Source: Lunularia cruciata (Eukaryota > Streptophyta > Marchantiopsida > Lunulariales > Lunulariaceae). Taken from it: a DNA stretch of 64,000 bases. The stretch spans positions 39,384,333 through 39,448,332 of the forward strand of contig OX419756.1 of the NCBI GenBank assembly GCA_948567375.1. Direction: 5' to 3'. Positions 1 to 64,000 of this stretch are shown in pieces (position 1 is the stretch's first letter; each line of letters starts with the position of its first letter). The notes under the pieces are model-generated. The model saw only the letters and a list, made by a program, of their open reading frames with translations, was not told the origin of the DNA and made no database searches. A program made the position numbers and the translations under genes.

Positions 1-153
1 ATACTAAGCACTAAGCTGGAGTGCAAATATATATTATATCTTGGCCCTGCGAGGGGGTAATTCATTTCACAAGGAAGCACTATTCAGTCTCTTTGTTCTT
101 TTTGATTTCGTCTCTACTTGTATGCCCCATCTTCGCGTTTGCTCGAATCAACA
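1..153 (+). repeat. 5' LTR of copia element (3' part only)
   Basis: This is homologous to 4560-4727 with many substitutions and ends gaatcaaca. That is the inverted complement of tgttgattc at 4538, where the 3' LTR begins, so the two termini form the usual short inverted repeat TGTTGATTC...GAATCAACA. The start of this LTR lies left of the window. Confidence 0.8.
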
Positions 154-384
154 GGTTATGGGTCCATCGGATTGACATCCAATCTCTATCAATTTGATTT
201 CTTTAGTATGATAGAATCAATTGTTTCTCATATCCTCATACACGATGAATCTTTATTCCCGTATCAACAGGTTTTGGGCCCACCGGACTGACTTTCAATC
301 TCCATCAATTTGATTTCGTTAGTATAATAGAATCAATGGTTATCCATATCCTTACCTCATACACGATGAATCCTTATTTAGAGA
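148..384 (+). repeat. Two-copy tandem repeat of about 116 bp containing the PBS
   Basis: The unit beginning atcaacaggtt and ending around cacgatgaatc is present at about 148-263 and again at about 264-384. The copies are roughly 85 percent alike by eye and share caatttgatttc, tagaatcaat and cacgatgaat. The duplication copies the LTR end and the PBS into the leader. Confidence 0.75.
154..170 (+). other. Primer-binding site matching the 5' (anticodon) half of initiator Met tRNA
   Basis: GGTTATGGGTCCATC follows the LTR end directly. It is complementary, with two mismatches, to the anticodon arm of plant initiator tRNA-Met (GGUGGGCCCAUAACC), rather than to the tRNA 3' end (TGGTATCAGAGC type). 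A second copy at 270-286, GGTTTTGGGCCCACC, matches with one mismatch. Drosophila copia is the known precedent for priming from this internal tRNA half. The tRNA sequence is from memory. Confidence 0.7.
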
Positions 385-479
385 TTAGCCACATCGTTAT
401 TATTTAGAGACTTATATTATAATAATTATTATCTCTAGAATAAGCAGATCAAAACCACCTTGAAATTGAGATTGAGAGT

Positions 480-1200
480 GGGGTGGCAGTTTGTCAAGGA
501 TGAATTAGTATAGCCAGGAAATGATATAGATGACCAGGAAGGACTATCCAAACGAAAGAAAATGATCAATTGGCTTTAGGACTCACCGACATATCCATTG
601 AAGACGTCCAGCTTCAGTACATCAGCGATTGTAAAACTTCAACAGATGCATGGGAAGCTGTGCAATCCCTCTATGCTGGAAATAGTATAGAAAGACAGAA
701 TAGACTTGAGGATACATTTCATGCTCAGACACACACAAGACATTGATCACATCAACGAAATGATCAAATTGGTGGAGCATATGGGAGATAGTAGCATCAT
801 ACGCAAAGAGTCTTAGGTCGTTGCTAGACTTCTTGGTAGCTTGCGGAAAAACCTCTTTTTGGAAGGACATGGTGAGAAGCTTGAGCGGCAGAGATAATCT
901 ATCTTTGGTGATTTTGAAATATCAAGTACTCATAGTTGAGCAGGATAATGATTGTCCTACTCGAATTACGTTACAATGGACTAGAGGTGAACAAGCAATT
1001 CTAATCAGACCAAGAGTGGTAGTTTGCAGCAGAAGTATTTCAGCGGAGTTTGCAATTACTGTAAGGACTTTGGACACAAAAAGGAGGATTCTGCAAAAAG
1101 AGCAAAAGCCAACCAACAAGCAAGGGATTAAGAAAAAATTACAAATTTTAGTCCAAGACAGAGAGTTCCAATAAACCAAAATTCTAGCAAGAACCTGCAT
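480..1200 (+). pseudogene. copia gag remnant with zinc knuckle
   Basis: Gag-like text reads in changing frames from about 570 (LGLTDISIEDVQLQYISDCK) to about 870. A retroviral-type zinc knuckle follows at about 1047-1100, CX2CX4HX4 with its last cysteine changed to serine (VCNYCKDFGHKKEDS). At least two frameshifts and several stops break the gene. The knuckle would bind nucleic acid in the virus-like particle of an active element. Confidence 0.65.
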
Positions 1201-1235
1201 TTGTCACTCTCCGTACTTATGACAATTGCAACAAT

Positions 1236-1457
1236 TTGTTTATTGACTCGAGAGCATCTTTGCACGGGACATTTGATTCGGACAAATTTGTAAATTTCTT
1301 AAGATCTCCAATCAACATCTTCACTTATAGAGGAGATAGTTTTGTGGCTATAGGTAGAGGTGATGTCACACTAACACTTGGACCCGCAAATCTGAATCGG
1401 ATCATCATTGTCCAAGATGTGCTTACTCCAATGATATACAAAGTAATTTACTTAGCA
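1236..1457 (+). pseudogene. copia aspartic protease remnant
   Basis: The stretch FIDSRASLHGTF carries the copia protease active-site block, normally D-S-G-A-S, here with glycine replaced by arginine. The downstream text VAIGRGDVTLTLG fits the usual glycine-rich part of the domain. A stop at about 1458 separates it from the integrase segment. Confidence 0.7.
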
Positions 1458-1534
1458 TAAGTAAAATTGCAACTTCTCATCGTGCAATTTGCCGTGATGA
1501 CAAAGCTTGCTATATTCTTGACTCCCACATATGC

Positions 1535-2603
1535 ATGATTGCACAAGCAGATTTAGATGGGAGGTTGTATAGTTTTCAACTAAATGATATTGAGATAGTT
1601 CTTCTTGGAAGAGTAAGGTCTATATTGTTATCCCTCATGGTTTGGCACAAGAGATTTGGGCATCTGAACATAGATAGCATCAAACAATCGGCATCTACCA
1701 TAGGGAGTGGAATCTTCTTGAGTCTAGGTTCTACTACTATAATAACTTGTGTCTTTCCTCCAAGGGAAAAAATATAGGCAACCATTTTTGATCTCGATGA
1801 CGACTTCAAGTTAGCTTTTACAACCATGTGTGCTTATCAATGTTCCTTCAACTGGAAACTCACTATATATCCTTACCTTCATTGATGATTATAGTAAGAG
1901 ACCTTGGTTGTATGGATTGGAGAATGAAACTAGAGAAATTGTGTTTCAAGAATTCAAGTCCTTCACTGAAAATCAATTAGGGAGAGCGATTAAGATTTTT
2001 AGGATAGATAATGGAGGTGACTATGTAATTAACCAGATGGATTCATTTTTATGTGCTAATTGTATCATACATCAAAGTATGAGTCCTTATTCTCCATAGA
2101 AAAATGGAGTTGTAGAGCAAGAAAACCATACACTTTTTGAAGGGGCTAGACCAATGCTTTAAGAATGGAATATTGAAAGAACACTGTGGGCGGAAGTTAT
2201 GCATAGAATGGCCTGCTTACACAACAGATCTCCAAGTAGAGCACTCAATGGTAGAACACATGAGGAACTATGAACAAGAAAAAAGGTAAACATGTCTCAT
2301 CTAAGGGTTTTTGGTGTAGTAACCTACATACATATCCCATATGAGAAAAGGAAAAAATTGGATCCAAAGTCTCTAAAGTTTTTACATGTTAGCTATTATG
2401 AAAATAGTTGTGCTTTGAGGCTTTTTGATCTTATCTCTCATAAAATGGTGAAGAGTAGAGATATTATTTTTCAAGAAGATCTTATTTCCACCTCCCACAA
2501 AACAAATCCATATATCTATCTAGAAACATCCCATGAGTCTAACTCTCTTATACAAATGATTTCTCCTCCTATTTCCATTTCCAACTTTGCAAAGTACACC
2601 TAG
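1535..2603 (+). pseudogene. copia GAG-pre-integrase and integrase remnant
   Basis: The pre-integrase motif WHKRFGHLN is at about 1642-1670. The integrase core follows from 1830 (ILTFIDDYSKRPWLYGL) and includes FRIDNGGDY, which holds the second catalytic aspartate, near 2000. The third catalytic residue region (NGVVEQENHT) is at about 2104. From 2292 the text SHLRVFGVVTYIHIP matches the conserved end of copia integrases. Stops at 2098, 2160 and 2270 break the frame. Confidence 0.85.
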
Positions 2604-2869
2604 TCTTCAAACTCCTCCCATTATTACCCCTATCTTAGATTCCTCTCTATCTCACTTTCACCATTACACAAGTAAAATCAGGTGGAACTTCTCTACAAGA
2701 GAATCCACAACTAGTTGTTTTGTTTCACGCTTGATACCTACATCAAATGATTTCTTATCTTGTTCAAGATTAGGAAGACTAATATGAGCACCATCTCATT
2801 TTTGTGACCATGCTTGGGTTACTCATACAAAGTTTGAGGACAACCTATCATCCCTTGGTTAGGATATTG

Positions 2870-4500
2870 AAACCATTGAGATGGCAATTGTGGTAGATAG
2901 TGATTCTATTGATCCTTGTGAGTTGAGGTCCCATGATGAAGCTCTACAATGTCCAAAATCTAAACAATGGAAAGCGGCAATTGTAGAGGAGTTGAAGTCA
3001 TAGCAAGATAATCACACTTGGGATGTGGTGGAATTATTATCTTAACAAAAAGTAATTGATAGCAGATGTGTCTCCAAAGTTAAGCATATTTAGAAGCATA
3101 AAATGGTTTATAGGAATTTTAGTAGCAAGAGGTCATCATCAACAATACAAAATTGACTATAAGAAGACATTCTCTCTTGTGGTTAAGCTCACTATTGTAT
3201 GCACTTTGTTGGCTCTTGTCGTGCACCACTAGTTGTTATTACTACATTTGGATGACAAGTCATATCTTTATGGTACATTAACAAAGAAAGTGTATATGGC
3301 CTTACCTTCAAGATATGTGTGTCCCAAGACAAAGTTCAAACAACCAATGTGTCTATTATGCAAAGGGCTCTATGGTCTTCATCAATCAAGGAGATGTTGG
3401 TTGTTATGACTAGATGGTTTCCTTACAAAGCTCAGATTTGTTTGGTCAAAATCAAATGCTTGCTTGTACACATGTTCAATAAGCACTACTTTACTTATCC
3501 TACTAATTTATGTTCATGATCTTATCCCTACTAGTGCATCCCAATTTCAATTTGACTTGTTAGTATCATATCTAAAACAAGAGTTCAAGATGAAAAACAA
3601 TCATCACTAGAATGGTGTCTTGAGATGAAGATAAATATTGATTATGAAGCAATCTACATTGCATTGGATCAATAGAGGTATCTTGAGAGCATATTGGAGC
3701 AATCAAGTATTTAGAATTGCACTTCAATTGGTGTAGCAATTGAAGCCAAATAGAAGCCAATCTCAAGGTGAATAAGGAAGGTTTCTTGAATGATACAATT
3801 GTGCATCATCATATTGAAGTACAAGAATATCAACAGTTAGTGGGGATGTTTATGTATGCAATGTTATTAAATCACTCAAATCTGGCATTTGTAGTTAGCT
3901 TAGTAACTCAATTTTGCTCAGCTCCTATCTTGGACTATCTTGCTATGGTTAAACAAATTTTCAAGTACCTCTTTGGAACACAAGAGTACAAGTTGTCCCT
4001 CCAATAAATTGATAATCCAAGCCTTCATAGGTTTGTAGGTTTTGATTGTGCAGCAAGTCATATAGACAAACAGTCAATAACAAAAAATTTTCTCAAATTG
4101 GATTTGGAGCTATAAGTTGGAGTAGTAGTTGGCAAAAAACCATAGATGTTTCCACAATGAAGGTAGAATATCAAGCAATTTTGATTGCCATAAGGGAAGC
4201 AATTTGGTCATGCTAACTTCTGAGACATTCTCATGTGTGTGGATTCTTATCTGGACCCACTGTGATATATGGTGATGATAAAAGTTCTTGGGACATGGTT
4301 AGAATTCACATCAAGCACTCATGCAATAAGCACATAGATGTGTAACATCATTTTGTTTGAGAAAGATATGATATTAGAGATATATCAATCAAATAGATAC
4401 CTTCTTTGAAAAATCTGGCCAATATCCTAACCAAAGGACTTAAACACTTGAAACATGACTATTGCATTATGAAGTTTGGACTTCATTAGGACGATGTTGA
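2870..4500 (+). pseudogene. copia reverse transcriptase and RNase H remnant
   Basis: The RT start is recognisable at about 2940-3030 (QWKAAIVEELKS, then NHTWDVVEL). The catalytic YVDD box appears as YVHD at about 3507. The connection domain is at 3768-4007 (YQQLVGMFMYAML). The RNase H end with VEYQAILIAIREAIW is at about 4163-4210. At least ten stops or frame changes occur. The copy is old and inactive. Confidence 0.8.
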
Positions 4501-4537
4501 TGTTGATCTTGTGATGTTTCCTATTTTGCTTGATCAT

Positions 4538-4727
4538 TGTTGATTCAATTTAAAAGCAACTTCTTGGTTCTGGCCATTAACGTTCTTTTTGATTCCATCT
4601 TTTAGATATTAAGCTTGAATACCAATTCATATACATTGTATCTTGGCCTTGTGAGGGGTAATTCATTTCACTGCTGAGTTCCATCTCTACTTGTATGTGC
4701 ACATCCTCACGCTTGCTCAATTCAACA
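4538..4727 (+). repeat. 3' LTR of copia element
   Basis: It starts TGTTGATTC and ends TTCAACA, and is homologous to the first 153 bases of the window. A start further left, near 4498 or 4508 where a similar tgatgttgatc text occurs, cannot be excluded because no clear polypurine tract precedes it. Confidence 0.65.
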
Positions 4728-5135
4728 AGGTTTGTAACCTTGATCAACTTTTCATGGTTTCAAAGATGGAAAAATTTATCATCACTCCTAGATAACCATC
4801 TACCTAGCAAGTTTACACATACAATCTAAATTCTAGCCTAGTTTAAAGGCTAGAATCTTGGTCAGACTCGCCTAATTTTTAGTTCATTCTAGTCTTTTTT
4901 GGTGCGGTGTGACATAATTGTTTGTCCACATTCTTTGGTGAACAATGTGTAGCAAAAGTAGCAACATGACTGTTGGACCTTCTCTTCTTCATACTTGATT
5001 CCTTGAAGATTTCAAATTTTTCAAGTCCCATATGGTGCATACACTCACATGGAGACACAAAATATTTGTTGTGAGATAGATTGGAGTCCATGTTTGAGAG
5101 CATCGATTTGTAAGACCAAGACTTCATCTTGAAAT
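4728..5135. other. No recognised feature between copia LTR and Ty3 LTR fragment
   Basis: AT-rich DNA with one 92-codon reading frame on the minus strand (4879-5157) that matches nothing I know and runs into the neighbouring LTR. I treat it as non-coding flank of the element insertions. Confidence 0.4.
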
Positions 5136-5432
5136 TGTAATACAGGCAGCTAGACATGTTATCTAGAGGTGAAAATTAGCTTGGTAACATCTAGAAGGAT
5201 GTTGGGTACAATAGGATAGGTAGATCAGATAGAGGTGTCACCAAAAGAGTACTTCTATTAATAGGGCAGAAGCCAAAAATAGCTTGAAAACTTTAAAGCT
5301 ATTTTTTGAGGCCTAAATGGATGAATTAGGCCTTGAAAGTTGAAAGGTTACCTCCCCTTAGGGAAGAAAGGCTTGCCTTTTCCTTCCATGATTTGTCTCA
5401 TCAAGAGCTTTCCAACATTACCTTACCTATGC
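5136..5432 (+). repeat. Truncated LTR related to the 14,020-20,625 Ty3 element
   Basis: It begins TGTAATAC, the same terminus as the LTRs at 14,020 and 19,881. It then follows them through taacatctagaaggatg, accaaaagagtacttct and the gcctaaatggatgaattaggcc palindrome to tcatcaagagctttcc. It has only one copy of the ~160-bp unit that is doubled in the intact LTRs, and it stops abruptly at about 5432 against the minus-strand RT remnant. Confidence 0.8.
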
Positions 5433-5439
5433 AAGAGCT

Positions 5440-6222
5440 CTAAAGTGAGCCATGGCAAACAAAGGTCCTCCTAAAGGATCTCCTTGTCGTGTTTCAACAA
5501 TTGACTCCAAGGCGATGAGTCCTTCTTGTGACCACCCATACTAGTAGTAAAGGGATGTAGGAGAGCCATTAAACAACCACATAAAGGGAATGAGACTCAC
5601 TAAGGATCCACTAGCCTCCCTAAGCTCTCTAAAGATGGATCCCTAAGAGATACTATTAAAAGCATTCTCAACATCCACCTATAGGACAACCCACCCCGGA
5701 TGGATATCTAAGAGTGCCTTGATGTCTAGGGAAATAGCCTTGCAACCTCCAAGTGTAGCTACTCCAAACTGATGTCGACTAAGGTGCTCTTAAAAGTGAG
5801 ATCAATGTTGAAGGACAACAGTGTGGCTAACCAAGCACAAAAATATCTCTCCAATAGCAATCGGTCTAATGCTCCATGTGCCTTTCTCCATTGCAAGAAG
5901 TTGAATAACCCCTAGCACCCGACTAATTGACATAAGAATATCTTCTCTTGCTATTGCTACAGCCACTTGAAACAACTCAATAAATCCACTAGAAGGATCA
6001 CTACCTAAAAGCAATCTCTAAGATGTTCATATACCATCCTTGACAAGCTTCTTGAGGAGAGTCAAGTGGTAGTCCACAACCCTTGTGAAAAAAGTGACCT
6101 ATCAAGACATAAAGCTGCTTAGGTTGATAATCTAAGACCTCTAATGGTATTCCCTCTCCTACCATAGGATGTAGTGAGCATAGGGAAGAGATAGTTTCAT
6201 CAATGGGACTAGCCATAGACAA
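5440..6222 (-). pseudogene. Non-LTR (LINE-like) reverse transcriptase remnant
   Basis: Read on the minus strand, the segment contains IRPIAIGEIFLCLVSHTV at about 5820-5880, the conserved block before RT motif A. A D-V-E-N-A-F-N motif A lies near 5640-5670, and motif B appears as RQGDPLGGPLF near 5465-5500. The catalytic DD box is lost where the LTR fragment joins at about 5432. The 6001-6222 part is upstream sequence of the same element and is less certain. Several TAG and TAA stops break the frame. The family looks like the plant and algal LINE-type RTs with the RPIAIGE signature. Confidence 0.75.
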
Positions 6223-7059
6223 AGGGTGTAGTGCTCATGTTGCTCTACTAAAGTCTCATGCTTTATCCAATGTCCTACACCGTCGTAATCAAGTGGACTC
6301 TATGGTATATTGTGGTAGAGTCTATTTGTTAAAATGTGTAGCCTTAATTGATTCTTCTTGTAAGCAGCCCAATCTCCTACTTGGAATCAATGAAATCTAG
6401 CAGCCACCTCTCTATACTCCACGTTTACCTCTAGCATAACAAAGACACTATCAAAGGAGTAAGAGGAATAAGAAATAATACTAACTTGTCCAATGGATCA
6501 CGTGCCAAACAATCAAGTGGTAGGCAAAAAGCCTATCTAGCCTCATCATAGAGTGTATGGGTTAGCATATAGAATAAACATGGACATGGAAAACTAGTCT
6601 CAAATAAACCCAAAATACAACCACCCACTTGAGATGCTAACCACTCCCACGACTCGATCAATATCCTTGAGACAATCAACAAATGGATAGAGGAAGCATG
6701 CATAATCTTTGTCACACCATTTGTAGTATTGCATCTAGATTGGTTGGACACTAGAGTTGCACTAATAGTAGTTAGAGGTATTTTAGCAATCACTCATAGA
6801 CTACTTTCAAACATTCAGATTTTGTGTTTGGGGTAATGACTTTATGGTGTGGCCCATCGTCACTTTGCACCATTTGCACTGTTGGGTGTGTTGTTAGCAA
6901 GACCGTTAGGGTTTTAGACTTAGCTCAAGTGTAAGGGTATACTTTCAAAGTGTAGCTCCAAAGAGCTCACTTCTTTGATGTTGAGCCTTTGAGTTCCTGG
7001 CTATGGTGGACAGAGGCCGGTGAGCGTCACCTGGATTCTCTTACCTAGAGTGGGTGTAG
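6223..7059. other. Unassigned repeat-derived DNA
   Basis: There are short frames on both strands (an 86-codon minus frame at 6533-6793 and a 65-codon plus frame at 6203-6400) without recognisable motifs. The minus-strand frames may continue the LINE remnant upstream. I see no promoter, RNA gene or host exon. Confidence 0.35.
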
Positions 7060-7150
7060 CTTGACTTAATCAATGCCTAGTTGTGGCAATTTATAGAGTG
7101 ACAAGTCAATAATTGATCTAAGTTGAGTTGATTCGAGTGGTGTAAATGAA
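7060..7150 (+). repeat. Direct repeat partner of 23,990-24,085
   Basis: The words atcaatgcctagttg, gatctaagttga and ttgagtggtg-like sequence recur in the same order at 23,993-24,075. The pair sits on either side of the large methyltransferase-bearing element, so it may be a surviving piece of its two LTRs or terminal regions. Homology does not extend clearly beyond about 95 bp. Confidence 0.5.
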
Positions 7151-7794
7151 TTGATGACATTAGAGAAGTGAGGTTAAAGGAAAATTGGATGCAATAACTA
7201 TGAGTGTTGGTGGTATCTCCAAGCTTGATCGATTGATAGTTGGTAGCTCAATCAAAGATCAGATTTTCCATGGTGTGCTCAAGCTCATTGATTGATGCAA
7301 ATTTGGTAGACAAGGTAGTGAGGTAGACGGTGTAGACGGAAGCATTGGCCAAATTTCAAACAAAGAGAAGCAATTTCAAGCGGTGTTGTGGGGTTTGTCT
7401 GCTCTTGAGAGTGCATCGGGCACCTAGCTGCTTGTGCTTAGATTGATTTGGTTGTCAATGACTTGAAGATTCTTGTAGTCTGACACTCTCTCTTACTCTT
7501 GTATGGTTTGCAATCTTGTCCTTGTTAGAGCAAATTGTTCCTAATTTGCTCCCGGGATTTGTTAGAGCAATTTGCTCTCACAAGGATCTCCCAATTGGTC
7601 CTTGTTAATTTGCTCAAATTAACTTGTAGAATCCAAATTAACCTATAGAATCTGAGGGTTGTATTTTGGATTCTACAGGTTAACATTGACCTTCATAGAA
7701 CTGCTTGTGTTTTGTTAAGTTTTGGTTTGTGGTTCTCTACGTTGGTATGGTCTTGTTTTCTAGTTCTCTTGTTAAGTTTGGGTTTGTGGTTCTG

Positions 7795-7935
7795 GATCAA
7801 ATGGGTTCATAGAATTGGGTCTGATGGTGTTTTTAGAATAGCCCACAAGTGATCTAACTGGACTCAAACCCGGGCATCCAAATCACTAAACCAAGCCATT
7901 CACATAGATTGGACTGAGAGCTCCTAAAATGGAGT
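7795..7935 (-). repeat. Possible tRNA-derived SINE fragment
   Basis: On the minus strand a B-box-like GGTTTGAGTCC (about 7859-7870) lies some 30 nt downstream of an A-box-like TGGCTTGGTTTAG (about 7885-7898), with GCCCGGG just before the B box. This is the arrangement of plant tRNA-derived SINE heads. I find no complete tRNA fold, no poly-A or T tail and no clear target duplication. Confidence 0.45.
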
Positions 7936-8563
7936 CCTTCCCTTGACAATATTCATAATTTAGAGTACACACCTTTGCTCACGAGAGACATCATATTTAT
8001 CTGAATGCCGAGCCATGCAGTTATAAGTTTGGACAAAGCCAAACAGCTATATTTTATGTAGTGACCACACCTAAACTCACCAACTGTCCGAGCAATTCAC
8101 TCCAGCAAATCTTCTCTTCCTTGTCCTATCACAAACAACCATCTCTCTCAAACCTCTTCTCTTCTATGCCCTATCACAGTCAAGCCAAAATTCACTCTCA
8201 AAAATTTCCTGTCCTTCTCTGTCTTGACACAGCCAAGCAACTCTCTTTGTTCAGTCCAGACCTTCCCCTCAAGGGTTTCCTTGTCTGGACCTCACTTACT
8301 CATTTGATGCTTCATCTCCTTTCTTCCTCTCTGTTCAGATAAGCAACCTCTCTCACCTTTGAAGTTCTCTACCCATATTCTCTTTAGCCTTTGATATTTC
8401 TTCCCTTGTCTCAGAAGCACATGAAACTTCTTCTCTTCCTTTGCTTTTGCACAAGTCAGACCACTTCAAAAATTTCAAAAATTTATGTATTCTCTATCTC
8501 TATCTGGTCCAGATCAAAATGAATTCAAAACTCTTCTCTTCCTGTACTTCTGCACAAGGCGAC

Positions 8564-8776
8564 CACTTTGAAAATTCCTGTACAAACTTCTTCTACTCTC
8601 TTTCTGTCTTGTAGACTCTTGCCTTACCACATTCTTCCTTCAAAAATCCTCTCTAGCCCTTCACAATGCCCACTTTGAAAATTCCTGTACAAACTTCTTC
8701 TATTCTCTTTCTGTCTTGTAGACTTTTGCCTTACCACATTCTTCCTTCAAAATCCTCTCCAGCCCTTCACAATGCC
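8564..8776 (+). repeat. Tandem duplication, period 107 bp
   Basis: Copy one (8564-8670) and copy two (8671-8776) both begin cactttgaaaattcctgtac and run to the next cacaatgcc, with only a handful of differences. It lies inside the pyrimidine-rich tract. Confidence 0.9.
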
Positions 8777-9434
8777 CACTCTCCTTCCTGCAAAATTTCC
8801 TTCTTGTCCACTCTACACAATGCACACTTTCCTTTGAAAATCTTCCTGTCAGCCCTTGTCCCAAAACCCTTCTCTTCCCTTATTAGGCTCTTCTCTCAAA
8901 GATCTCCCTGCTGTCCACACTCTCCAACCTTTCACAAGCACTCCCTCTTTCTTACAAAAATTCCTGTCCTATAGCCCTTCACAAACCTTTCACATTTTCT
9001 TGTGAGAATTCCCTTCCTTCTCTCTTACTTTCAGGCAGAAAGTCCACTCTAATTGAATGTTCTCTCTTCTGCTTGTTTGTCTTCTCACTCCCAAGCCTTT
9101 CACATCAAACCCCCTTCTTCTCCAAATTCACTCTGTCCAGTACTCAGTCCCTTCACCTTCCAAATCCTCTCTTCCTTGCAACCTTTGATGGCTTTCCTTC
9201 TTTCCTACCCTGTAACTTCCTTCTTTGAATGCTCTTCCTCTTCTATCAAGATAGCCAAAGAACTTCTTCTTTTGAATTCCTAATTCTCTCCCCCTCTTAC
9301 TCCTCTAAAATGCTCTCTTTCAATTGATTTCCCCTTTGTTCCCACATGCCACGAGCTATTCCTTTGGGAAAATTCCAGCTTGTGCAGCCTTCTCTCCTTT
9401 CTCCCAGGTTCTCTTCCTTTAATCATCTGCCTGC

Positions 9435-9546
<112 letters not shown>

Positions 9547-10510
9547 ACATCCTTCACGAGGTCTTCCCAACCCCCTCTTTCTCTCAAAGGTTTCTTCTCC
9601 TGCACAACCTCATCTCCTTTGATAATTTCTTTTGTCCCTTTGTGTTCATGTCTAGACCTTTAATGTCTCCTTCAAGAAAATCTCCCTTGCCAGCCATGTC
9701 TCAAACCCCTCTCTTTTCTCTCCTATCACACTCTACTTTTAAAACCCTTACACAAGCTAGCCCTCCCTTTGACTGTTCTCCCCTACTACACTTCATTCTC
9801 AAAATCCTTCTATAGGCCAGTCCTCAAAGCATAGGACTCATTCTCATGTTCAGGCCTCCTCTCATAATCCAAAATCTCTTGCATGTTCAAACAAGATCAG
9901 GCCTTCACTCCAAGCATAAGATATCATTCCACTTCTTGTTCAGACCAGATCAGCCTTCTCTTGAGTTTGCTTTCCCTTCATTTCAAAACCCTCTCATTTG
10001 ATTCTTGTTCCCATGTCCAAGCAGCCTACATGCCTCTTCTCATCCCCCCTGGGAATTCTTTGCCTCCCCCAACCTATCTCCTTCCTTCAATATGTCTCCC
10101 CTCTATTTTCCCCAAAACTACTCCCTATCCTCCACTGTCCAACCTAAACCTCCCATTCTTGTCCTTCTCCTTCCCTTATCCCCCAGCCTTTCCTTCTTTT
10201 AAACATGCCTTTTTTCCCTATTTTCTGTTCACTTTCCTCTTGAAGCCCAAAAACCCTCTCTTCTTCTTTTCACATGCACTTCCTTTGGGAATTTTCCCTA
10301 CCAGCCCTTTTGTCATGCCTTGCTCCTCCAAAAAAAAAAAACTCCTTCTATTTCTGCCTAGCCTCTTCCACTTATCTCCTTGAAAAATTCCCCTTTCCAG
10401 CAGGCCTTCACCCTTTAAATCCTAAACCCTCTTTTCTCACAATCCTCTTCAAACTTTTCCTCAAAGACCCCAAACTTTTCCTCTTCAGCTTTCAGCTCAT
10501 GTAACACACA

Positions 10511-11499
10511 AACTCTAAAGTTTTTGAACATCCCAAAGAACTCCTGAGCTTATGCCACATAAGAGAAACATTTGAGCTTATGTACCATAAGAGAAACACC
10601 TTGAGCTTATGTAACACTCAAAACTCTTCCAAGCTTATGTAACACTCAAAATAAGTCCCTAGTTTATAGCAACAAAAAACAACCTCCAACTTACCAATGA
10701 CATAAACAATACTCCCGAGACACAATAACATAAAATGCCAAGTCATTGTAACATAAGAAGAAAATAAAACTATCGCACCAAATGGCACCAATGGTATGCA
10801 TGGGTTATTTTTTGACAATAGTGATAGTTAGGATTTTGAGCTCAAGAGGTGAAAGTAGGACCAATTTATTGTGAGTTGAGCTCAAAAAGTGAAATTGAAG
10901 GTGGAGGTGGGAGCACATCCTTTTGTAGAGATTGGACAAAACAGATTTTTCCAATTTAGCTTGAGTGAAGAGTTAGCAGAAGATTTAGTGGTCAGCCAAA
11001 TTTAGGGATTTATGTTAGATTTCATGTCAAATTTATATCCAATTTTGTGAATGGTTTACATAAAATTTTGGCAAGAAGAACTTTGATCCCATTCTCCGAT
11101 GATCCTTGTAACTCAAAAAGTAAATAGGTACTCCGATTATGTCATATGCCAAATGGTGGCATAGTCAGTCCGGTGTTGCTTTATGAGATGGAGGTTTTGT
11201 TTAGCACAAAACAAAACCTTCTTGTAATTGGACCCCCTCCATTCTCTACTTCTTGTTTGTGCACCATGTTTGTGTGATGTGACCTAAATTAGAGCATTGG
11301 TGCTCTGGTGTGCTCTCAATAGTAAGGCTAGAGTGATAACAAATCAGACTATCTATGTTTCTCTCTGGTGAGACACAAAGTGATGACTTACAAACCGTGA
11401 GAGTGCGTGTTGTGATGGCAGGTTACAGGTTGCTCTTTTCCCTAGTGTAGTTGTCTCAGTTAGAGTTACATTAGTGGGTAGGGTTGGCACTTGGTGGTG
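10511..11499. other. Leader region upstream of gag, short direct repeats
   Basis: At 10,545-10,650 the phrase gagcttatgt recurs four times, with acataagagaaaca or aacactcaaa between, giving irregular 30-40 bp tandem repeats. The rest has no recognisable gene. The words gcattggtgctctggtgtgctct at about 11,293 may lie near the primer-binding area of the large element, but I cannot match them to a tRNA. Confidence 0.4.
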
Positions 11500-12850
11500 C
11501 TTGGTTGGTGGTGTTGGCACTTGGTGGAGTACTTGCGGGTGGCGGTTTGTGGTTACTTTGTCACGATAGAGTTCTTTGGGGTTTCTAGAAGAGTTAGCTC
11601 TACAATACGCAATGGGTTTACTCAGAGTGGTGCTTGGTATCAACTTGTATCTCAAGTCCCAATGAGGGAGGAGATTGACTCTAAGTTGGAGTTTGACTCA
11701 AGAGCTGATTTAGTTGAGAGTGCACTTGGTGTGTCCACACTATTATTGTGGGACATGGATGAGATTTATGGGGCCTCCAAAGACCCTAGGTGTTACTCTG
11801 GTACAATGGGTACCATTGAGTTGGATGACTTTATCTAGGAGCTCAATAGTTGGTGTGATCTATAGTAGATGCGGAACCCAACTTCGTTCATACCTTCATG
11901 GCATGGAAGGGGTTGTTTCAACATTTGGAAGGTCCGTTGATAGACGATTACCATGAGTGTAGGAGAGCTCACTTGGAGGAGATTGAGTTATAGAGACAAT
12001 ATTGGTCTCTGAACTATGTCTCTATCACTTTAGGCTTGGTTGCCGAGAGTTGATTGGCAATACCCATGAGTTCTAGCTTGAGTAGTGTTGGTGGAGCTAG
12101 TGGAGGTGCACTAGCTGGAGATAGTGCTACTATGAGTCGAGGTACTGCGAGGTAGTGTAGTACCAGGGTTTAACCTCATGGTGGAGTTCTTCCAATGTTT
12201 GAGGCAAGACTACTAGGAAGTGCGGATTGACAAGCTGAGGAGCTTGTAGGAGTTCCAACGGAAGGTTGGAGAGAGCCAACATGATGCATACACTCGTAGG
12301 AGGTGGCTGATCAGTTTCACTCAAGGAGTTACTGAGGCCCAAGCAGTCCAATTTTGGTATGGGATACTGGACAGGGAGTAGAGTTTAGGGTACAACATAG
12401 AGTTTGTGATATTATGTTGTTACAGGCTACTTTGCTCACTTTGGTAGTGGTCTTTGGTTTGGCTGGGCGTATTGAGCTCAACATGGTGGAGGAGAGAGTG
12501 GTGACATCTGGATTTGGTAGGGAGACCTCATCACAACTATGACTTCTTCTAGAGTGCACCACATCCAATTGGTTTTTGAGGACAGGGTGGACAGTCTAGG
12601 TCCTATGGAGTAAGTGGAGGGCCTACTATAATTAGATCTTTACCTTCAATTTTGTGTCAATAGCAGCCAATGAGTAATGGTGTTGCTTGTTGGACTTGTG
12701 GTGGATCTCATCATAGGAGAGAGTGCCCTTAGGGCAGTGGACAGATACCTCTGGTGCATCAAAGCTAGCACAGAGATAGTATGAGCATTGCCATAGATTT
12801 GGTCACACTAGTGATTGTGCCTTGACCTACACCCGGAGTTACGGAGTGGT
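11500..12850 (+). pseudogene. gag of the methyltransferase-bearing Ty3-like element
   Basis: A reading frame at 11,641-11,838 (GTMGTIELDDFI) and frames around 11,950-12,330 resemble retrotransposon gag, including GVTEAQAVQFWYGILD near 12,327 and RIELNMVEERVVTS near 12,470. Two zinc-knuckle-like motifs follow. CWTCGGSHHRREC is at about 12,689. A second, at about 12,780, reads YEHCHRFGHTSDC and has lost its first cysteine. Multiple TAG stops and frame changes make it non-functional. The order gag then protease then methyltransferase shows that it is the 5' coding part of the element resumed at 20,631. Confidence 0.7.
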
Positions 12851-13383
12851 AGGGCTGCTATAGCAAGCACTAGAAGAGCTCCAATTCATGCAGGACGAGG
12901 TGGTGGTAGAGGATCTACACCTAGTAGAGGTGTAGTACCTACCCTTACTTGTGATACAGCCATGGCTACTTGCATTGATCAATTAGAGCAGAGATTGGCT
13001 AGCATGGCCATTGCTCAGAGGAGATCAAATTCGGGTGTTGAGGCTTCTACCTCATATGTTGGTGATAAAGATGCTTTGGACTTCATGTGCGGAGCAACAT
13101 AGATGGATGCATCTACAGTAGTGATTAGGAGTGTAGTACATGCTCCAGAGCCTAGAGAAGCATCAGTGGAGTTGGATCCACAAAGAGGAGAGGTTGGGAG
13201 ACAAGTCAGACTTCCCCAATCTTTCTTGCTCTTTGAGGCCCTACATACATCATCCATGGCTCCTAGAGGTCCTAGTAGAGGTGTGGTAGGTGGTGATGGG
13301 GTGCATGATGGACTACTTATTAATCAACCACCTGCTACTACACAGATTGAGTCTAGCATGATGTTGGAGCAGCTAAGCTGATT

Positions 13384-14014
13384 ATGCACTACCCTTTGTT
13401 TTCAGCTAGTGACATGTTTACATTGAGAGTTGACCCAACCCCAATGTTCTGGTTGGTTGCCACGCTTTGTGAGAGTAGGGATGATGTGGTTCCTACTTCT
13501 AAAGCAGAGGTCATTGATAGTGGAGCTGACTTGGTTGAGGAGCATGGGATCCGCTCAACAACCAGTGGTTTATGGCAGGCAACAACGGCTAGATTGGAGG
13601 AGTTGCCAGTTAGATCGGCCTTTGAAAGAGCACGGTTCACACTTGGTGTTGTCGTATTGGATAACCAGAGGAAGACTTTCCATTTGGTGGGACCTTCAAG
13701 GAAGGTCTATACACCACAGAGAGTCTTATTAGACTTTGGTGCACAACCCCTAATATTGGGGAAGGCTGCAATTGTCGGTCTGGAGTTATGGAAGACCGGT
13801 GTGGAGAAGTATCCATTCAGATCCAAACATCTCTAGGTGGTGGTTCAACAAAATACATCACACATGGGGAGCTTGTTGTCTAGGTTCATCCTGGTCACCC
13901 AATTGATAGCTTGGTGGTGAGAGCTCAAGCTATTGCGACAATAGTTGAGTCATATGATGTGCTAGTTGGTGGAGCAATGCTATACCCCATGGGTTTTAGT
14001 ATTGACTATTGGGA
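13384..14014 (+). pseudogene. Aspartic protease of the methyltransferase-bearing element
   Basis: The frame at 13,384-13,836 contains VLLDFGAQPLILGK, an aspartic protease active-site block in which the usual D-S/T-G-A reads D-F-G-A. Text before it (FHLVGPSRKVYTPQ) and after it fits a single-domain retropepsin plus linker. The reading continues with frame changes to 14,014, where the nested Ty3 element begins. The coding sense resumes at 20,631. Confidence 0.65.
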
Positions 14015-14019
14015 GGAGA

Positions 14020-14759
14020 TGCAATACCAAGGGTTAGCCATATGATCTAGATGTGAAATTTGGTTTGGTAACTTCTAGAATGATTTTATACATGATGGTC
14101 AAAATAGATTAGATAGAAGTATCACCAAAAGAGTACTTCTACTAATAGGGTAGAAACCAAAATAGACTTGAGAACCTTAGAACCAATAGCTAGACATATG
14201 ATTTAAAGGTGAGAATTGGTTTGGTAACATCTGGAAGGATGTTACACATGATGGACTAAATAGATCAGAAAGAGGTATCACCAAAAGAGGACTTCTACTA
14301 ATAGAGAAGGAACCAAAATATGCCTGAAATCTTTGAAGGCAATTTTGGAGGCCTAAACGGATGAATTAGGCCTCAAAAATGTGTAGATTCCCCCCCTCCA
14401 ATGGAGAAAAGGCTGGCCTTCCCTCCCCCTGCTTTGTCTTGTCAAGAGCTTTCCAACGGTACCTTACTCATGTGATTCTGAGATTCCTACAGGAAGATTT
14501 CCTAAAAGATTCCCTTTGGTCAAAGCTTGTTTGACCAACCAGATAGGACCTAGACCAGACAGGTCACCCATCCAAGTAAGTAATCCAAGGGTAGAGCTTG
14601 CTGACATGTCACCTATCTGTGTCCCTAATCCTATGGTGGAGCTTCCTTGGAGGAGATCCTCTTTGTCTATATAATAAAGAGAAGGTGCTCCCTTGCGGCA
14701 TCAAATGTTTGAGTGTGCAATCTATGTTTTCTCTCTTCTCTTGTCCTCGGAGTATTACA
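14020..14759 (+). repeat. 5' LTR of nested Ty3 element
   Basis: It begins TGCAATAC and ends GTATTACA; the consensus termini TGTAATAC...GTATTACA are perfect inverted repeats. It contains an internal duplication of about 160 bp (near 14,050-14,190 and 14,200-14,345, both with accaaaagagKacttctactaatag), a TATA-like TATATAATAA at about 14,668, and transcription start and poly-A regions typical of an LTR. Confidence 0.95.
14668..14677 (+). promoter_or_regulatory. LTR TATA box
   Basis: TATATAATAA lies about 90 bp before the LTR end and is repeated at the equivalent position in the 3' LTR (about 20,534). It is the best candidate for the element's Pol II promoter. Confidence 0.6.
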
Positions 14760-14760
14760 A

Positions 14761-14772
14761 TGGTATCAGAGC
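14761..14772 (+). other. Primer-binding site, initiator Met tRNA 3' end
   Basis: TGGTATCAGAGC starts one base after the LTR end and is complementary to the 3' end of plant initiator tRNA-Met. This is the standard site for plant LTR retrotransposons and contrasts with the half-tRNA site of the copia element at 154. Confidence 0.95.
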
Positions 14773-14899
14773 AAGTGTTCTAGTCCAAGAGAGTGGATCA
14801 CCCCTCTTGGAATAGCACGAACTACTGAAACTGAGTAATTTGAGGTGGAGAATATAGAGTAATCACTAGACATAGGAAGGGCTTTAGAGAGCGGATGGG

Positions 14900-15329
14900 A
14901 TGGATGCACCGGGGGGACAATTTCGCGCACTTAGCTTTCCATTTTCAAACCCATTCCACATGAAGGTTATGTACATCCAGCGTGAGAAGATGAGTGTATT
15001 GCTAGTTTATCACTTTGGTGCAGAATTCATGGACAGAGTGATGAACTCACCAAACCCGATGATTCTACCTGTGGTGATATATGACAGAGAGTGGGATTTG
15101 ACGATCTACATTCTATTATGATAATATGGATATGAATGTCCCAAATCCTCTCCCTTTCAACACTCAAGTAGAAATCCGTTATGTAGTGAGGCCAAAAGTG
15201 ATGTTTAGAGATTTTGTGGTTAGGAAATTTGGTGAGGAGTATTTTCAACGAGTGATAGCTTCTGAGGTCCCAATGGTAGTTCCGATAGTTCATGCACCTT
15301 CCAAAGTGATTATATTGACTCTGTATTGA
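14900..15329 (+). pseudogene. Gag leader module with an internal duplication
   Basis: Two reading frames (14,900-15,121 and 15,126-15,329) contain related segments. Both have a PF..N/T..VE/KV.Y pattern, then FGAEFMDRVMNSPNPMILPV in the first and FGEEYFQRVIASEVPMVVPI in the second. I do not recognise the module in ordinary chromovirus gag. It lies between the PBS and the gag core and would form the N-terminus of the polyprotein. Confidence 0.5.
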
Positions 15330-15399
15330 AGTAGACGTTAGCAATTGGGTGTTGCAGGAACCATGGATCCGTAGTTGCAAGAGCTGGTGCAAGGAATGC

Positions 15400-16442
15400 A
15401 AGGGATGCTGAATGATTTTGAGAGATTAAGATGACCATGGAGACATTACAAAGTCAAGTGCAGATCATCAGGAACGATCAAGCCATGCAAGGAGAAGAGC
15501 CGTCTCAAAACCCAGTACCTGCAACCGAAGTACTTGGAGAGGCCTACAAACCTTATCAACGATGAAGCCACATTGCTACTCCGGATGAAGAAGACCTGCA
15601 ACATCGAGCCTTACAAAGGGCAGCGTTTGATAGGAGTAGTGGAAAATTGGATCTCGAGAATGAATTGATATTTCCGATTGTTCTCAACAGAGATCACAGA
15701 GCATGCTGCATGCGTGTTTGCATGTGGGTACTTGACCGATAAAGCGCTCACATGGTATGATGCTTGGGAATGATCCATGCTGGCCGAGAGAAGAGAGATC
15801 ACATGGACAGCAATGCAAGAAGGACTGTTGAAGAATTTCCAATTGGTGGATTCTATGCAGATGGCTCAAACCTGCCTATGGGGATTGAGACAAAAGAATA
15901 GCATACAAGAGTATGTGGAGGCATTCCTGGATCTACAAGTCGCAATTACCGACATGAGTCTAGCAGAGGCTCTCGACAATTTCAAACAAGGGTTGAAAGA
16001 GCGGATTCGCCAAGAAGTCATGGTGCAAAACCCTTGCACGGTATTTGAAGCCATTGCTTGTGCGCAAAGAATAGCAGGAGCATTAGGTGGAGGTGAAGGA
16101 GTAGTTCTACCTCAACATTATCGGGTAGAAATGCCACACATGGGTGGACCAGTACCGATGGAATTGGGCAACCTTCGATTCTGGGATCGAGGAGCACGGC
16201 CGCTTCAAGGAGAGCGGGGGCGGGTAGAAGAACAAAGAGATGGAGTCCCACAAGAAGAAGGGACTCGAGGAGAACAACGTCGTTGTTACAATTGTGGCCG
16301 TATTGGGCACATATCTACCAATTGTCGCACTCGTTTCCCTAGAGGCCCTCGGCCTTCGTATAGGCAATCTTTGAACAACATGGAGAGGCACATTGAAGAG
16401 GAGGAGGTGGAAACCACTTTGGAAAACAAAAATTGCCAGTAA
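15400..16442 (+). pseudogene. Gag core and zinc knuckle of nested Ty3 element
   Basis: The longest open part is 15,777-16,442 (221 codons). Its retrotransposon-gag text includes QKNSIQEYVEAFLDLQ and EALDNFKQGLKERIRQEV. A complete CX2CX4HX4C knuckle, CYNCGRIGHISTNC, is at about 16,283-16,325. Upstream of 15,777 the frame is broken by stops (about 15,430 and 15,770). The product of an intact copy would be the structural particle protein. Confidence 0.85.
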
Positions 16443-16801
16443 ATGTACCTCACGGCCTTATTGGCTCAATAAGGAAGCAGACAAGCAAGGGAAGGAAGAA
16501 GAATAATGCGCAAAGATCCCAAAAGGCAACCTCACAATTGATTGTCGTGAATGGAATCCTAGAAGGTAATCAAGTGAGAGTATTAATAGATCCGGGAGCA
16601 ACAAAGAATTTCTTGTCTCGCTCTATTGCAATAAGATTGGGAATGGATCTAGAGAGAGATGGAAGTGAAGAAGTAGAGTTACCAAATGGGCAAACAAAGA
16701 GGATTGAATCATTACCTAGACGGGTAACTCTCTCTATAAGAGAATATCAGGAAGCAATTGAGTGGCGAGTGATACAGTTAGCCCGTTATGATGCAATTTA
16801 A
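16433..16801 (+). pseudogene. Aspartic protease of nested Ty3 element
   Basis: The active-site block reads VRVLIDPGATKNFLS (about 16,578-16,622), where the usual D-S-G-A is D-P-G-A. The flexible flap region VELPNGQ and the C-terminal hydrophobic block are present. A TAA stop at about 16,799 falls inside the conserved block after the protease (DAI-stop-GMPW, usually leucine there). Confidence 0.8.
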
Positions 16802-18390
16802 GGCATGCCATGGATGGAGCAGTACAACCCAATGATGGATTGGAGGAAGAAAGTAGTGAGAACCCACCAATGGTCAATCATTGGGGTTAAAGAAAAATCA
16901 CACAGGTAGAAACTGCCTCTATATGTCGTAGGGACGACAACTGTCTGTAAGACCGATAGATGTTTTATGGGTCTAATAAGAGAAGTCTAGAGTGCACAAC
17001 TTGCTGGAAAAATTCTTGAGAAATTGAAGGATGTGGTGGATGAGTTTCAAGATGTCTTTCTTGATGATCTACCCTCAGGATTACCACCTAAAAGGCGAGT
17101 AGATCACAAAATAGAGACACTCTCGGGGAAGAGACCTCCTTGTAAGGCCTCATATCGCCTATCACCTCATGAGTTGGAGGAGTGTAAGACTCAAATTGAG
17201 GAGATGCTACAGAAAGGGTTCATCTAACCTAGCGTATCACCATATGGGGCCCTTGTCTTGTTTGTGAAGAAGAAGGATGGTACAATGCGCATGTGCATTG
17301 ACTATCGAGGTCTCAATTAGCAAACAGTGAAGAACAAATACCCCTTACCTTGCATGGATGACCTGTTTGATCAACTCCATGGAGCAAGATATTTCACCAA
17401 ACTGGACTTGCAAAGCGGTTATAATCAAATCCGAATTGCAGAGGAGGATGTGTACAAAACTGCCTTCCGAACCAAGTATGGCCACTTTGAGTATCTTGTG
17501 ATGCCTTTTGGCCTCACCAATGCACCTGCCACTTTCATGAGCCTAATGAATGACATATTTTGTCCATACTTGGATAAGTCTATTATTGTCTTCTTGGATG
17601 ATATCTTAGTATATAGTAGTACGATGACAGAACACAAACAACATCTACGAGAGGTCCTCCAGATTCTAAGACAAAATCAGTTGTACGCCAAAATCTCAAA
17701 GTATGAGTTTGGCAAGTTTGAAGTAGACTACTTAGGGCATAGAGTAAGTGCAGAGAGCATTCAAGTATTGACAGATAAAATAGAGGTCATTCAAAAATGG
17801 AATGCCCTAGAAGATCAGACTCAACTTAAGAGCTTCTTGGGGTTGATGGGATTCTATCGTAGATTTGTCAAGGACTTCTCCAAGGTTGCACAGCCTTTAA
17901 CGGCACTACTTGGCAAGGGGAAGAAGTGGACATGGGGAACCGCACAAGAGTTGGCCTTTCAAGAATTGAAGGCTGCCTTGCTACATGCACCAATCTTGAA
18001 ATGGTATGACCCAAAACGTCCAATCAAGTTGGCTACAGATGCATCAAGCGTAGCAATAGGAGCAGTCCTACAACAAGAGTAGCATGATGGATGGCATCCA
18101 ATTGCATATTTCTCTCGAAAGTTGTTACCGGCATAGTGCAACTACCACACCACAAAACGGGAAGAGCTGGCCATCGTTCTAGCAACCAAGCATTGGAAGC
18201 ACTACCTGGGCAAGAAGGCATTTGTAATAGAGACAGACCACAAACCTCTAGTCTACCTCGAGACGCAGAAGGATCTATCTCGTCGCCAAATTCGGTGGGC
18301 AGAGTGGCGACAATGCTTCAACATGACAATCACCTACGTGGAAGGTAAGAAACAATTGGCAGATGCATTCACCCGTATGCCAATGGCCAA
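16802..18390 (+). pseudogene. Reverse transcriptase and RNase H of nested Ty3 element
   Basis: RT blocks are well kept: [16 protein letters not shown] (17,331), [13 protein letters not shown] (motif A, 17,399), [13 protein letters not shown] (motif B, 17,500) and [10 protein letters not shown] (catalytic DD box, about 17,589). YLGHRVSA starts the thumb. RNase H begins at about 18,019 with [17 protein letters not shown] and continues past stops near 18,080 and 18,134. Stops also occur at 17,226 and 17,318. Frame shifts are few, so the element is younger than its host element. Confidence 0.92.
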
Positions 18391-19375
18391 CAACTTGGTG
18401 GCAGAGGTTAAGATTAACCCTAAATTCTGGCAAGAGATTCTAGTTGCTACAAAAACTGATCCACAGATTGTAGAAGCGCAATCGTCTAAAGGTATCACCA
18501 GCACCCAAGGACTTACCTTTCAGAATGGCAGATTATGGATCCCAAATGTCCCAGACTTACGCACCATCATTCTAGCAGAATGTCATGATTCGGCCATTGC
18601 AACTCATGTCAGAGTAGACAAGACCTTGGATGTAGTCAAGCGCCATTACTATTGGCCCAAGATGAGCAACGACGTGATGGACTATGTGCGTAGCTGCCCA
18701 CTTTGTCAACAAAACAAAGCTTCTAATCAAGCTCCTACAGGGCTCCTTCAACCTCTCTCCACTCCTACCCAACGTTGGGAACAAGTGAGTATGGATCTTG
18801 TCTACGAATTACCCAAGACCACCTCAGGGTTTGACTCCATTGTGGTCTTTGTGGACCGGCTCAGCAAAATGATTCATGTACGCCCTACCACCAAGGAGGT
18901 GACCACTCCACAACTAGCTCAACTATACTTAGATGCAGTCTTTGCTCACCATGGCTTGTCTAGAGTACTCATCATCGATAGAGACACCTAATTCACCAGT
19001 TTGTTTTAGCAAACACTCTTTGGTTTCTTCAAAACCAAGTTTGCCATGTCTATAGCTTACCACCCACAAACAGATGGCCAAATAGAGCGGGCTAATCGCA
19101 TGATTGAAGACATGTTACGCGGCTTCACCTTAGAAGAGCAAGAGAGGTGGGACACCCTACTACCATTGGTGGAATTTGCTTACAACAATTCAGTGAATGC
19201 CTCCACCCAGGTCACTCCGTTCTTCCTCATGTATGGTGAGCATCCCTTCACACCTTCTAGCTTGATGAAGATCTGTCCAGTGACTACCAAGGTTGATGCA
19301 GTCAACACATTTGTTTCTAGAATCCAACAAGGTGTGGAGAGCGCCAAGCACAGGTTACAGATTGCACAAAATTGA
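18391..19375 (+). pseudogene. Integrase of nested Ty3 element
   Basis: The HHCC zinc domain is present as a histidine pair followed by CPLCQ (about 18,582-18,708). The catalytic core holds the first aspartate in VSMDLVYELP (18,786), the second in LIIDRDT (18,970), and the glutamate in DGQIERANRMIEDM (19,073). Two stops at about 18,989 and 19,007 lie between the second aspartate and the glutamate, so the protein cannot be made whole. Confidence 0.92.
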
Positions 19376-19408
19376 CAAAAGCAGTATGCTGATGCACACC
19401 GTCGGCAC

Positions 19409-19866
19409 ATGGAGTTCAATGTTGGGGATCAAGTGTGGCTATCGACAACCAACCTCACATTGGTTGGATCTCGTAAGCTCAGACCTTGTTTTATTGGGCC
19501 TTTCTCGATTCTTTGTCGCATCGACGCTGTGGCCTATCACCTTGAGCTACCACCACATATGAAGATCCATCCAATGTTCCATGTCTCCCTACTATGCAGA
19601 TATGCTCCCCGATCAAGCCAAGGTCTTTCCACACATGACATTCAACCTTGTCCGACACTCATTGATGGCATAGAGGAATATGAAGTGGAGCGGATTCTCC
19701 AAAAACGCATGCGTGGTACTCGCCATCCGCGGGTGGAATATCTAGTACAATGGAAAGGTTACCCCCTCTATGAAGTAGCCTAGGAACCCGCTGCCAATTT
19801 GGCACATGCACCGGTGTTGGTACAAGCATTTGAGCAACAATTGCGCAACGAGGACGTTGCGTCTTA
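19409..19866 (+). pseudogene. Integrase C-terminus with chromodomain
   Basis: After the GPF-type block (LRPCFIGPFSIL) and HPMFHVSLL, a chromodomain runs from about 19,676 to 19,850: YEVERILQKRM, then VEYLVQWKGYPLYE. A stop falls exactly at the conserved tryptophan before EPAANL (about 19,782), consistent with TGG to TAG. In chromoviruses this domain directs integration to particular chromatin. Confidence 0.9.
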
Positions 19867-19879
19867 AAAGGAGGGAGGT
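19867..19879 (+). other. Polypurine tract
   Basis: AAAGGAGGGAGG lies immediately before the 3' LTR start at 19,881, the normal place for plus-strand DNA priming. Confidence 0.85.
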
Positions 19880-19880
19880 C

Positions 19881-20625
19881 TATAATACCAAGGGTTAGCC
19901 ATATGATCTAGATGTGAAATTTGGTTTGGTAACTTCTAGAATGATTTTATACATGATGGTCAAAATAGATCAGATAGAAGTATCACCAAAAGAGTACTTC
20001 TACTAATAGGGCAGAAACCAAAATAGACTTGAGAACCTTAGAACCAATAGCTAGACATATGATTTAAAGGTGAGAATTGGTTTGGTAACATCTGGAAGGA
20101 TGTTACACATGATGGACTAAACAGATCAGAAAGAGGTATCACCAAAAGGGGACTTCTACTAATAGAGTAGGAACCAAAATATGCCTGAAATCTTTGAAGG
20201 CAATTTCGGAGGCCTAAACGGATGTATTAGGCCTCAAAAATATGCACATTCTCCCCTCCTCCCTAACAAAGAAAAGGCTGGCCTTCCCTCCCCCCTGATT
20301 TGTCTCATCAAGAGCTTTCCAATGGTACCTTACTCACGTGATTCTGAGATTCCTACAAGAAGATCTCCTAAAAGATTCCCTCTGGTCAAAGCTTGTTTGA
20401 CCAACCAGATAGGACCTAGACCAGACAGGTCACCCATCCAAGTAAGTAATCCAAGGGTGGAGCTTGCTGACATGTCACCTATCTATGTCCCTAATCCTAT
20501 GGTGGAGCTTCTTTGGAGGAGATCCTCTTTGTCTATATAATAAAGAGAAGGTGCTCCCTTGGGGCAGCGAATGTTTGAGTGTGCAATCTGTGTTTTCTCT
20601 CTTCTCTTGTCCTTGGAGTATTATA
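19881..20625 (+). repeat. 3' LTR of nested Ty3 element
   Basis: It starts TATAATAC and ends GTATTATA (consensus TGTAATAC...GTATTACA with transitions at both tips). It is followed at once by GGAGA, the copy of the 5-bp target duplication found before the 5' LTR. The internal ~160-bp duplication and TATA box are as in the 5' LTR. Confidence 0.95.
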
Positions 20626-20630
20626 GGAGA

Positions 20631-22330
20631 CAACTTCCTATAGACCATGTTGGCAGTCTAGTGAGGGATGAGTATGTTGCCTACCAATATGCTTCAGTAA
20701 TGGCAATCTTGGTTCACTATAGTCCGGGACCATGGTAACATCAGTTTCATCTTTTAGTGGTGTTGTTACTTGGCCTGGTGACTTATTGGAGGAGAACACC
20801 CATGCAGAGGATACTCCAATACCAAAGGATATCACTTGGATTTGGACTACAAGTGAGATTGTTCCATCCACCTTAGATGTTCCATTGTGGATTTTGAAAG
20901 AGGCATTGCAGTAGATCGGTTGGTGCAATAGACTTGGAGTAGAGCCTTTGTACCACCAAGAGATGAGTGTGAGAATGAGCCTCTAGAGTCAATTACCTTG
21001 ACACCCCTAGATATCACACTCATTGCTTGGCAATATCCAGTAGAGGGAGTATGTCTATTGGAGTTGTTTGGTGCGATTAGCACCAGACTAGTTGCAGTCC
21101 TATAGGCGGGTATAAGAGTACAGAGGTACTTGTATGTGGAGAGAGATGAGACTACTAGGCAAGTCTCTCTCCATCATGTGGCACACTTGGTCAATCGGTA
21201 TCTTGAGTTATTACCAATGTCATCAATCAAGGGTTACCAAAAGGCCCTACCAACATACATTTCCTTATTAGGAACACATGATCTGGAGCAATATGAGCCT
21301 ATTCATTTGGTGATTTGGGATGGCCATGTCAAGGACATACACAGGCTAGCTGAGGTTTGGGTCTTCAAGATCACCATTCCGGTATGTTTTGGAAGATGTT
21401 ATGGATACTACAACATCTCCATGTTCATCAGTATGTTTTCCTAGCTTATAGTTTGGAGAACAGCCCTTTGATGGGTGATTCTTGTACCCGAGTGGTGGCA
21501 AGTACACATTAGGTCCATTCTTGGATGGGACCTGCTATTTTGATAGATGCAGCCAAAATGGGATCATGGGCTCATCGTCTTTGTCTTTGGTGGATGAACC
21601 TCTTACCCAGAGAGGTTCTACAACATGCATATGATGTGATTCAGCTACTAGACCATATCATTGTTGATGACATCTTGGATGTTGGGCACCAATCTCAAAT
21701 AGTGGTGGTGGTTGATAGGTCACCAATGGCCGTGGTGGACCTATTTATATAGCTTACAACCGCTTTTCTCACACTTATGAGTTTCCCAAGCTCCCATGCT
21801 TTTTGAGAGGGAGGTCTTGGACTTGTTTGGGACTCACTATTAAAGCAATTAGTGGAGCCTAACGCCAATGAGAGAGAGAGGGTGATGGGTTTTCACACCA
21901 ATATTACTACTATTCCAACAATGTCAGAGGCATCCATATGTAAAGTGTTAGGTCAAGCTATGGACCTAAACTGTTTGACTTGGATTGTCAGCCTTGGCTT
22001 GGTAGAGCAACATAGGATATGCTTGATATGCATCACCACTCAAACACTTGTGAGCCTTGTGCCTATCAAGATGATTCAAGTACATGCTAGGAGCAATGGA
22101 CCTGGTGGACCTAGTGGACATGGTATTCTTGGAACACAGCCAATAGCTACTAGGGAGAGTGGTCTACTTGGAGTCCATCCAGGTGAGCGTAAGCTACTTG
22201 GATTACACACTTGATCTACTTGGGATGCTGCTAGAGGTGTGGAGCTTACAATTAGAGTGGAGGGAGTTTTTCACACTGAGATTGGGACCTCTAGTGCTTA
22301 GGAGCATGATGCTATTGCTCCCAAGGGTCC
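20631..22330 (+). pseudogene. C5-cytosine DNA methyltransferase domain carried by the Ty3-like element
   Basis: Motif I is VCLLELFGAIST at about 21,049-21,084 (family FxGxG, second glycine changed). Motif IV, the catalytic Pro-Cys-Gln, is intact as G-W-P-C-Q-G at 21,318-21,335, one base out of frame with motif I. Motif VI is YSLENSPLMGDS near 21,447 (usual Glu-Asn-Val, here ENS). A motif VIII-like GSWAHRLCLWW lies near 21,558, and the closing AMDLNCLTW near 21,957. From motif IV to the end the sense stays in one frame with a few stops (about 21,346, 21,508, 21,750). The upstream frame 20,732-20,913 (FSGVVTWPGDLLEEN) is the linker to the protease. An intact enzyme would transfer methyl groups from S-adenosylmethionine to cytosine in DNA. 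This copy is dead. Confidence 0.85.
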
Positions 22331-22339
22331 AATGTAATA

Positions 22340-23872
22340 GCCAATTAGTTTGTCTTCTACTCCTACGACAATTACAAAGGATACTTGGCTGCTAGATCTT
22401 GGACCCAAGCTTATAGAAGAGGAAAGATGGAAAGTTTGGAGGTTTTTGAGGAGCTACACAAGTTGTTTTTTCTTCAATATGAAGGATTTGGGTGCTCTGA
22501 AAGGACTTGGTATTTGGATTGAGCTGACTAGCAATACATCAATATTCCGACGTCCTTATCAATGTAGTAATATGGAGAGGAAATTGATTCAAAGTTGGAT
22601 TAGAGATCTTTTTGAGGTTGGTTTGGTGGAGATTTCACATGGAGAGTATGCATCAGCTACAGTGATGCCAGCCAAGAAGGATATGCATGGAAATTACACA
22701 AATAGGTAGATGTGTGAATTACCTTCCTATCAATTGATATACTAGGGCTGATTGGTATGCCATGCCTACACCGAAGGAGATTTTTTATGCTATTGGGCAT
22801 CCAAAGGTCTTCAATACTTTGGATCTTCAAGCAAGATATCATCAAATGCCAATCAAGGAGGAGGATAAGTCCAAGACAACATTTTGGGCTATTGATCCTC
22901 ACGGCAAGGATGTATTATATCAGTAGAGGTTCTTACCATTTGGGTTAAAGAACACTCTTGTTGAGTTCCAGAGGGTCATGGATAGGATCCTAGCTAGATT
23001 GGATTTTGCTTGGTGCTATATTGATGACATTTGGGTCTATATCACTACCATAGAGGAGCATGAGAGACAATTGTTGGAGGTGTTTGAGAGGTTGAGATCT
23101 CATGGACTCAAATTACATCTTGGGAAGTGTAGGTTCTTCCACAAGCGGGTTGAGTATTTGGGTCACACTATCTACCCCGAAGGACTTGGTGTTCAGCTGA
23201 CCAAGGTGGAGGCTATTGCACGTATTCCTTGACTTACGGATGTTAGTAGAGTGCAAGCATTCCTTGGGTTGGCAAACTTCTATTGCCATTATGTTAGAGG
23301 AATTTAGTGCCATTGCCAAGGCCTTGACAAAGCTGACCAAGCTTACACAAGAGTGGTGTTGGGGAGATGAGCAAGAGAAGGCTTTTGTAGAGCTCAAGGA
23401 GAAGTTGACATCTACTCCTATTTTGAAGAGACTGATCAGAGGACGACTATTTTAGGTTCACACTGATTGGAGTTTGTTGGGGCTTGGAGCAGTGCTCACC
23501 CATCATCATGATGAGAGGAAAGAGTTTGTGGTGGCCTATGCTAGTCATTCCAACAATTTAGTAGAGGCAAAGTATAGTTCATATGAGGAAGAGTGCTTGG
23601 CAGCAGTTTGGGTAGTAGCACATTTCCGATATTACCTATTTGGTAACCCCTTTACTCTCATTACTAATTGTCAGTCACTAAAGTGGTTGATTGAGTCCAA
23701 CAAGCTTTCATGGAAACTTGCACGATGTGCTCTGATTTTACAAGAGTATGAATTCACTATTATTCATAGACCTGGAATGGTGAACCGTGATGCAGATGGG
23801 TTGAGTAGAAACCCATGTCCTAGCCAGCAAGATCAGACTGACTGGAGCACGTTGGCATGGTGAGATAGATGA
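22340..23872 (+). pseudogene. Reverse transcriptase and RNase H of the methyltransferase-bearing element
   Basis: RT blocks are present: NTLDLQARYHQMPI (motif A, about 22,807), FLPFGLKNTLVEFQRVMDRI (motif B, about 22,930), CYIDDIWVY (catalytic DD, about 23,013) and VEYLGHTIYPEGLGV (23,149). RNase H begins at about 23,458 with HTDWSLLGLGAVLT and ends HRPGMVNRDADGLSRNPCPS at about 23,820. A few stops and frameshifts interrupt (22,709, 22,924, 23,231, 23,453). The sequence is clearly a different Ty3 lineage from the nested element. Confidence 0.9.
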
Positions 23873-24240
23873 GGAGATGATGCCAGGTTGGCATGCATCT
23901 ACCTTTCTCTGTATATATTTTGAGGCTTTGGTGGTATCCCTCTTAGCGTATACATGAGGAGTTATTGAGGTCACAGATCCAGAGAGTGTCTGTAATCATT
24001 GCCTAGTTGTTGGCAGTTTCTAGAATGACAAATCAACTACTGATCTAAGTTGATTTGATTTGAGTGGTGGAAACAAACTAATTATTGTGTTTCTTTAGAG
24101 TCTATGTATGACTTATGTGTGAGTTATGTGTCTATAGTGTATGATGTTGACAACGATGTATGTTGTGTAGCGATGTATATACGCACGACGTCTTGAGTGT
24201 CATTGTTGTCAATGTGGTTGCTCGTCTCACATGAGCATCC
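23873..24240 (+). other. 3' end region of methyltransferase-bearing element
   Basis: Non-coding sequence after RNase H, including 23,990-24,085, which repeats 7060-7150. No integrase motif follows RNase H. A clean LTR boundary or target duplication is not visible. Confidence 0.45.
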
Positions 24241-25800
24241 CAAGTGGTCCGATCATAGTCCTTGTGCATCCTTCCCACATGGGTCTTTACACATTACAAG
24301 ACAAAATATTGATAACACACCTTGCATGGTGTATCCCTAGCCACTCTAGGCGGCCCCACATGGGGAAGTGTAACCATGGCCAACACAAGAATAACAATAG
24401 TAACACATGGTACTTCTTTCCATATCTCCACATACCTACAAAACCGCAACCTTTCACATCCAAACTCATATGAGAAAAATACAATCTCTCCAAACCCTAA
24501 AAATTACAAACTCTCATAACTTTCACTTTCCATCTCAAAAAATTTCAAACTAAGTTCCCATGGTACTCAATCATGAAAACCAAGAGATTAGAAACAAAAA
24601 TTCCAAACTCATCACTCTCTCAATGTGAAATAGTCACTCTAAACCCTAAAAAACCTAAAAGTCCTCATAACTTTCTACTCAATCTCCATAGTCTTCAATC
24701 TTGGTACCAATGGAACCGAAATTGAAAAATGAGTAAAATCTAAAATCTGCATTCTTGTGAGGTATGCAGATTACCTCTCTAAAACTCTAGAATATCCTTG
24801 ACTCCCTTCTCACTCTCATGTTCCCTTTCCACTTCCCGTCCAATGAATGCTATAGAAAGACATGTTTGTGTCAAAGATGTAGTAGACTATCGCCTGACGA
24901 AGTAAGCGTAAACCTTGGAGAAGATATAACAGGAACTCGATCAAAGAAGAAGGTAACTTGTCACTCTCGTATCATCACATGTTCGTGATACGCCTGTTGA
25001 ACCGAAAGACCTTCCTCACATACAGGAGGGCGTTTTAAATGGAGGTATCCGGGTATCCATAAGCTTCCCATAAATAGAGTATGGAACTTTATAAACACCG
25101 TAACGATGCACATGGGGATCATAGGATTTTCCGGGCATTGGGTGACGTGAAAGATGAAAGATGACCCATTTGAAGAGGTTCCGAGCACCCCCATAAAATC
25201 TGTAGAAAAATGAATCCATCCAAAATTTCACCCATCAATAAATTATACAGCATGTTAAAGTTGTATTTGAGACCCCTTCTTCTTTCACGAGTACCTGGAC
25301 ACATATTTACGGAATTTACGGAGTTCTAGAAAGTCCGTAAGTAGGTGTCTGAAGAATTGACGGGCTTTAATGTATTTCTATAAAACCCATCAATTTCTAG
25401 TAAAACTATTCCTAAAACCCCACTGGGTAGGTTTCAATTATAATTTTACCGGTATTGCAACGTGCCTTTCGAGATTTCATTTGTTTATGGATAAAGGCCT
25501 TGGTATTAAATGTTACGGATGATCTAAAGGTGACCGTAACCTTCTATGGTTTGGAAATCTTCACCCATAATTTATTTCCGGTTTATTCGTTTATTAAAAT
25601 CTTAATTTAATATAGTACACGCGAATTTGTAACTGACACCCCCAATGTTCCTTGGACCAAGCTACATTTTCCAAGAAGAAAATGTCACGACCACGACTAC
25701 TGTAGTATACCACGACTGTACAGAACTGTCCGCTGTGAAGAAGGCGATTCGGAAACTCCGTCAACGCCCCTGACGTGGTAATAGTTCACCAAGCCCGGGG
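24241..25800. other. Non-coding DNA between the element nest and the first host gene
   Basis: AT-rich, with short frames only (for example 24,231-24,473 and minus frames at 24,961-25,304) that lack motifs. Base composition changes gradually, and from about 25,680 the DNA is richer in GC and CG, as expected for a promoter region. I see no element domain here. Confidence 0.4.
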
Positions 25801-26007
25801 ATACTTAAAAATGCGGATCCGGCGGTGAATAGTGGGGAGCGTATCGGCTGTTACAGTTGCCACCTGTGAGCATCTCAGGACGACACGTGGGAACTTGAAG
25901 TTAAGTGAAACTAAAGGCAAGGGCCGCAAGGTGAAGCTATCGAAGAATCGAAAGTGTGACAGTGAGGTTTGTCTGAGTTCGAAGAGTCGAAGAGGATCGA
26001 ACGCGTC

Positions 26008-27026
26008 ATGGAATCATCGTCCAGTACCCGGCCGCGCAATCTCCGGTCGCCGTTTCAGTTGTTTACTTCTATCACTTTTGCTCTTGCAGCGGTTGTGTTT
26101 CTCTCGGTGCTCGTTTACAGGACATTATCAGCTACCGTCGAATCTGAAGTGAGGACAGTGACTTTCAACACGCAAGGACGGGGAAGATATCCGACTATCA
26201 ACGAGATCACACCACCACATCGTACCGATCAACCAGACAGGATGGCAGCAGCGAATGTTGAGCAGCGTAAGTGTGTTGATTGTTAATGTTTATTTCAATC
26301 TGGCATTCTGATTAGAGGCACAATTTCTGATAGACCTTGTTTTAATAAACGATCCTAAAATTGTGGTATTGGTTTTGATGACCTTTGTTCTTGAGATCGC
26401 GTTGTGTAAGATGGGATTGGAAACGATGATGAGCCTCTCGTTCATTGCCGGTGATGAATGTCTGACAGTTGGAAGGTTAATGCACCATAATTCTGTCTCT
26501 GTTTCTCTGGTTCTATTCACCTATAACTATATTGAAGAGCAGATGTTTCTGTAGTCGTTCAATTGGACGCAAGAGTACCGGGACTCCTTGAGTAGATGTG
26601 AGCGGAGTCTTTACAAGGTAGCTAGGTAGGGTATAGATGCGCGACATAGCAACGTTTTCTCTCATAATGTGCGTTCTCAATTATGGATGTATCTAGAATC
26701 CATGGATCTAAGATGGATCTAGAATCGAACCTTCTCCGCGGTTACTTAGGTCGTCGGTTGTTACTAAATCTCCATCGTAACCTGTAAATCTGCCTTCTCT
26801 TTGTATCGGACGAGAAATTTTATTATCCGTATATTTTGCAGGTTGGGCACATTTTGTCGGACAGGATGCTGAGGAGGCAAAGAAAAAAATTCAAGAAGAT
26901 CATCCCCAGCTCAAGGTGGTTGTCGTTCCCGAGGATTCGTTCATTACCATGGATTACAATACTGCTCGGGTACGCATTTTCAAGGATGCTAACCAAAAAG
27001 TAGTCCGAGCTCCAAAGCGTGGTTAG
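26008..27026 (+). CDS. Potato-inhibitor-I (MEROPS I13) family protein with N-terminal membrane segment
   Basis: Two coding exons, 26,008-26,266 and 26,842-27,026, joined across C|GTAAGT and TTTTGCAG|GT, encode 147 aa ending at TAG 27,024-27,026. Residues 88-147 are a complete inhibitor domain: WAHFVG, then EEAKKKIQEDHP, LKVVVVPEDSFITMDY and RVRIF. The reactive loop would be cut between Met123 and Asp124, a usual P1-P1' pair in this family. Family members are tight inhibitors of subtilisin- or chymotrypsin-like proteases. Typical members are about 70 aa. Here about 85 residues precede the domain, with a basic N-terminus (STRPRNLRSP) and a hydrophobic run at residues 17-37, so the protein is secreted or anchored with the inhibitor facing the lumen or outside. 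An in-frame non-ATG extension to 25,969 is unlikely. No neighbour is functionally linked. Confidence 0.9.
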
Positions 27027-28189
27027 TTTTTCTACTTCTAAAGTGTCCGGTTCAAGGGGGCAGGATCTGGACTATCGGATCATAGTATGCAGCAGGGAGA
27101 TCAATGGATTCTCAATTTATCGTACTATTTTATCTCTTCGAAGGAACTTGCGAGCAACGTCAGCGGAGTTGGTCACTCTTATAGGTCATATCATGGGTTT
27201 CCCGTGCGAAGGCACTTCGCGATATAAGAGCTTAGATTTAGACTTTGGCTGCTTTATCGTCCGCCCACCCTCCTTCCCCTGTGTAATTATGTATACTATT
27301 AGTGTATGTTCTTGAGACTGTATCCAATAAGGACGAATCCCCTTTTGAGCGTCTGTGAGACGACTGACAGTGATTGTTTAACTCATAGCGTTGTGTTGCA
27401 CACCTGCACCAAACCTAAGCCTGAATTTAAAGCTTTATTATTTGCCCATCGTCTCAATCTTCATGGTATACTCCGCGTTTATGGCTGCCAATGATGGGAT
27501 GATTTGATAAATGTATTGAACTGAATCGGTCTCAAATTTGTTGGGTTGGCTCAATCTTAGCTTTCATAGAAGGCCACTATACCGTTTTGTTGCCAAATTC
27601 GCTTAGAAAGTGGCTGTAGACGATACTTTATGATCTGCCCGAGTACCATCTGGGTCTCGAGGAAAGTTTCGTCCTGTGATTTGAAGTTCAAGGACTACTC
27701 AGGAATCTCGATGGGCTTCAGCAGATAATTCTGACTAAAGTGGAAAAGTTTGTCGCATAGTTTATGTAACAAGAGCATATGGTGACAATGTGTTCCTCCG
27801 TCTAGTGATAAGTGTTTGTATTGTATTGTGCCTTCCTGAGATAAGTTCCTGTTCTTACTTTGCATGGTAATGATGTTATCATGTGCTTGAAGTATGATTA
27901 GTTATCATTCTAAACAAATAAAATAAAATGTTCAGACAGCGACAATATCTATTTTCATTTGATTAAATAATATAGAGCAAGTTAGGTGCAATCAATTAAT
28001 TTGAATAAAAATCACGAATAAAGTACAAGACTGTATTAAAAAAATTTAAATCACATCAATTAGGTTAGTCTTCGGACCTAGATGTTAGAAGACTTGGGTC
28101 CAAAGAAATTTTATTTGAAAGTGAATTACATATTTGACACTCATGAGTATTTGGAACTGAATTATATATTTGACACTAATAAGCTTTCG
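27027..28189. other. 3' flank of inhibitor gene, no gene seen
   Basis: It probably begins with the 3' UTR. Frames at 27,019-27,315 and 27,306-27,494 have no motif. From about 27,900 the sequence turns AT-rich. Possible poly-A signals such as aataaaataaaat occur near 27,917. Confidence 0.4.
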
Positions 28190-28990
28190 AAGGGAAGTCG
28201 ATTCGAGGGGTACTAACATTCGCGCAGGTACTTCGGCCCTACATTTGCTGGTATTGATGAAATCGTGAGTGCATTCGAGGAAGTTCAGTTACTTTGGCAC
28301 TCCATTTGTTGGTATTGATGAGGTCGGACCTGCAATCGAGGATGGTTTACAATGGTCACCTTTTGCATCCCTCCGAACTTTAGTTACTTTAGAATTATAT
28401 TTGTAGGTACTGATGAGGTCGTACCTGCAATCGTGAAGGCTTACTATGATCGCCTTTTGTTTCCCTTAGTGTTTTAGAATTAACATTCGCTCAGTTACTT
28501 CAACACTAGATTTGTGGGTATTGATGAAGTGGCTTTACTATGACCGCCATTTGGCTTTCCTTCGGTGGTTTTGTGTTCTAGAATTAATTGAGTCTAAATT
28601 AATAATATCTTTCGAATAATCGAGGGGGTTTACTATGATCACCTTGTGCGCCCCTATGTGTTTTTGTGTTTTAGAACCCATGCGTTCATAGGACATAAGG
28701 CGATGTACTCTATGCAGTCCTCTTCGAGGAGTATTGACATTTGCTAAACTACTTCGGCCCTACGTCTGGCGGGTATGACATCTTGTTGGGTATTTGATGA
28801 AGTCGTATGTGCTTTCGAGGCTTTCGAGGAAACTTACTTTGACCGCCTTCTGGTTGCCTTAGTGTTCTAGTACTCAATGTGCTATGAACTTGCCCGCAGT
28901 GTTTTATGACTCATGTATTCATAGCATAGCACATGTGGGGATATACTCTATATCCGGCCCTTTAACACTTTGCTCTAATTCCCCCGTCCT
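28190..28990 (+). repeat. Degenerate ~100-110 bp tandem repeats, part of the dispersed retroposon family
   Basis: About five to seven degenerate units carry the phrase ggtattgatgaRgtcg (28,250; 28,310; 28,408; 28,518), followed by tttactatgaYcgcc and then ttgtgttYtagaa. The same text in reverse orientation is found once at 42,285-42,365 and once at 63,735-63,835, so this is an internal segment of the retroposon family that has been amplified here. Confidence 0.7.
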
Positions 28991-29089
28991 TTGAGTGATT
29001 TCCGAAACCACGATCTGCTTGACTCACAAATCTTCCACCACTTTCGTCTTCAGGTCTCCTACACGATTCCAAACTTCAGCTTAACTTAA

Positions 29090-29440
29090 TTTTTCTTGTC
29101 TGGCTCATTAAGTCATCGATTTTCCATTGAGATGTTTAGACTTGAATAGCGTGGATATCTTAGGGCAAAACCCCTATTGGGCTTAGCTCCATTTCACCTC
29201 TTTTTGTCTCATCCTTAGTCGATTTTCCATTGGAGATGTTTACAACTTGAATAGTAGCGTGGATATCTTAAGGCTGTCTTCCCATCCTTCATGTGTTCTA
29301 TGTGAACGCCTTTCCCGCTATCGGGGCTTAACTCCATTTTACCTCTAGTGTCCCTCTTTTGTCTCGCCCTTGCTTGGCTCGATGGGGTCTTCGCGTTCGC
29401 TTTTTTTCCCCGGTGAGGTAATTTCTCTGCATGCGCTGAG
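29090..29440 (+). repeat. Second dispersed repeat, duplicated block
   Basis: Sequence gattttccattgRgatgttta, then cttgaata and gcgtggatatctta, occurs at about 29,117 and again at 29,220. The companion text ctattgggcttagctcca and gcttRgctcgatggggtctt recurs at about 30,535-30,600 and, inverted, at 44,600-44,680. The role is unknown. It looks like another non-coding repeat family. Confidence 0.55.
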
Positions 29441-29584
29441 TATATATTTCCGTTAATTCGATGTATGCTATTTGTATACAGGTGTTATTCTTAAATTTTA
29501 TTAGGTTGCATTACTTCTGTTGATATTAGAAGATTTCAAATATGAATCTTATGAAAATTAGACATTCCTTTTAAAGGTTAGTAG

Positions 29585-30400
29585 GTGTTTTCGAGGAGGT
29601 TTATTATTGCCACCTTCTGTTTCCCTTTGTTGTTTAGTGTTTATAAAGACTCAAGCATCCATAGCGCGAACAGTAATATACTTTATATCCTATCCTCTTA
29701 CACTTTGCTCTCATTACCCTGTTACCCTTCGACCAGTATCTGCAGCCACACCATCCGACAACTTTTGCATTCCTTCATTCCCCGGCTAATTCCTTCTCTA
29801 ATATTTTTCCTTTGATTGATTCCTGGTTCGAACTCTCCCATTCTACAGAGGTCCTACCCGACTCCAGCCCACGGTCTTAATCTTTATCGATCGAGTGTAG
29901 TAATATATTTTATATCCTATCTTCTTACACTTTGCTCTCATTCCCCTGTTACACTTCGACTAGTATATGCAGCCACACAATCCGACAACTCTTGCATTTC
30001 TCCATTCCCCAGCTAATTCCCTCTCTAATATTTCTCCTTTGATTGATTCTTGGCTCGAACTCTCCCATTCTACAATGGTCCTACCCGACTCCAGCCCACG
30101 GTCTTAATCTTTATCGATCACGCATTGTTTACTGGCAGGCTCTTACATAACATTTCCTATACCTTGCACTCGTTTGCATAGATGCTTTTGTTTCACTTTG
30201 TTTACTAGTCTGGAGACCATCGGTGAGTATCAATTATGCCTTTGTTACAGGTTACATTCTATGCATTCTACCTTAGGGCTTTAACACTATTCTAACATTG
30301 TGAATTATGTACATATTGCTTCTCGATCATTTGCGTTTCGTGAATTCTGGATAAGCCGTTCTGGGAACTGCTTCTGCTCGGCTCTCGTATACCAGTATAT
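29585..30400 (+). mobile_element. Plus-strand copies of the hairpin-tailed retroposon, tandemly duplicated
   Basis: The segment from taatatactttatatcc to ggtcttaatctttatcgatc is present twice with a 227-bp period (about 29,668-29,891 and 29,895-30,118). The second copy continues through the family's 3' half (ttacattctatgcattctacc, gaattatgtacatattgctt) to the tail hairpin at 30,355-30,369 (CCGTTC TGG GAACTG, one arm decayed). A B-box-like GGTTCGAACTC is at 29,824. The orientation is opposite to the copies at 41.8, 51.7, 52.5 and 61.7-64 kb. Confidence 0.75.
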
Positions 30401-33400
30401 CTTGTCCTGTATACATCCATAATCGTTTTCATGCAAATGAACGGTTTCTTCGCAGGTTTTATTTTCTGTTCATTTCTTCTTTCGATGATTCGTGTTACTT
30501 TTCATTTCCATTCTTTTTCTTCTATTATGTGTTGGATACCATTGGAGTTTAGCCCCATTTTATCTCCTATGTCTTTTCCTTTGTAAAGCTTGATGGATCT
30601 CCCCCTCCTTCGTGTTGTCACACATGTCTATTCTGTTTGATTACCCCCTCTCGTTTACACACGTTAATTATTAGTCTCTGCAGGTCTTTTAGCTTTGGAT
30701 CAAATCTTGATCTTGCTTTGATTTAATTTCGTTCTGCATGTTATCGCTCATCACCTTTCAGCATGTGCCTTTCAATTCTTTTCTGTTGATTTGATCATTT
30801 CATTTGACAGTATGTATACATTTTTATGCACTTTCAATGGGATCATGATTCCTCGTTCAAAGATCGGTTTTTGTTCTCATTTCCCGATATATATTTGACA
30901 GTACATTTATAGTAATTTTTATATGACGAAAATATAAGCGTTTTCCTAAATTAATTAATAATAAATTAATAAAATTAATGTTTTATCGATTCCTACTGGC
31001 ACCACGTTTATAGACTAAGAAGATGCGTACGCGGGGAACTGTACTTCTACATGATGACCAAAATAAGACATGTTTGCTTAACTCCACCGTAATTCATGTT
31101 TGAACTTCAAGATCCAGAATTATATTTGACCAATCGACAAATTTCTGTATATTAATCTGGAATAATATTTTATAATTGTGTAATTTCCGGATTTCTCAAG
31201 ATTAACAACGATACATTAAGCAGGTTGAGTAAAACAAGTTTAAACTAAAATGATTACAAGTTTTCACAAGGCCTGCTAGACATGGACATAATCTACTCCT
31301 TCAATAAGACGATAGCTTAAAGATTTTAGTTAATTATAGTTTTAATCTAATTAAAGATGAAAAATATTTATTTAAAGATGGTAGAACTAATTTAATATGA
31401 AAAATTAGAAATTTAATTACATGACCATTATATTTATTATTTAAATATTTAATTCAACTTAATTTTCATGTAAATTATAAGAGGAATTTTCAACCCAAAG
31501 AAAGAGGATATATTGAGAATATAAGATGGTGAAACAAGAATATTGTATTGAGAAAATAAGAAAGATAGACCCATCGTCACTAAGAAGGAAGTTTATGAAT
31601 ACTATTCCTACATCAACTAAAGTAAAATTTGCTAAAAATTAAACTAAAATTTAATATTAAAAATATTAAAAAATGGTTTAATGTGTGTTAATCTCAACAA
31701 GCATAGAAAAGGTATTCAAAATCTGAGTTTCCAATATGACATCAAAACTAATTGCCCATAAGACCTATTTGTAACCTTAGAGACATGAGCAATATCATTA
31801 CTTAGTGTTGACAGCGGCTACAGGGACTACATTTCATGTGCTTAAACTGAGTAACAAAGAGGAAGAAGTCCTTACATTCAGATTTGAAAATTTGGAGTAC
31901 TATCTACAACATGCAAATGGATGGACTATGTCCATCCATACCATATTCCATCCATGTAAATGGATGGACTATGATATCCAAGATAACATACATAAAGATA
32001 ACATAATAATGCTCTAGAAAAAGTAACAAAGAAGAAGCATATCAATTTTCAAATTTAGTGAAATAGTAAAACAAGCAAGTGCATGGTGATGCTTGAGAGG
32101 AACTTGCAGAATGATAACATAATATGAGTTACAACACTTCTTGTAATAGATGATAATAAGGATGTAGTTTGTGAGATGATATACTCTTATTATATTTTGT
32201 TTATTGTAAATCTTTAGAAAAGAAATACAAGATGATACATACGGAAAGAATTCTATTCTGATTACGTATCTCTACATATAGAGATTAATCAAGAATGAAA
32301 GGTTCAATAATTAAATTTCAAATCTAAATTTTGGTTAGATGTATAAGTGCATTGATCAAACCATGGAAGTCTATTAGAAAATTTAATCTACATCCTTACA
32401 TGTATATATATCCATGAGGATATTGCATTTCTAAAACTAAATAATTAAAACAATTTTGGTGCCTTTTGATTGAATAGAAATATAGAGATTATGACGTCTA
32501 TCAACTATTTAGCATATTTAAACTAAGATTATTAAACATAAAAATATATTTAACTCTAAATAATTAAAACAACTCACAAATTAGATTCCATATGATAGAA
32601 TAAAAATAGAGAAACAATTAGATTTTGAACTTATGTATATTTGAAGATGCACCAATCTTCATTCTTGCTTTTATTAGCACCTAATAAGTTAATTTTTATT
32701 TATTTAACCTATTTATTTATTTATTTATCATATATAAATGTATTTTTGGTTATATTTTTCAAATAAGACTTTAATTAGCTTTCTAAAAGTTAATAGCAAA
32801 ATCAATGTATCCAAAGTTTACTCCTTAAAAGTTCCTAAATGAAATTATTGACATTTGAGTCTATATATTTATTGGATATATTTGGATTTAAATATATGGC
32901 ACTGGATTCCATTTGGCCAATTCAAGGAAGTTCTATAAATGGATAAATATATGGATACAAAATTTATATCTGAAATATGAATTTCCAGATAATAAAATTT
33001 TATATGTATTACTTAAATCTTAAATTTAAAGTTTAAATTATTGGATTAATGGACTGAGTTTGGCTTTACATTTATTGTTTGAATCATGATGAAATTTTGT
33101 TTCATCAGTTCACTAAACCATATTAGTAAATTTGGAGGCAATATCAATCAATACTTAACATTCCCAAATTCTACAAACTAGAGATTTCACAATGTGGATT
33201 TTGAAATCCTTCATTAGGTAAGTATTTGGAACTTCATCTTTTTATATTAATAGTTTTTATAGAAAAATTTCAAAAATACATAATTAAAAACCTATAACTT
33301 TGATCATTACATACAACTTTTTTAATGTAGATTAGTACATTTGTGAATTTTTTATACCATTTAGTTGATTAAGAAAAATTTCTTATTTACATATATTAAT

Positions 33401-34959
33401 GGATACTTTTAGATTTGGATTCAATAGTTTTTAGTATTAAACTTTCACAACAAGGATACTTTAAATACTTTATGTCTATTGATCTAATATAAAAATAGGT
33501 TTAAGAAAATATATCAAGAAGTATATATTAAAAATCCATATATATGTATGCACATTCAGAGCAATCAACCAACTGAAATCCAGTTTTATTTTTTTTAATA
33601 TCTATCAACAAGTGCTTATTATTAAATTTAGATTCCATATTTATCCAGAATTAGGATAGAAAATGTTAATGTCACAAATTTGATAAATCTGGATGTTGGT
33701 TTCTGATGATTGAACATAAGTATAAATCTTAGTGGATTTATCAGAGCCCGTTTACAAATAAGAGTATCTATATTCAATTTTACAAAAGAAAATGATTTAC
33801 ACATATGATATTTTGGTATCAAAGTCTATCGGTTGTTCTAAATGTGAAATTTTATGAAACTTGATAAAAATGGATTCGGAGTTTTATATGAGAAATATAT
33901 ACAAGCATATAGATCTATTATCTGGATTGAAATATGAATTCGAATCAGTCCAATAAGCCACATTTTATCTACAATAGTTAATAGTTAGCTTTCTAAAATT
34001 CTCCAACTCTATAGATTTAAATTATTATTCATAATTTTCTTGAGAAATCTTTTGAGAGTGCATGGTTAATGTTTTGTATGCTATATGCAAATTCTATGAC
34101 ATATTTATGTTTCCAAAACCTTTGTAGGCATAATGATCTTCACAGATTACATGAAAGGTATATACAGACAGAGTGATAAAGTGATACAAATTATGCCAAT
34201 CATCAGTGAATCATGAGCAAAAGAGGGATTCTGGAACGGTAAATCCACGCAATAATAACTATAATATTGGATAAAATATATAAGTAAATTAAGAATTTTT
34301 TCCTAATTAATTAAAGTTAATTAAAGATCGTAGAATGATAATTTTCTATCTACAATCACCGATCAATAAATTTATTCTTATTATATATATGATATGAAAG
34401 GTTAGATTATGAAAACTCTTCACAGAGAGCAAGAAGTTCATATACTGAGATTTATAAACTCTAATGCATACAAATTATAAGTTCCTTAAGTTTCGATAAG
34501 AATTACTCCCATCGTGGCATTGTCATTCTTAACTTTACATAAAACAATAACCTTTGCACTGTAAACTTAATTGTGCAAGATGTTGAAGACAAACTGTAGC
34601 TCGTGCTTCTTGATTTGTTCCCCTTAACTTGATCATCAACATCTGTTCGGATGGATACTTAGTGCACTACACTACATTCATCGTTGGTAATCTCTCCAAC
34701 CATAATTGTATCCACGGACTTATGATTTATCTACCTGGGGCCGGCTAAGATAAAGTAAATTAATATTGACAAAAAGAAGTATTACCATATATCAATTCAC
34801 TTGAGTTTCATCAGCTTAGATCAAATGAACAATCCTATTCTCGTAATTGATTTTGTATCTTCTATCAGACCTACTTAACCATAGTTAATCCAGGATTACG
34901 AGTAATGTTTAAACTAAAAGTCATCTCTAATTAGACTCTCTAACAATCGAGTTCCTTGA
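30401..34959. other. AT-rich intergenic region, no gene seen
   Basis: Very AT-rich from about 30,900. The longest frames are 60-70 codons (31,805-32,017; 33,628-33,822) with no motif and are expected by chance. Two nested palindromes occur at 31,917-31,968. No RNA gene, RT motif or long repeat was recognised between 31 and 34.9 kb. Confidence 0.5.
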
Positions 34960-35235
34960 ACAGGTATTATGAATTTCACCACTCAGCAATTTGATGGTTT
35001 GGAGCCAAAAGAATGGATGCAAGCTCGCGTTGAAGAAGATAGGGACGCATTGAATGGAAGGGATTGGAGAAACATCTTACCTGGACGTGGACGATCTGAG
35101 CAGTATCCCTTAATTGGCAATATGGATTTGTGGGTCATCTCGACAGATAGATTGAGACTGCTCACTTCTCGGACTCTAGCATGTCTGTCAGTTCCTCGCT
35201 TTTCAGAGACTATTCTCGACAACGACTACTGTTGA
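34960..35235 (+). other. Possible isolated exon or gene fragment of unknown identity
   Basis: Composition becomes GC-richer and an 88-codon frame opens at 34,969 just after an acceptor-like ttgaacag. It contains QQFDGLEPKEWMQARVEEDR and WRNILPGRGRSEQ, which look like real protein rather than noise. I do not recognise the family and find no partner exons, so it may be a pseudogene piece. Confidence 0.3.
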
Positions 35236-35896
35236 CATATTCATATTCATGACAGTCCACGATATGTGACAAACAGGTCACTAAATCGGACGAGATATTC
35301 TTCGACATGAGCAGTGAATCCAGGGCGTTTCAACGATGGTCTTCGAAGCAGTCCAGAGCATGCTTGTCGTTCTCGGTTGTGTCAATTATATATCGGCGCC
35401 TTTCAACGGTTCTCTGTGCAGCGTTTAGGTTCAACGTTTGGTCTTCAATAAATGTCTTTGTCAAAAACATCGTGGGCAATTCCCCTATTTAAGTCACCCA
35501 TGCTGGTGCCGCGCTTCCAATGCCCCCAAGATTACCTTTTCCACAATATTCTCTTAAGATTGATGTCTTTCAGATCCTCCCTATCAACCGGGACTCCGCT
35601 TGAAATTCGGCACTGATGAGCCTGGCCCAAAGACATGATGGTGCTGCAAAACGAAATGCGCAGGACTCGACATCAGCACTGTAGTTATGATCATGCGAAA
35701 CTCACGTTGTCCCCCCTGTATTTTTAGCTAAAGAGCTCCAACTCATGCTAACGGGGCGTCCTAAAGTTGAAGTTTGGGGGAGAACTGAATGGAAAGTACT
35801 CCTGATTTTTGGAACTGCAGCGGACAGAAGCTGCGACAGACGAGTTTCCGATAGGAGCATCTGCTGCTGCCGCTAGACTTAGTTACCCTCAGGCAT
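35236..35896. other. Upstream region of the DUF1295 gene
   Basis: No gene or RNA recognised. The last 150 bp or so probably include the promoter and 5' UTR of the downstream gene. An upstream in-frame ATG at 35,897 is discussed with that gene. Confidence 0.4.
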
Positions 35897-35989
35897 ATGT
35901 TGTTGTTCTGGTGCAACAACTTGGAGATTGAATCAAGTAGTGGAAGGGAGGAGAAGAAGAGTAAACTCGTTACACCTGCTACCATCATT

Positions 35990-36901
35990 ATGGACGACTC
36001 TCATTACCTTGCACTGACCGCCATTGTTACTATCGTCTATCAGTTCGTGTTTGCAGTCGTGGCTGTGGGACTCAACACCGACAAGCTCACATACTTCGCT
36101 GGAACCAGCAACTTCGTGGGACTTGCAATCCTAACATTTTTCCTCAAAAGTACCTACAATGTTCGCCAACTGGTGCTAACCTGTTTCGTGATCGTATGGG
36201 GTCTCCGTTTGGGATTCTTCTTGGTGTTTAGGATCTTCGACTGGGGTGAAGACAAGAGATTCAACAACCAGCGGAACAGTGTCCTCAAGCTCGCTGCATT
36301 CTGGGGCATGCAAGCTCTATTTGTGTGGGCAGTGAGCTTGCCAGTGACAGTGGTCAATGGAAGCACCCATGATCCGAGTCTCAGACCCCAGGATTACATC
36401 GGCTGGGTGATATGGGTCCTGGGAATGAAAATCGAAGCTTTTTCAGACCAGATCAAGCTGACGTTCAAAGAAGCTCCTCAACACAAGAATCGATGGTGCG
36501 ATGCTTTGATTTGGAGCTGGTCTCGACACCCGAATTACTTCGGAGAGATGTTGTTATGGTGGGGGTTGTTTATCTCCGCGACTCCAGTGCTGCGTGAATG
36601 GCAATGGGTGGTTATTGTCAGCCCGATCTTCGTGTGCTGCACTCTGCTGATCCTTACTGGAGTTCCAGTGCTCGAGGCGCATTTTGATAAAATCTATGGC
36701 AGCAATGCGGAGTATCGCCACTACAAGAAGACCACAAGTCCGGTGATTCCGTTACCACCATCGTTGTATGTGAAGCTACCCGGTTGGTTTAAAACTATTT
36801 TCCTCTTCGAATACCCGTTTTACAGTGAGGGAGTCCGGGGCATCGAGGAGCAGATGCAGCAGTTTCAAGCTCAAATGCGGCTTCAATCCTCCGCCGTATA
36901 G
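35990..36901 (+). CDS. DUF1295 / steroid 5-alpha-reductase-like integral membrane protein
   Basis: Intronless frame of 303 aa. The ATG at 35,990 is chosen because MDDSHYLALTAIVTIVYQ aligns with the N-terminus I know for plant DUF1295 proteins. An in-frame ATG at 35,897 would add 31 residues of low-complexity sequence. About seven hydrophobic segments are visible. The family hallmark is WSRHPNYFGEMLLWW, at about residues 180-194, with EAHFDKIYG and HYKKTTSPVIPLPP near the C-terminus. The related steroid and sterol reductase C-terminal domains use NADPH to reduce a carbon-carbon double bond. The substrate of plant DUF1295 proteins is not established. It is likely in the endoplasmic reticulum or another endomembrane. 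Length and motifs are normal for the family and the frame is undamaged. Confidence 0.93.
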   Translation: MDDSHYLALTAIVTIVYQFVFAVVAVGLNTDKLTYFAGTSNFVGLAILTFFLKSTYNVRQLVLTCFVIVWGLRLGFFLVFRIFDWGEDKRFNNQRNSVLKLAAFWGMQALFVWAVSLPVTVVNGSTHDPSLRPQDYIGWVIWVLGMKIEAFSDQIKLTFKEAPQHKNRWCDALIWSWSRHPNYFGEMLLWWGLFISATPVLREWQWVVIVSPIFVCCTLLILTGVPVLEAHFDKIYGSNAEYRHYKKTTSPVIPLPPSLYVKLPGWFKTIFLFEYPFYSEGVRGIEEQMQQFQAQMRLQSSAV

Positions 36902-38850
36902 GAGTCTGTGAAGTAGTACGACTGTCGCAAAGGTCCCGCATCATCGCTGTTTGCAACTCCGATATTATATCATACGATCTTCGAAGATGAAAGTGAGATA
37001 TAGAAGTACAGTAGGACGATAATTTTTGCAGCGATGTGGATCGTGCGACATGGTAGATTGTTTGTGATCTCGTTTAGCTTCTGCGTTAGAGTGACTCGAA
37101 GATTCCGCCACGAAATGCATTCATGTGCCCAAAACCACGGTACTTGTGCCTTGAATCATCACTTCATCGACCGTTGGAAAACAATTGTAGCATTTGATGG
37201 TGTTTTTCTTCTCCTGTCTCATTCACGACATGTCTGTAAACATCTTGAACCGAAGTGGCGAGAGTCGATTGAGTTGGACCATTCGGACCCAGTTCATGAT
37301 TTCAATAGATCTCAATAACCCATTACTAAATTTCACGGCTGCAGATATATATATATACAACAGGATGTTGTCATGAGACAGATAGCTGTCCTGGTACCCA
37401 AAATCTGGAGGACAAAGTGACTGTTGAGAAGGAAATGACCATCTCAGAGATTCGTGGTTACTGTAAGTCATTGAGGTCAGGTGCACCTATGGAGGTGGGA
37501 TGGAAATTTTCCTGCGAATATGAAAATTGTAGAAGTAGAAACTTCTCCAGACATGAGTTCTGCACATCAATTTTGCTACCAACACACCGAAGACTGGAAG
37601 ACCTTGTCGTACAACGGAATCTGCCTTCTAGTATCCACGACCCACAGAGGGAAAGGGGTTTTTTTGGATACATAAATAGGAGAGAAAGGGGCAAGGGTCC
37701 ACCGTTTCAACGGATGATAGTACACAGTACCATTCTTTGTCATACACATTTTCCAGAATACATGCTGGATGCTGTGAACTCCGGCGTTAACTTCGTACTA
37801 TGAAATTTATATGTGCGGGATTGCACACAAATGTCGACATGCGCTGGGAAGGTTTCGAAAATTTTTTAATTTCAGGTAGTGGTTATCTCAAAATTATCTG
37901 CACATTCTGTTTGATGGTCCTGTTTGATGAGAGGAATGCAATTTGCTTTTATCGGCAATTGGATACTTCTTCTCCGGAAAGAAGTTAACCAAGTGAACAC
38001 TTTCAAAGGTTCTCTTCTTACAAAGTAATCATTTTCAATTTTTTCAAGTTGCATTTCAAGGTTAAAATTTTCGATCTTCAACTTCACTTTCCGTTTGAAC
38101 AAGTACATGAGGTATTTGTTGCCAAATAGTATGGTTATAAGCCACATGTACAGATTAGTACTACTATAGAAACAGTAAGTAAATAACATTCTGGAGATGA
38201 GGCTGTGTATGCGTTGTACGATATCTAACTTTACGGTGATGATGCAGATATGTTCGTCAGGGTAAGAACAACGCTGCGTGATCGCAATTTGGCTGGTGCG
38301 CACGGGCTGAAGAACAACAATTTATTTCCGTATTATAGAGGTCGATACGTATATACGTAAACAAAGTTCGACACTAAAGAAAGATTTTGGGTTTTGCAGG
38401 ATACGACATCTCAGAAGTCGGCCACGAGTTATGCTGAACTAAGGTGAATAATATGTACATGCCACGCCACAGAAGTTGGGAGTTGCTGATAGCTTTTGAA
38501 ATCACGAAGAGGTCTTGGATCCTCAAGTCTACTTTTTGGGACTGGAAACTGCACAGATTATGACAGCATGAAAGCACTTACTCACATTCAAGTTTACTTT
38601 TGAGACATACAAACTGCACTAATTATGACCAGAGGAAAAACGCTGCTCGCGAGTAATATACCCTCGCTTCTGCACAGGTGATAAATCTGGTAACCTTCAA
38701 GGTTGAAGAGCTTTTGAGTGTTTGTGTGTGTCACTGACGGAAATCTAGTATTCTTCAATGATGAAGAGCTTTGAGTGTTTATGAAGATCATGGAGAGAAA
38801 GAGAGCAGACGTGGTGTATAAACCCCATCCTCCAACGTTGATTTCCACTT
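36902..38850. other. Region between convergent genes, no further gene seen
   Basis: It holds the 3' UTRs of the DUF1295 gene (plus) and the methyltransferase gene (minus). A 128-codon plus frame at 37,417-37,803 and a 143-codon minus frame at 37,872-38,303 have no recognisable domain and no splice context. I leave them as chance frames. Confidence 0.5.
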
Positions 38851-41800
38851 CTATTCAGGCTTGTACCCAAAGAAAAGACCCCACTTTTGCTCACCTCGAG
38901 CACATCTCTTCAGCTTAGATTCCCATCCATCGACAATGTAGTTGTAGTCTTGCTGCACATTCCGAAATATCATGTCAGAATCTTAAATGTAACGTCGGTT
39001 TCCCGTTGAAAACTTCAATATTTGTTCCTACAAGAAATTTACGTTGCAGAAGTGAAAGCAGAAACGCTTGCGTGTTAATGACTCCCATATAATCACCTCC
39101 GAGAAGTCCGCGACAAACTTCTGTTTCGTCTCTCTAGTAACTTCCAGTTCAGCATTCAGAATCTCGACGAACTGCGCACGGGGCAATGCATAGAGTACAT
39201 ACATATAAGTTCTGAGTTCAGTGTGAACACCTCGTGCGTGAAGAGTTCATGACAAAGATAACAAGCAGTACAAGCAGCTCATACACAGGCAGTGCGTCAA
39301 CTACCTGATTAGTGCGGTCTTCGGCGAGGACGTTGACGAACCCCGCATCTTCTAGCATCTGCAGGAGAAAATTGCAGCGAGAATATCAGAATGCAGTTGA
39401 CGATAGCTCTCTTTCATTCATCATGTTAAAGGTGCCGTGGACATTCTATTTAAGACCTTACCCTGCCGTAAGCTGGCACGTCATGCAGATCATAACCACG
39501 CTGCTTGATATACGCAGCGAAGTCCTCAGAAGGTTCACCCTCTGCTCTGCAGTAGTCGCTGATCAGCACTCGGCCACCAGGTTTTAGGTAGTTGAAGAAT
39601 CTCTTGAACAGGGCAGGTTTGTCCTGTGAAAGGAGATGAATGTCAGGACTCTCTCTCAAATAGTGTTTGAAATCCAAGCGTATTCTTCTCATAACATCTC
39701 GATCTCCTTATAACAACTTTACGTGAACAGAAAATCGGCGACCCTCAAGTTGATGAGTGCGGTCGGCACCTATACTAGGGAGCCAGATTTATTTATGGTC
39801 ATTAATACAGAAGACTACATTACCTGAATGTGTAGTATTGTATCCCTACTGTAAACAACGTCGAAAAAATCTTTCGGGTAATCCTTCGTGGTACAATCAG
39901 CAACTTCAAACTGGCATGTAAGATTCAGTCCAATTGCTCGCTCCAACGCGATGGATATCATGTTCACAGAGAGATCAATGCCGATGACCTCGACGTCATA
40001 CTTGTCTGCCATGTAGAAATCACCACCTCCAATACCACAACCCACATCCAAGACAGTATTTCCGGCCTTCAAGTTGAGCATATCCACGAACTCCTCCGTT
40101 GTTTCTGCAAGATCCGCAAGCAACATTACAGATCACCTTGACCAAACAGGAGAATTCCTTCACTTATCTTGCAGAACAAGCAGAGAACTCGCCCAGGCAC
40201 GAACGTACTTATTCCACCAGTACTGACGAATCCTTCACCGAAGATACGTTCATAGCGCAGAATGCCAGTCTTCGTGTACTGGACCGTGTCCAAAAACTGT
40301 TGGAATCCTTTGTTTAAAGGTCCATCAGACTCGGTTTTCTGCCATAACCAGCACACCTGCATGGCATGAAATCATTTTGAAAGTTAAAGACAATGTTCAT
40401 AATCTTTGAGGGGGCCCTCACTTTCAAAACTAGCAAGGTAAGCGACTTTCCTCTTTCTCCATCTTAGCCAGGTGCAACTTTAACCTATTTGAAACGGACT
40501 TTTATCATACCACATACCTGATTTTGGTTCTTCTTGTTCTTAACATATGCTCCAACACATTTCGAGTTTATCAGTTTAAACTCGGAAAACCTTCCGTTCT
40601 CTTCCGCCATACATTCCTCGCAGATCTGTGTAAAGGCAGCACATCAGTTCATGTACAAATTACGTCTCCAGATATCAACCACTTAGAAAGAGGACATATT
40701 TTACGGGAATTAAGGGCTGACCTTGTGATAGAAGCCGGGAGAACGGTAATGGGTTGGATTGTTTTGGCGTTTATGGTCTCCAGATTGATGGAAGCAAGAT
40801 TCACGGAAGAAGAAATGGCCTCCTGGTTTGATCCACTTCAGCACCCTGGATACCAGAGTTTTCACCTTCAGGCCAGTCAACACAATACGTTAACACCTAC
40901 AAGAGCTGTTAACCACAACAACCAAGTCACATCATGCATTTCTACTGCGTACGATGGTTGCATGCAAAGGAGTAGGTAGACAATTTTGCGCTATTGGTAA
41001 TCTAAACAGGCCTAGTGACATGCTGGGTCAGATTCAAATCGGAAGGGCATTGATCCCTGTTATACCTCTTCATCTGATAAATACATAAGGAGCCAGTTGG
41101 AGAAAACAAGATCGGCAGACTCTGCTGGGATGTCCAGGCCTTCGGAGGTCACATCGGCACATAAGAATCGTATGTTCTTGTAGTGGCCGTTTGCCTCCTT
41201 GTTCTGCAGAAAGGATCCCAGTATTTCCTCAGGCAAATGTCACCAAAGACAATTCTCAAGGGATAGAGCAAGCAACAACAACAGGACTTACAACTCTAAC
41301 CTCAGCGATAAAAAGCATGAAATTCTCGCATCACATTCCATCTTATTGTGTACCTTTGACGTCGCGTTCTCCATGAAGTCACACGCGAGAACATCGCCTG
41401 CAGTTTTGGCAAGCTCTCCGGTGAAGCGACCAATCCCAGCACCGAGCTCAATGACGGACTTCCCATGGACATCAGGGATCGATGATAGGATCTGTGACAA
41501 TCAATGCGATTCAGTGAGGTAGTTAAAGATTGGTGCAAATATCCCGGCTGCAACACTACACGTAGGCTAGAAGGTATGAGTGGCAAAACTGACTGGTACC
41601 CAACATCTAATGTCGTAAGGCGAATAGCTCAGTACTGTAAGGATGTGACAATACAACGGAAAAGAAACTGGTGGTCTTCCTTTGGAAATCTTGCGTGCAA
41701 TCCAGTGTCCAACTTCTACCAATTTGACCACATTCCGTGAATGGTAGTAAATTTAGCTGACATGCACATGTTTTCTTTGGATATTAGGACATGAGAGCAG

Positions 41801-43543
41801 AAGCCGTTCGAAGAACGGGGGATCCAGAGCTCATCAAATGCAAATGAAATGTAGATGAAATGGCAACAAAATGAAAGCAGAACTGACTAAGAAACATGCG
41901 AATAGTAGATGAAATCTAGATCATAAAAAGCATGTATTATCAAGCAACGATTATATACTACATGTAGAGACACCGTGCACCAAGGTGTACTGAGGAAACG
42001 AAGAATCATCTCATATCAAGAAATCTGGAAATAAGCGAATGTAAAACAAGTGGAAACCAAACTGAATGAATGGAAAACTAATTGGGTGAAACCAAACCCG
42101 GGATTTCGGGTATGAAAAAGTAGAGTGGAAATCCTTCTTTGAACGATTTCCACTCTGCTTGACTTCCCCCGTTAGGGGAAGTAAATTAGAGTATGGCGGT
42201 AAGGGACTGGATAGAGTATATCACTGCATGCACTACGGACGCATGAGTCCTGAAACGCTGAAACAGCCAGAGGAAGGATAAAGCGGCCATAGAAAGCCTC
42301 CCCGAAAGCACGTAGACTTCATCAGTGCCAAACGTAGTGCCGAAATAGCTGAGCGAATGTCAGTACTCCTCGAACCGAGTTTCTGTTCAAAAGCTAATGA
42401 GTGCCATGTAAACATGATATGTGCAAATCGAGATGAGTGATAAATCCGTAAAGGAGATAAGTGAATCGAACAGATCAAATGTAAGGCTAAGCACCAACGA
42501 AATATAAATATTGCATGATCAATAGCAGTAGAAAACTGATATACTTGATGTAATCGATAAGCGCTAAGCAAAGCATGTAGCGAAATAGAGCATAACATGT
42601 AATCGAAGACCACCCCGCAAGACTTGAAAGATTAAGTGAACATGTTTTCTTTGGATAGTGGACATCCTGAGACCCAAACTCGAAGAAATTATTATGAACG
42701 AGAAACAAATCGCCAATTCACCAGATTCAGCCGTGTGCAAGATGGGAGTTAATTCACCTCCGGTCTTTCTTCCTTGTCAAGCTTCTGAGCCTGACTGTCA
42801 AGCATCATGGCTTCGATGCTCAGCTCCACTGTGTGCTCCTTCCAGTAAGAGCTTTGCAAGGATCTCTCATCTGGCCACGCAAGTAAGTAATCAATATAAG
42901 GATCGCCAACCACTTAAGTACAACGACTTGATGGAAATTCGACTGCATATACTTCCAGAGCCTTGAAGAATATACGGTCAGACAATAAAGGATATCCTCC
43001 TAATAGTAATACGCTACAACTAGAAACTGTGTTTATGATTTTCTTGTATCCCAGATGTAAGCTCATGTGACGTTTGACAGAATAACTAATCCATTAGTAT
43101 ATTCGAGTGGATCCTGATACTGCTGCTGACAGGCGACCGTATCACAGGTTCTTGTAGGACCGGTCGGGTTCTTTCCCCGATCAATCGTCCATGTTTTACA
43201 CTTGTGTCACAAAGAAAGGCAGAGAGAAAGGCGTTTTAGACCGCGGAGAATGCTCTAACTCCGTGAGAATTGGATGCTACTACGGCGCAACCTACGTTCA
43301 TCATAAGGTCCAGACTTCGTATACAAAACTGGAAGAAGAAGAGAAGTTCTTCTGTCAGTCCTCTCTTCCAAAATCATGTGCAATGAAGTCCTCGACGAGC
43401 AACTCAAGGAAGATCGGCGGAGGGCATGCAATGGGGGTTTCCTCCACTCGACAAGACATCGCACTCACAGAACAGTTTAAGACAGCATTCAGCTCGTAGG
43501 CAATCCATAGAGTTAGGAGCTGACAATTACCAGTGATGGTCAT
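38851..43543 (-). CDS. PEAMT: Phosphoethanolamine N-methyltransferase (PEAMT)
   Basis: Thirteen coding exons read on the minus strand: 43543-43531, 42870-42758, 41491-41354, 41203-41066, 41001-40982, 40845-40722, 40625-40518, 40356-40209, 40104-39824, 39623-39462, 39358-39305, 39171-39097, 38952-38851. They total 1476 nt, 491 aa, the same length as Arabidopsis NMT1. All junctions are GT-AG with consistent phase. The first SAM-binding domain has VIELGAGIG at residues 55-63 and the second VLDVGCGIG at 285-293. Other landmarks are [31 protein letters not shown] and LISDYCRA. The enzyme performs the three methylations from phosphoethanolamine to phosphocholine in the cytosol, feeding phosphatidylcholine synthesis. 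Exon 1 is only 13 nt and exon 5 only 20 nt, and both rest on frame and family length. Intron 2 carries a retroposon (41,784-42,639). A 25-codon upstream ORF suggests translational control. Confidence 0.95.
41784..42639 (-). mobile_element. Retroposon copy in PEAMT intron 2, 18-bp target duplication
   Basis: The 856-bp insert is bounded by ACATGTTTTCTTTGGATA at 41,766-41,783 and 42,640-42,657. The 3' end is at the low coordinate, so it lies in the sense of the host gene. Near that end the family hairpin CCGTTC-GAA-GAACGG is at 41,804-41,818. The distal part matches 63,700-63,870 and, inverted, 28.2 kb. Two further hairpins lie at 42,122-42,182. No protein-coding capacity is visible. Confidence 0.9.
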
Positions 43544-43774
43544 GGTTAAGGATCTTGAATTCTGAAGACTAGTGTAGACCTTCGACTATGCCGTACGAGG
43601 TGACAACCGTGCTTGGACCGGTTTTCCGGAGGATTTAGGATGCTCCGAGGTTGAACTCTGGCGAATCCCAACTCTTGATACAAGTGAAGAATCAGAACAT
43701 TGAACGAGGGAAACTCAAACGGCTCTAACGTTTAGTACAAAGATTTTTTCTCCTGAAGAGACAGCGACCGCGCT

Positions 43775-43852
43775 TCAAGATCCCTCAATGGCAAGACGAG
43801 ACCGCGAGAAGCTGCGCGATCGCTTATTATTGCTGCTCCCCCTCTGCCGCAT
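43775..43852 (-). CDS. 25-codon upstream ORF of the PEAMT transcript
   Basis: ATG at 43,852-43,850 and TGA at 43,777-43,775 enclose 25 codons rich in Arg and Ser (MRQRGSSNNKRSRSFSRSRL then five more). The ORF ends about 230 nt before the main start at 43,543. Plant PEAMT mRNAs are known to carry a conserved upstream ORF, 25 codons long in Arabidopsis NMT1/XIPOTL1, through which phosphocholine represses translation. The position and the exact length agree. The peptide identity was not compared because I do not trust my memory of the Arabidopsis peptide. Whether a 5' UTR intron lies between is unknown. Confidence 0.6.
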   Translation of the reverse strand: MRQRGSSNNKRSRSFSRSRLAIEGS

Positions 43853-46800
43853 TGGCCGCTTGTCTCCAATCGACCTTCTGTTTCGACTACGGTAGTGCTC
43901 GTGAAATGGAATTGTGTCCCCTTTTATCCCTGAAGAGCATTAGATGGTCCCAATTTGCTGATGATGCAGTATGCTCCGCATCTGAAGGACACCAAACCTC
44001 CGAATATCAAAACTGAGAATTCTAAGTACAGTCTTTGACTCAACCCACGGGAACGGATTGTCCATCTCCTCAATTGAACCCGGCAAAATTCAAGAGGAAA
44101 TGAACTACGTTCTTACTAACGACAGTGTCGGGCTCTCATTGGTTACCACCATCCTCGAACACTGCATGAGAAGTCAAATCTAGCCCGTGGGTCCCCCTAC
44201 TTCCATTCCTCAAATTTCGACACGTTCATACGAGACACACTGCAACATCGACCTCTCCCGCTACAGAACAATCGACCTATTAAAGGCTTGTTCCATTTAT
44301 TTAAAGCTGACAGCCACGTGTAACATTCATCCATGGAAACTCCCCTCCTATTGTTACACAAAGTCTCCCCGCACCATTGTTGCCTGGAATCAGACCAGCC
44401 CTGATAAACCGAGCAACTTACCAAAGTGTGACGCAGTCCATATCGTCCGTCTTCAGCGAAACGCCGATAATACTTACTGTACCTTCTCGGAGCCGCACGA
44501 TTTTCCCTCTCAGTGCCAATTCCTCAATCGCTTCACTCAAATTACACTGTACAATTAACCTGTCAACAATTTGAGTAGGGAAAGAGGCGATCGCGTAGGA
44601 AAAGCGAAGGATGGGAAGACCCCATCAAGCCGTACAAGGGAGGGAAAAAAAGGTAACATGGGGCTAAGCCCCAATAGAGTCTATATGAGAAGTTTGAGTA
44701 GGTAAAGTAAGACAATAGGAGTAGGTTATCGAGTAGTGACAACTACTCGATATCACAATTTTCCCTCACCCCGTCACGGATTCTTCCTCCTCCTCATCCT
44801 CCTGTCACCGCAATGGGCCAGATCAGATTCAGGTAAACTTGATTCAGCAACAGATTCTTGCGCGGATGAATGGCTCCAGAATATGCATTGAATATCTACT
44901 GCTAACTTTCCATGCTTTTCGCTCCATTCGTTCCATTTATCATCGCAGCTCCTATACGCTACTCGCTGAGATTCTGAATCTACAAAGGTGCATTTACAGT
45001 CCCGCTTTCATTGGACCCGCCCCATGGCTTACCAGGTATCAACCAATCGTGTTCGAGCTACCGCATTGGCTGGGTAAAGCCACCCGGGTTAGCCAGTCGG
45101 CAGAATTTACATTGTCGATTGGACCCACTGACGCTGTATGATGATTGGCAGATCAAGCCAGTAACCAGAGTAGATTCCTCCGACGACTGACTTGGACTCT
45201 TGGACAAAACAAGTACAGACCGCTGTACAGTAGCCTTATCTGTACCCATGCGTATGGTCGACAAGCCAGGAGTGAAAACTCAAAGCCCATCTGACGGAAA
45301 GGGACTAGGGGTTTCAACCCGCAAAGGTTACCTGGGGTTAAAGTCAGGTAAACTTGAAACTCAGGAGCACACAGTACCTTTATGTCGTTAGCTTGGCCCA
45401 CACATGAATTTTACGAAATATGACAAAATATAGTTTTAGTGCATCATGCTCTGTCTCTAGTCTATGAAGCAAATCGGCATGTAATACAAGAAAAGATAAA
45501 CTAATTCAAGTATAGTAAGCAATTATCGGCTTGTAAAGGTAAGTAAGATGGTTTGCTGAGTTTGCATCTCCTCCGAATTCTTCACTGGAGCTCGTGACAT
45601 GGATTGATAGATAGCATCGTCAGTGGATTACATATGTCTTTGGCATTCTTTTGCATGTGTTGATGGCACAACTTGTCGAAGATGTGCGGCTTCTAACTGT
45701 ATGATGTTCATGGCATAAGCTGGGATTTGAGTGATCCATGTACTACTACTCCCCTCCGTGGATCGTGCATCAATACCCAAAACATCGTGTTACGAAAATA
45801 TTGCTTGTGCAGAAAAGTGATGACACAACAAAGCACCGCAGAAAAAACACCACACAATATACCGAAAAAAATAAATATTTATTTAGTTATTCATATGGGC
45901 CTTGTAACTGAGGGTTTGACACATTGATATGCACTCATTCAAAAACTTGATTGAGTCAGATTGAGCTGCACGGGCAGAGAAAGACTTTTGATTTCACAGT
46001 GTTCGAGAGCCTTGCACAATTGAAACTGAAACATATTTTAACTTTCAATTTAACACAATTTTGATTTTTGAATTATCAACCTCATTAGATCACCTGACAC
46101 ATCCGAAGTGACAGCTTATCAACAACAACATTGATACGATTCATTTCCTTCGCTTTTAGGCGTACTTGCTGTGTACACATGCCTTGCATGTATGGATTCA
46201 TTCAGTATTTCAATTGTGTGCCCATGATATGCAATCATCGTTAACGACGGGACTGATTCAAGTACTTTTCCTGGGGAGCGTGATAAGCGAGTTCGCTAGT
46301 TAAAGTTATCTCCGCTTGATAAACTCATCTTCGATCCTCATTTTGAATCTGCTAAACTCATCTTTGACGGCCCTTTCTTTACTGATTTGACACTCTACTA
46401 CCTTGCTCTTTCTCCCTTAGCCTCATCTTTTGTTACTTAAATTGATAGATGTATCGTTTCTCTAGGCCTCGTGTACTCAAGTCCTAGCTTGCTCGGTTTC
46501 CCACCGCATGATGGATTTTATAAACTGAGTTGCGCTTTCTCTTACCCATCAATTCACATCTTCCACGAGACAGGTGACCTTCTTACCTCTGTATGTGGAG
46601 AACAGTCATGTGGAAAAATGGAAAAAGAATTCTCTACTCTCTCCATGCATCCGTCGATTCAAAGAAATGGAGACCAAAAGGTACCCACTAAAGTAAAAAA
46701 TTGGTCTGAAATGAATCTACATAGAAGTTGACTGTCTGCACTCCAAAAGGTCGATATGACAATATTTTATGTTATATCTGATTCTTTGGTTCGGGGAGAA

Positions 46801-48343
46801 TGATGTACTTGCCCGCAAATTTGGCTTGTGGGTTCATTTGGCTTGTGGGTACAACAGAGGTTCGCTTTAGTGACGACTGCGTGGACCCCTCCCTTATCAT
46901 GCACAGGCTTCAATCTACGTTTCTGGGTTCTTGCCAGAAAGATCGGTTCCGATTCCGCTCTTCCGTTCGCTGTTTTCGGGGGTCACACCAACCTGGTGTT
47001 TCTTATTTGCTTTGCTTCACTCCATGGAACATCATCTGCTTCCATGTCCTTGTGCTCAGATTGATAACACAGAGATATTAGGGAGTCCTGGTATTTCCAG
47101 CGAGGAAAGGGATGGACACTGCTTACCCGCCTGAGGCCTGCAAAGGTCATTGCCGGACAGGGTTAATAAAATTTTCAGTTTCCTGTGAATCACGAAACGC
47201 GGCGTTGACGACTTTTCTCTCCCAGGACGCAGTGCAGATCTGCAGGTTCGTTTGGACAATCAGTTGTTATGGTTGGGAACTGATAATGACGTCAGTTGTG
47301 GGGCAATGTACATTTCGGTATTTCCTCGTACGATGCACCCTGCGTTCTCGATTTCAGGTTCACTCATCGAGGCGGAGTACGCTAGTCTAAGAACCAACTC
47401 ATCATCTTGGCAATGTGTGAGGCTTTCAACTTGCATCATTGTGCAGCCTAGACATTCGTTGTACTAAAGAAAGAGTAACCCAACCTGGCAGTGCCAAAAT
47501 GACTACGGTAGTCTGGAGAAATCTGTCAGAGCACGGATACGTATTCACCTTGTTCCATGTTTTCAAAAGAGTGGACCGCACAACCCAGTACTCTTCACTT
47601 GGTATGGCCGATGAGTCCCATCAGATTTTCCAGTAATATATTTGATGCAAGGTTTCCCAAGAAGTGCCTAAAAAGCTAACAAAACTCGAAGACCACATAG
47701 GAAGTAACTTTTGCACAAGTTGAAAATGGATTTCGAAGGGCAACTTTCATAAGGTTGACACCTCTCTAATGACAGTTTTTCCAAACTTCTGTCTGAGATT
47801 GTCTGTTTGGAAGTTTGACAATACGCATCTGCAGGAGCTCTGAAGGAACTGTATGTTTGGATAGTCCTTGAAATCTGGTGTTCGACTACGTTTCGGAAAT
47901 ATTATGCATGGAGCTTGATAATACGGATAATTGTCTAGAAGTTTTAGGACAGGATTCTGTGATAAAAGCGTCAAGCGCCAACTTTGGATCACACCAAGAC
48001 TTTGTGTCTACTTATTGAACACGATGATGTCACACAAATAATGGGTTGAAGAATTTGCACATATGCCATACTAAGATGAAGGTCCGCAAAGGTGTCATAC
48101 CCTCATCTCCTGTGCAGTCTCCATCATCTTTCGCTTATTATTTTTATCTCTAGCTCCTCCAGAAGTCATAAAAGCACAAAATTGACTTGAGAGCAAATCG
48201 ACGTGACCTAACTCCATTCCGAACTGCCATGGCTATTTCGTCCTCCAAGCCTATAATTTGATAGGGGAATAAGATGAGGGTACAGCCTAATCCTTGCTTC
48301 AGGGATGGTTAGGGGTGCAGGTAACAATCCCCCGCGATTCGCA
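43853..48343. other. Intergenic: PEAMT upstream region and ABC transporter 3' flank
   Basis: The PEAMT promoter should lie in about 43.85-44.6 kb. A CACGTG G-box is at 44,315-44,320. An inverted copy of the 29.1-29.4 kb repeat is at about 44,600-44,680. Frames of 60-120 codons (44,187-44,558; 44,839-45,141; 46,471-46,731; 46,800-47,390) show no domain or consistent splice pattern. I recognise no gene or RNA here. Confidence 0.45.
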
Positions 48344-51300
48344 TTAACTACCAAATGATCCTACCTCATCGATTTCAGTACTGTTTTGTTGGTTCCAAAG
48401 TTGGGCATAGCGACCCCCTAATGCTAAAAGCACATCATGTGGTCCGCGTTCCACAACATGTCCACCCTCAAGTACCACAATCTGTTCAAATTATCACAGA
48501 TCAATTAGATGCCTCCACTATTACAAAAATGAAAATCCTTAAGAGCACAAGTTTGAGAAAACGGTCTCAAAAGACACTCTTTCAGCTGCCTAAAGTAGAC
48601 AATCAATGTGCAATTTATTAGCGAAGTTTATTCAAAGGATAACTCAACGTTGAGTAATTGGTGAAGTACTAAATCAGTAGATCTTGTAACACACGTGGGA
48701 AGCTAGTAAATCACGATCAGAACATTGGCATGGAAAAAATTGCAAGGTTTGAAGTGAATTTACCTCATCACAATGCATGGCAGTAGTAAGACGATGTGCA
48801 ATAAAAACAGCGGTTCGATTTTGAGCCAATGACCTCAATGCCCCAAGAATTTCTCCTTCAGTTGTGCTATCTAAAGCACTTGTTGCCTCATCACAAAGTC
48901 TACAATCATCCAAGAAACACTCAACTGTCATCACGATATCCTGCCTGAATACTATCAGCATTTGCTCTCTGTAAGTATGTAGACTTAATACCAAAGCTGG
49001 GCACCATGTACTTGTCTTATCTCCTACTAAAATCCACATCAGAGCCATTAAAGAAGCACAGGAGCAACAACAAAGTGAGCTCGGTTCCACGATACCCTGG
49101 GAGGCCTATATGAATTACGAACTTGTTGAAGCTCACTCGCGTCTTGCTCATGTGCTATCTTAATGGGTGCTTCTCCTTCATACCATACGATTCTTAGAAT
49201 CAAAAGAAAAGCATCCCCAGAAACAGATAGCAGCCAATACTGTGGCCTATGTTGTACATGGACGAGGGCAGCAAATGTCTGTCATGTCCCAGCAAATGTC
49301 AATTTGTAGGAAGCGAACGGCCAAGACACACAAGCGTTGTAAACCAGCAATAGTAGTTCTACTAAAAGTACACCAATACCTGAACCCACAGGTTTCCATT
49401 TAAAATACGATACACCAGAAGTAGATGCGAAAATGTGCAGCTCCTTATGGTTGTTAAGCTAAGGAGTGGAAGGAGAAAGAATGTACAATATTGGCGGAGC
49501 CTTCAAGAACGCTCGTGCTAAAGCCACCCGCTGTTTTTCACCACCGCTTAGCTGCGGCAACCAACTCAGAATAATCAAGATTTTGTATAGCTGCACTTGG
49601 TATAGCAATTTTGTATAGCAATTTTCCGTAACTTGGTAAACTTAAGGACTTAAATTTTTTCCAGCCACCAGCTCCTTCTACCTCTTTCTCTTCATTTTCT
49701 CACTACAATATTCTGTCCTTCATTATTACAAGTAAAACTACTTACCTTCAGACCTCGTTCTCCAACACGTGTTTGATATTGATCAGGAAACTGCATAACA
49801 ACATCATGTATAGCTGCCTGTTTCGCAGCTTTGTACACCTATCAGAATCAACACTATTACTTTAGACAACGTATCCAACATAGATAATTGATGGATCTAA
49901 GAAGGGTTGTGACAAATACACCATACAAGTGTCCTGGTTTCATTGATGTGTACCTCTTCCTCTGTTGCGTCCATATTCCCATAGTGTATGTTGTAGAATA
50001 TGGTGTCATTAAATAAAACCTGCAATTAAACCCAACATTGGGTACAATAAATTAAGGCTCTCCAGAAAATAACTTCAAAGCGGAGAAAAAACAGGAATAG
50101 AGGGTGATAACCCTGCATAAATATGAACCATATGGTGAATAAACACAATATCGTCAAGATTAGCAGTGCAACACTACCGCCAAGCTTAGAAATAAACCTG
50201 GAAGAATTAAGATTCAACTATGAGACTAAGAACTCTAATTACAAACTCTCTGTCAAGCAGAAATAAGCCCAGAACTTGGAACCAAGCTTTCGGACGGTGA
50301 GAAATGGGTACGTATGAGGTGTGCTTCAACTTACTGTGTCTTGTGGTACAACTGCGATAGACTTCCTCAAACTCTCAAGCGTCACATCTTTGATGTCTTG
50401 ACCATCCACTCTAACCTGCAATTGGAGAACAATGCAAGTTTCTGTCAAGTTGGCCGCCTTCTCTCCTCTTCGTGATTACCTACCTACATGCACGTATTTG
50501 TCTCCCTGTCACTAACTAATCAAGATGCGTTCTACTCCTTCCAGCCTCAGTCCATTGTATTCCCCTACATGAATTTCCTATGATAATTACGGCGGAACGG
50601 TGGGTAAATGTCCCGGTAAATTACACAAGAAAGAAAGCTCAAAAGTCTCAGAACTTGCAATCCACGTACGGGGGGAGCTCAGTAGTATGACTTTGGACGG
50701 GAAAGACGACAGAGACACACGACATTGAGCATGTTTGACCTTCCCAGGCACAATAGGTGATGAAAATTATAGTAACCATCGTTATCTTTCTTATTCAAGT
50801 TAATGCTGATTTACTGTGGGCTCCCCCAGCGTTCTGATTTCCGATGATTGTCGTGCAAGGACAGTAGTAGACATGTACTATGTGTACACTTACGGATCCA
50901 GACTGACAATCGAAGAAACGGTAGATTAGCCGCAAAATTGTTGACTTCCCTACATTGAACCAAACAAAGATGTGAAGAGTGCACTGTAAGTCAAAAAACG
51001 TCTTTGGCTTATTGGGATGTTAGCTTGAAAGCAGGAAGACCATTACGACGTATGAGGTTCACTTCCACAAAGTCAAATAGAAAAACGCAAGTTGCGATCA
51101 TCCACAGATCCACATGCTTCCAGTCCATTAACTGCAAGATCAAAGAACAATCCTCACCAGGAAACCAAATGATAGAAGTTTGGAACAAGTTAGAACACGA
51201 AAGTGTGAGTGAGGGACTTACCACTTCCACTTGTACCAACGATAGCAACACTCTTCCCGGCTGGAACATCAAATGACACACCTCCCAAAATTGGCCGTTC

Positions 51301-54300
51301 TGACACGTACCCGAAGTGCACATTGTCAAAAGATATGTTCCCTCCTTGGAGTCTGAGAGGCTTAGCATCAGGTGAGTCGGATATGCTTGGTTTTACCTGA
51401 GACAAGCAATCAGGCCACATGCGACTGCCATACTCAGTTTACACAGATACGTCTGGAGTAGAGTCTTCCTGCAGAGGTTCTAGGGGCTACCCCAGGCCTG
51501 AAGATATATAGCTTAGAAAGGACTCCATTAAGCGTTGATTGAGCTTAAGTCTCCCTATTGCAGATTCGGAAATTCTTCGACTCATCTAGATTGAAATTCT
51601 AGATAGAAATTCTTCGACTCATCATCGACTCATCTCATCTACATTCAACACCGTTAATTCTGTTCTATTGGTATGCGAGAACAGAAACCGTTGTGGGAAC
51701 GGGTTATCCAGAACTCATGAAGTGCAAATGATCGATAAGCAATATGTACATGAATCACAATGCTAGAGTAGTGTGAAATCCCTAAGGTAGAATGCATCGA
51801 ATGTAACCTGCAGCAAAAGCATAATTGAAACAAATTGAGAATAACCAATGGCATACGGACTAGTAAAGAACATGAAATCAAGAGCATCTATGCTAACTAT
51901 AGCGAGGAATAGGAAACGTGATGTAAGAGCCCGCCAGTAAGCAGTGCGTGAACAAAGATGAAGAACGTGGGCTGGAGTCCGGTAGGAACACTGTAGGCAT
52001 GAGAAGGCGAAGCAGGAAGCAATCAAAGAGAGAAAGGGAAAAGACTAGGGAGGGAATTAGCTGGGGAATGGAGGAGTGGAACAAAACAAGAGTCTCGGAT
52101 GATGTGGCTGCAGAAACGGGTCGAAGTGTTAAAGGGTAACGAGAGCGAAGCGTAGGAGGACAGGATATATAGTATATCACAACCAGCGCTATGGACGCTG
52201 GAGTCCTGAGACGCCAAACAGTTAATTCTGTTATATGTACAATACCAAGCTATAACTTTAACGTCGGGGCCTAATCTTACCTCGAGTAATGAGAACATCT
52301 GTTGCATGTCAATGAGACTTTGCCTGGTCTCACGATACACTGTGCCCAAAAAGTTCAAAGGCAATGACAGTTGAAAGAGTAAACCGTTCACCATAACCTG
52401 ACATTTGATACCATGCACTTAGTCAATGTCACGACAAAGAAGACATTCTCGAAAGTACACATATCCAGATTAAGCTAGTATATAGGTATATGAGAGCAGA
52501 AGCCGTTCTGGGAACAGGTTATCCACAACTCATGAAATGCAAATGATCGGTAAGCAAGATGTACGTGATGCACAATTGCTAGAATAGTGATAAATCCATA
52601 AGGTAGAATGCATCGAATGTAACCTGAAGCAAAGGCATAATTGCAACAAATTGAGAACAACATACATCTAAAGGACTAGTAAACAATTTGAAATCGATAA
52701 CAGCTATGCAAACGACTACGAGAAATAGAAAACGTTATGTAATAGACCAACTGTAAGCAGTGCGTGAACGATGAAACGTGGCTGGTGTCGGATAGGAACT
52801 CTGTAGAAGCGGGAGGTCGAACCAGGAATCAGGCAAAGAGCGAAGGAAAGATAATAGGGAGGGAATTAACTGGAGAATGGAGGAGTTAAGCTAGTATATG
52901 TTACCTAACTGCTCACAAGAACATTCCTAGCAAGCTCACAGTTTCAGCGATGAAATAATAGTCAGATGGGCAGCGGAGACAAATGTCAATAGAGAAGGTT
53001 GCAGAAGGAAAGTAGTTCGAACTCACACAAATATCAGAAAATGATCAGCATAGAGTTTTGTAGCATCTGATAATAAAGTCTCACCAGGTCTCCTATTGTC
53101 ATCTGCCCACTTGTGATACCTTGAGCGCACATAATCATCGCAGCGGACAAGGCGGCACTAAAAATTGCATTCTGTCCGAAGTTAAGAGCTGAAAGGCTGG
53201 TCTGAGTCTTCAAGGCCGCATCCTCGTACTCTGTTCATGATTCTCATGAGCTTCCGAGGCTTTGATACACATGATCAGGACCACCTTCTTCGCTACTAAC
53301 AATTAGACCCATTCGTTTCCCTCAAGCAGTTGTCTAAACAGCTTAAGGGAAAACAAGGAATGGACAAGATGGGTGAACGATATTCAAGACAACAACAATC
53401 ACAAGCCAGTATGTTCAATGTAATCCTCATGTACTCATGATGATGAAGGAATAACATAGGGGTAATGCGCACTTTGCAAATGTTGATCATAAAGTTTGGC
53501 TTCATGTAGCTCGTTGTTGAAGTACTTTACAGTCTGCAAAGAAAACGGTGACGTTCAAACATCAAACTCCTGGGCAACATTCTTTCTAGAAATTAGAAAG
53601 TTCGAGAGTCGACACGTCAGCCACTAACCTCGTAATTGATCAGTGAATCAGTTGCCCGAGAGCTGGCAGCATTATCTGCCTTGTTCATTTCCTGCCTGAA
53701 CTTTGTGCGCCACTGCTCCACATAAGTTCATCAATTCGTAAGCCCGGTATTCGTTTTTATGGACAGCTCTATAAAGTGACGTTCTGAATCAGATAGTAAA
53801 TCACTAACTAACTCCCTTCATTATCTATATCCATCAGTCAAAACTTGAACCTACGAAAAACTTGAAAAGGTTACCCAAGAAGAATATAGTTACCTGTGTC
53901 ACACTCAATGTGAAAACCGTGTACGCAGCGACAGTGATAGAAGTCACCCATGCAAACGGTGTGCCAAACTTATACGCCAATATTGTAGCCACCATGGATA
54001 TCTGACACACTCTAGTCGAACTTTGAGTTCAATAGGACGGCATAAGAAAAGTTTGACAAACATTCTTTACTATCTTTCTTCAATTGTTTTTCCTGAAACC
54101 AGCGTGCAGAGAAATTCTTGATCAGGAAGTGCTGTATATTTCTTAAGGCATAGTAAGATCATCAAGTACCTCTAAGATGGTGGGCACAACGTTGAAAACC
54201 ATCGAAGTAAGAATAAAATTGATTGCTCTAGTTCCACGATCAATGGTACGGTTCAAAGCACCTGTTTGTCGGCTGCATCCACCTGCTTTTAGTTGCTTGG

Positions 54301-57143
54301 TCCAATTTCAGGCTCCAAAACTGAGCAGGAATATTATAACCGAATGACCATTAAACCAGACATGTTCCTTGTCAAGAAAACCATAACATTCTGTGGATAA
54401 TGCATGAAGATCATCTACTAGTTAGAGGGTTTCACCTCAGATGGTAAGTCAAGTCAAGATTGTGTAGATGGAGAAAGACCTGAAAATTAGCCGAGGACAT
54501 AAGATAGCAGTCAATTAGTGGGAGCACGTTTATCCAATCTCCAACTTCACTGTTATCTCAGCTCCGTAATTAGATGCATAGATGAATTCTGGTGTACCTT
54601 CTTGGCAACGGTTCGAATGGTTCCCTGAGCCACCTTTGCAAATACTGCATTTCTGAGCTCTGGATAAATCGTAATCAAATGAGTTGGATTAGGACCTCTA
54701 CCCGTGAAGTTCAAGCACATGAGCTAGATACACTAAAACCTAATAAATACGACTCGCAAATTTCAGTTAAAAGTACCGAAAATTACGCTAGGTGGATTAC
54801 ATTGCTAAAACTGTGTAGTAAGCTCCCTACACTCTCTGACTAGGCGGATACTTCGGTCACTACGTGTACTTCAGATGTTTACCGTTGCAAGCTGAAGCAC
54901 CCGCTCGAGCGATACCGTATCCAAGAAGAACTGCTAAAGGTGTTGCAAGACCTGCAACAAGCAGAGGGTTACCAACTGCGGCTGCTGCAGTTGCTCCTGT
55001 TGCTCCAACAGACGTGGAAAGGCTGTCGATTGCATACTTGAAAAGGAAGGGAACTTGCACATTCAACACCTACATCCCACTCAAACCGGGAAGGAGAGAG
55101 TAAGCGAGAAAGACAGGATCCAGTAACGTCATATATGAGAGAGGATAACAGACTTCCGCTTGAACAAAAACTACTGCGAAGACCAAGTAAGTGAAACTGA
55201 AGTACGAAGCTTGCTACGTCTATACGGACAAGCTTTACGTTGAGACTGCGACCTAGAGATCTTCATCGGCTTTTTGAGACAGTTTGAGTCTTTTTTAATG
55301 GCTTACGCATGCAACCTACAGTAGGTAATTTGAACCATTAAGGTAAATTGAGGAATTGAGCAACTACACTACCTTTAAATCTAAATATTGCAAGTGGAAG
55401 CAAACTAGGTCTGTCTTCTCTTCTTCCCGATTATGATTGCTAATTAAGAGTTTAATTCTTGGTCTTTTTCTTGAATGTAAGAGCCAACTGCATGTCTAAA
55501 TGGTTTGCAGATTATACGGACTGCATGCAGCACCAATATTTAAATAACGGATGCTGGAAAGAACTAGCTTCATTTTTCTTTCAGCCAACTAAGGACAAAC
55601 ACCCATCACTGTACTTCATTTCACTCAACTATAAAAATTGACCACAGAAGTATGTTCTTACCTTAGATCCTACCAAAAGACCCAGGGCAACCAGTACTCT
55701 CCTCCGGAACTCAGGATTCTCCTTAGGCCACAAGTATGATGATAGAGTCCGCAGAATTCTCATATCAGCAATCGATTCATTTTCTTCGATGCTTTTAGCC
55801 ACATCCTTGCGAGCTTTCTTTGTTACCACGGCTGATCCGGTGGAAGTTGAGGCTGATCTTGACTGAACATTGGACAGGAAAGCGGATGTCTGATACACAG
55901 TGGAAATTTGTTTATCAGCATGTGACACCACCTTCCTCCTAAAATGCACTCGTTGCCTAGAAGGACCACTTTTCTGAATGATTCTCTCCAATTCTATCTG
56001 AGTGCAATTGTCCATGCCAGATATATATGATTGAATACATCGTTCCATGTCCCAACAAAAGGTTCACGTCAGATACAATGAAACAGTACTAAAAGAATAA
56101 TGAAACAATTAAAAATAATACTCATGTACACGTGAGCACTCATTGTGATTCATAAACAAAACCCAAAGACAGTATGTTCTGCATGCACAGTGCTTATAAC
56201 CCCTCAGTAGACGGATTTCATTACAATTGATTACATGTAGCTTGTGATACAGGAGACCAGATATTGAGAACGACAAAGGAAATAATCCACTACCTGTTAG
56301 TTTTAGCAGCATGAAAGTGATAAGCAGGTATATTTAGACTCATTAGTGCGCGGACATGAGACTTCGTTTATAAGGAGGTCCAAACAGATATATCTGAGGT
56401 GTGATTCAGGAGAAGAGAGAAAAAAGAGGACAACCAAATCTTCGCCTACTGATGGAAGGAGGCAAACATACCCCTAAAATTGTAACTGGTGATCTTGAGA
56501 AATGGCTTGATGTGCTAAAACCACTGATATTTTGAAAATTCGCACCACTTACGCCACTAGGCACTCCGTCACCATCTTCACTGGGCACGAATCCTGCTTC
56601 TCCTGCTAATCGCTCCTTCTCTCGTCTCAAATTTACCTCCTCCAAACAGCGCACCCCGAGACCCCTGCCATCAAGTATGGACCCAGAATACTGCCCTCGC
56701 AGTAGCCTTTTCGGGTCTTGGAAGATCTCAGGTCCATCTCTGCCTTGGGAGATCCACGCTCGACCTCTGCGAACGGTCCTCTGTCCCTCCAAATTGGTGG
56801 CTCCAATTCCTTTTTTGAACAAAAGCAGGCGCTTATCTCCCCTAACCTTCACTCCATCACGGACTGCACCACCCCCACCAGCTCTGGCCAAATTCTTCTG
56901 CAACAGAATAGCTGACCCGCCACTCGATCTGTTGCTCCACTTCCATCCTCCAAAAAATCCCGAGTAGTGCTTCTGACAATTCCCCGAGCTGTGGAAACTC
57001 CTACCAATTTCCCCAAGCTGCAAGAGATCTCTCTTCTGCTGCAGCAGCCCCTGTTTCCCCACCCACAATTCTGCAACCCCTGGAGCGGTGGACTTGATCC
57101 GGCGTGCCACTGTCCTACACTCTCGAATTCCCATATCAATCAA
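48344..57143 (-). CDS. ATM3: Mitochondrial ABC half transporter, ABCB25/ATM3 (Atm1) type
   Basis: Nineteen exons on the minus strand: 57143-56472, 55997-55662, 55069-54883, 54659-54598, 54479-54436, 54272-54170, 54001-53894, 53712-53629, 53533-53473, 53230-53085, 52397-52281, 51396-51222, 50949-50894, 50415-50335, 50019-49954, 49838-49746, 49551-49487, 48899-48764, 48481-48344. They total 2730 nt, 909 aa, with consistent phases. Residues 1 to about 330 are an Arg/Ser-rich presequence and matrix segment, then a six-helix membrane domain (about 330-640), then the ATPase. Its motifs are Walker [10 protein letters not shown] at 694-702, Q-loop in VPQDTVLFND, signature LSGGEKQ at 798-804, Walker [14 protein letters not shown]-loop IAHRLTTA. 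Plant ATM3 exports glutathione-linked sulfur compounds for cytosolic Fe-S and Moco assembly. The N-terminus is longer than the ~730-aa Arabidopsis protein. Exon 2 may instead start at 55,889. Two introns hold retroposons. Confidence 0.95.
51665..52220 (-). mobile_element. Retroposon copy in ABC transporter intron 11, 12-bp target duplication
   Basis: The 556-bp insert is flanked by GTTAATTCTGTT at 51,653-51,664 and 52,221-52,232. The orientation is sense to the transporter. The 3'-end hairpin is at 51,688-51,702, with one decayed pair (CCGTTG-TGG-GAACGG). The distal end begins TGTTTGGCGTCTCAGGACTC in family orientation. It is non-coding. Confidence 0.92.
52484..52885 (-). mobile_element. 5'-truncated retroposon copy in ABC transporter intron 10, 14-bp target duplication
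   Basis: The 402-bp insert is flanked by TTAAGCTAGTATAT at 52,470-52,483 and 52,886-52,899. It has the same 3' end as the 51,665 copy (hairpin near 52,503-52,517) but stops about 140 bp earlier at its 5' end. This 5' truncation is the signature of target-primed reverse transcription. The intron number follows the exon list of the transporter. Confidence 0.92.
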
Positions 57144-59983
57144 CCCACCGAAATTAACCCCCTGTACAAATCCCCTGGTCGATCAATCCTGAATTTTTGC
57201 AAATCAACAAACCAAATCCCCAATCCAATTCCCCTGACCTTCTTCAAGCCTTTCCGGCCCTCTCCGCCTTCCCTTTCCCTTCCGGCCTTCTTTCCCACTT
57301 CAGCATGTCGAATCTATGTCGATAGAAGATAGACAACAGCTCTTACAGACTGACGACCGATTCACTGGATTCCTGGTGGCAACTGTCGCTCTGCAGGCAG
57401 AGTTAAGATTTTGTTGATTTCATGCTGGTCTGTCTTTCCGTCTCGGAGGTAACCAATCAGTAGTCGCTCCGCTCTGCAGCACTTCCTTCTCCTCCCGTGT
57501 CGCAGTTGACTCCAATCAACAGACTAAAGTATGTTGACGAAACGGAAAGCGAAACTCTCTACAGTACTGTACACCCCTGCACCTCTCTCGATGGACCCCA
57601 CAGCATGTCCCTACTTCCACCAGAGACTGTGTAGCTTAACGTAACGCTCAGATTTTGAGCTCCCGATCTTTCTACACGCTAACCCTACGTCGGTGGATCG
57701 ATCAGATTCTTACGGGCTGGAATGCGGATTTGAATAGGAGGGGTTGAACTTTGTGTATCTATCTCTTCATTTCATGGACCATGTTGAAAGATTCACTCTC
57801 GTGAAGAAACGAAGACAAACGGAAGAAGAAAAGACAAGGAAACTTCCAACCTTGCTCATCACAGCACTACAAGTTTGAGAAATCTCTTATCATTGACAAT
57901 AAAATAGACTTGTTGATATTCAGACATTTGGAAGCAATATTTATTTGACGAAAAACATTCCACCTGAAGTACCGCGCGTTTGATGTCTCAACTTTCTCAT
58001 AAATTGCGCTGTTCTTCGGACCATGGAAATGACACTATCCTCTTCACCATCGTTAAACAGCCAAATCACTGTAATGTCCCTTCTTGACTATTCACAACTT
58101 TGCTCCGATGCATTGGTTCTACTCACCGTAGTCCAGATGGCTCTACCAGAGTTGATCCATAGAAAGAACCCGAGAAATTTATACAGTTGGTACCGATCAA
58201 GGATGGGACACAGTTGCCATCTTTATCTCTATGCAAGCTTGTCCTCGAGGCTTCAGACAAGAAGGGTTCAGTTCCCACAAGATCCCTTTGGTGATGTCTC
58301 TACATCTTGTGAAGGGCTGAATGTATGTATCTACCACCATAGACTCCAACAGATTGTGAAAAGTGTGCTTACGCGCTCTTGGTGGAAGTTTCACGTTACA
58401 CCACGAGTTCTGGGAGAGAACGGTAGTTTAAGTGGGACTTAATTCTCCACTCTTCCTTACGATGCAATATCTATGGGTGTCGTTTCGGAGTTCACCATTG
58501 TCAGAATCTTTAATCCTTGTTTCTTCGGCCCAAGACTCTAGAGTTTATATACCCATATTATTAAAAACCAGTCCAAAGTGGTAGAGTGGTAAATCAATGT
58601 CAGTTCCCACTTGAAGCAAGCACACGAGAATTCTGTGAAGTGTCTCCGTTGATAGGCTGCATTCCTTCGAGGTTCACTCAACATAGATCCTCTGTATAGA
58701 GATGAGGGACGAGAGTCCCCCCTGTTTGAAGCTCGATGATGAAATCATTGAGTTAGTAGGTTGAATACATTGAAGAAATTTAAAAGTTTTCGAGCTCAAC
58801 GTTATAAACAAGCATCTTCAGTGGTATCAGTGATGGGACAGACTTAACTACATTGGGTACACTATCCTTTTGTACTGAATTTTCGAATACGAAATTGCCA
58901 AAGTGTCTAAAGCACAGAAAATGTATCTGTGCTTTGGGCACTCTAATGCCATTAAAATAATGTGGAGCTCCTTGACTTTTCTCTAGTAAATGGCTGAGCT
59001 CCAAACCATTACCGACGTGGTCTACACGAATTCAGCAAGTGTGGACCACGGTACTTTTGAACCTATAATAAGAGTATCGACAAGAATCGAAAATATATAC
59101 AAAACTATGAGTAGAATTGTCCGAATTGAAAAATTACCAGCGCATTTCCGCAATGTCAGAAGTTGCTAAGTGGTTGTAACCATTCATGGTTGTAATCGGG
59201 AAGGTGAAATATAAATACCAAAAAGGTGAGGTACAAATATAGATTCCCAAATTAAGCATCCAAAATATTTCACGATTGAATGAAGAACATGTATGTTAAG
59301 ATATTACTCATCGTTTATATGGAGATAGTAGGCCGACATACTCAGTCTTCCTTCCAACTTACACCGTTGGAAACAGTGATATATGTCCTCTCAATGACCC
59401 TCTCAGCAAGTCTGCAATGGTAAGTTTAAACCAGTAATATGGACTTCCCCTCAAAATGCACTTAAAAATAATTTCTTGTAACAGTAAGGTTAGTTATTTC
59501 TCACACCTAAGTAGACACGATTTAGTTTATCGAATAAAAATATAGTACATACATTTTGCTGTGAGGATACACTCCTAGCTGTTCCCAGATAAGGTAAAAT
59601 CTGCTGCACTCCTACCAGGTTAACCTATGTACATCCATCATAGAATATGAGAGACCTCAACTGTAACTACTGTAGGTAACAAAACCGATATGAACCACCA
59701 GCGGGATGTGAGTTTGTACCAGAACTCCTGATAATCGGCTTGATGGGATACTCGAGTGTTCCCAGATTACTGTGTTGGTACTTCGACATAAGTTCAGTAT
59801 GTTACAGAAACGAGGAGCCAAGTCCTTAAACTCTGTGTGTTTAGATTTACAAGACGAGAGCCAGAACTAGTAGAATTCTGTGTAAATGATTCTCTTGACC
59901 CGGCTATACCATTCCAGTATATATAGCTGGGCCTGAAGGACTCACTTTAAGCAATATCCTAATTACATACTTGTTCTTGACCA
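57144..59983. other. Upstream region of ABC transporter and 3' flank of next gene
   Basis: The first few hundred bases, rich in CT words, are the likely 5' UTR and promoter of the transporter gene. A 139-codon plus frame at 58,023-58,442 and smaller frames have no domain. No RNA gene or mobile element was recognised. Confidence 0.45.
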
Positions 59984-61558
59984 CTAATCAGATTCAGACA
60001 TATCTGTGGCTTCCCCATCATCATCTTGTGAAGGCAACGCCGTGTCACTTTCGCCTTCATCTGTTTCGTTATCTGGCGTAGACAGTGAAGGTGGGTCACT
60101 AGAACGACATTTGTTGTTGTTAGGTTCACGGTGTGAGTACTGGCCGTTGGAAATTTCTACCGCACCTTTTGTTGCGCACGTTCCGGGAGCAGGAATGCTG
60201 CCCAATTTGATGTAACTTGCTTCCAACTTCGCCAATTTTGCCATAATATGTCGCTTTTCTTGCTCAAGAGCCTCCTTGACAGCCACTAGTTCCATCCGAC
60301 TCTGCTTTTGAAGCAATGTCATTGTTGATGTAAGAAGATTCTGGAGAAACAAGAAGAACGTGAACTGATCAGCAAGCCGTAAGGACGACTTAGGACTCCC
60401 TGATTTCAAGACCCAACGGCACCTATTATGCAACTGTTGAGTCAAAGTTGCCAGCACTACAATTTGAGTCGTGCTCCTCGCACCCTAGCCCCACTGCTAC
60501 ACTTGGGAACCACTGCTACGTAACTGCCCGAAGTGAACGAGAACAGTCAGAGTATGACATCAAAGTAAAGCTTGTGTTGTGTTTCTAACTAATGTAAAAT
60601 ATTGCAATCCGCGAACTATATTTGCGAAATCTGCAATATTAACCTCCATGAGGACCGTAAACTACACCAACACAAGAACAACGCCCCCATCCCCCCACCC
60701 ACCAACCTTCACCTTGGGTATGCTATAAACATCAAAGCTTACCTTTAAATCCGATTTCGTGTCCTGATGGCCACCTTCAGCGGAAGGTCCGGTCGTAGCA
60801 GTCGTTACCTGGGCAGGAGCGGTAAGGTCACCGCTCAGATTCAAGTCGTTGATATCCTTTGCATCAAGTTTGAGTAGTCTTTTCCACGCACTTTGGGCCA
60901 GATTGGAATCACTTTTTGTTATTAACTCCACACAGTTGTACAAATCTTTGTACAATCTTCCCCAGAGTGAAACCAGAAGATCCACATCACCTGATTCGTT
61001 TATAACTTTTAGACGTTTCTCCCACTCCTCATCCGACATTCCACCAGCTGTTGTCAAAAGCAGCGAATTTCTGAACTCTCGAAGTAGATGACCAAGCTCC
61101 TGGTATGAAGCAAGAAAATAAACATTATAAATTTGACAGAAAGTTGTGAGTTGCAGAAACTTCAAATAAGTACATAAGGAAGCTCAAACAATGAAATGTG
61201 GTTTCTCCATCTATGACGAGAACAGGAAACATACCAGCACCGTGCAGCTTGCTTGCACACCTTTCCGCCAATCGACTCTACCAGATCTCCAACTGTCTGA
61301 TAAATAGCTTCGGGGGATCTGCTTTTCTAATTTGAGCATATCCTTCCTCATTATTCGTAGAAATTCGTTGCTACTTTTGATTTTTATATCTTTTCCTTGC
61401 TTACCACCACTGAAGACTCCATGGAAGCTCTCGGAGTGACTCTTTCCAGATTCTTGTTCTACGGCACTGGATTTACTGTCAGCAGGTAGATCAGCTGACT
61501 TTCGAGTCACCAGAGAATTCCCTTTTCCTCCACGTCTGCGGTATCCTGAACTGTATAC
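59984..61558 (-). CDS. 3' part of an unrecognised plant protein with coiled coil and acidic tail
   Basis: Three exons fit together in phase 0: 61558-61235, 61099-60743 and 60340-59984, giving at least 345 residues to the TAG at 59,984-59,986. All junctions are GT-AG. The first exon contains EFLRIMRKDMLKLEKQIP and DSWRSGRVDWRKGVQASCTV, continued in the second by LELGHLLREFRNSLL, MSDEEWEKRLKVI and LVSLWGRLYKDLYN. The third starts with a likely coiled coil (LLQKQSRMELVAVKEALEQE and onward) and ends in a Ser/Asp/Glu-rich tail finishing MSESD. The tail and basic patches suggest a nuclear protein, but I do not recognise the family. The 5' end is not found: upstream DNA to the window edge is repeat, so the next exon probably lies beyond 64,000. 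Confidence 0.75.
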
Positions 61559-64000
61559 CTACATGGAACAGAAAGTCACACTTTCTTGGCGTTCCATTTA
61601 AAGGATACATGTATATCTACTTCAATCACAAATTCATATCCATAAAAGAAGATATCTAAATATCTCACTATAGATGTCACAGGATCAGCGTATGCTTCAG
61701 TAGAGTATATGGGCAGTGAGAGCAGACGCCGTTGGCAGAACGAGGGATCCACACCCACTTAGGACAGAAGACATGCTAATCTAATCAAGTAAATACATGC
61801 AAAGCTAAGTGAGTAGGAATCGTCAAAACCACACACGATCCAATTGATGCAAAGTATAAGCGAAGATTGATACATTCGATGAACAGCATACGACATTCAA
61901 TGTCTAGAGGTGTACTTGAGAAGTAGGACCACCCGTTCGGTGCAAGGGGGATCCAGAACCCACTTAGGATCGAACCGGAAACATCCATACGAAAGAGCGA
62001 AAAGCAAACAAGAAAGGGATGCAAAAGGAGGGAAAGCTGATCTAAGCAAGTAAATACAGGGGGCAACATAAGAGAAAGCGTTAGAAGCGAAAATCGATAA
62101 GTTCCATGAGCAGCATCCCTGGAAGAAAGCAAAAGGAAGCGAGCCCTTTCGGTCAGAAGCAGAGGATAGTTCTGAAAGTGAAACCAGAGTAAACATCGAG
62201 CGAGTAGTAAGATGCATTCGAAAGCAAAGGGAAAGCACTGAACAAGTAGGAAAGCAAAGCGTTAGTGGGCGATGGCTTGGTTGGAGCGAAGTGTGACTGG
62301 ATATGAGGACATGAGAGCAGAAACCGTTCTTCGAACGGAATATCCAGAACTCATTAAATGCACATGAAGTGCAGATGAAATGTAAACATGATATTGAGAA
62401 ATGATGACAGAAGCTGTTCGAGGAAACATGAAATGTAGACATGCTATAGAGAAATGAAGACAGAACCGAGGAAACATGAAATGTAAACATGATATAGAGG
62501 AATGAAGGCAGAACCCGTTCGATGAACGGGAGATCCAGAATTCATTGAATGCAAATGTGATGAAAGATATGTAATGTATACAAGATAACGAACATCTGAT
62601 CGAATGAAAGTATAAGTAAACGTAACCTGGAAACATTTCAAGAGCAATACCTATATACAAGTAGCATGCTTTGCGAAAACGGAAACAGAACAACAGCGCA
62701 TGTAGAGAAATAAAATCAACAGGAAAACGACGACTTAACGAGCCAGACTAGAAAGATTAAAAAGAACAGAAGTCGAGAGTCATGTAGAAGCCTGGAAATC
62801 GAAAGCCATGGAAGGTCCGTGAGTCAGCAGACCAAGAGTATGAAATCGCTCAGAGAACGAGGGAAATAGAGCGAACCGTTAAGAGGACTGGATATAGAGA
62901 AATGAGGACAGAAGCCGTTCGAGGAACGGGAGATCCAGAACTCACTGAATTCTCCCGAGATGCAATGAGATACAAGATATGTAAAGTACACAAGATAGCA
63001 AACATCTGATCGGATGATAGCATAAATAGCATAAATAAACGTAACCTGGGAACATATCAAAAGTATTACTTATATACAAGTAGCATGCATTGGAAATGCG
63101 GAGGAATGGATATACAGGTATACGAGAACAGAAACCGATATATAGGATATATAATTATACGAGAACAGAAGCCGTTCTTCTGGGAACGGGTTATCCAGAA
63201 CTCATGAAATGCAAATGATCGGTAAACAAGATGTACATGATTCACAATGCTAGAATAGTGAGAAATCCATAAGGTAGAATCCATCGAATGTAACTTGAAG
63301 CAAAGGCATAATAGAAACAAATTCAGAATAACATATGGCTAGTAAACAACCGTGAAATTGAGAACTCTTTGCAAACGACTGTGAGAAATAGGAAACGATA
63401 TGTAAAAGACTGCCAGTAAGCAGGGCGTGAAGGATAAAAATTAAAAACGTGGGCTGGAGTCGGGTACGAACACTGTATACACGAGAGGTCAAACCCAGGA
63501 ATCAGGTAAAGAGCGAAGGAAAAGTAATAGGGAGTGAATTAGCTGGGGAATGGAGTGGAAGAATGCGAGAGCTATAGCATGGTGTGGCTGCAGAAACCTG
63601 TCCGAAGTATATAAGGATTAACAAGTGTAACAGGGTAACAAGAGCGAAGCGAAATAGGACAGGATATAAAGTATATTGCAACATGCGCTATGGACGCTTG
63701 AGTCCTGAGACGCTAAACAGCAAAGGGAAGCAGAAGGCGGCCATAGTAAACCGTCATGAAAACACCTGTGACTTCATCAGTGCCTCACGCAGGGCTGAAG
63801 TAGCTGAGCAATTGTCAGTACCCCTCGTACCAAGTTTCTGCTCGAAAACTCATGAGTGCCAAGGCAAACTCGGTTGCTCCCCTAAAGTGCCGATCAAAAG
63901 TAGTGGGAATGTCAAAAAGAACGGAAGTGGAAGTGTGGAAAGCCGTTCTAAGAACGGGTTATCCAGAACTCATGAAATGCAAATGATCTGTAAACAAGAT
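61559..64000 (-). repeat. Cluster of hairpin-tailed retroposon copies
   Basis: Same-orientation 3' ends recur, each with atccagaactcat-like text beside the hairpin. Intact or nearly intact hairpins are at 62,324-62,338 (loop TTC), 62,515-62,529 (GAT), 62,915-62,929 (GAG), 63,172-63,189 (TTCTGG) and 63,943-63,957 (TAA). Decayed ones are near 61,728, 61,933 and 62,415. Longer family sequence is at 63,190-63,870. The reading frames here on the minus strand (for example 61,897-62,490) are repeat translation and not genes. The last copy is cut by the window edge. Confidence 0.85.

What the first reader, a model, noticed from the sequence alone, without database searches (positions are those of the whole stretch)
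20900..22070. A Ty3-like retrotransposon carrying its own C5-cytosine DNA methyltransferase
Between a gag/protease module (11.5-14.0 kb) and an RT/RNase H module (22.3-23.9 kb) lies a decayed cytosine methyltransferase with motif I, an intact catalytic GWPCQG at 21,318-21,335, an ENV-type motif VI and C-terminal motifs in the right order and spacing. All flanking pieces are retroelement, so the enzyme belongs to the element and not to a host gene. Capture of cytosine methyltransferases by retrotransposons is known from charophyte algae and dinoflagellates. A Ty3-type copy in a plant genome with these genes is unusual, and its target specificity is unknown. A self-methylating element would be a distinct silencing or host-integration strategy.
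Basis: partly seen in the sequence, partly recalled or inferred. Interest (0 to 1): 0.92.

Follow-up and report, generated by a model that had tools for sequence, protein, structure and literature searches.

The report
Jumping gene carrying DNA-marking enzyme
A decayed virus-like jumping gene in what looks like a moss or liverwort genome carries its own DNA-methylating enzyme, and the same genome holds hundreds of related copies, so a kind of element known from an alga also occurs in land plants.

Summary
Confirmed. Window 20,914-22,106 encodes a broken DNMT3-like cytosine methyltransferase (GWPCQG at 21,318-21,335). It belongs to one Ty3-type element at 6,710-24,190, bounded by a 4-bp duplication (TCTT), split by a later, unrelated Ty3 (14,020-20,625) and a 3.4-kb insertion, its integrase lost. 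The window's genome (566 Mb) gave 111 scored near-full-length methyltransferase matches and 709 matches to a 34-base element pattern. Better-kept copies show the plan: A1 repeat; ORF1 (gag, protease, methyltransferase); in-frame UAG in a tobacco-mosaic-type leaky context (TAG at 97 of 100 sites listed); ORF2 (RT, RNase H, DDE-type integrase, PHD finger); repeats B1-A2-B2. Relatives occur in Marchantia, Calypogeia, Riccia, Sphagnum, Closterium and Klebsormidium. The kind is known: de Mendoza 2018 described KnitGypsy-Dnmt3, with DIRS-like repeats, in Klebsormidium. Not seen in the papers searched: land-plant carriers, high copy number, methyltransferase on the Gag side of a candidate leaky stop, PHD finger, 4-bp duplications (5 of 6 copies), and a second architecture (methyltransferase after RNase H). 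Self-methylation of cDNA is the favoured mechanism but untested: CpG loss in young copies equals that of the methyltransferase-less neighbour.

The parts
6706..6709 (.). 4-bp target-site duplication TCTT, left
   Evidence: right copy at 24191-24194
6710..7157 (+). A1 terminal repeat of the outer element (starts TGTCACACC)
   Evidence: 6710-7131 aligns at 82.8% to the A2 repeat of own-genome copy L011; end read by alignment with the copies
7391..10831 (.). 3.4-kb insertion in the leader of the outer element, absent from copies L010, L011, L012; origin not determined
   Evidence: window 7390 and 10832 are adjacent in these copies
11067..14019 (+). Outer leader end and ORF1 part 1: gag with zinc knuckles and aspartic protease, broken
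   Evidence: 84.4% DNA identity to L012; tblastn P0005/P0008; 8 frameshifting indels and 6 stops in the reference frame
14020..20625 (+). Later, unrelated Ty3 chromovirus inserted into the outer polyprotein frame; LTRs 14020-14759 and 19881-20625 (95.3% identical), TSD GGAGA 14015-14019 / 20626-20630, TGGTATCAGAGC primer-site-like stretch
   Evidence: gag, protease, RT, integrase zinc domain, chromodomain
20627..20911 (+). Outer ORF1 part 2: linker between protease and methyltransferase
   Evidence: P0005, P0008, P0036 resume here at the residue where they stop at 14018
20914..22106 (+). DNMT3-like C5-cytosine methyltransferase domain, pseudogene (1 frameshift, 5 stops in the reference frame)
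21318..21335 (+). Catalytic motif IV GWPCQG
22383..23352 (+). Outer reverse transcriptase, broken
   Evidence: tree
23294..23915 (+). Outer RNase H
23987..24084 (+). Fragment of A2 repeat; integrase, PHD finger, B1 and the start of A2 are missing between 23988 and here
24085..24190 (+). B2 terminal repeat, 3' end of the outer element (last base differs from the copies)
   Evidence: 91-93% to B repeats of own copies
24191..24194 (.). 4-bp target-site duplication TCTT, right

Best explanation
It is an old, dead copy of a Ty3-type retrotransposon family that encodes a DNMT3-like methyltransferase (MTase) between protease and RT. Shown: the family is abundant in this genome; copies have split direct repeats (A1-coding-B1-A2-B2; 6 of 6 checked), a DDE-type integrase domain, and a 4-bp target duplication (5 of 6); the MTase sits in ORF1 with Gag and protease, one in-frame UAG upstream of RT. 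Inferred: ORF2 is made by UAG readthrough, so the MTase is produced at Gag-like amounts, is packaged in the particle and methylates the double-stranded DNA copy before integration, delivering it already marked; the PHD finger at the end of ORF2 probably reads histone H3 at the target, a pairing of reader and writer that resembles, by analogy, the ADD-plus-catalytic layout of cellular DNMT3 (recalled).
For: Homology and placement. DNMT3-type: best PDB matches are DNMT3A (E 4e-17), against 3e-9 for the best chain of the DRM group (4onj, named only 'DNA methyltransferase'; DRM by recall), 6e-7 for DRM2 and 2e-5 for HhaI. Own-genome abundance: 111 scored of 13,362 first-look candidates; 709 pattern matches, 0 for the reversed pattern. 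Protease-MTase-RT-integrase order in 20 of 20 fetched copies, which were picked for long open frames; repeats and duplications. Stop: TAG in 24 of 24 mapped copies, CARYYA after it in 23 of 24; 97 TAG, 2 TAA, 1 TTG among the 100 sites listed of 709, all 100 on contig C1. PHD finger E 2e-10 and integrase domains in L012 ORF2. GWPCQG kept in 23 of 24 copies; non-synonymous variants shared by copies at 0.50 of neutral expectation for the MTase (p 0.012; RT 0.26, gag 0.55).
Against: No activity is shown. CpG observed/expected in young MTase copies (0.43-0.48, three measured) is like that of the MTase-less nested Ty3 (0.43, one element), so there is no sign that the element marks itself beyond what the host does. 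30 of the 244 proteins examined hold MTase before RT in one chain with no stop, e.g. P0039, P0040, P0065 (some are gene models that may bridge a stop), so the leaky stop is not general. ORF2 has an internal Met at residue 48, so reinitiation is possible. The 24 mapped copies are close kin, so the constancy of the stop is partly recency. The KnitGypsy MTase gave no methylation in yeast, judged inconclusive by its authors (PMC5890265, section 10 read). Constraint on the MTase is weaker than on RT, and the measure is noisy.
Confidence: 0.6

Rival explanations
1. A host methyltransferase gene or pseudogene that only happens to lie next to retroelement debris.
For: The piece directly upstream (14.0-20.6 kb) is an unrelated element, and the window frames alone give no Pfam hit.
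Against: Protease, MTase, RT and RNase H occur in this order in single relatives' proteins; many copies in this genome have the MTase between terminal repeats; the window element has its own duplication TCTT outside its ends.
Confidence: 0.01
2. The MTase serves restraint or host benefit: it silences or slows the family (in trans or after integration) and is kept because a milder element persists longer.
For: The family is CpG-poor even in young copies (0.43-0.48 against 0.73-0.87 in two flanking stretches), as expected of long silencing; de Mendoza and colleagues raise the idea in their Discussion (PMC5890265, section 11 read).
Against: A nested Ty3 without MTase is equally CpG-poor, so host enzymes may suffice; 20 of 23 mapped copies lie within 5% of L012 and 709 pattern matches exist, which speaks for recent amplification.
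Confidence: 0.2
3. The domain is used on RNA or as a DNA/RNA-binding or structural part of the particle, not as a DNA methylase.
For: It sits on the Gag side (ORF1); constraint is only about half of neutral; no activity is shown for the algal relative (PMC5890265, section 10).
Against: Motifs IV (GWPCQG), VI (ENVP) and VIII (AHR.RLWW) are kept in 23, 22 and 23 of 24 copies and largely across relatives.
Confidence: 0.15
4. ORF2 is expressed by internal initiation, reinitiation or splicing, and the UAG is an ordinary ORF1 stop (not exclusive of the other readings).
For: ORF2 has a Met at residue 48, 57 residues before the RT domain; a Calypogeia model (P0037) starts at the matching Met and several Marchantia models (P0014, P0028, P0036) bridge the gap.
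Against: ORF1 and ORF2 share one frame with a single stop between them; the stop is TAG at 97 of 100 sites listed and the next six bases fit CARYYA in 23 of 24 mapped copies. That CARYYA is the tobacco-mosaic-type readthrough context is recalled knowledge.
Confidence: 0.35

Closest known systems
KnitGypsy-Dnmt3 of Klebsormidium nitens (de Mendoza et al. 2018, PMC5890265; abstract, sections 9-11 and find passages read)
   Same: Gypsy-type domain set, DNMT3-type MTase inside the polyprotein, repeat arrangement described as that of DIRS (A-coding-B-A-B for the Symbiodinium elements). P0065, a K. nitens protein found here and probably of that family, has the order PR-MTase-RT-RNase H-integrase.
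   Different: Probable land-plant host; hundreds of copies; MTase in a separate ORF1 before an in-frame UAG; PHD finger; 4-bp target duplication measured. The paper's main text holds no 'PHD'.
SymbioDIRS-Dnmt3 of Symbiodinium (same paper, passages)
   Same: DNMT3-type MTase in a retrotransposon with A-coding-B-A-B repeats.
   Different: Tyrosine recombinase and DIRS-type polymerase there; DDE-type integrase domain and Ty3 RT here.
Cellular DNMT3 (DNMT3A/B; plant DNMT3)
   Same: Motif order, motif VIII AHR.R..W.NL, C-terminal GFP...LLG block (alignment).
   Different: No other Pfam domain in L012 ORF1; embedded in an element; PCQ where DNMT3A has PCN.
Ty3 chromoviruses
   Same: RT-RNase H-integrase order and integrase domains.
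   Different: PHD finger and no chromodomain in L012 ORF2; split repeats instead of plain LTRs.

Membership tests
KnitGypsy-Dnmt3-type elements | Ty3/Gypsy RT and RNase H | tested here: met
   Pfam on window pieces and L012 ORF2; tree
KnitGypsy-Dnmt3-type elements | DNMT3-type MTase inside the element's coding region | tested here: met
KnitGypsy-Dnmt3-type elements | Repeat arrangement A-coding-B-A-B | tested here: met
   6 of 6 own-genome copies; the B1-A2 joint matched in 14 of 25 rows searched, several of which do not reach it; the window keeps A1, an A2 fragment and B2
KnitGypsy-Dnmt3-type elements | Gypsy-type (DDE) integrase; 'domain composition typical of Gypsy' is the paper's wording | tested here: met
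   L012 ORF2 PF17921 and PF00665; missing in the window copy
KnitGypsy-Dnmt3-type elements | Common descent of the MTase with that of K. nitens | tested here: inconclusive
   K. nitens P0065 matches a profile built without it at E 4e-85, but deep forks are unresolved and no cellular DNMT3 was in the tree
KnitGypsy-Dnmt3-type elements | DNA methylation activity | not testable with these tools
   none; the K. nitens domain itself gave no activity in yeast (PMC5890265, section 10)
DIRS / tyrosine-recombinase retrotransposons | Tyrosine recombinase, no target-site duplication | tested here: not met
   no such domain in Pfam scans of L012 ORF1 and ORF2 (the rest of the element was not scanned); 4-bp duplications in 5 of 6 copies and in the window
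Canonical Ty3 LTR retrotransposon | The same full LTR at both ends | tested here: not met
   5' end carries A only, 3' end carries B-A-B
Cellular plant DNMT3 gene | Host gene outside transposable elements | tested here: not met

The most novel reading that the evidence does not exclude
A lineage of Ty3 elements spread through bryophytes and streptophyte algae has a DDE-type integrase but DIRS-like split repeats, makes its DNMT3-like MTase at Gag-like amounts before a tobacco-mosaic-type leaky UAG, packages it, and pre-methylates its cDNA, while a PHD finger on the integrase product chooses the chromatin: a self-contained writer and reader that lets the element enter the genome already looking like silent host DNA. 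The MTase has also moved once within the lineage, from before RT to between RNase H and integrase.
Probability: 0.3. Interest if true: 0.85.

Novelty: new variant of a known kind. Interest (0 to 1): 0.64.

Why it matters
De novo methylation is a main weapon of hosts against transposons; an element that carries the weapon and thrives at high copy number asks whether silencing can be a strategy of the parasite. The copies in this genome are numerous, many are young and have long open frames, so pre-integration methylation, stop-codon readthrough and PHD targeting become testable in plants close to model systems. They also show a DDE-type integrase together with split direct repeats, an arrangement usually tied to tyrosine recombinases.

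Tried and rejected
Single-frame Pfam scan of the window MTase: nothing; replaced by protein homology. Scans of IMG/VR with a window piece and with P0017, and of GTDB genomes with P0003: no relative confirmed, so no prokaryotic or viral source was seen at that (close-relative) sensitivity. The 94-bp repeat 7,062/23,987 was first read as an LTR start; own-genome copies showed that it is an internal part of repeat A. The missing outer integrase was at first a possible family trait; copies and relatives have it, so it is a loss in this copy. A chance-neighbour reading was rejected. Target duplication: with the element ending ...GCACGACA the 4-bp reading fits 5 of 6 copies; a 5-bp reading ending one base earlier fits 4 of 6 (read), so 4 bp was chosen after looking.

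Papers: in the rows listed by searches (titles, starts of abstracts) I saw only PMC5890265 as a primary description of MTase-bearing Gypsy elements. PMC12344493 (passages only) cites it for streptophytes and dinoflagellates; the word 'bryophyte' does not occur in its text. PMC6338049, PMC6453930 and PMC6317226 were seen as passages. Searches found no paper; 93 was too broad to be informative. Most subscription papers and all preprints are not held, so a bryophyte description may exist elsewhere.

Dropped rows: of the 24 mapped copies, the variant counts used 18 (L005-L008 short, L022 and L024 composite were left out). Copies L009-L028 were picked for long open frames, so they overstate intactness; of the 111 scored matches, 66 have no stop inside by my count. 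The noncoding spectrum used as neutral yardstick is noisy (785 variants in 1,545 sites). The motif I string tried (LDLFGG) matched 0 of 24; L012 reads LELFGG. Terminal-repeat identity is 97-100% except L014 (93.2% over 118 nt).

Full report
What is in the window. The catalytic GWPCQG is exactly at 21,318-21,335. The three decayed forward frames alone give no Pfam family, but a read-through query found 35 proteins among 8,000 scored candidates, E down to 1e-129, 25 of 35 with PF00145, including Calypogeia, Marchantia and Sphagnum records, and a Riccia record without the precomputed domain. tblastn with those proteins lays gag, zinc knuckle, protease, linker, MTase, RT and RNase H along 12.3-23.9 kb in order; P0005 residue 409 ends at 14,018 and resumes at 20,627. 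So the coding region is one polyprotein interrupted by something else.

The interruption. 14,020-20,625 is a separate Ty3 with 740/745-bp LTRs 95.3% identical, TSD GGAGA on both sides and a TGGTATCAGAGC stretch after the 5' LTR (that this is a Met-tRNA primer site is recalled); it has its own gag, protease, RT, integrase zinc domain and chromodomain, while the integrase core (rve) is below its cut-off. A second insertion, about 7,391-10,831, lies in the leader.

The host genome. The window is C2:39,384,333-39,448,332 of a 566-Mb assembly. The MTase search scored 111 of 13,362 first-look candidates, all 72-74% identical to P0002 over nearly the whole domain, 66 of 111 without an internal stop by my count. 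A 34-base pattern around the ORF boundary, with NNN at the stop, matches 709 times, reversed control 0. In quick trees (SH-aLRT only) the window MTase and RT pair with own copy L012 (100 and 99) inside clades that hold Calypogeia and Marchantia and, for the MTase, Sphagnum.

Anatomy of the family. In 20 of 20 copies fetched (picked for long open frames) the order is protease, MTase, RT/RNase H, integrase; many are broken by stops or shifts. The longest stop-to-stop ORF1 is 1,428 aa (L009, L010) and an unbroken ORF2 of 1,037 aa occurs in L012 and L014. L012 ORF1 holds two CCHC knuckles and the protease site LLDSGA. L012 ORF2 has RVT_1, RNase H, H2C2, rve and a PHD finger. The two ORFs share a frame and are separated by one TAG in 24 of 24 mapped copies; the next six bases fit CARYYA in 23 of 24. 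Of the 709 sites, the 100 listed (all on C1) show TAG 97, TAA 2, TTG 1; that pattern fixes CAGCCA after the stop, so it does not test the context. The window's old copy also has a stop there. ORF1-type proteins of Marchantia, Calypogeia and Sphagnum end 63-67 residues after the MTase domain, L012 ORF1 91 residues after it; other Marchantia models run on into RT.

Ends. In 6 of 6 copies the 5' end has repeat A (about 450 bp, TGTCACG...) and the 3' end has B1 (about 106 bp), A2, B2. Reading the end as ...GCACGACA, 4-bp duplications are exact in 5 of 6 copies (CATA, ACTC, GAGG, AGTG, AACC; not in the C7:16.616-Mb copy). A1/A2 identity is 97.3-99.8% in these six, one of them over 227 nt only. The window element starts with A1 at 6,710, ends with B2 at 24,190 and is flanked by TCTT on both sides; between 23,988 and the A2 fragment it lacks integrase, PHD, B1 and the start of A2.

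Relatives and order. Of 244 proteins examined with profiles made here, 37 hold both MTase and RT: MTase lies before RT in 30 and after RNase H (before integrase where that is present) in 7, one of these (P0149) on a weak match. Where protease and MTase are both present the protease comes first in 31 of 31. The 'late' arrangement is one group in the MTase tree (6 rows, support 91) and, with one RT-only protein inside, in the RT tree (7 rows, 98), which fits one relocation. Named carriers of both include Klebsormidium (P0065) and Closterium (P0053, P0121, P0141); P0119, whose code Tetstr1 suggests Tetraselmis, has an N-terminally cut MTase.

Enzyme type. The profile of 19 relatives matches DNMT3A best (2qrv, E 4e-17), then DNMT3B, 4onj (3e-9), DRM2 (6e-7) and HhaI (2e-5). 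Motifs IV, VI, VIII are kept in 23, 22 and 23 of 24 own copies.

Selection and decay. Variants shared by at least two of 18 copies have non-synonymous to synonymous ratios 0.50 of neutral for MTase (binomial p 0.012), 0.26 for RT (p 1.5e-5), 0.55 for gag (p 0.04), 0.41 for protease, 0.47 for integrase; singletons lie nearer neutral (0.68, 0.55, 0.83, 0.74, 1.09). Counts are small and the neutral spectrum noisy. The window MTase is 84% identical to L012 with 1 frameshift and 5 stops; its CpG positions were lost by transition 2.7 times as often as other C/G (27 of 66 against 67 of 460); CpG observed/expected is 0.18 in window 20,625-23,988, 0.43-0.48 in three young copies, 0.43 in the nested Ty3 and 0.73-0.87 in two flanking stretches. 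This is the mark of methylated, decaying DNA, but it does not single out the MTase-bearing element.

Comparison with what is known. de Mendoza and colleagues (PMC5890265; abstract, sections 9-11, passages) reported DNMT3 in Gypsy elements of K. nitens with DIRS-like repeats, Ka/Ks below 0.2 and no yeast activity; the family here matches the structural features that I could test, and common descent of the MTases is left open. They concluded an acquisition in the K. nitens lineage; the bryophyte and Closterium relatives here, with the MTase in the same place, suggest an older origin, which the unresolved deep forks and the lack of cellular DNMT3 in the tree leave open.

Verdict. The finding is real and correctly read in its essence. 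It is a dead member of an abundant family, a new variant of a known kind. How the enzyme serves the element is the open question; the Gag-side placement before a candidate leaky UAG, the PHD finger and the split repeats with a DDE-type integrase are the parts a specialist would find surprising.

Noticed in passing
P0085, P0089, P0107, P0109, P0115, P0137, P0149: Ty3 proteins with the MTase after RNase H (before integrase) instead of before RT; one group in the MTase tree and, with one RT-only protein inside, in the RT tree.
   Followed up: partly
window 14020-20625: Ty3 chromovirus with Tf2-type SH3 and chromodomain nested in the outer element.
   Followed up: yes
window 5148-5426: A 280-bp stretch 75-76% identical to the nested element's LTR, probably a relict LTR fragment.
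   Followed up: no
window 7391-10831: 3.4-kb insertion with a CT run of 53.5 units (9437-9543), a 107-bp tandem pair (8563-8780) and strong C excess on the + strand; kind not determined.
   Followed up: no
window about 25966-27000, +: Host gene fragments with a membrane-anchor-like N terminus and a potato inhibitor I domain (PF00280, E 9e-18), about 1.8 kb from the element's end.
   Followed up: partly
window 32001-34000: 2-kb stretch with 23.7% GC, far below the rest of the window.
   Followed up: no
window 29583-30397, 41778-42406, 51666-52886, 62298-64000: Dispersed repeat family, several copies on both strands at 72-91% identity.
   Followed up: no
P0161: A record named as a Candidatus Obscuribacterales MAG holds an element-type MTase; probably plant or algal DNA in a bacterial bin.
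   Followed up: no
G000:C7:16616-16626 kb (L035, L036): Copy with nearly identical A repeats (99.8%) but no matching target duplication and extra bases in and before B2.
   Followed up: partly
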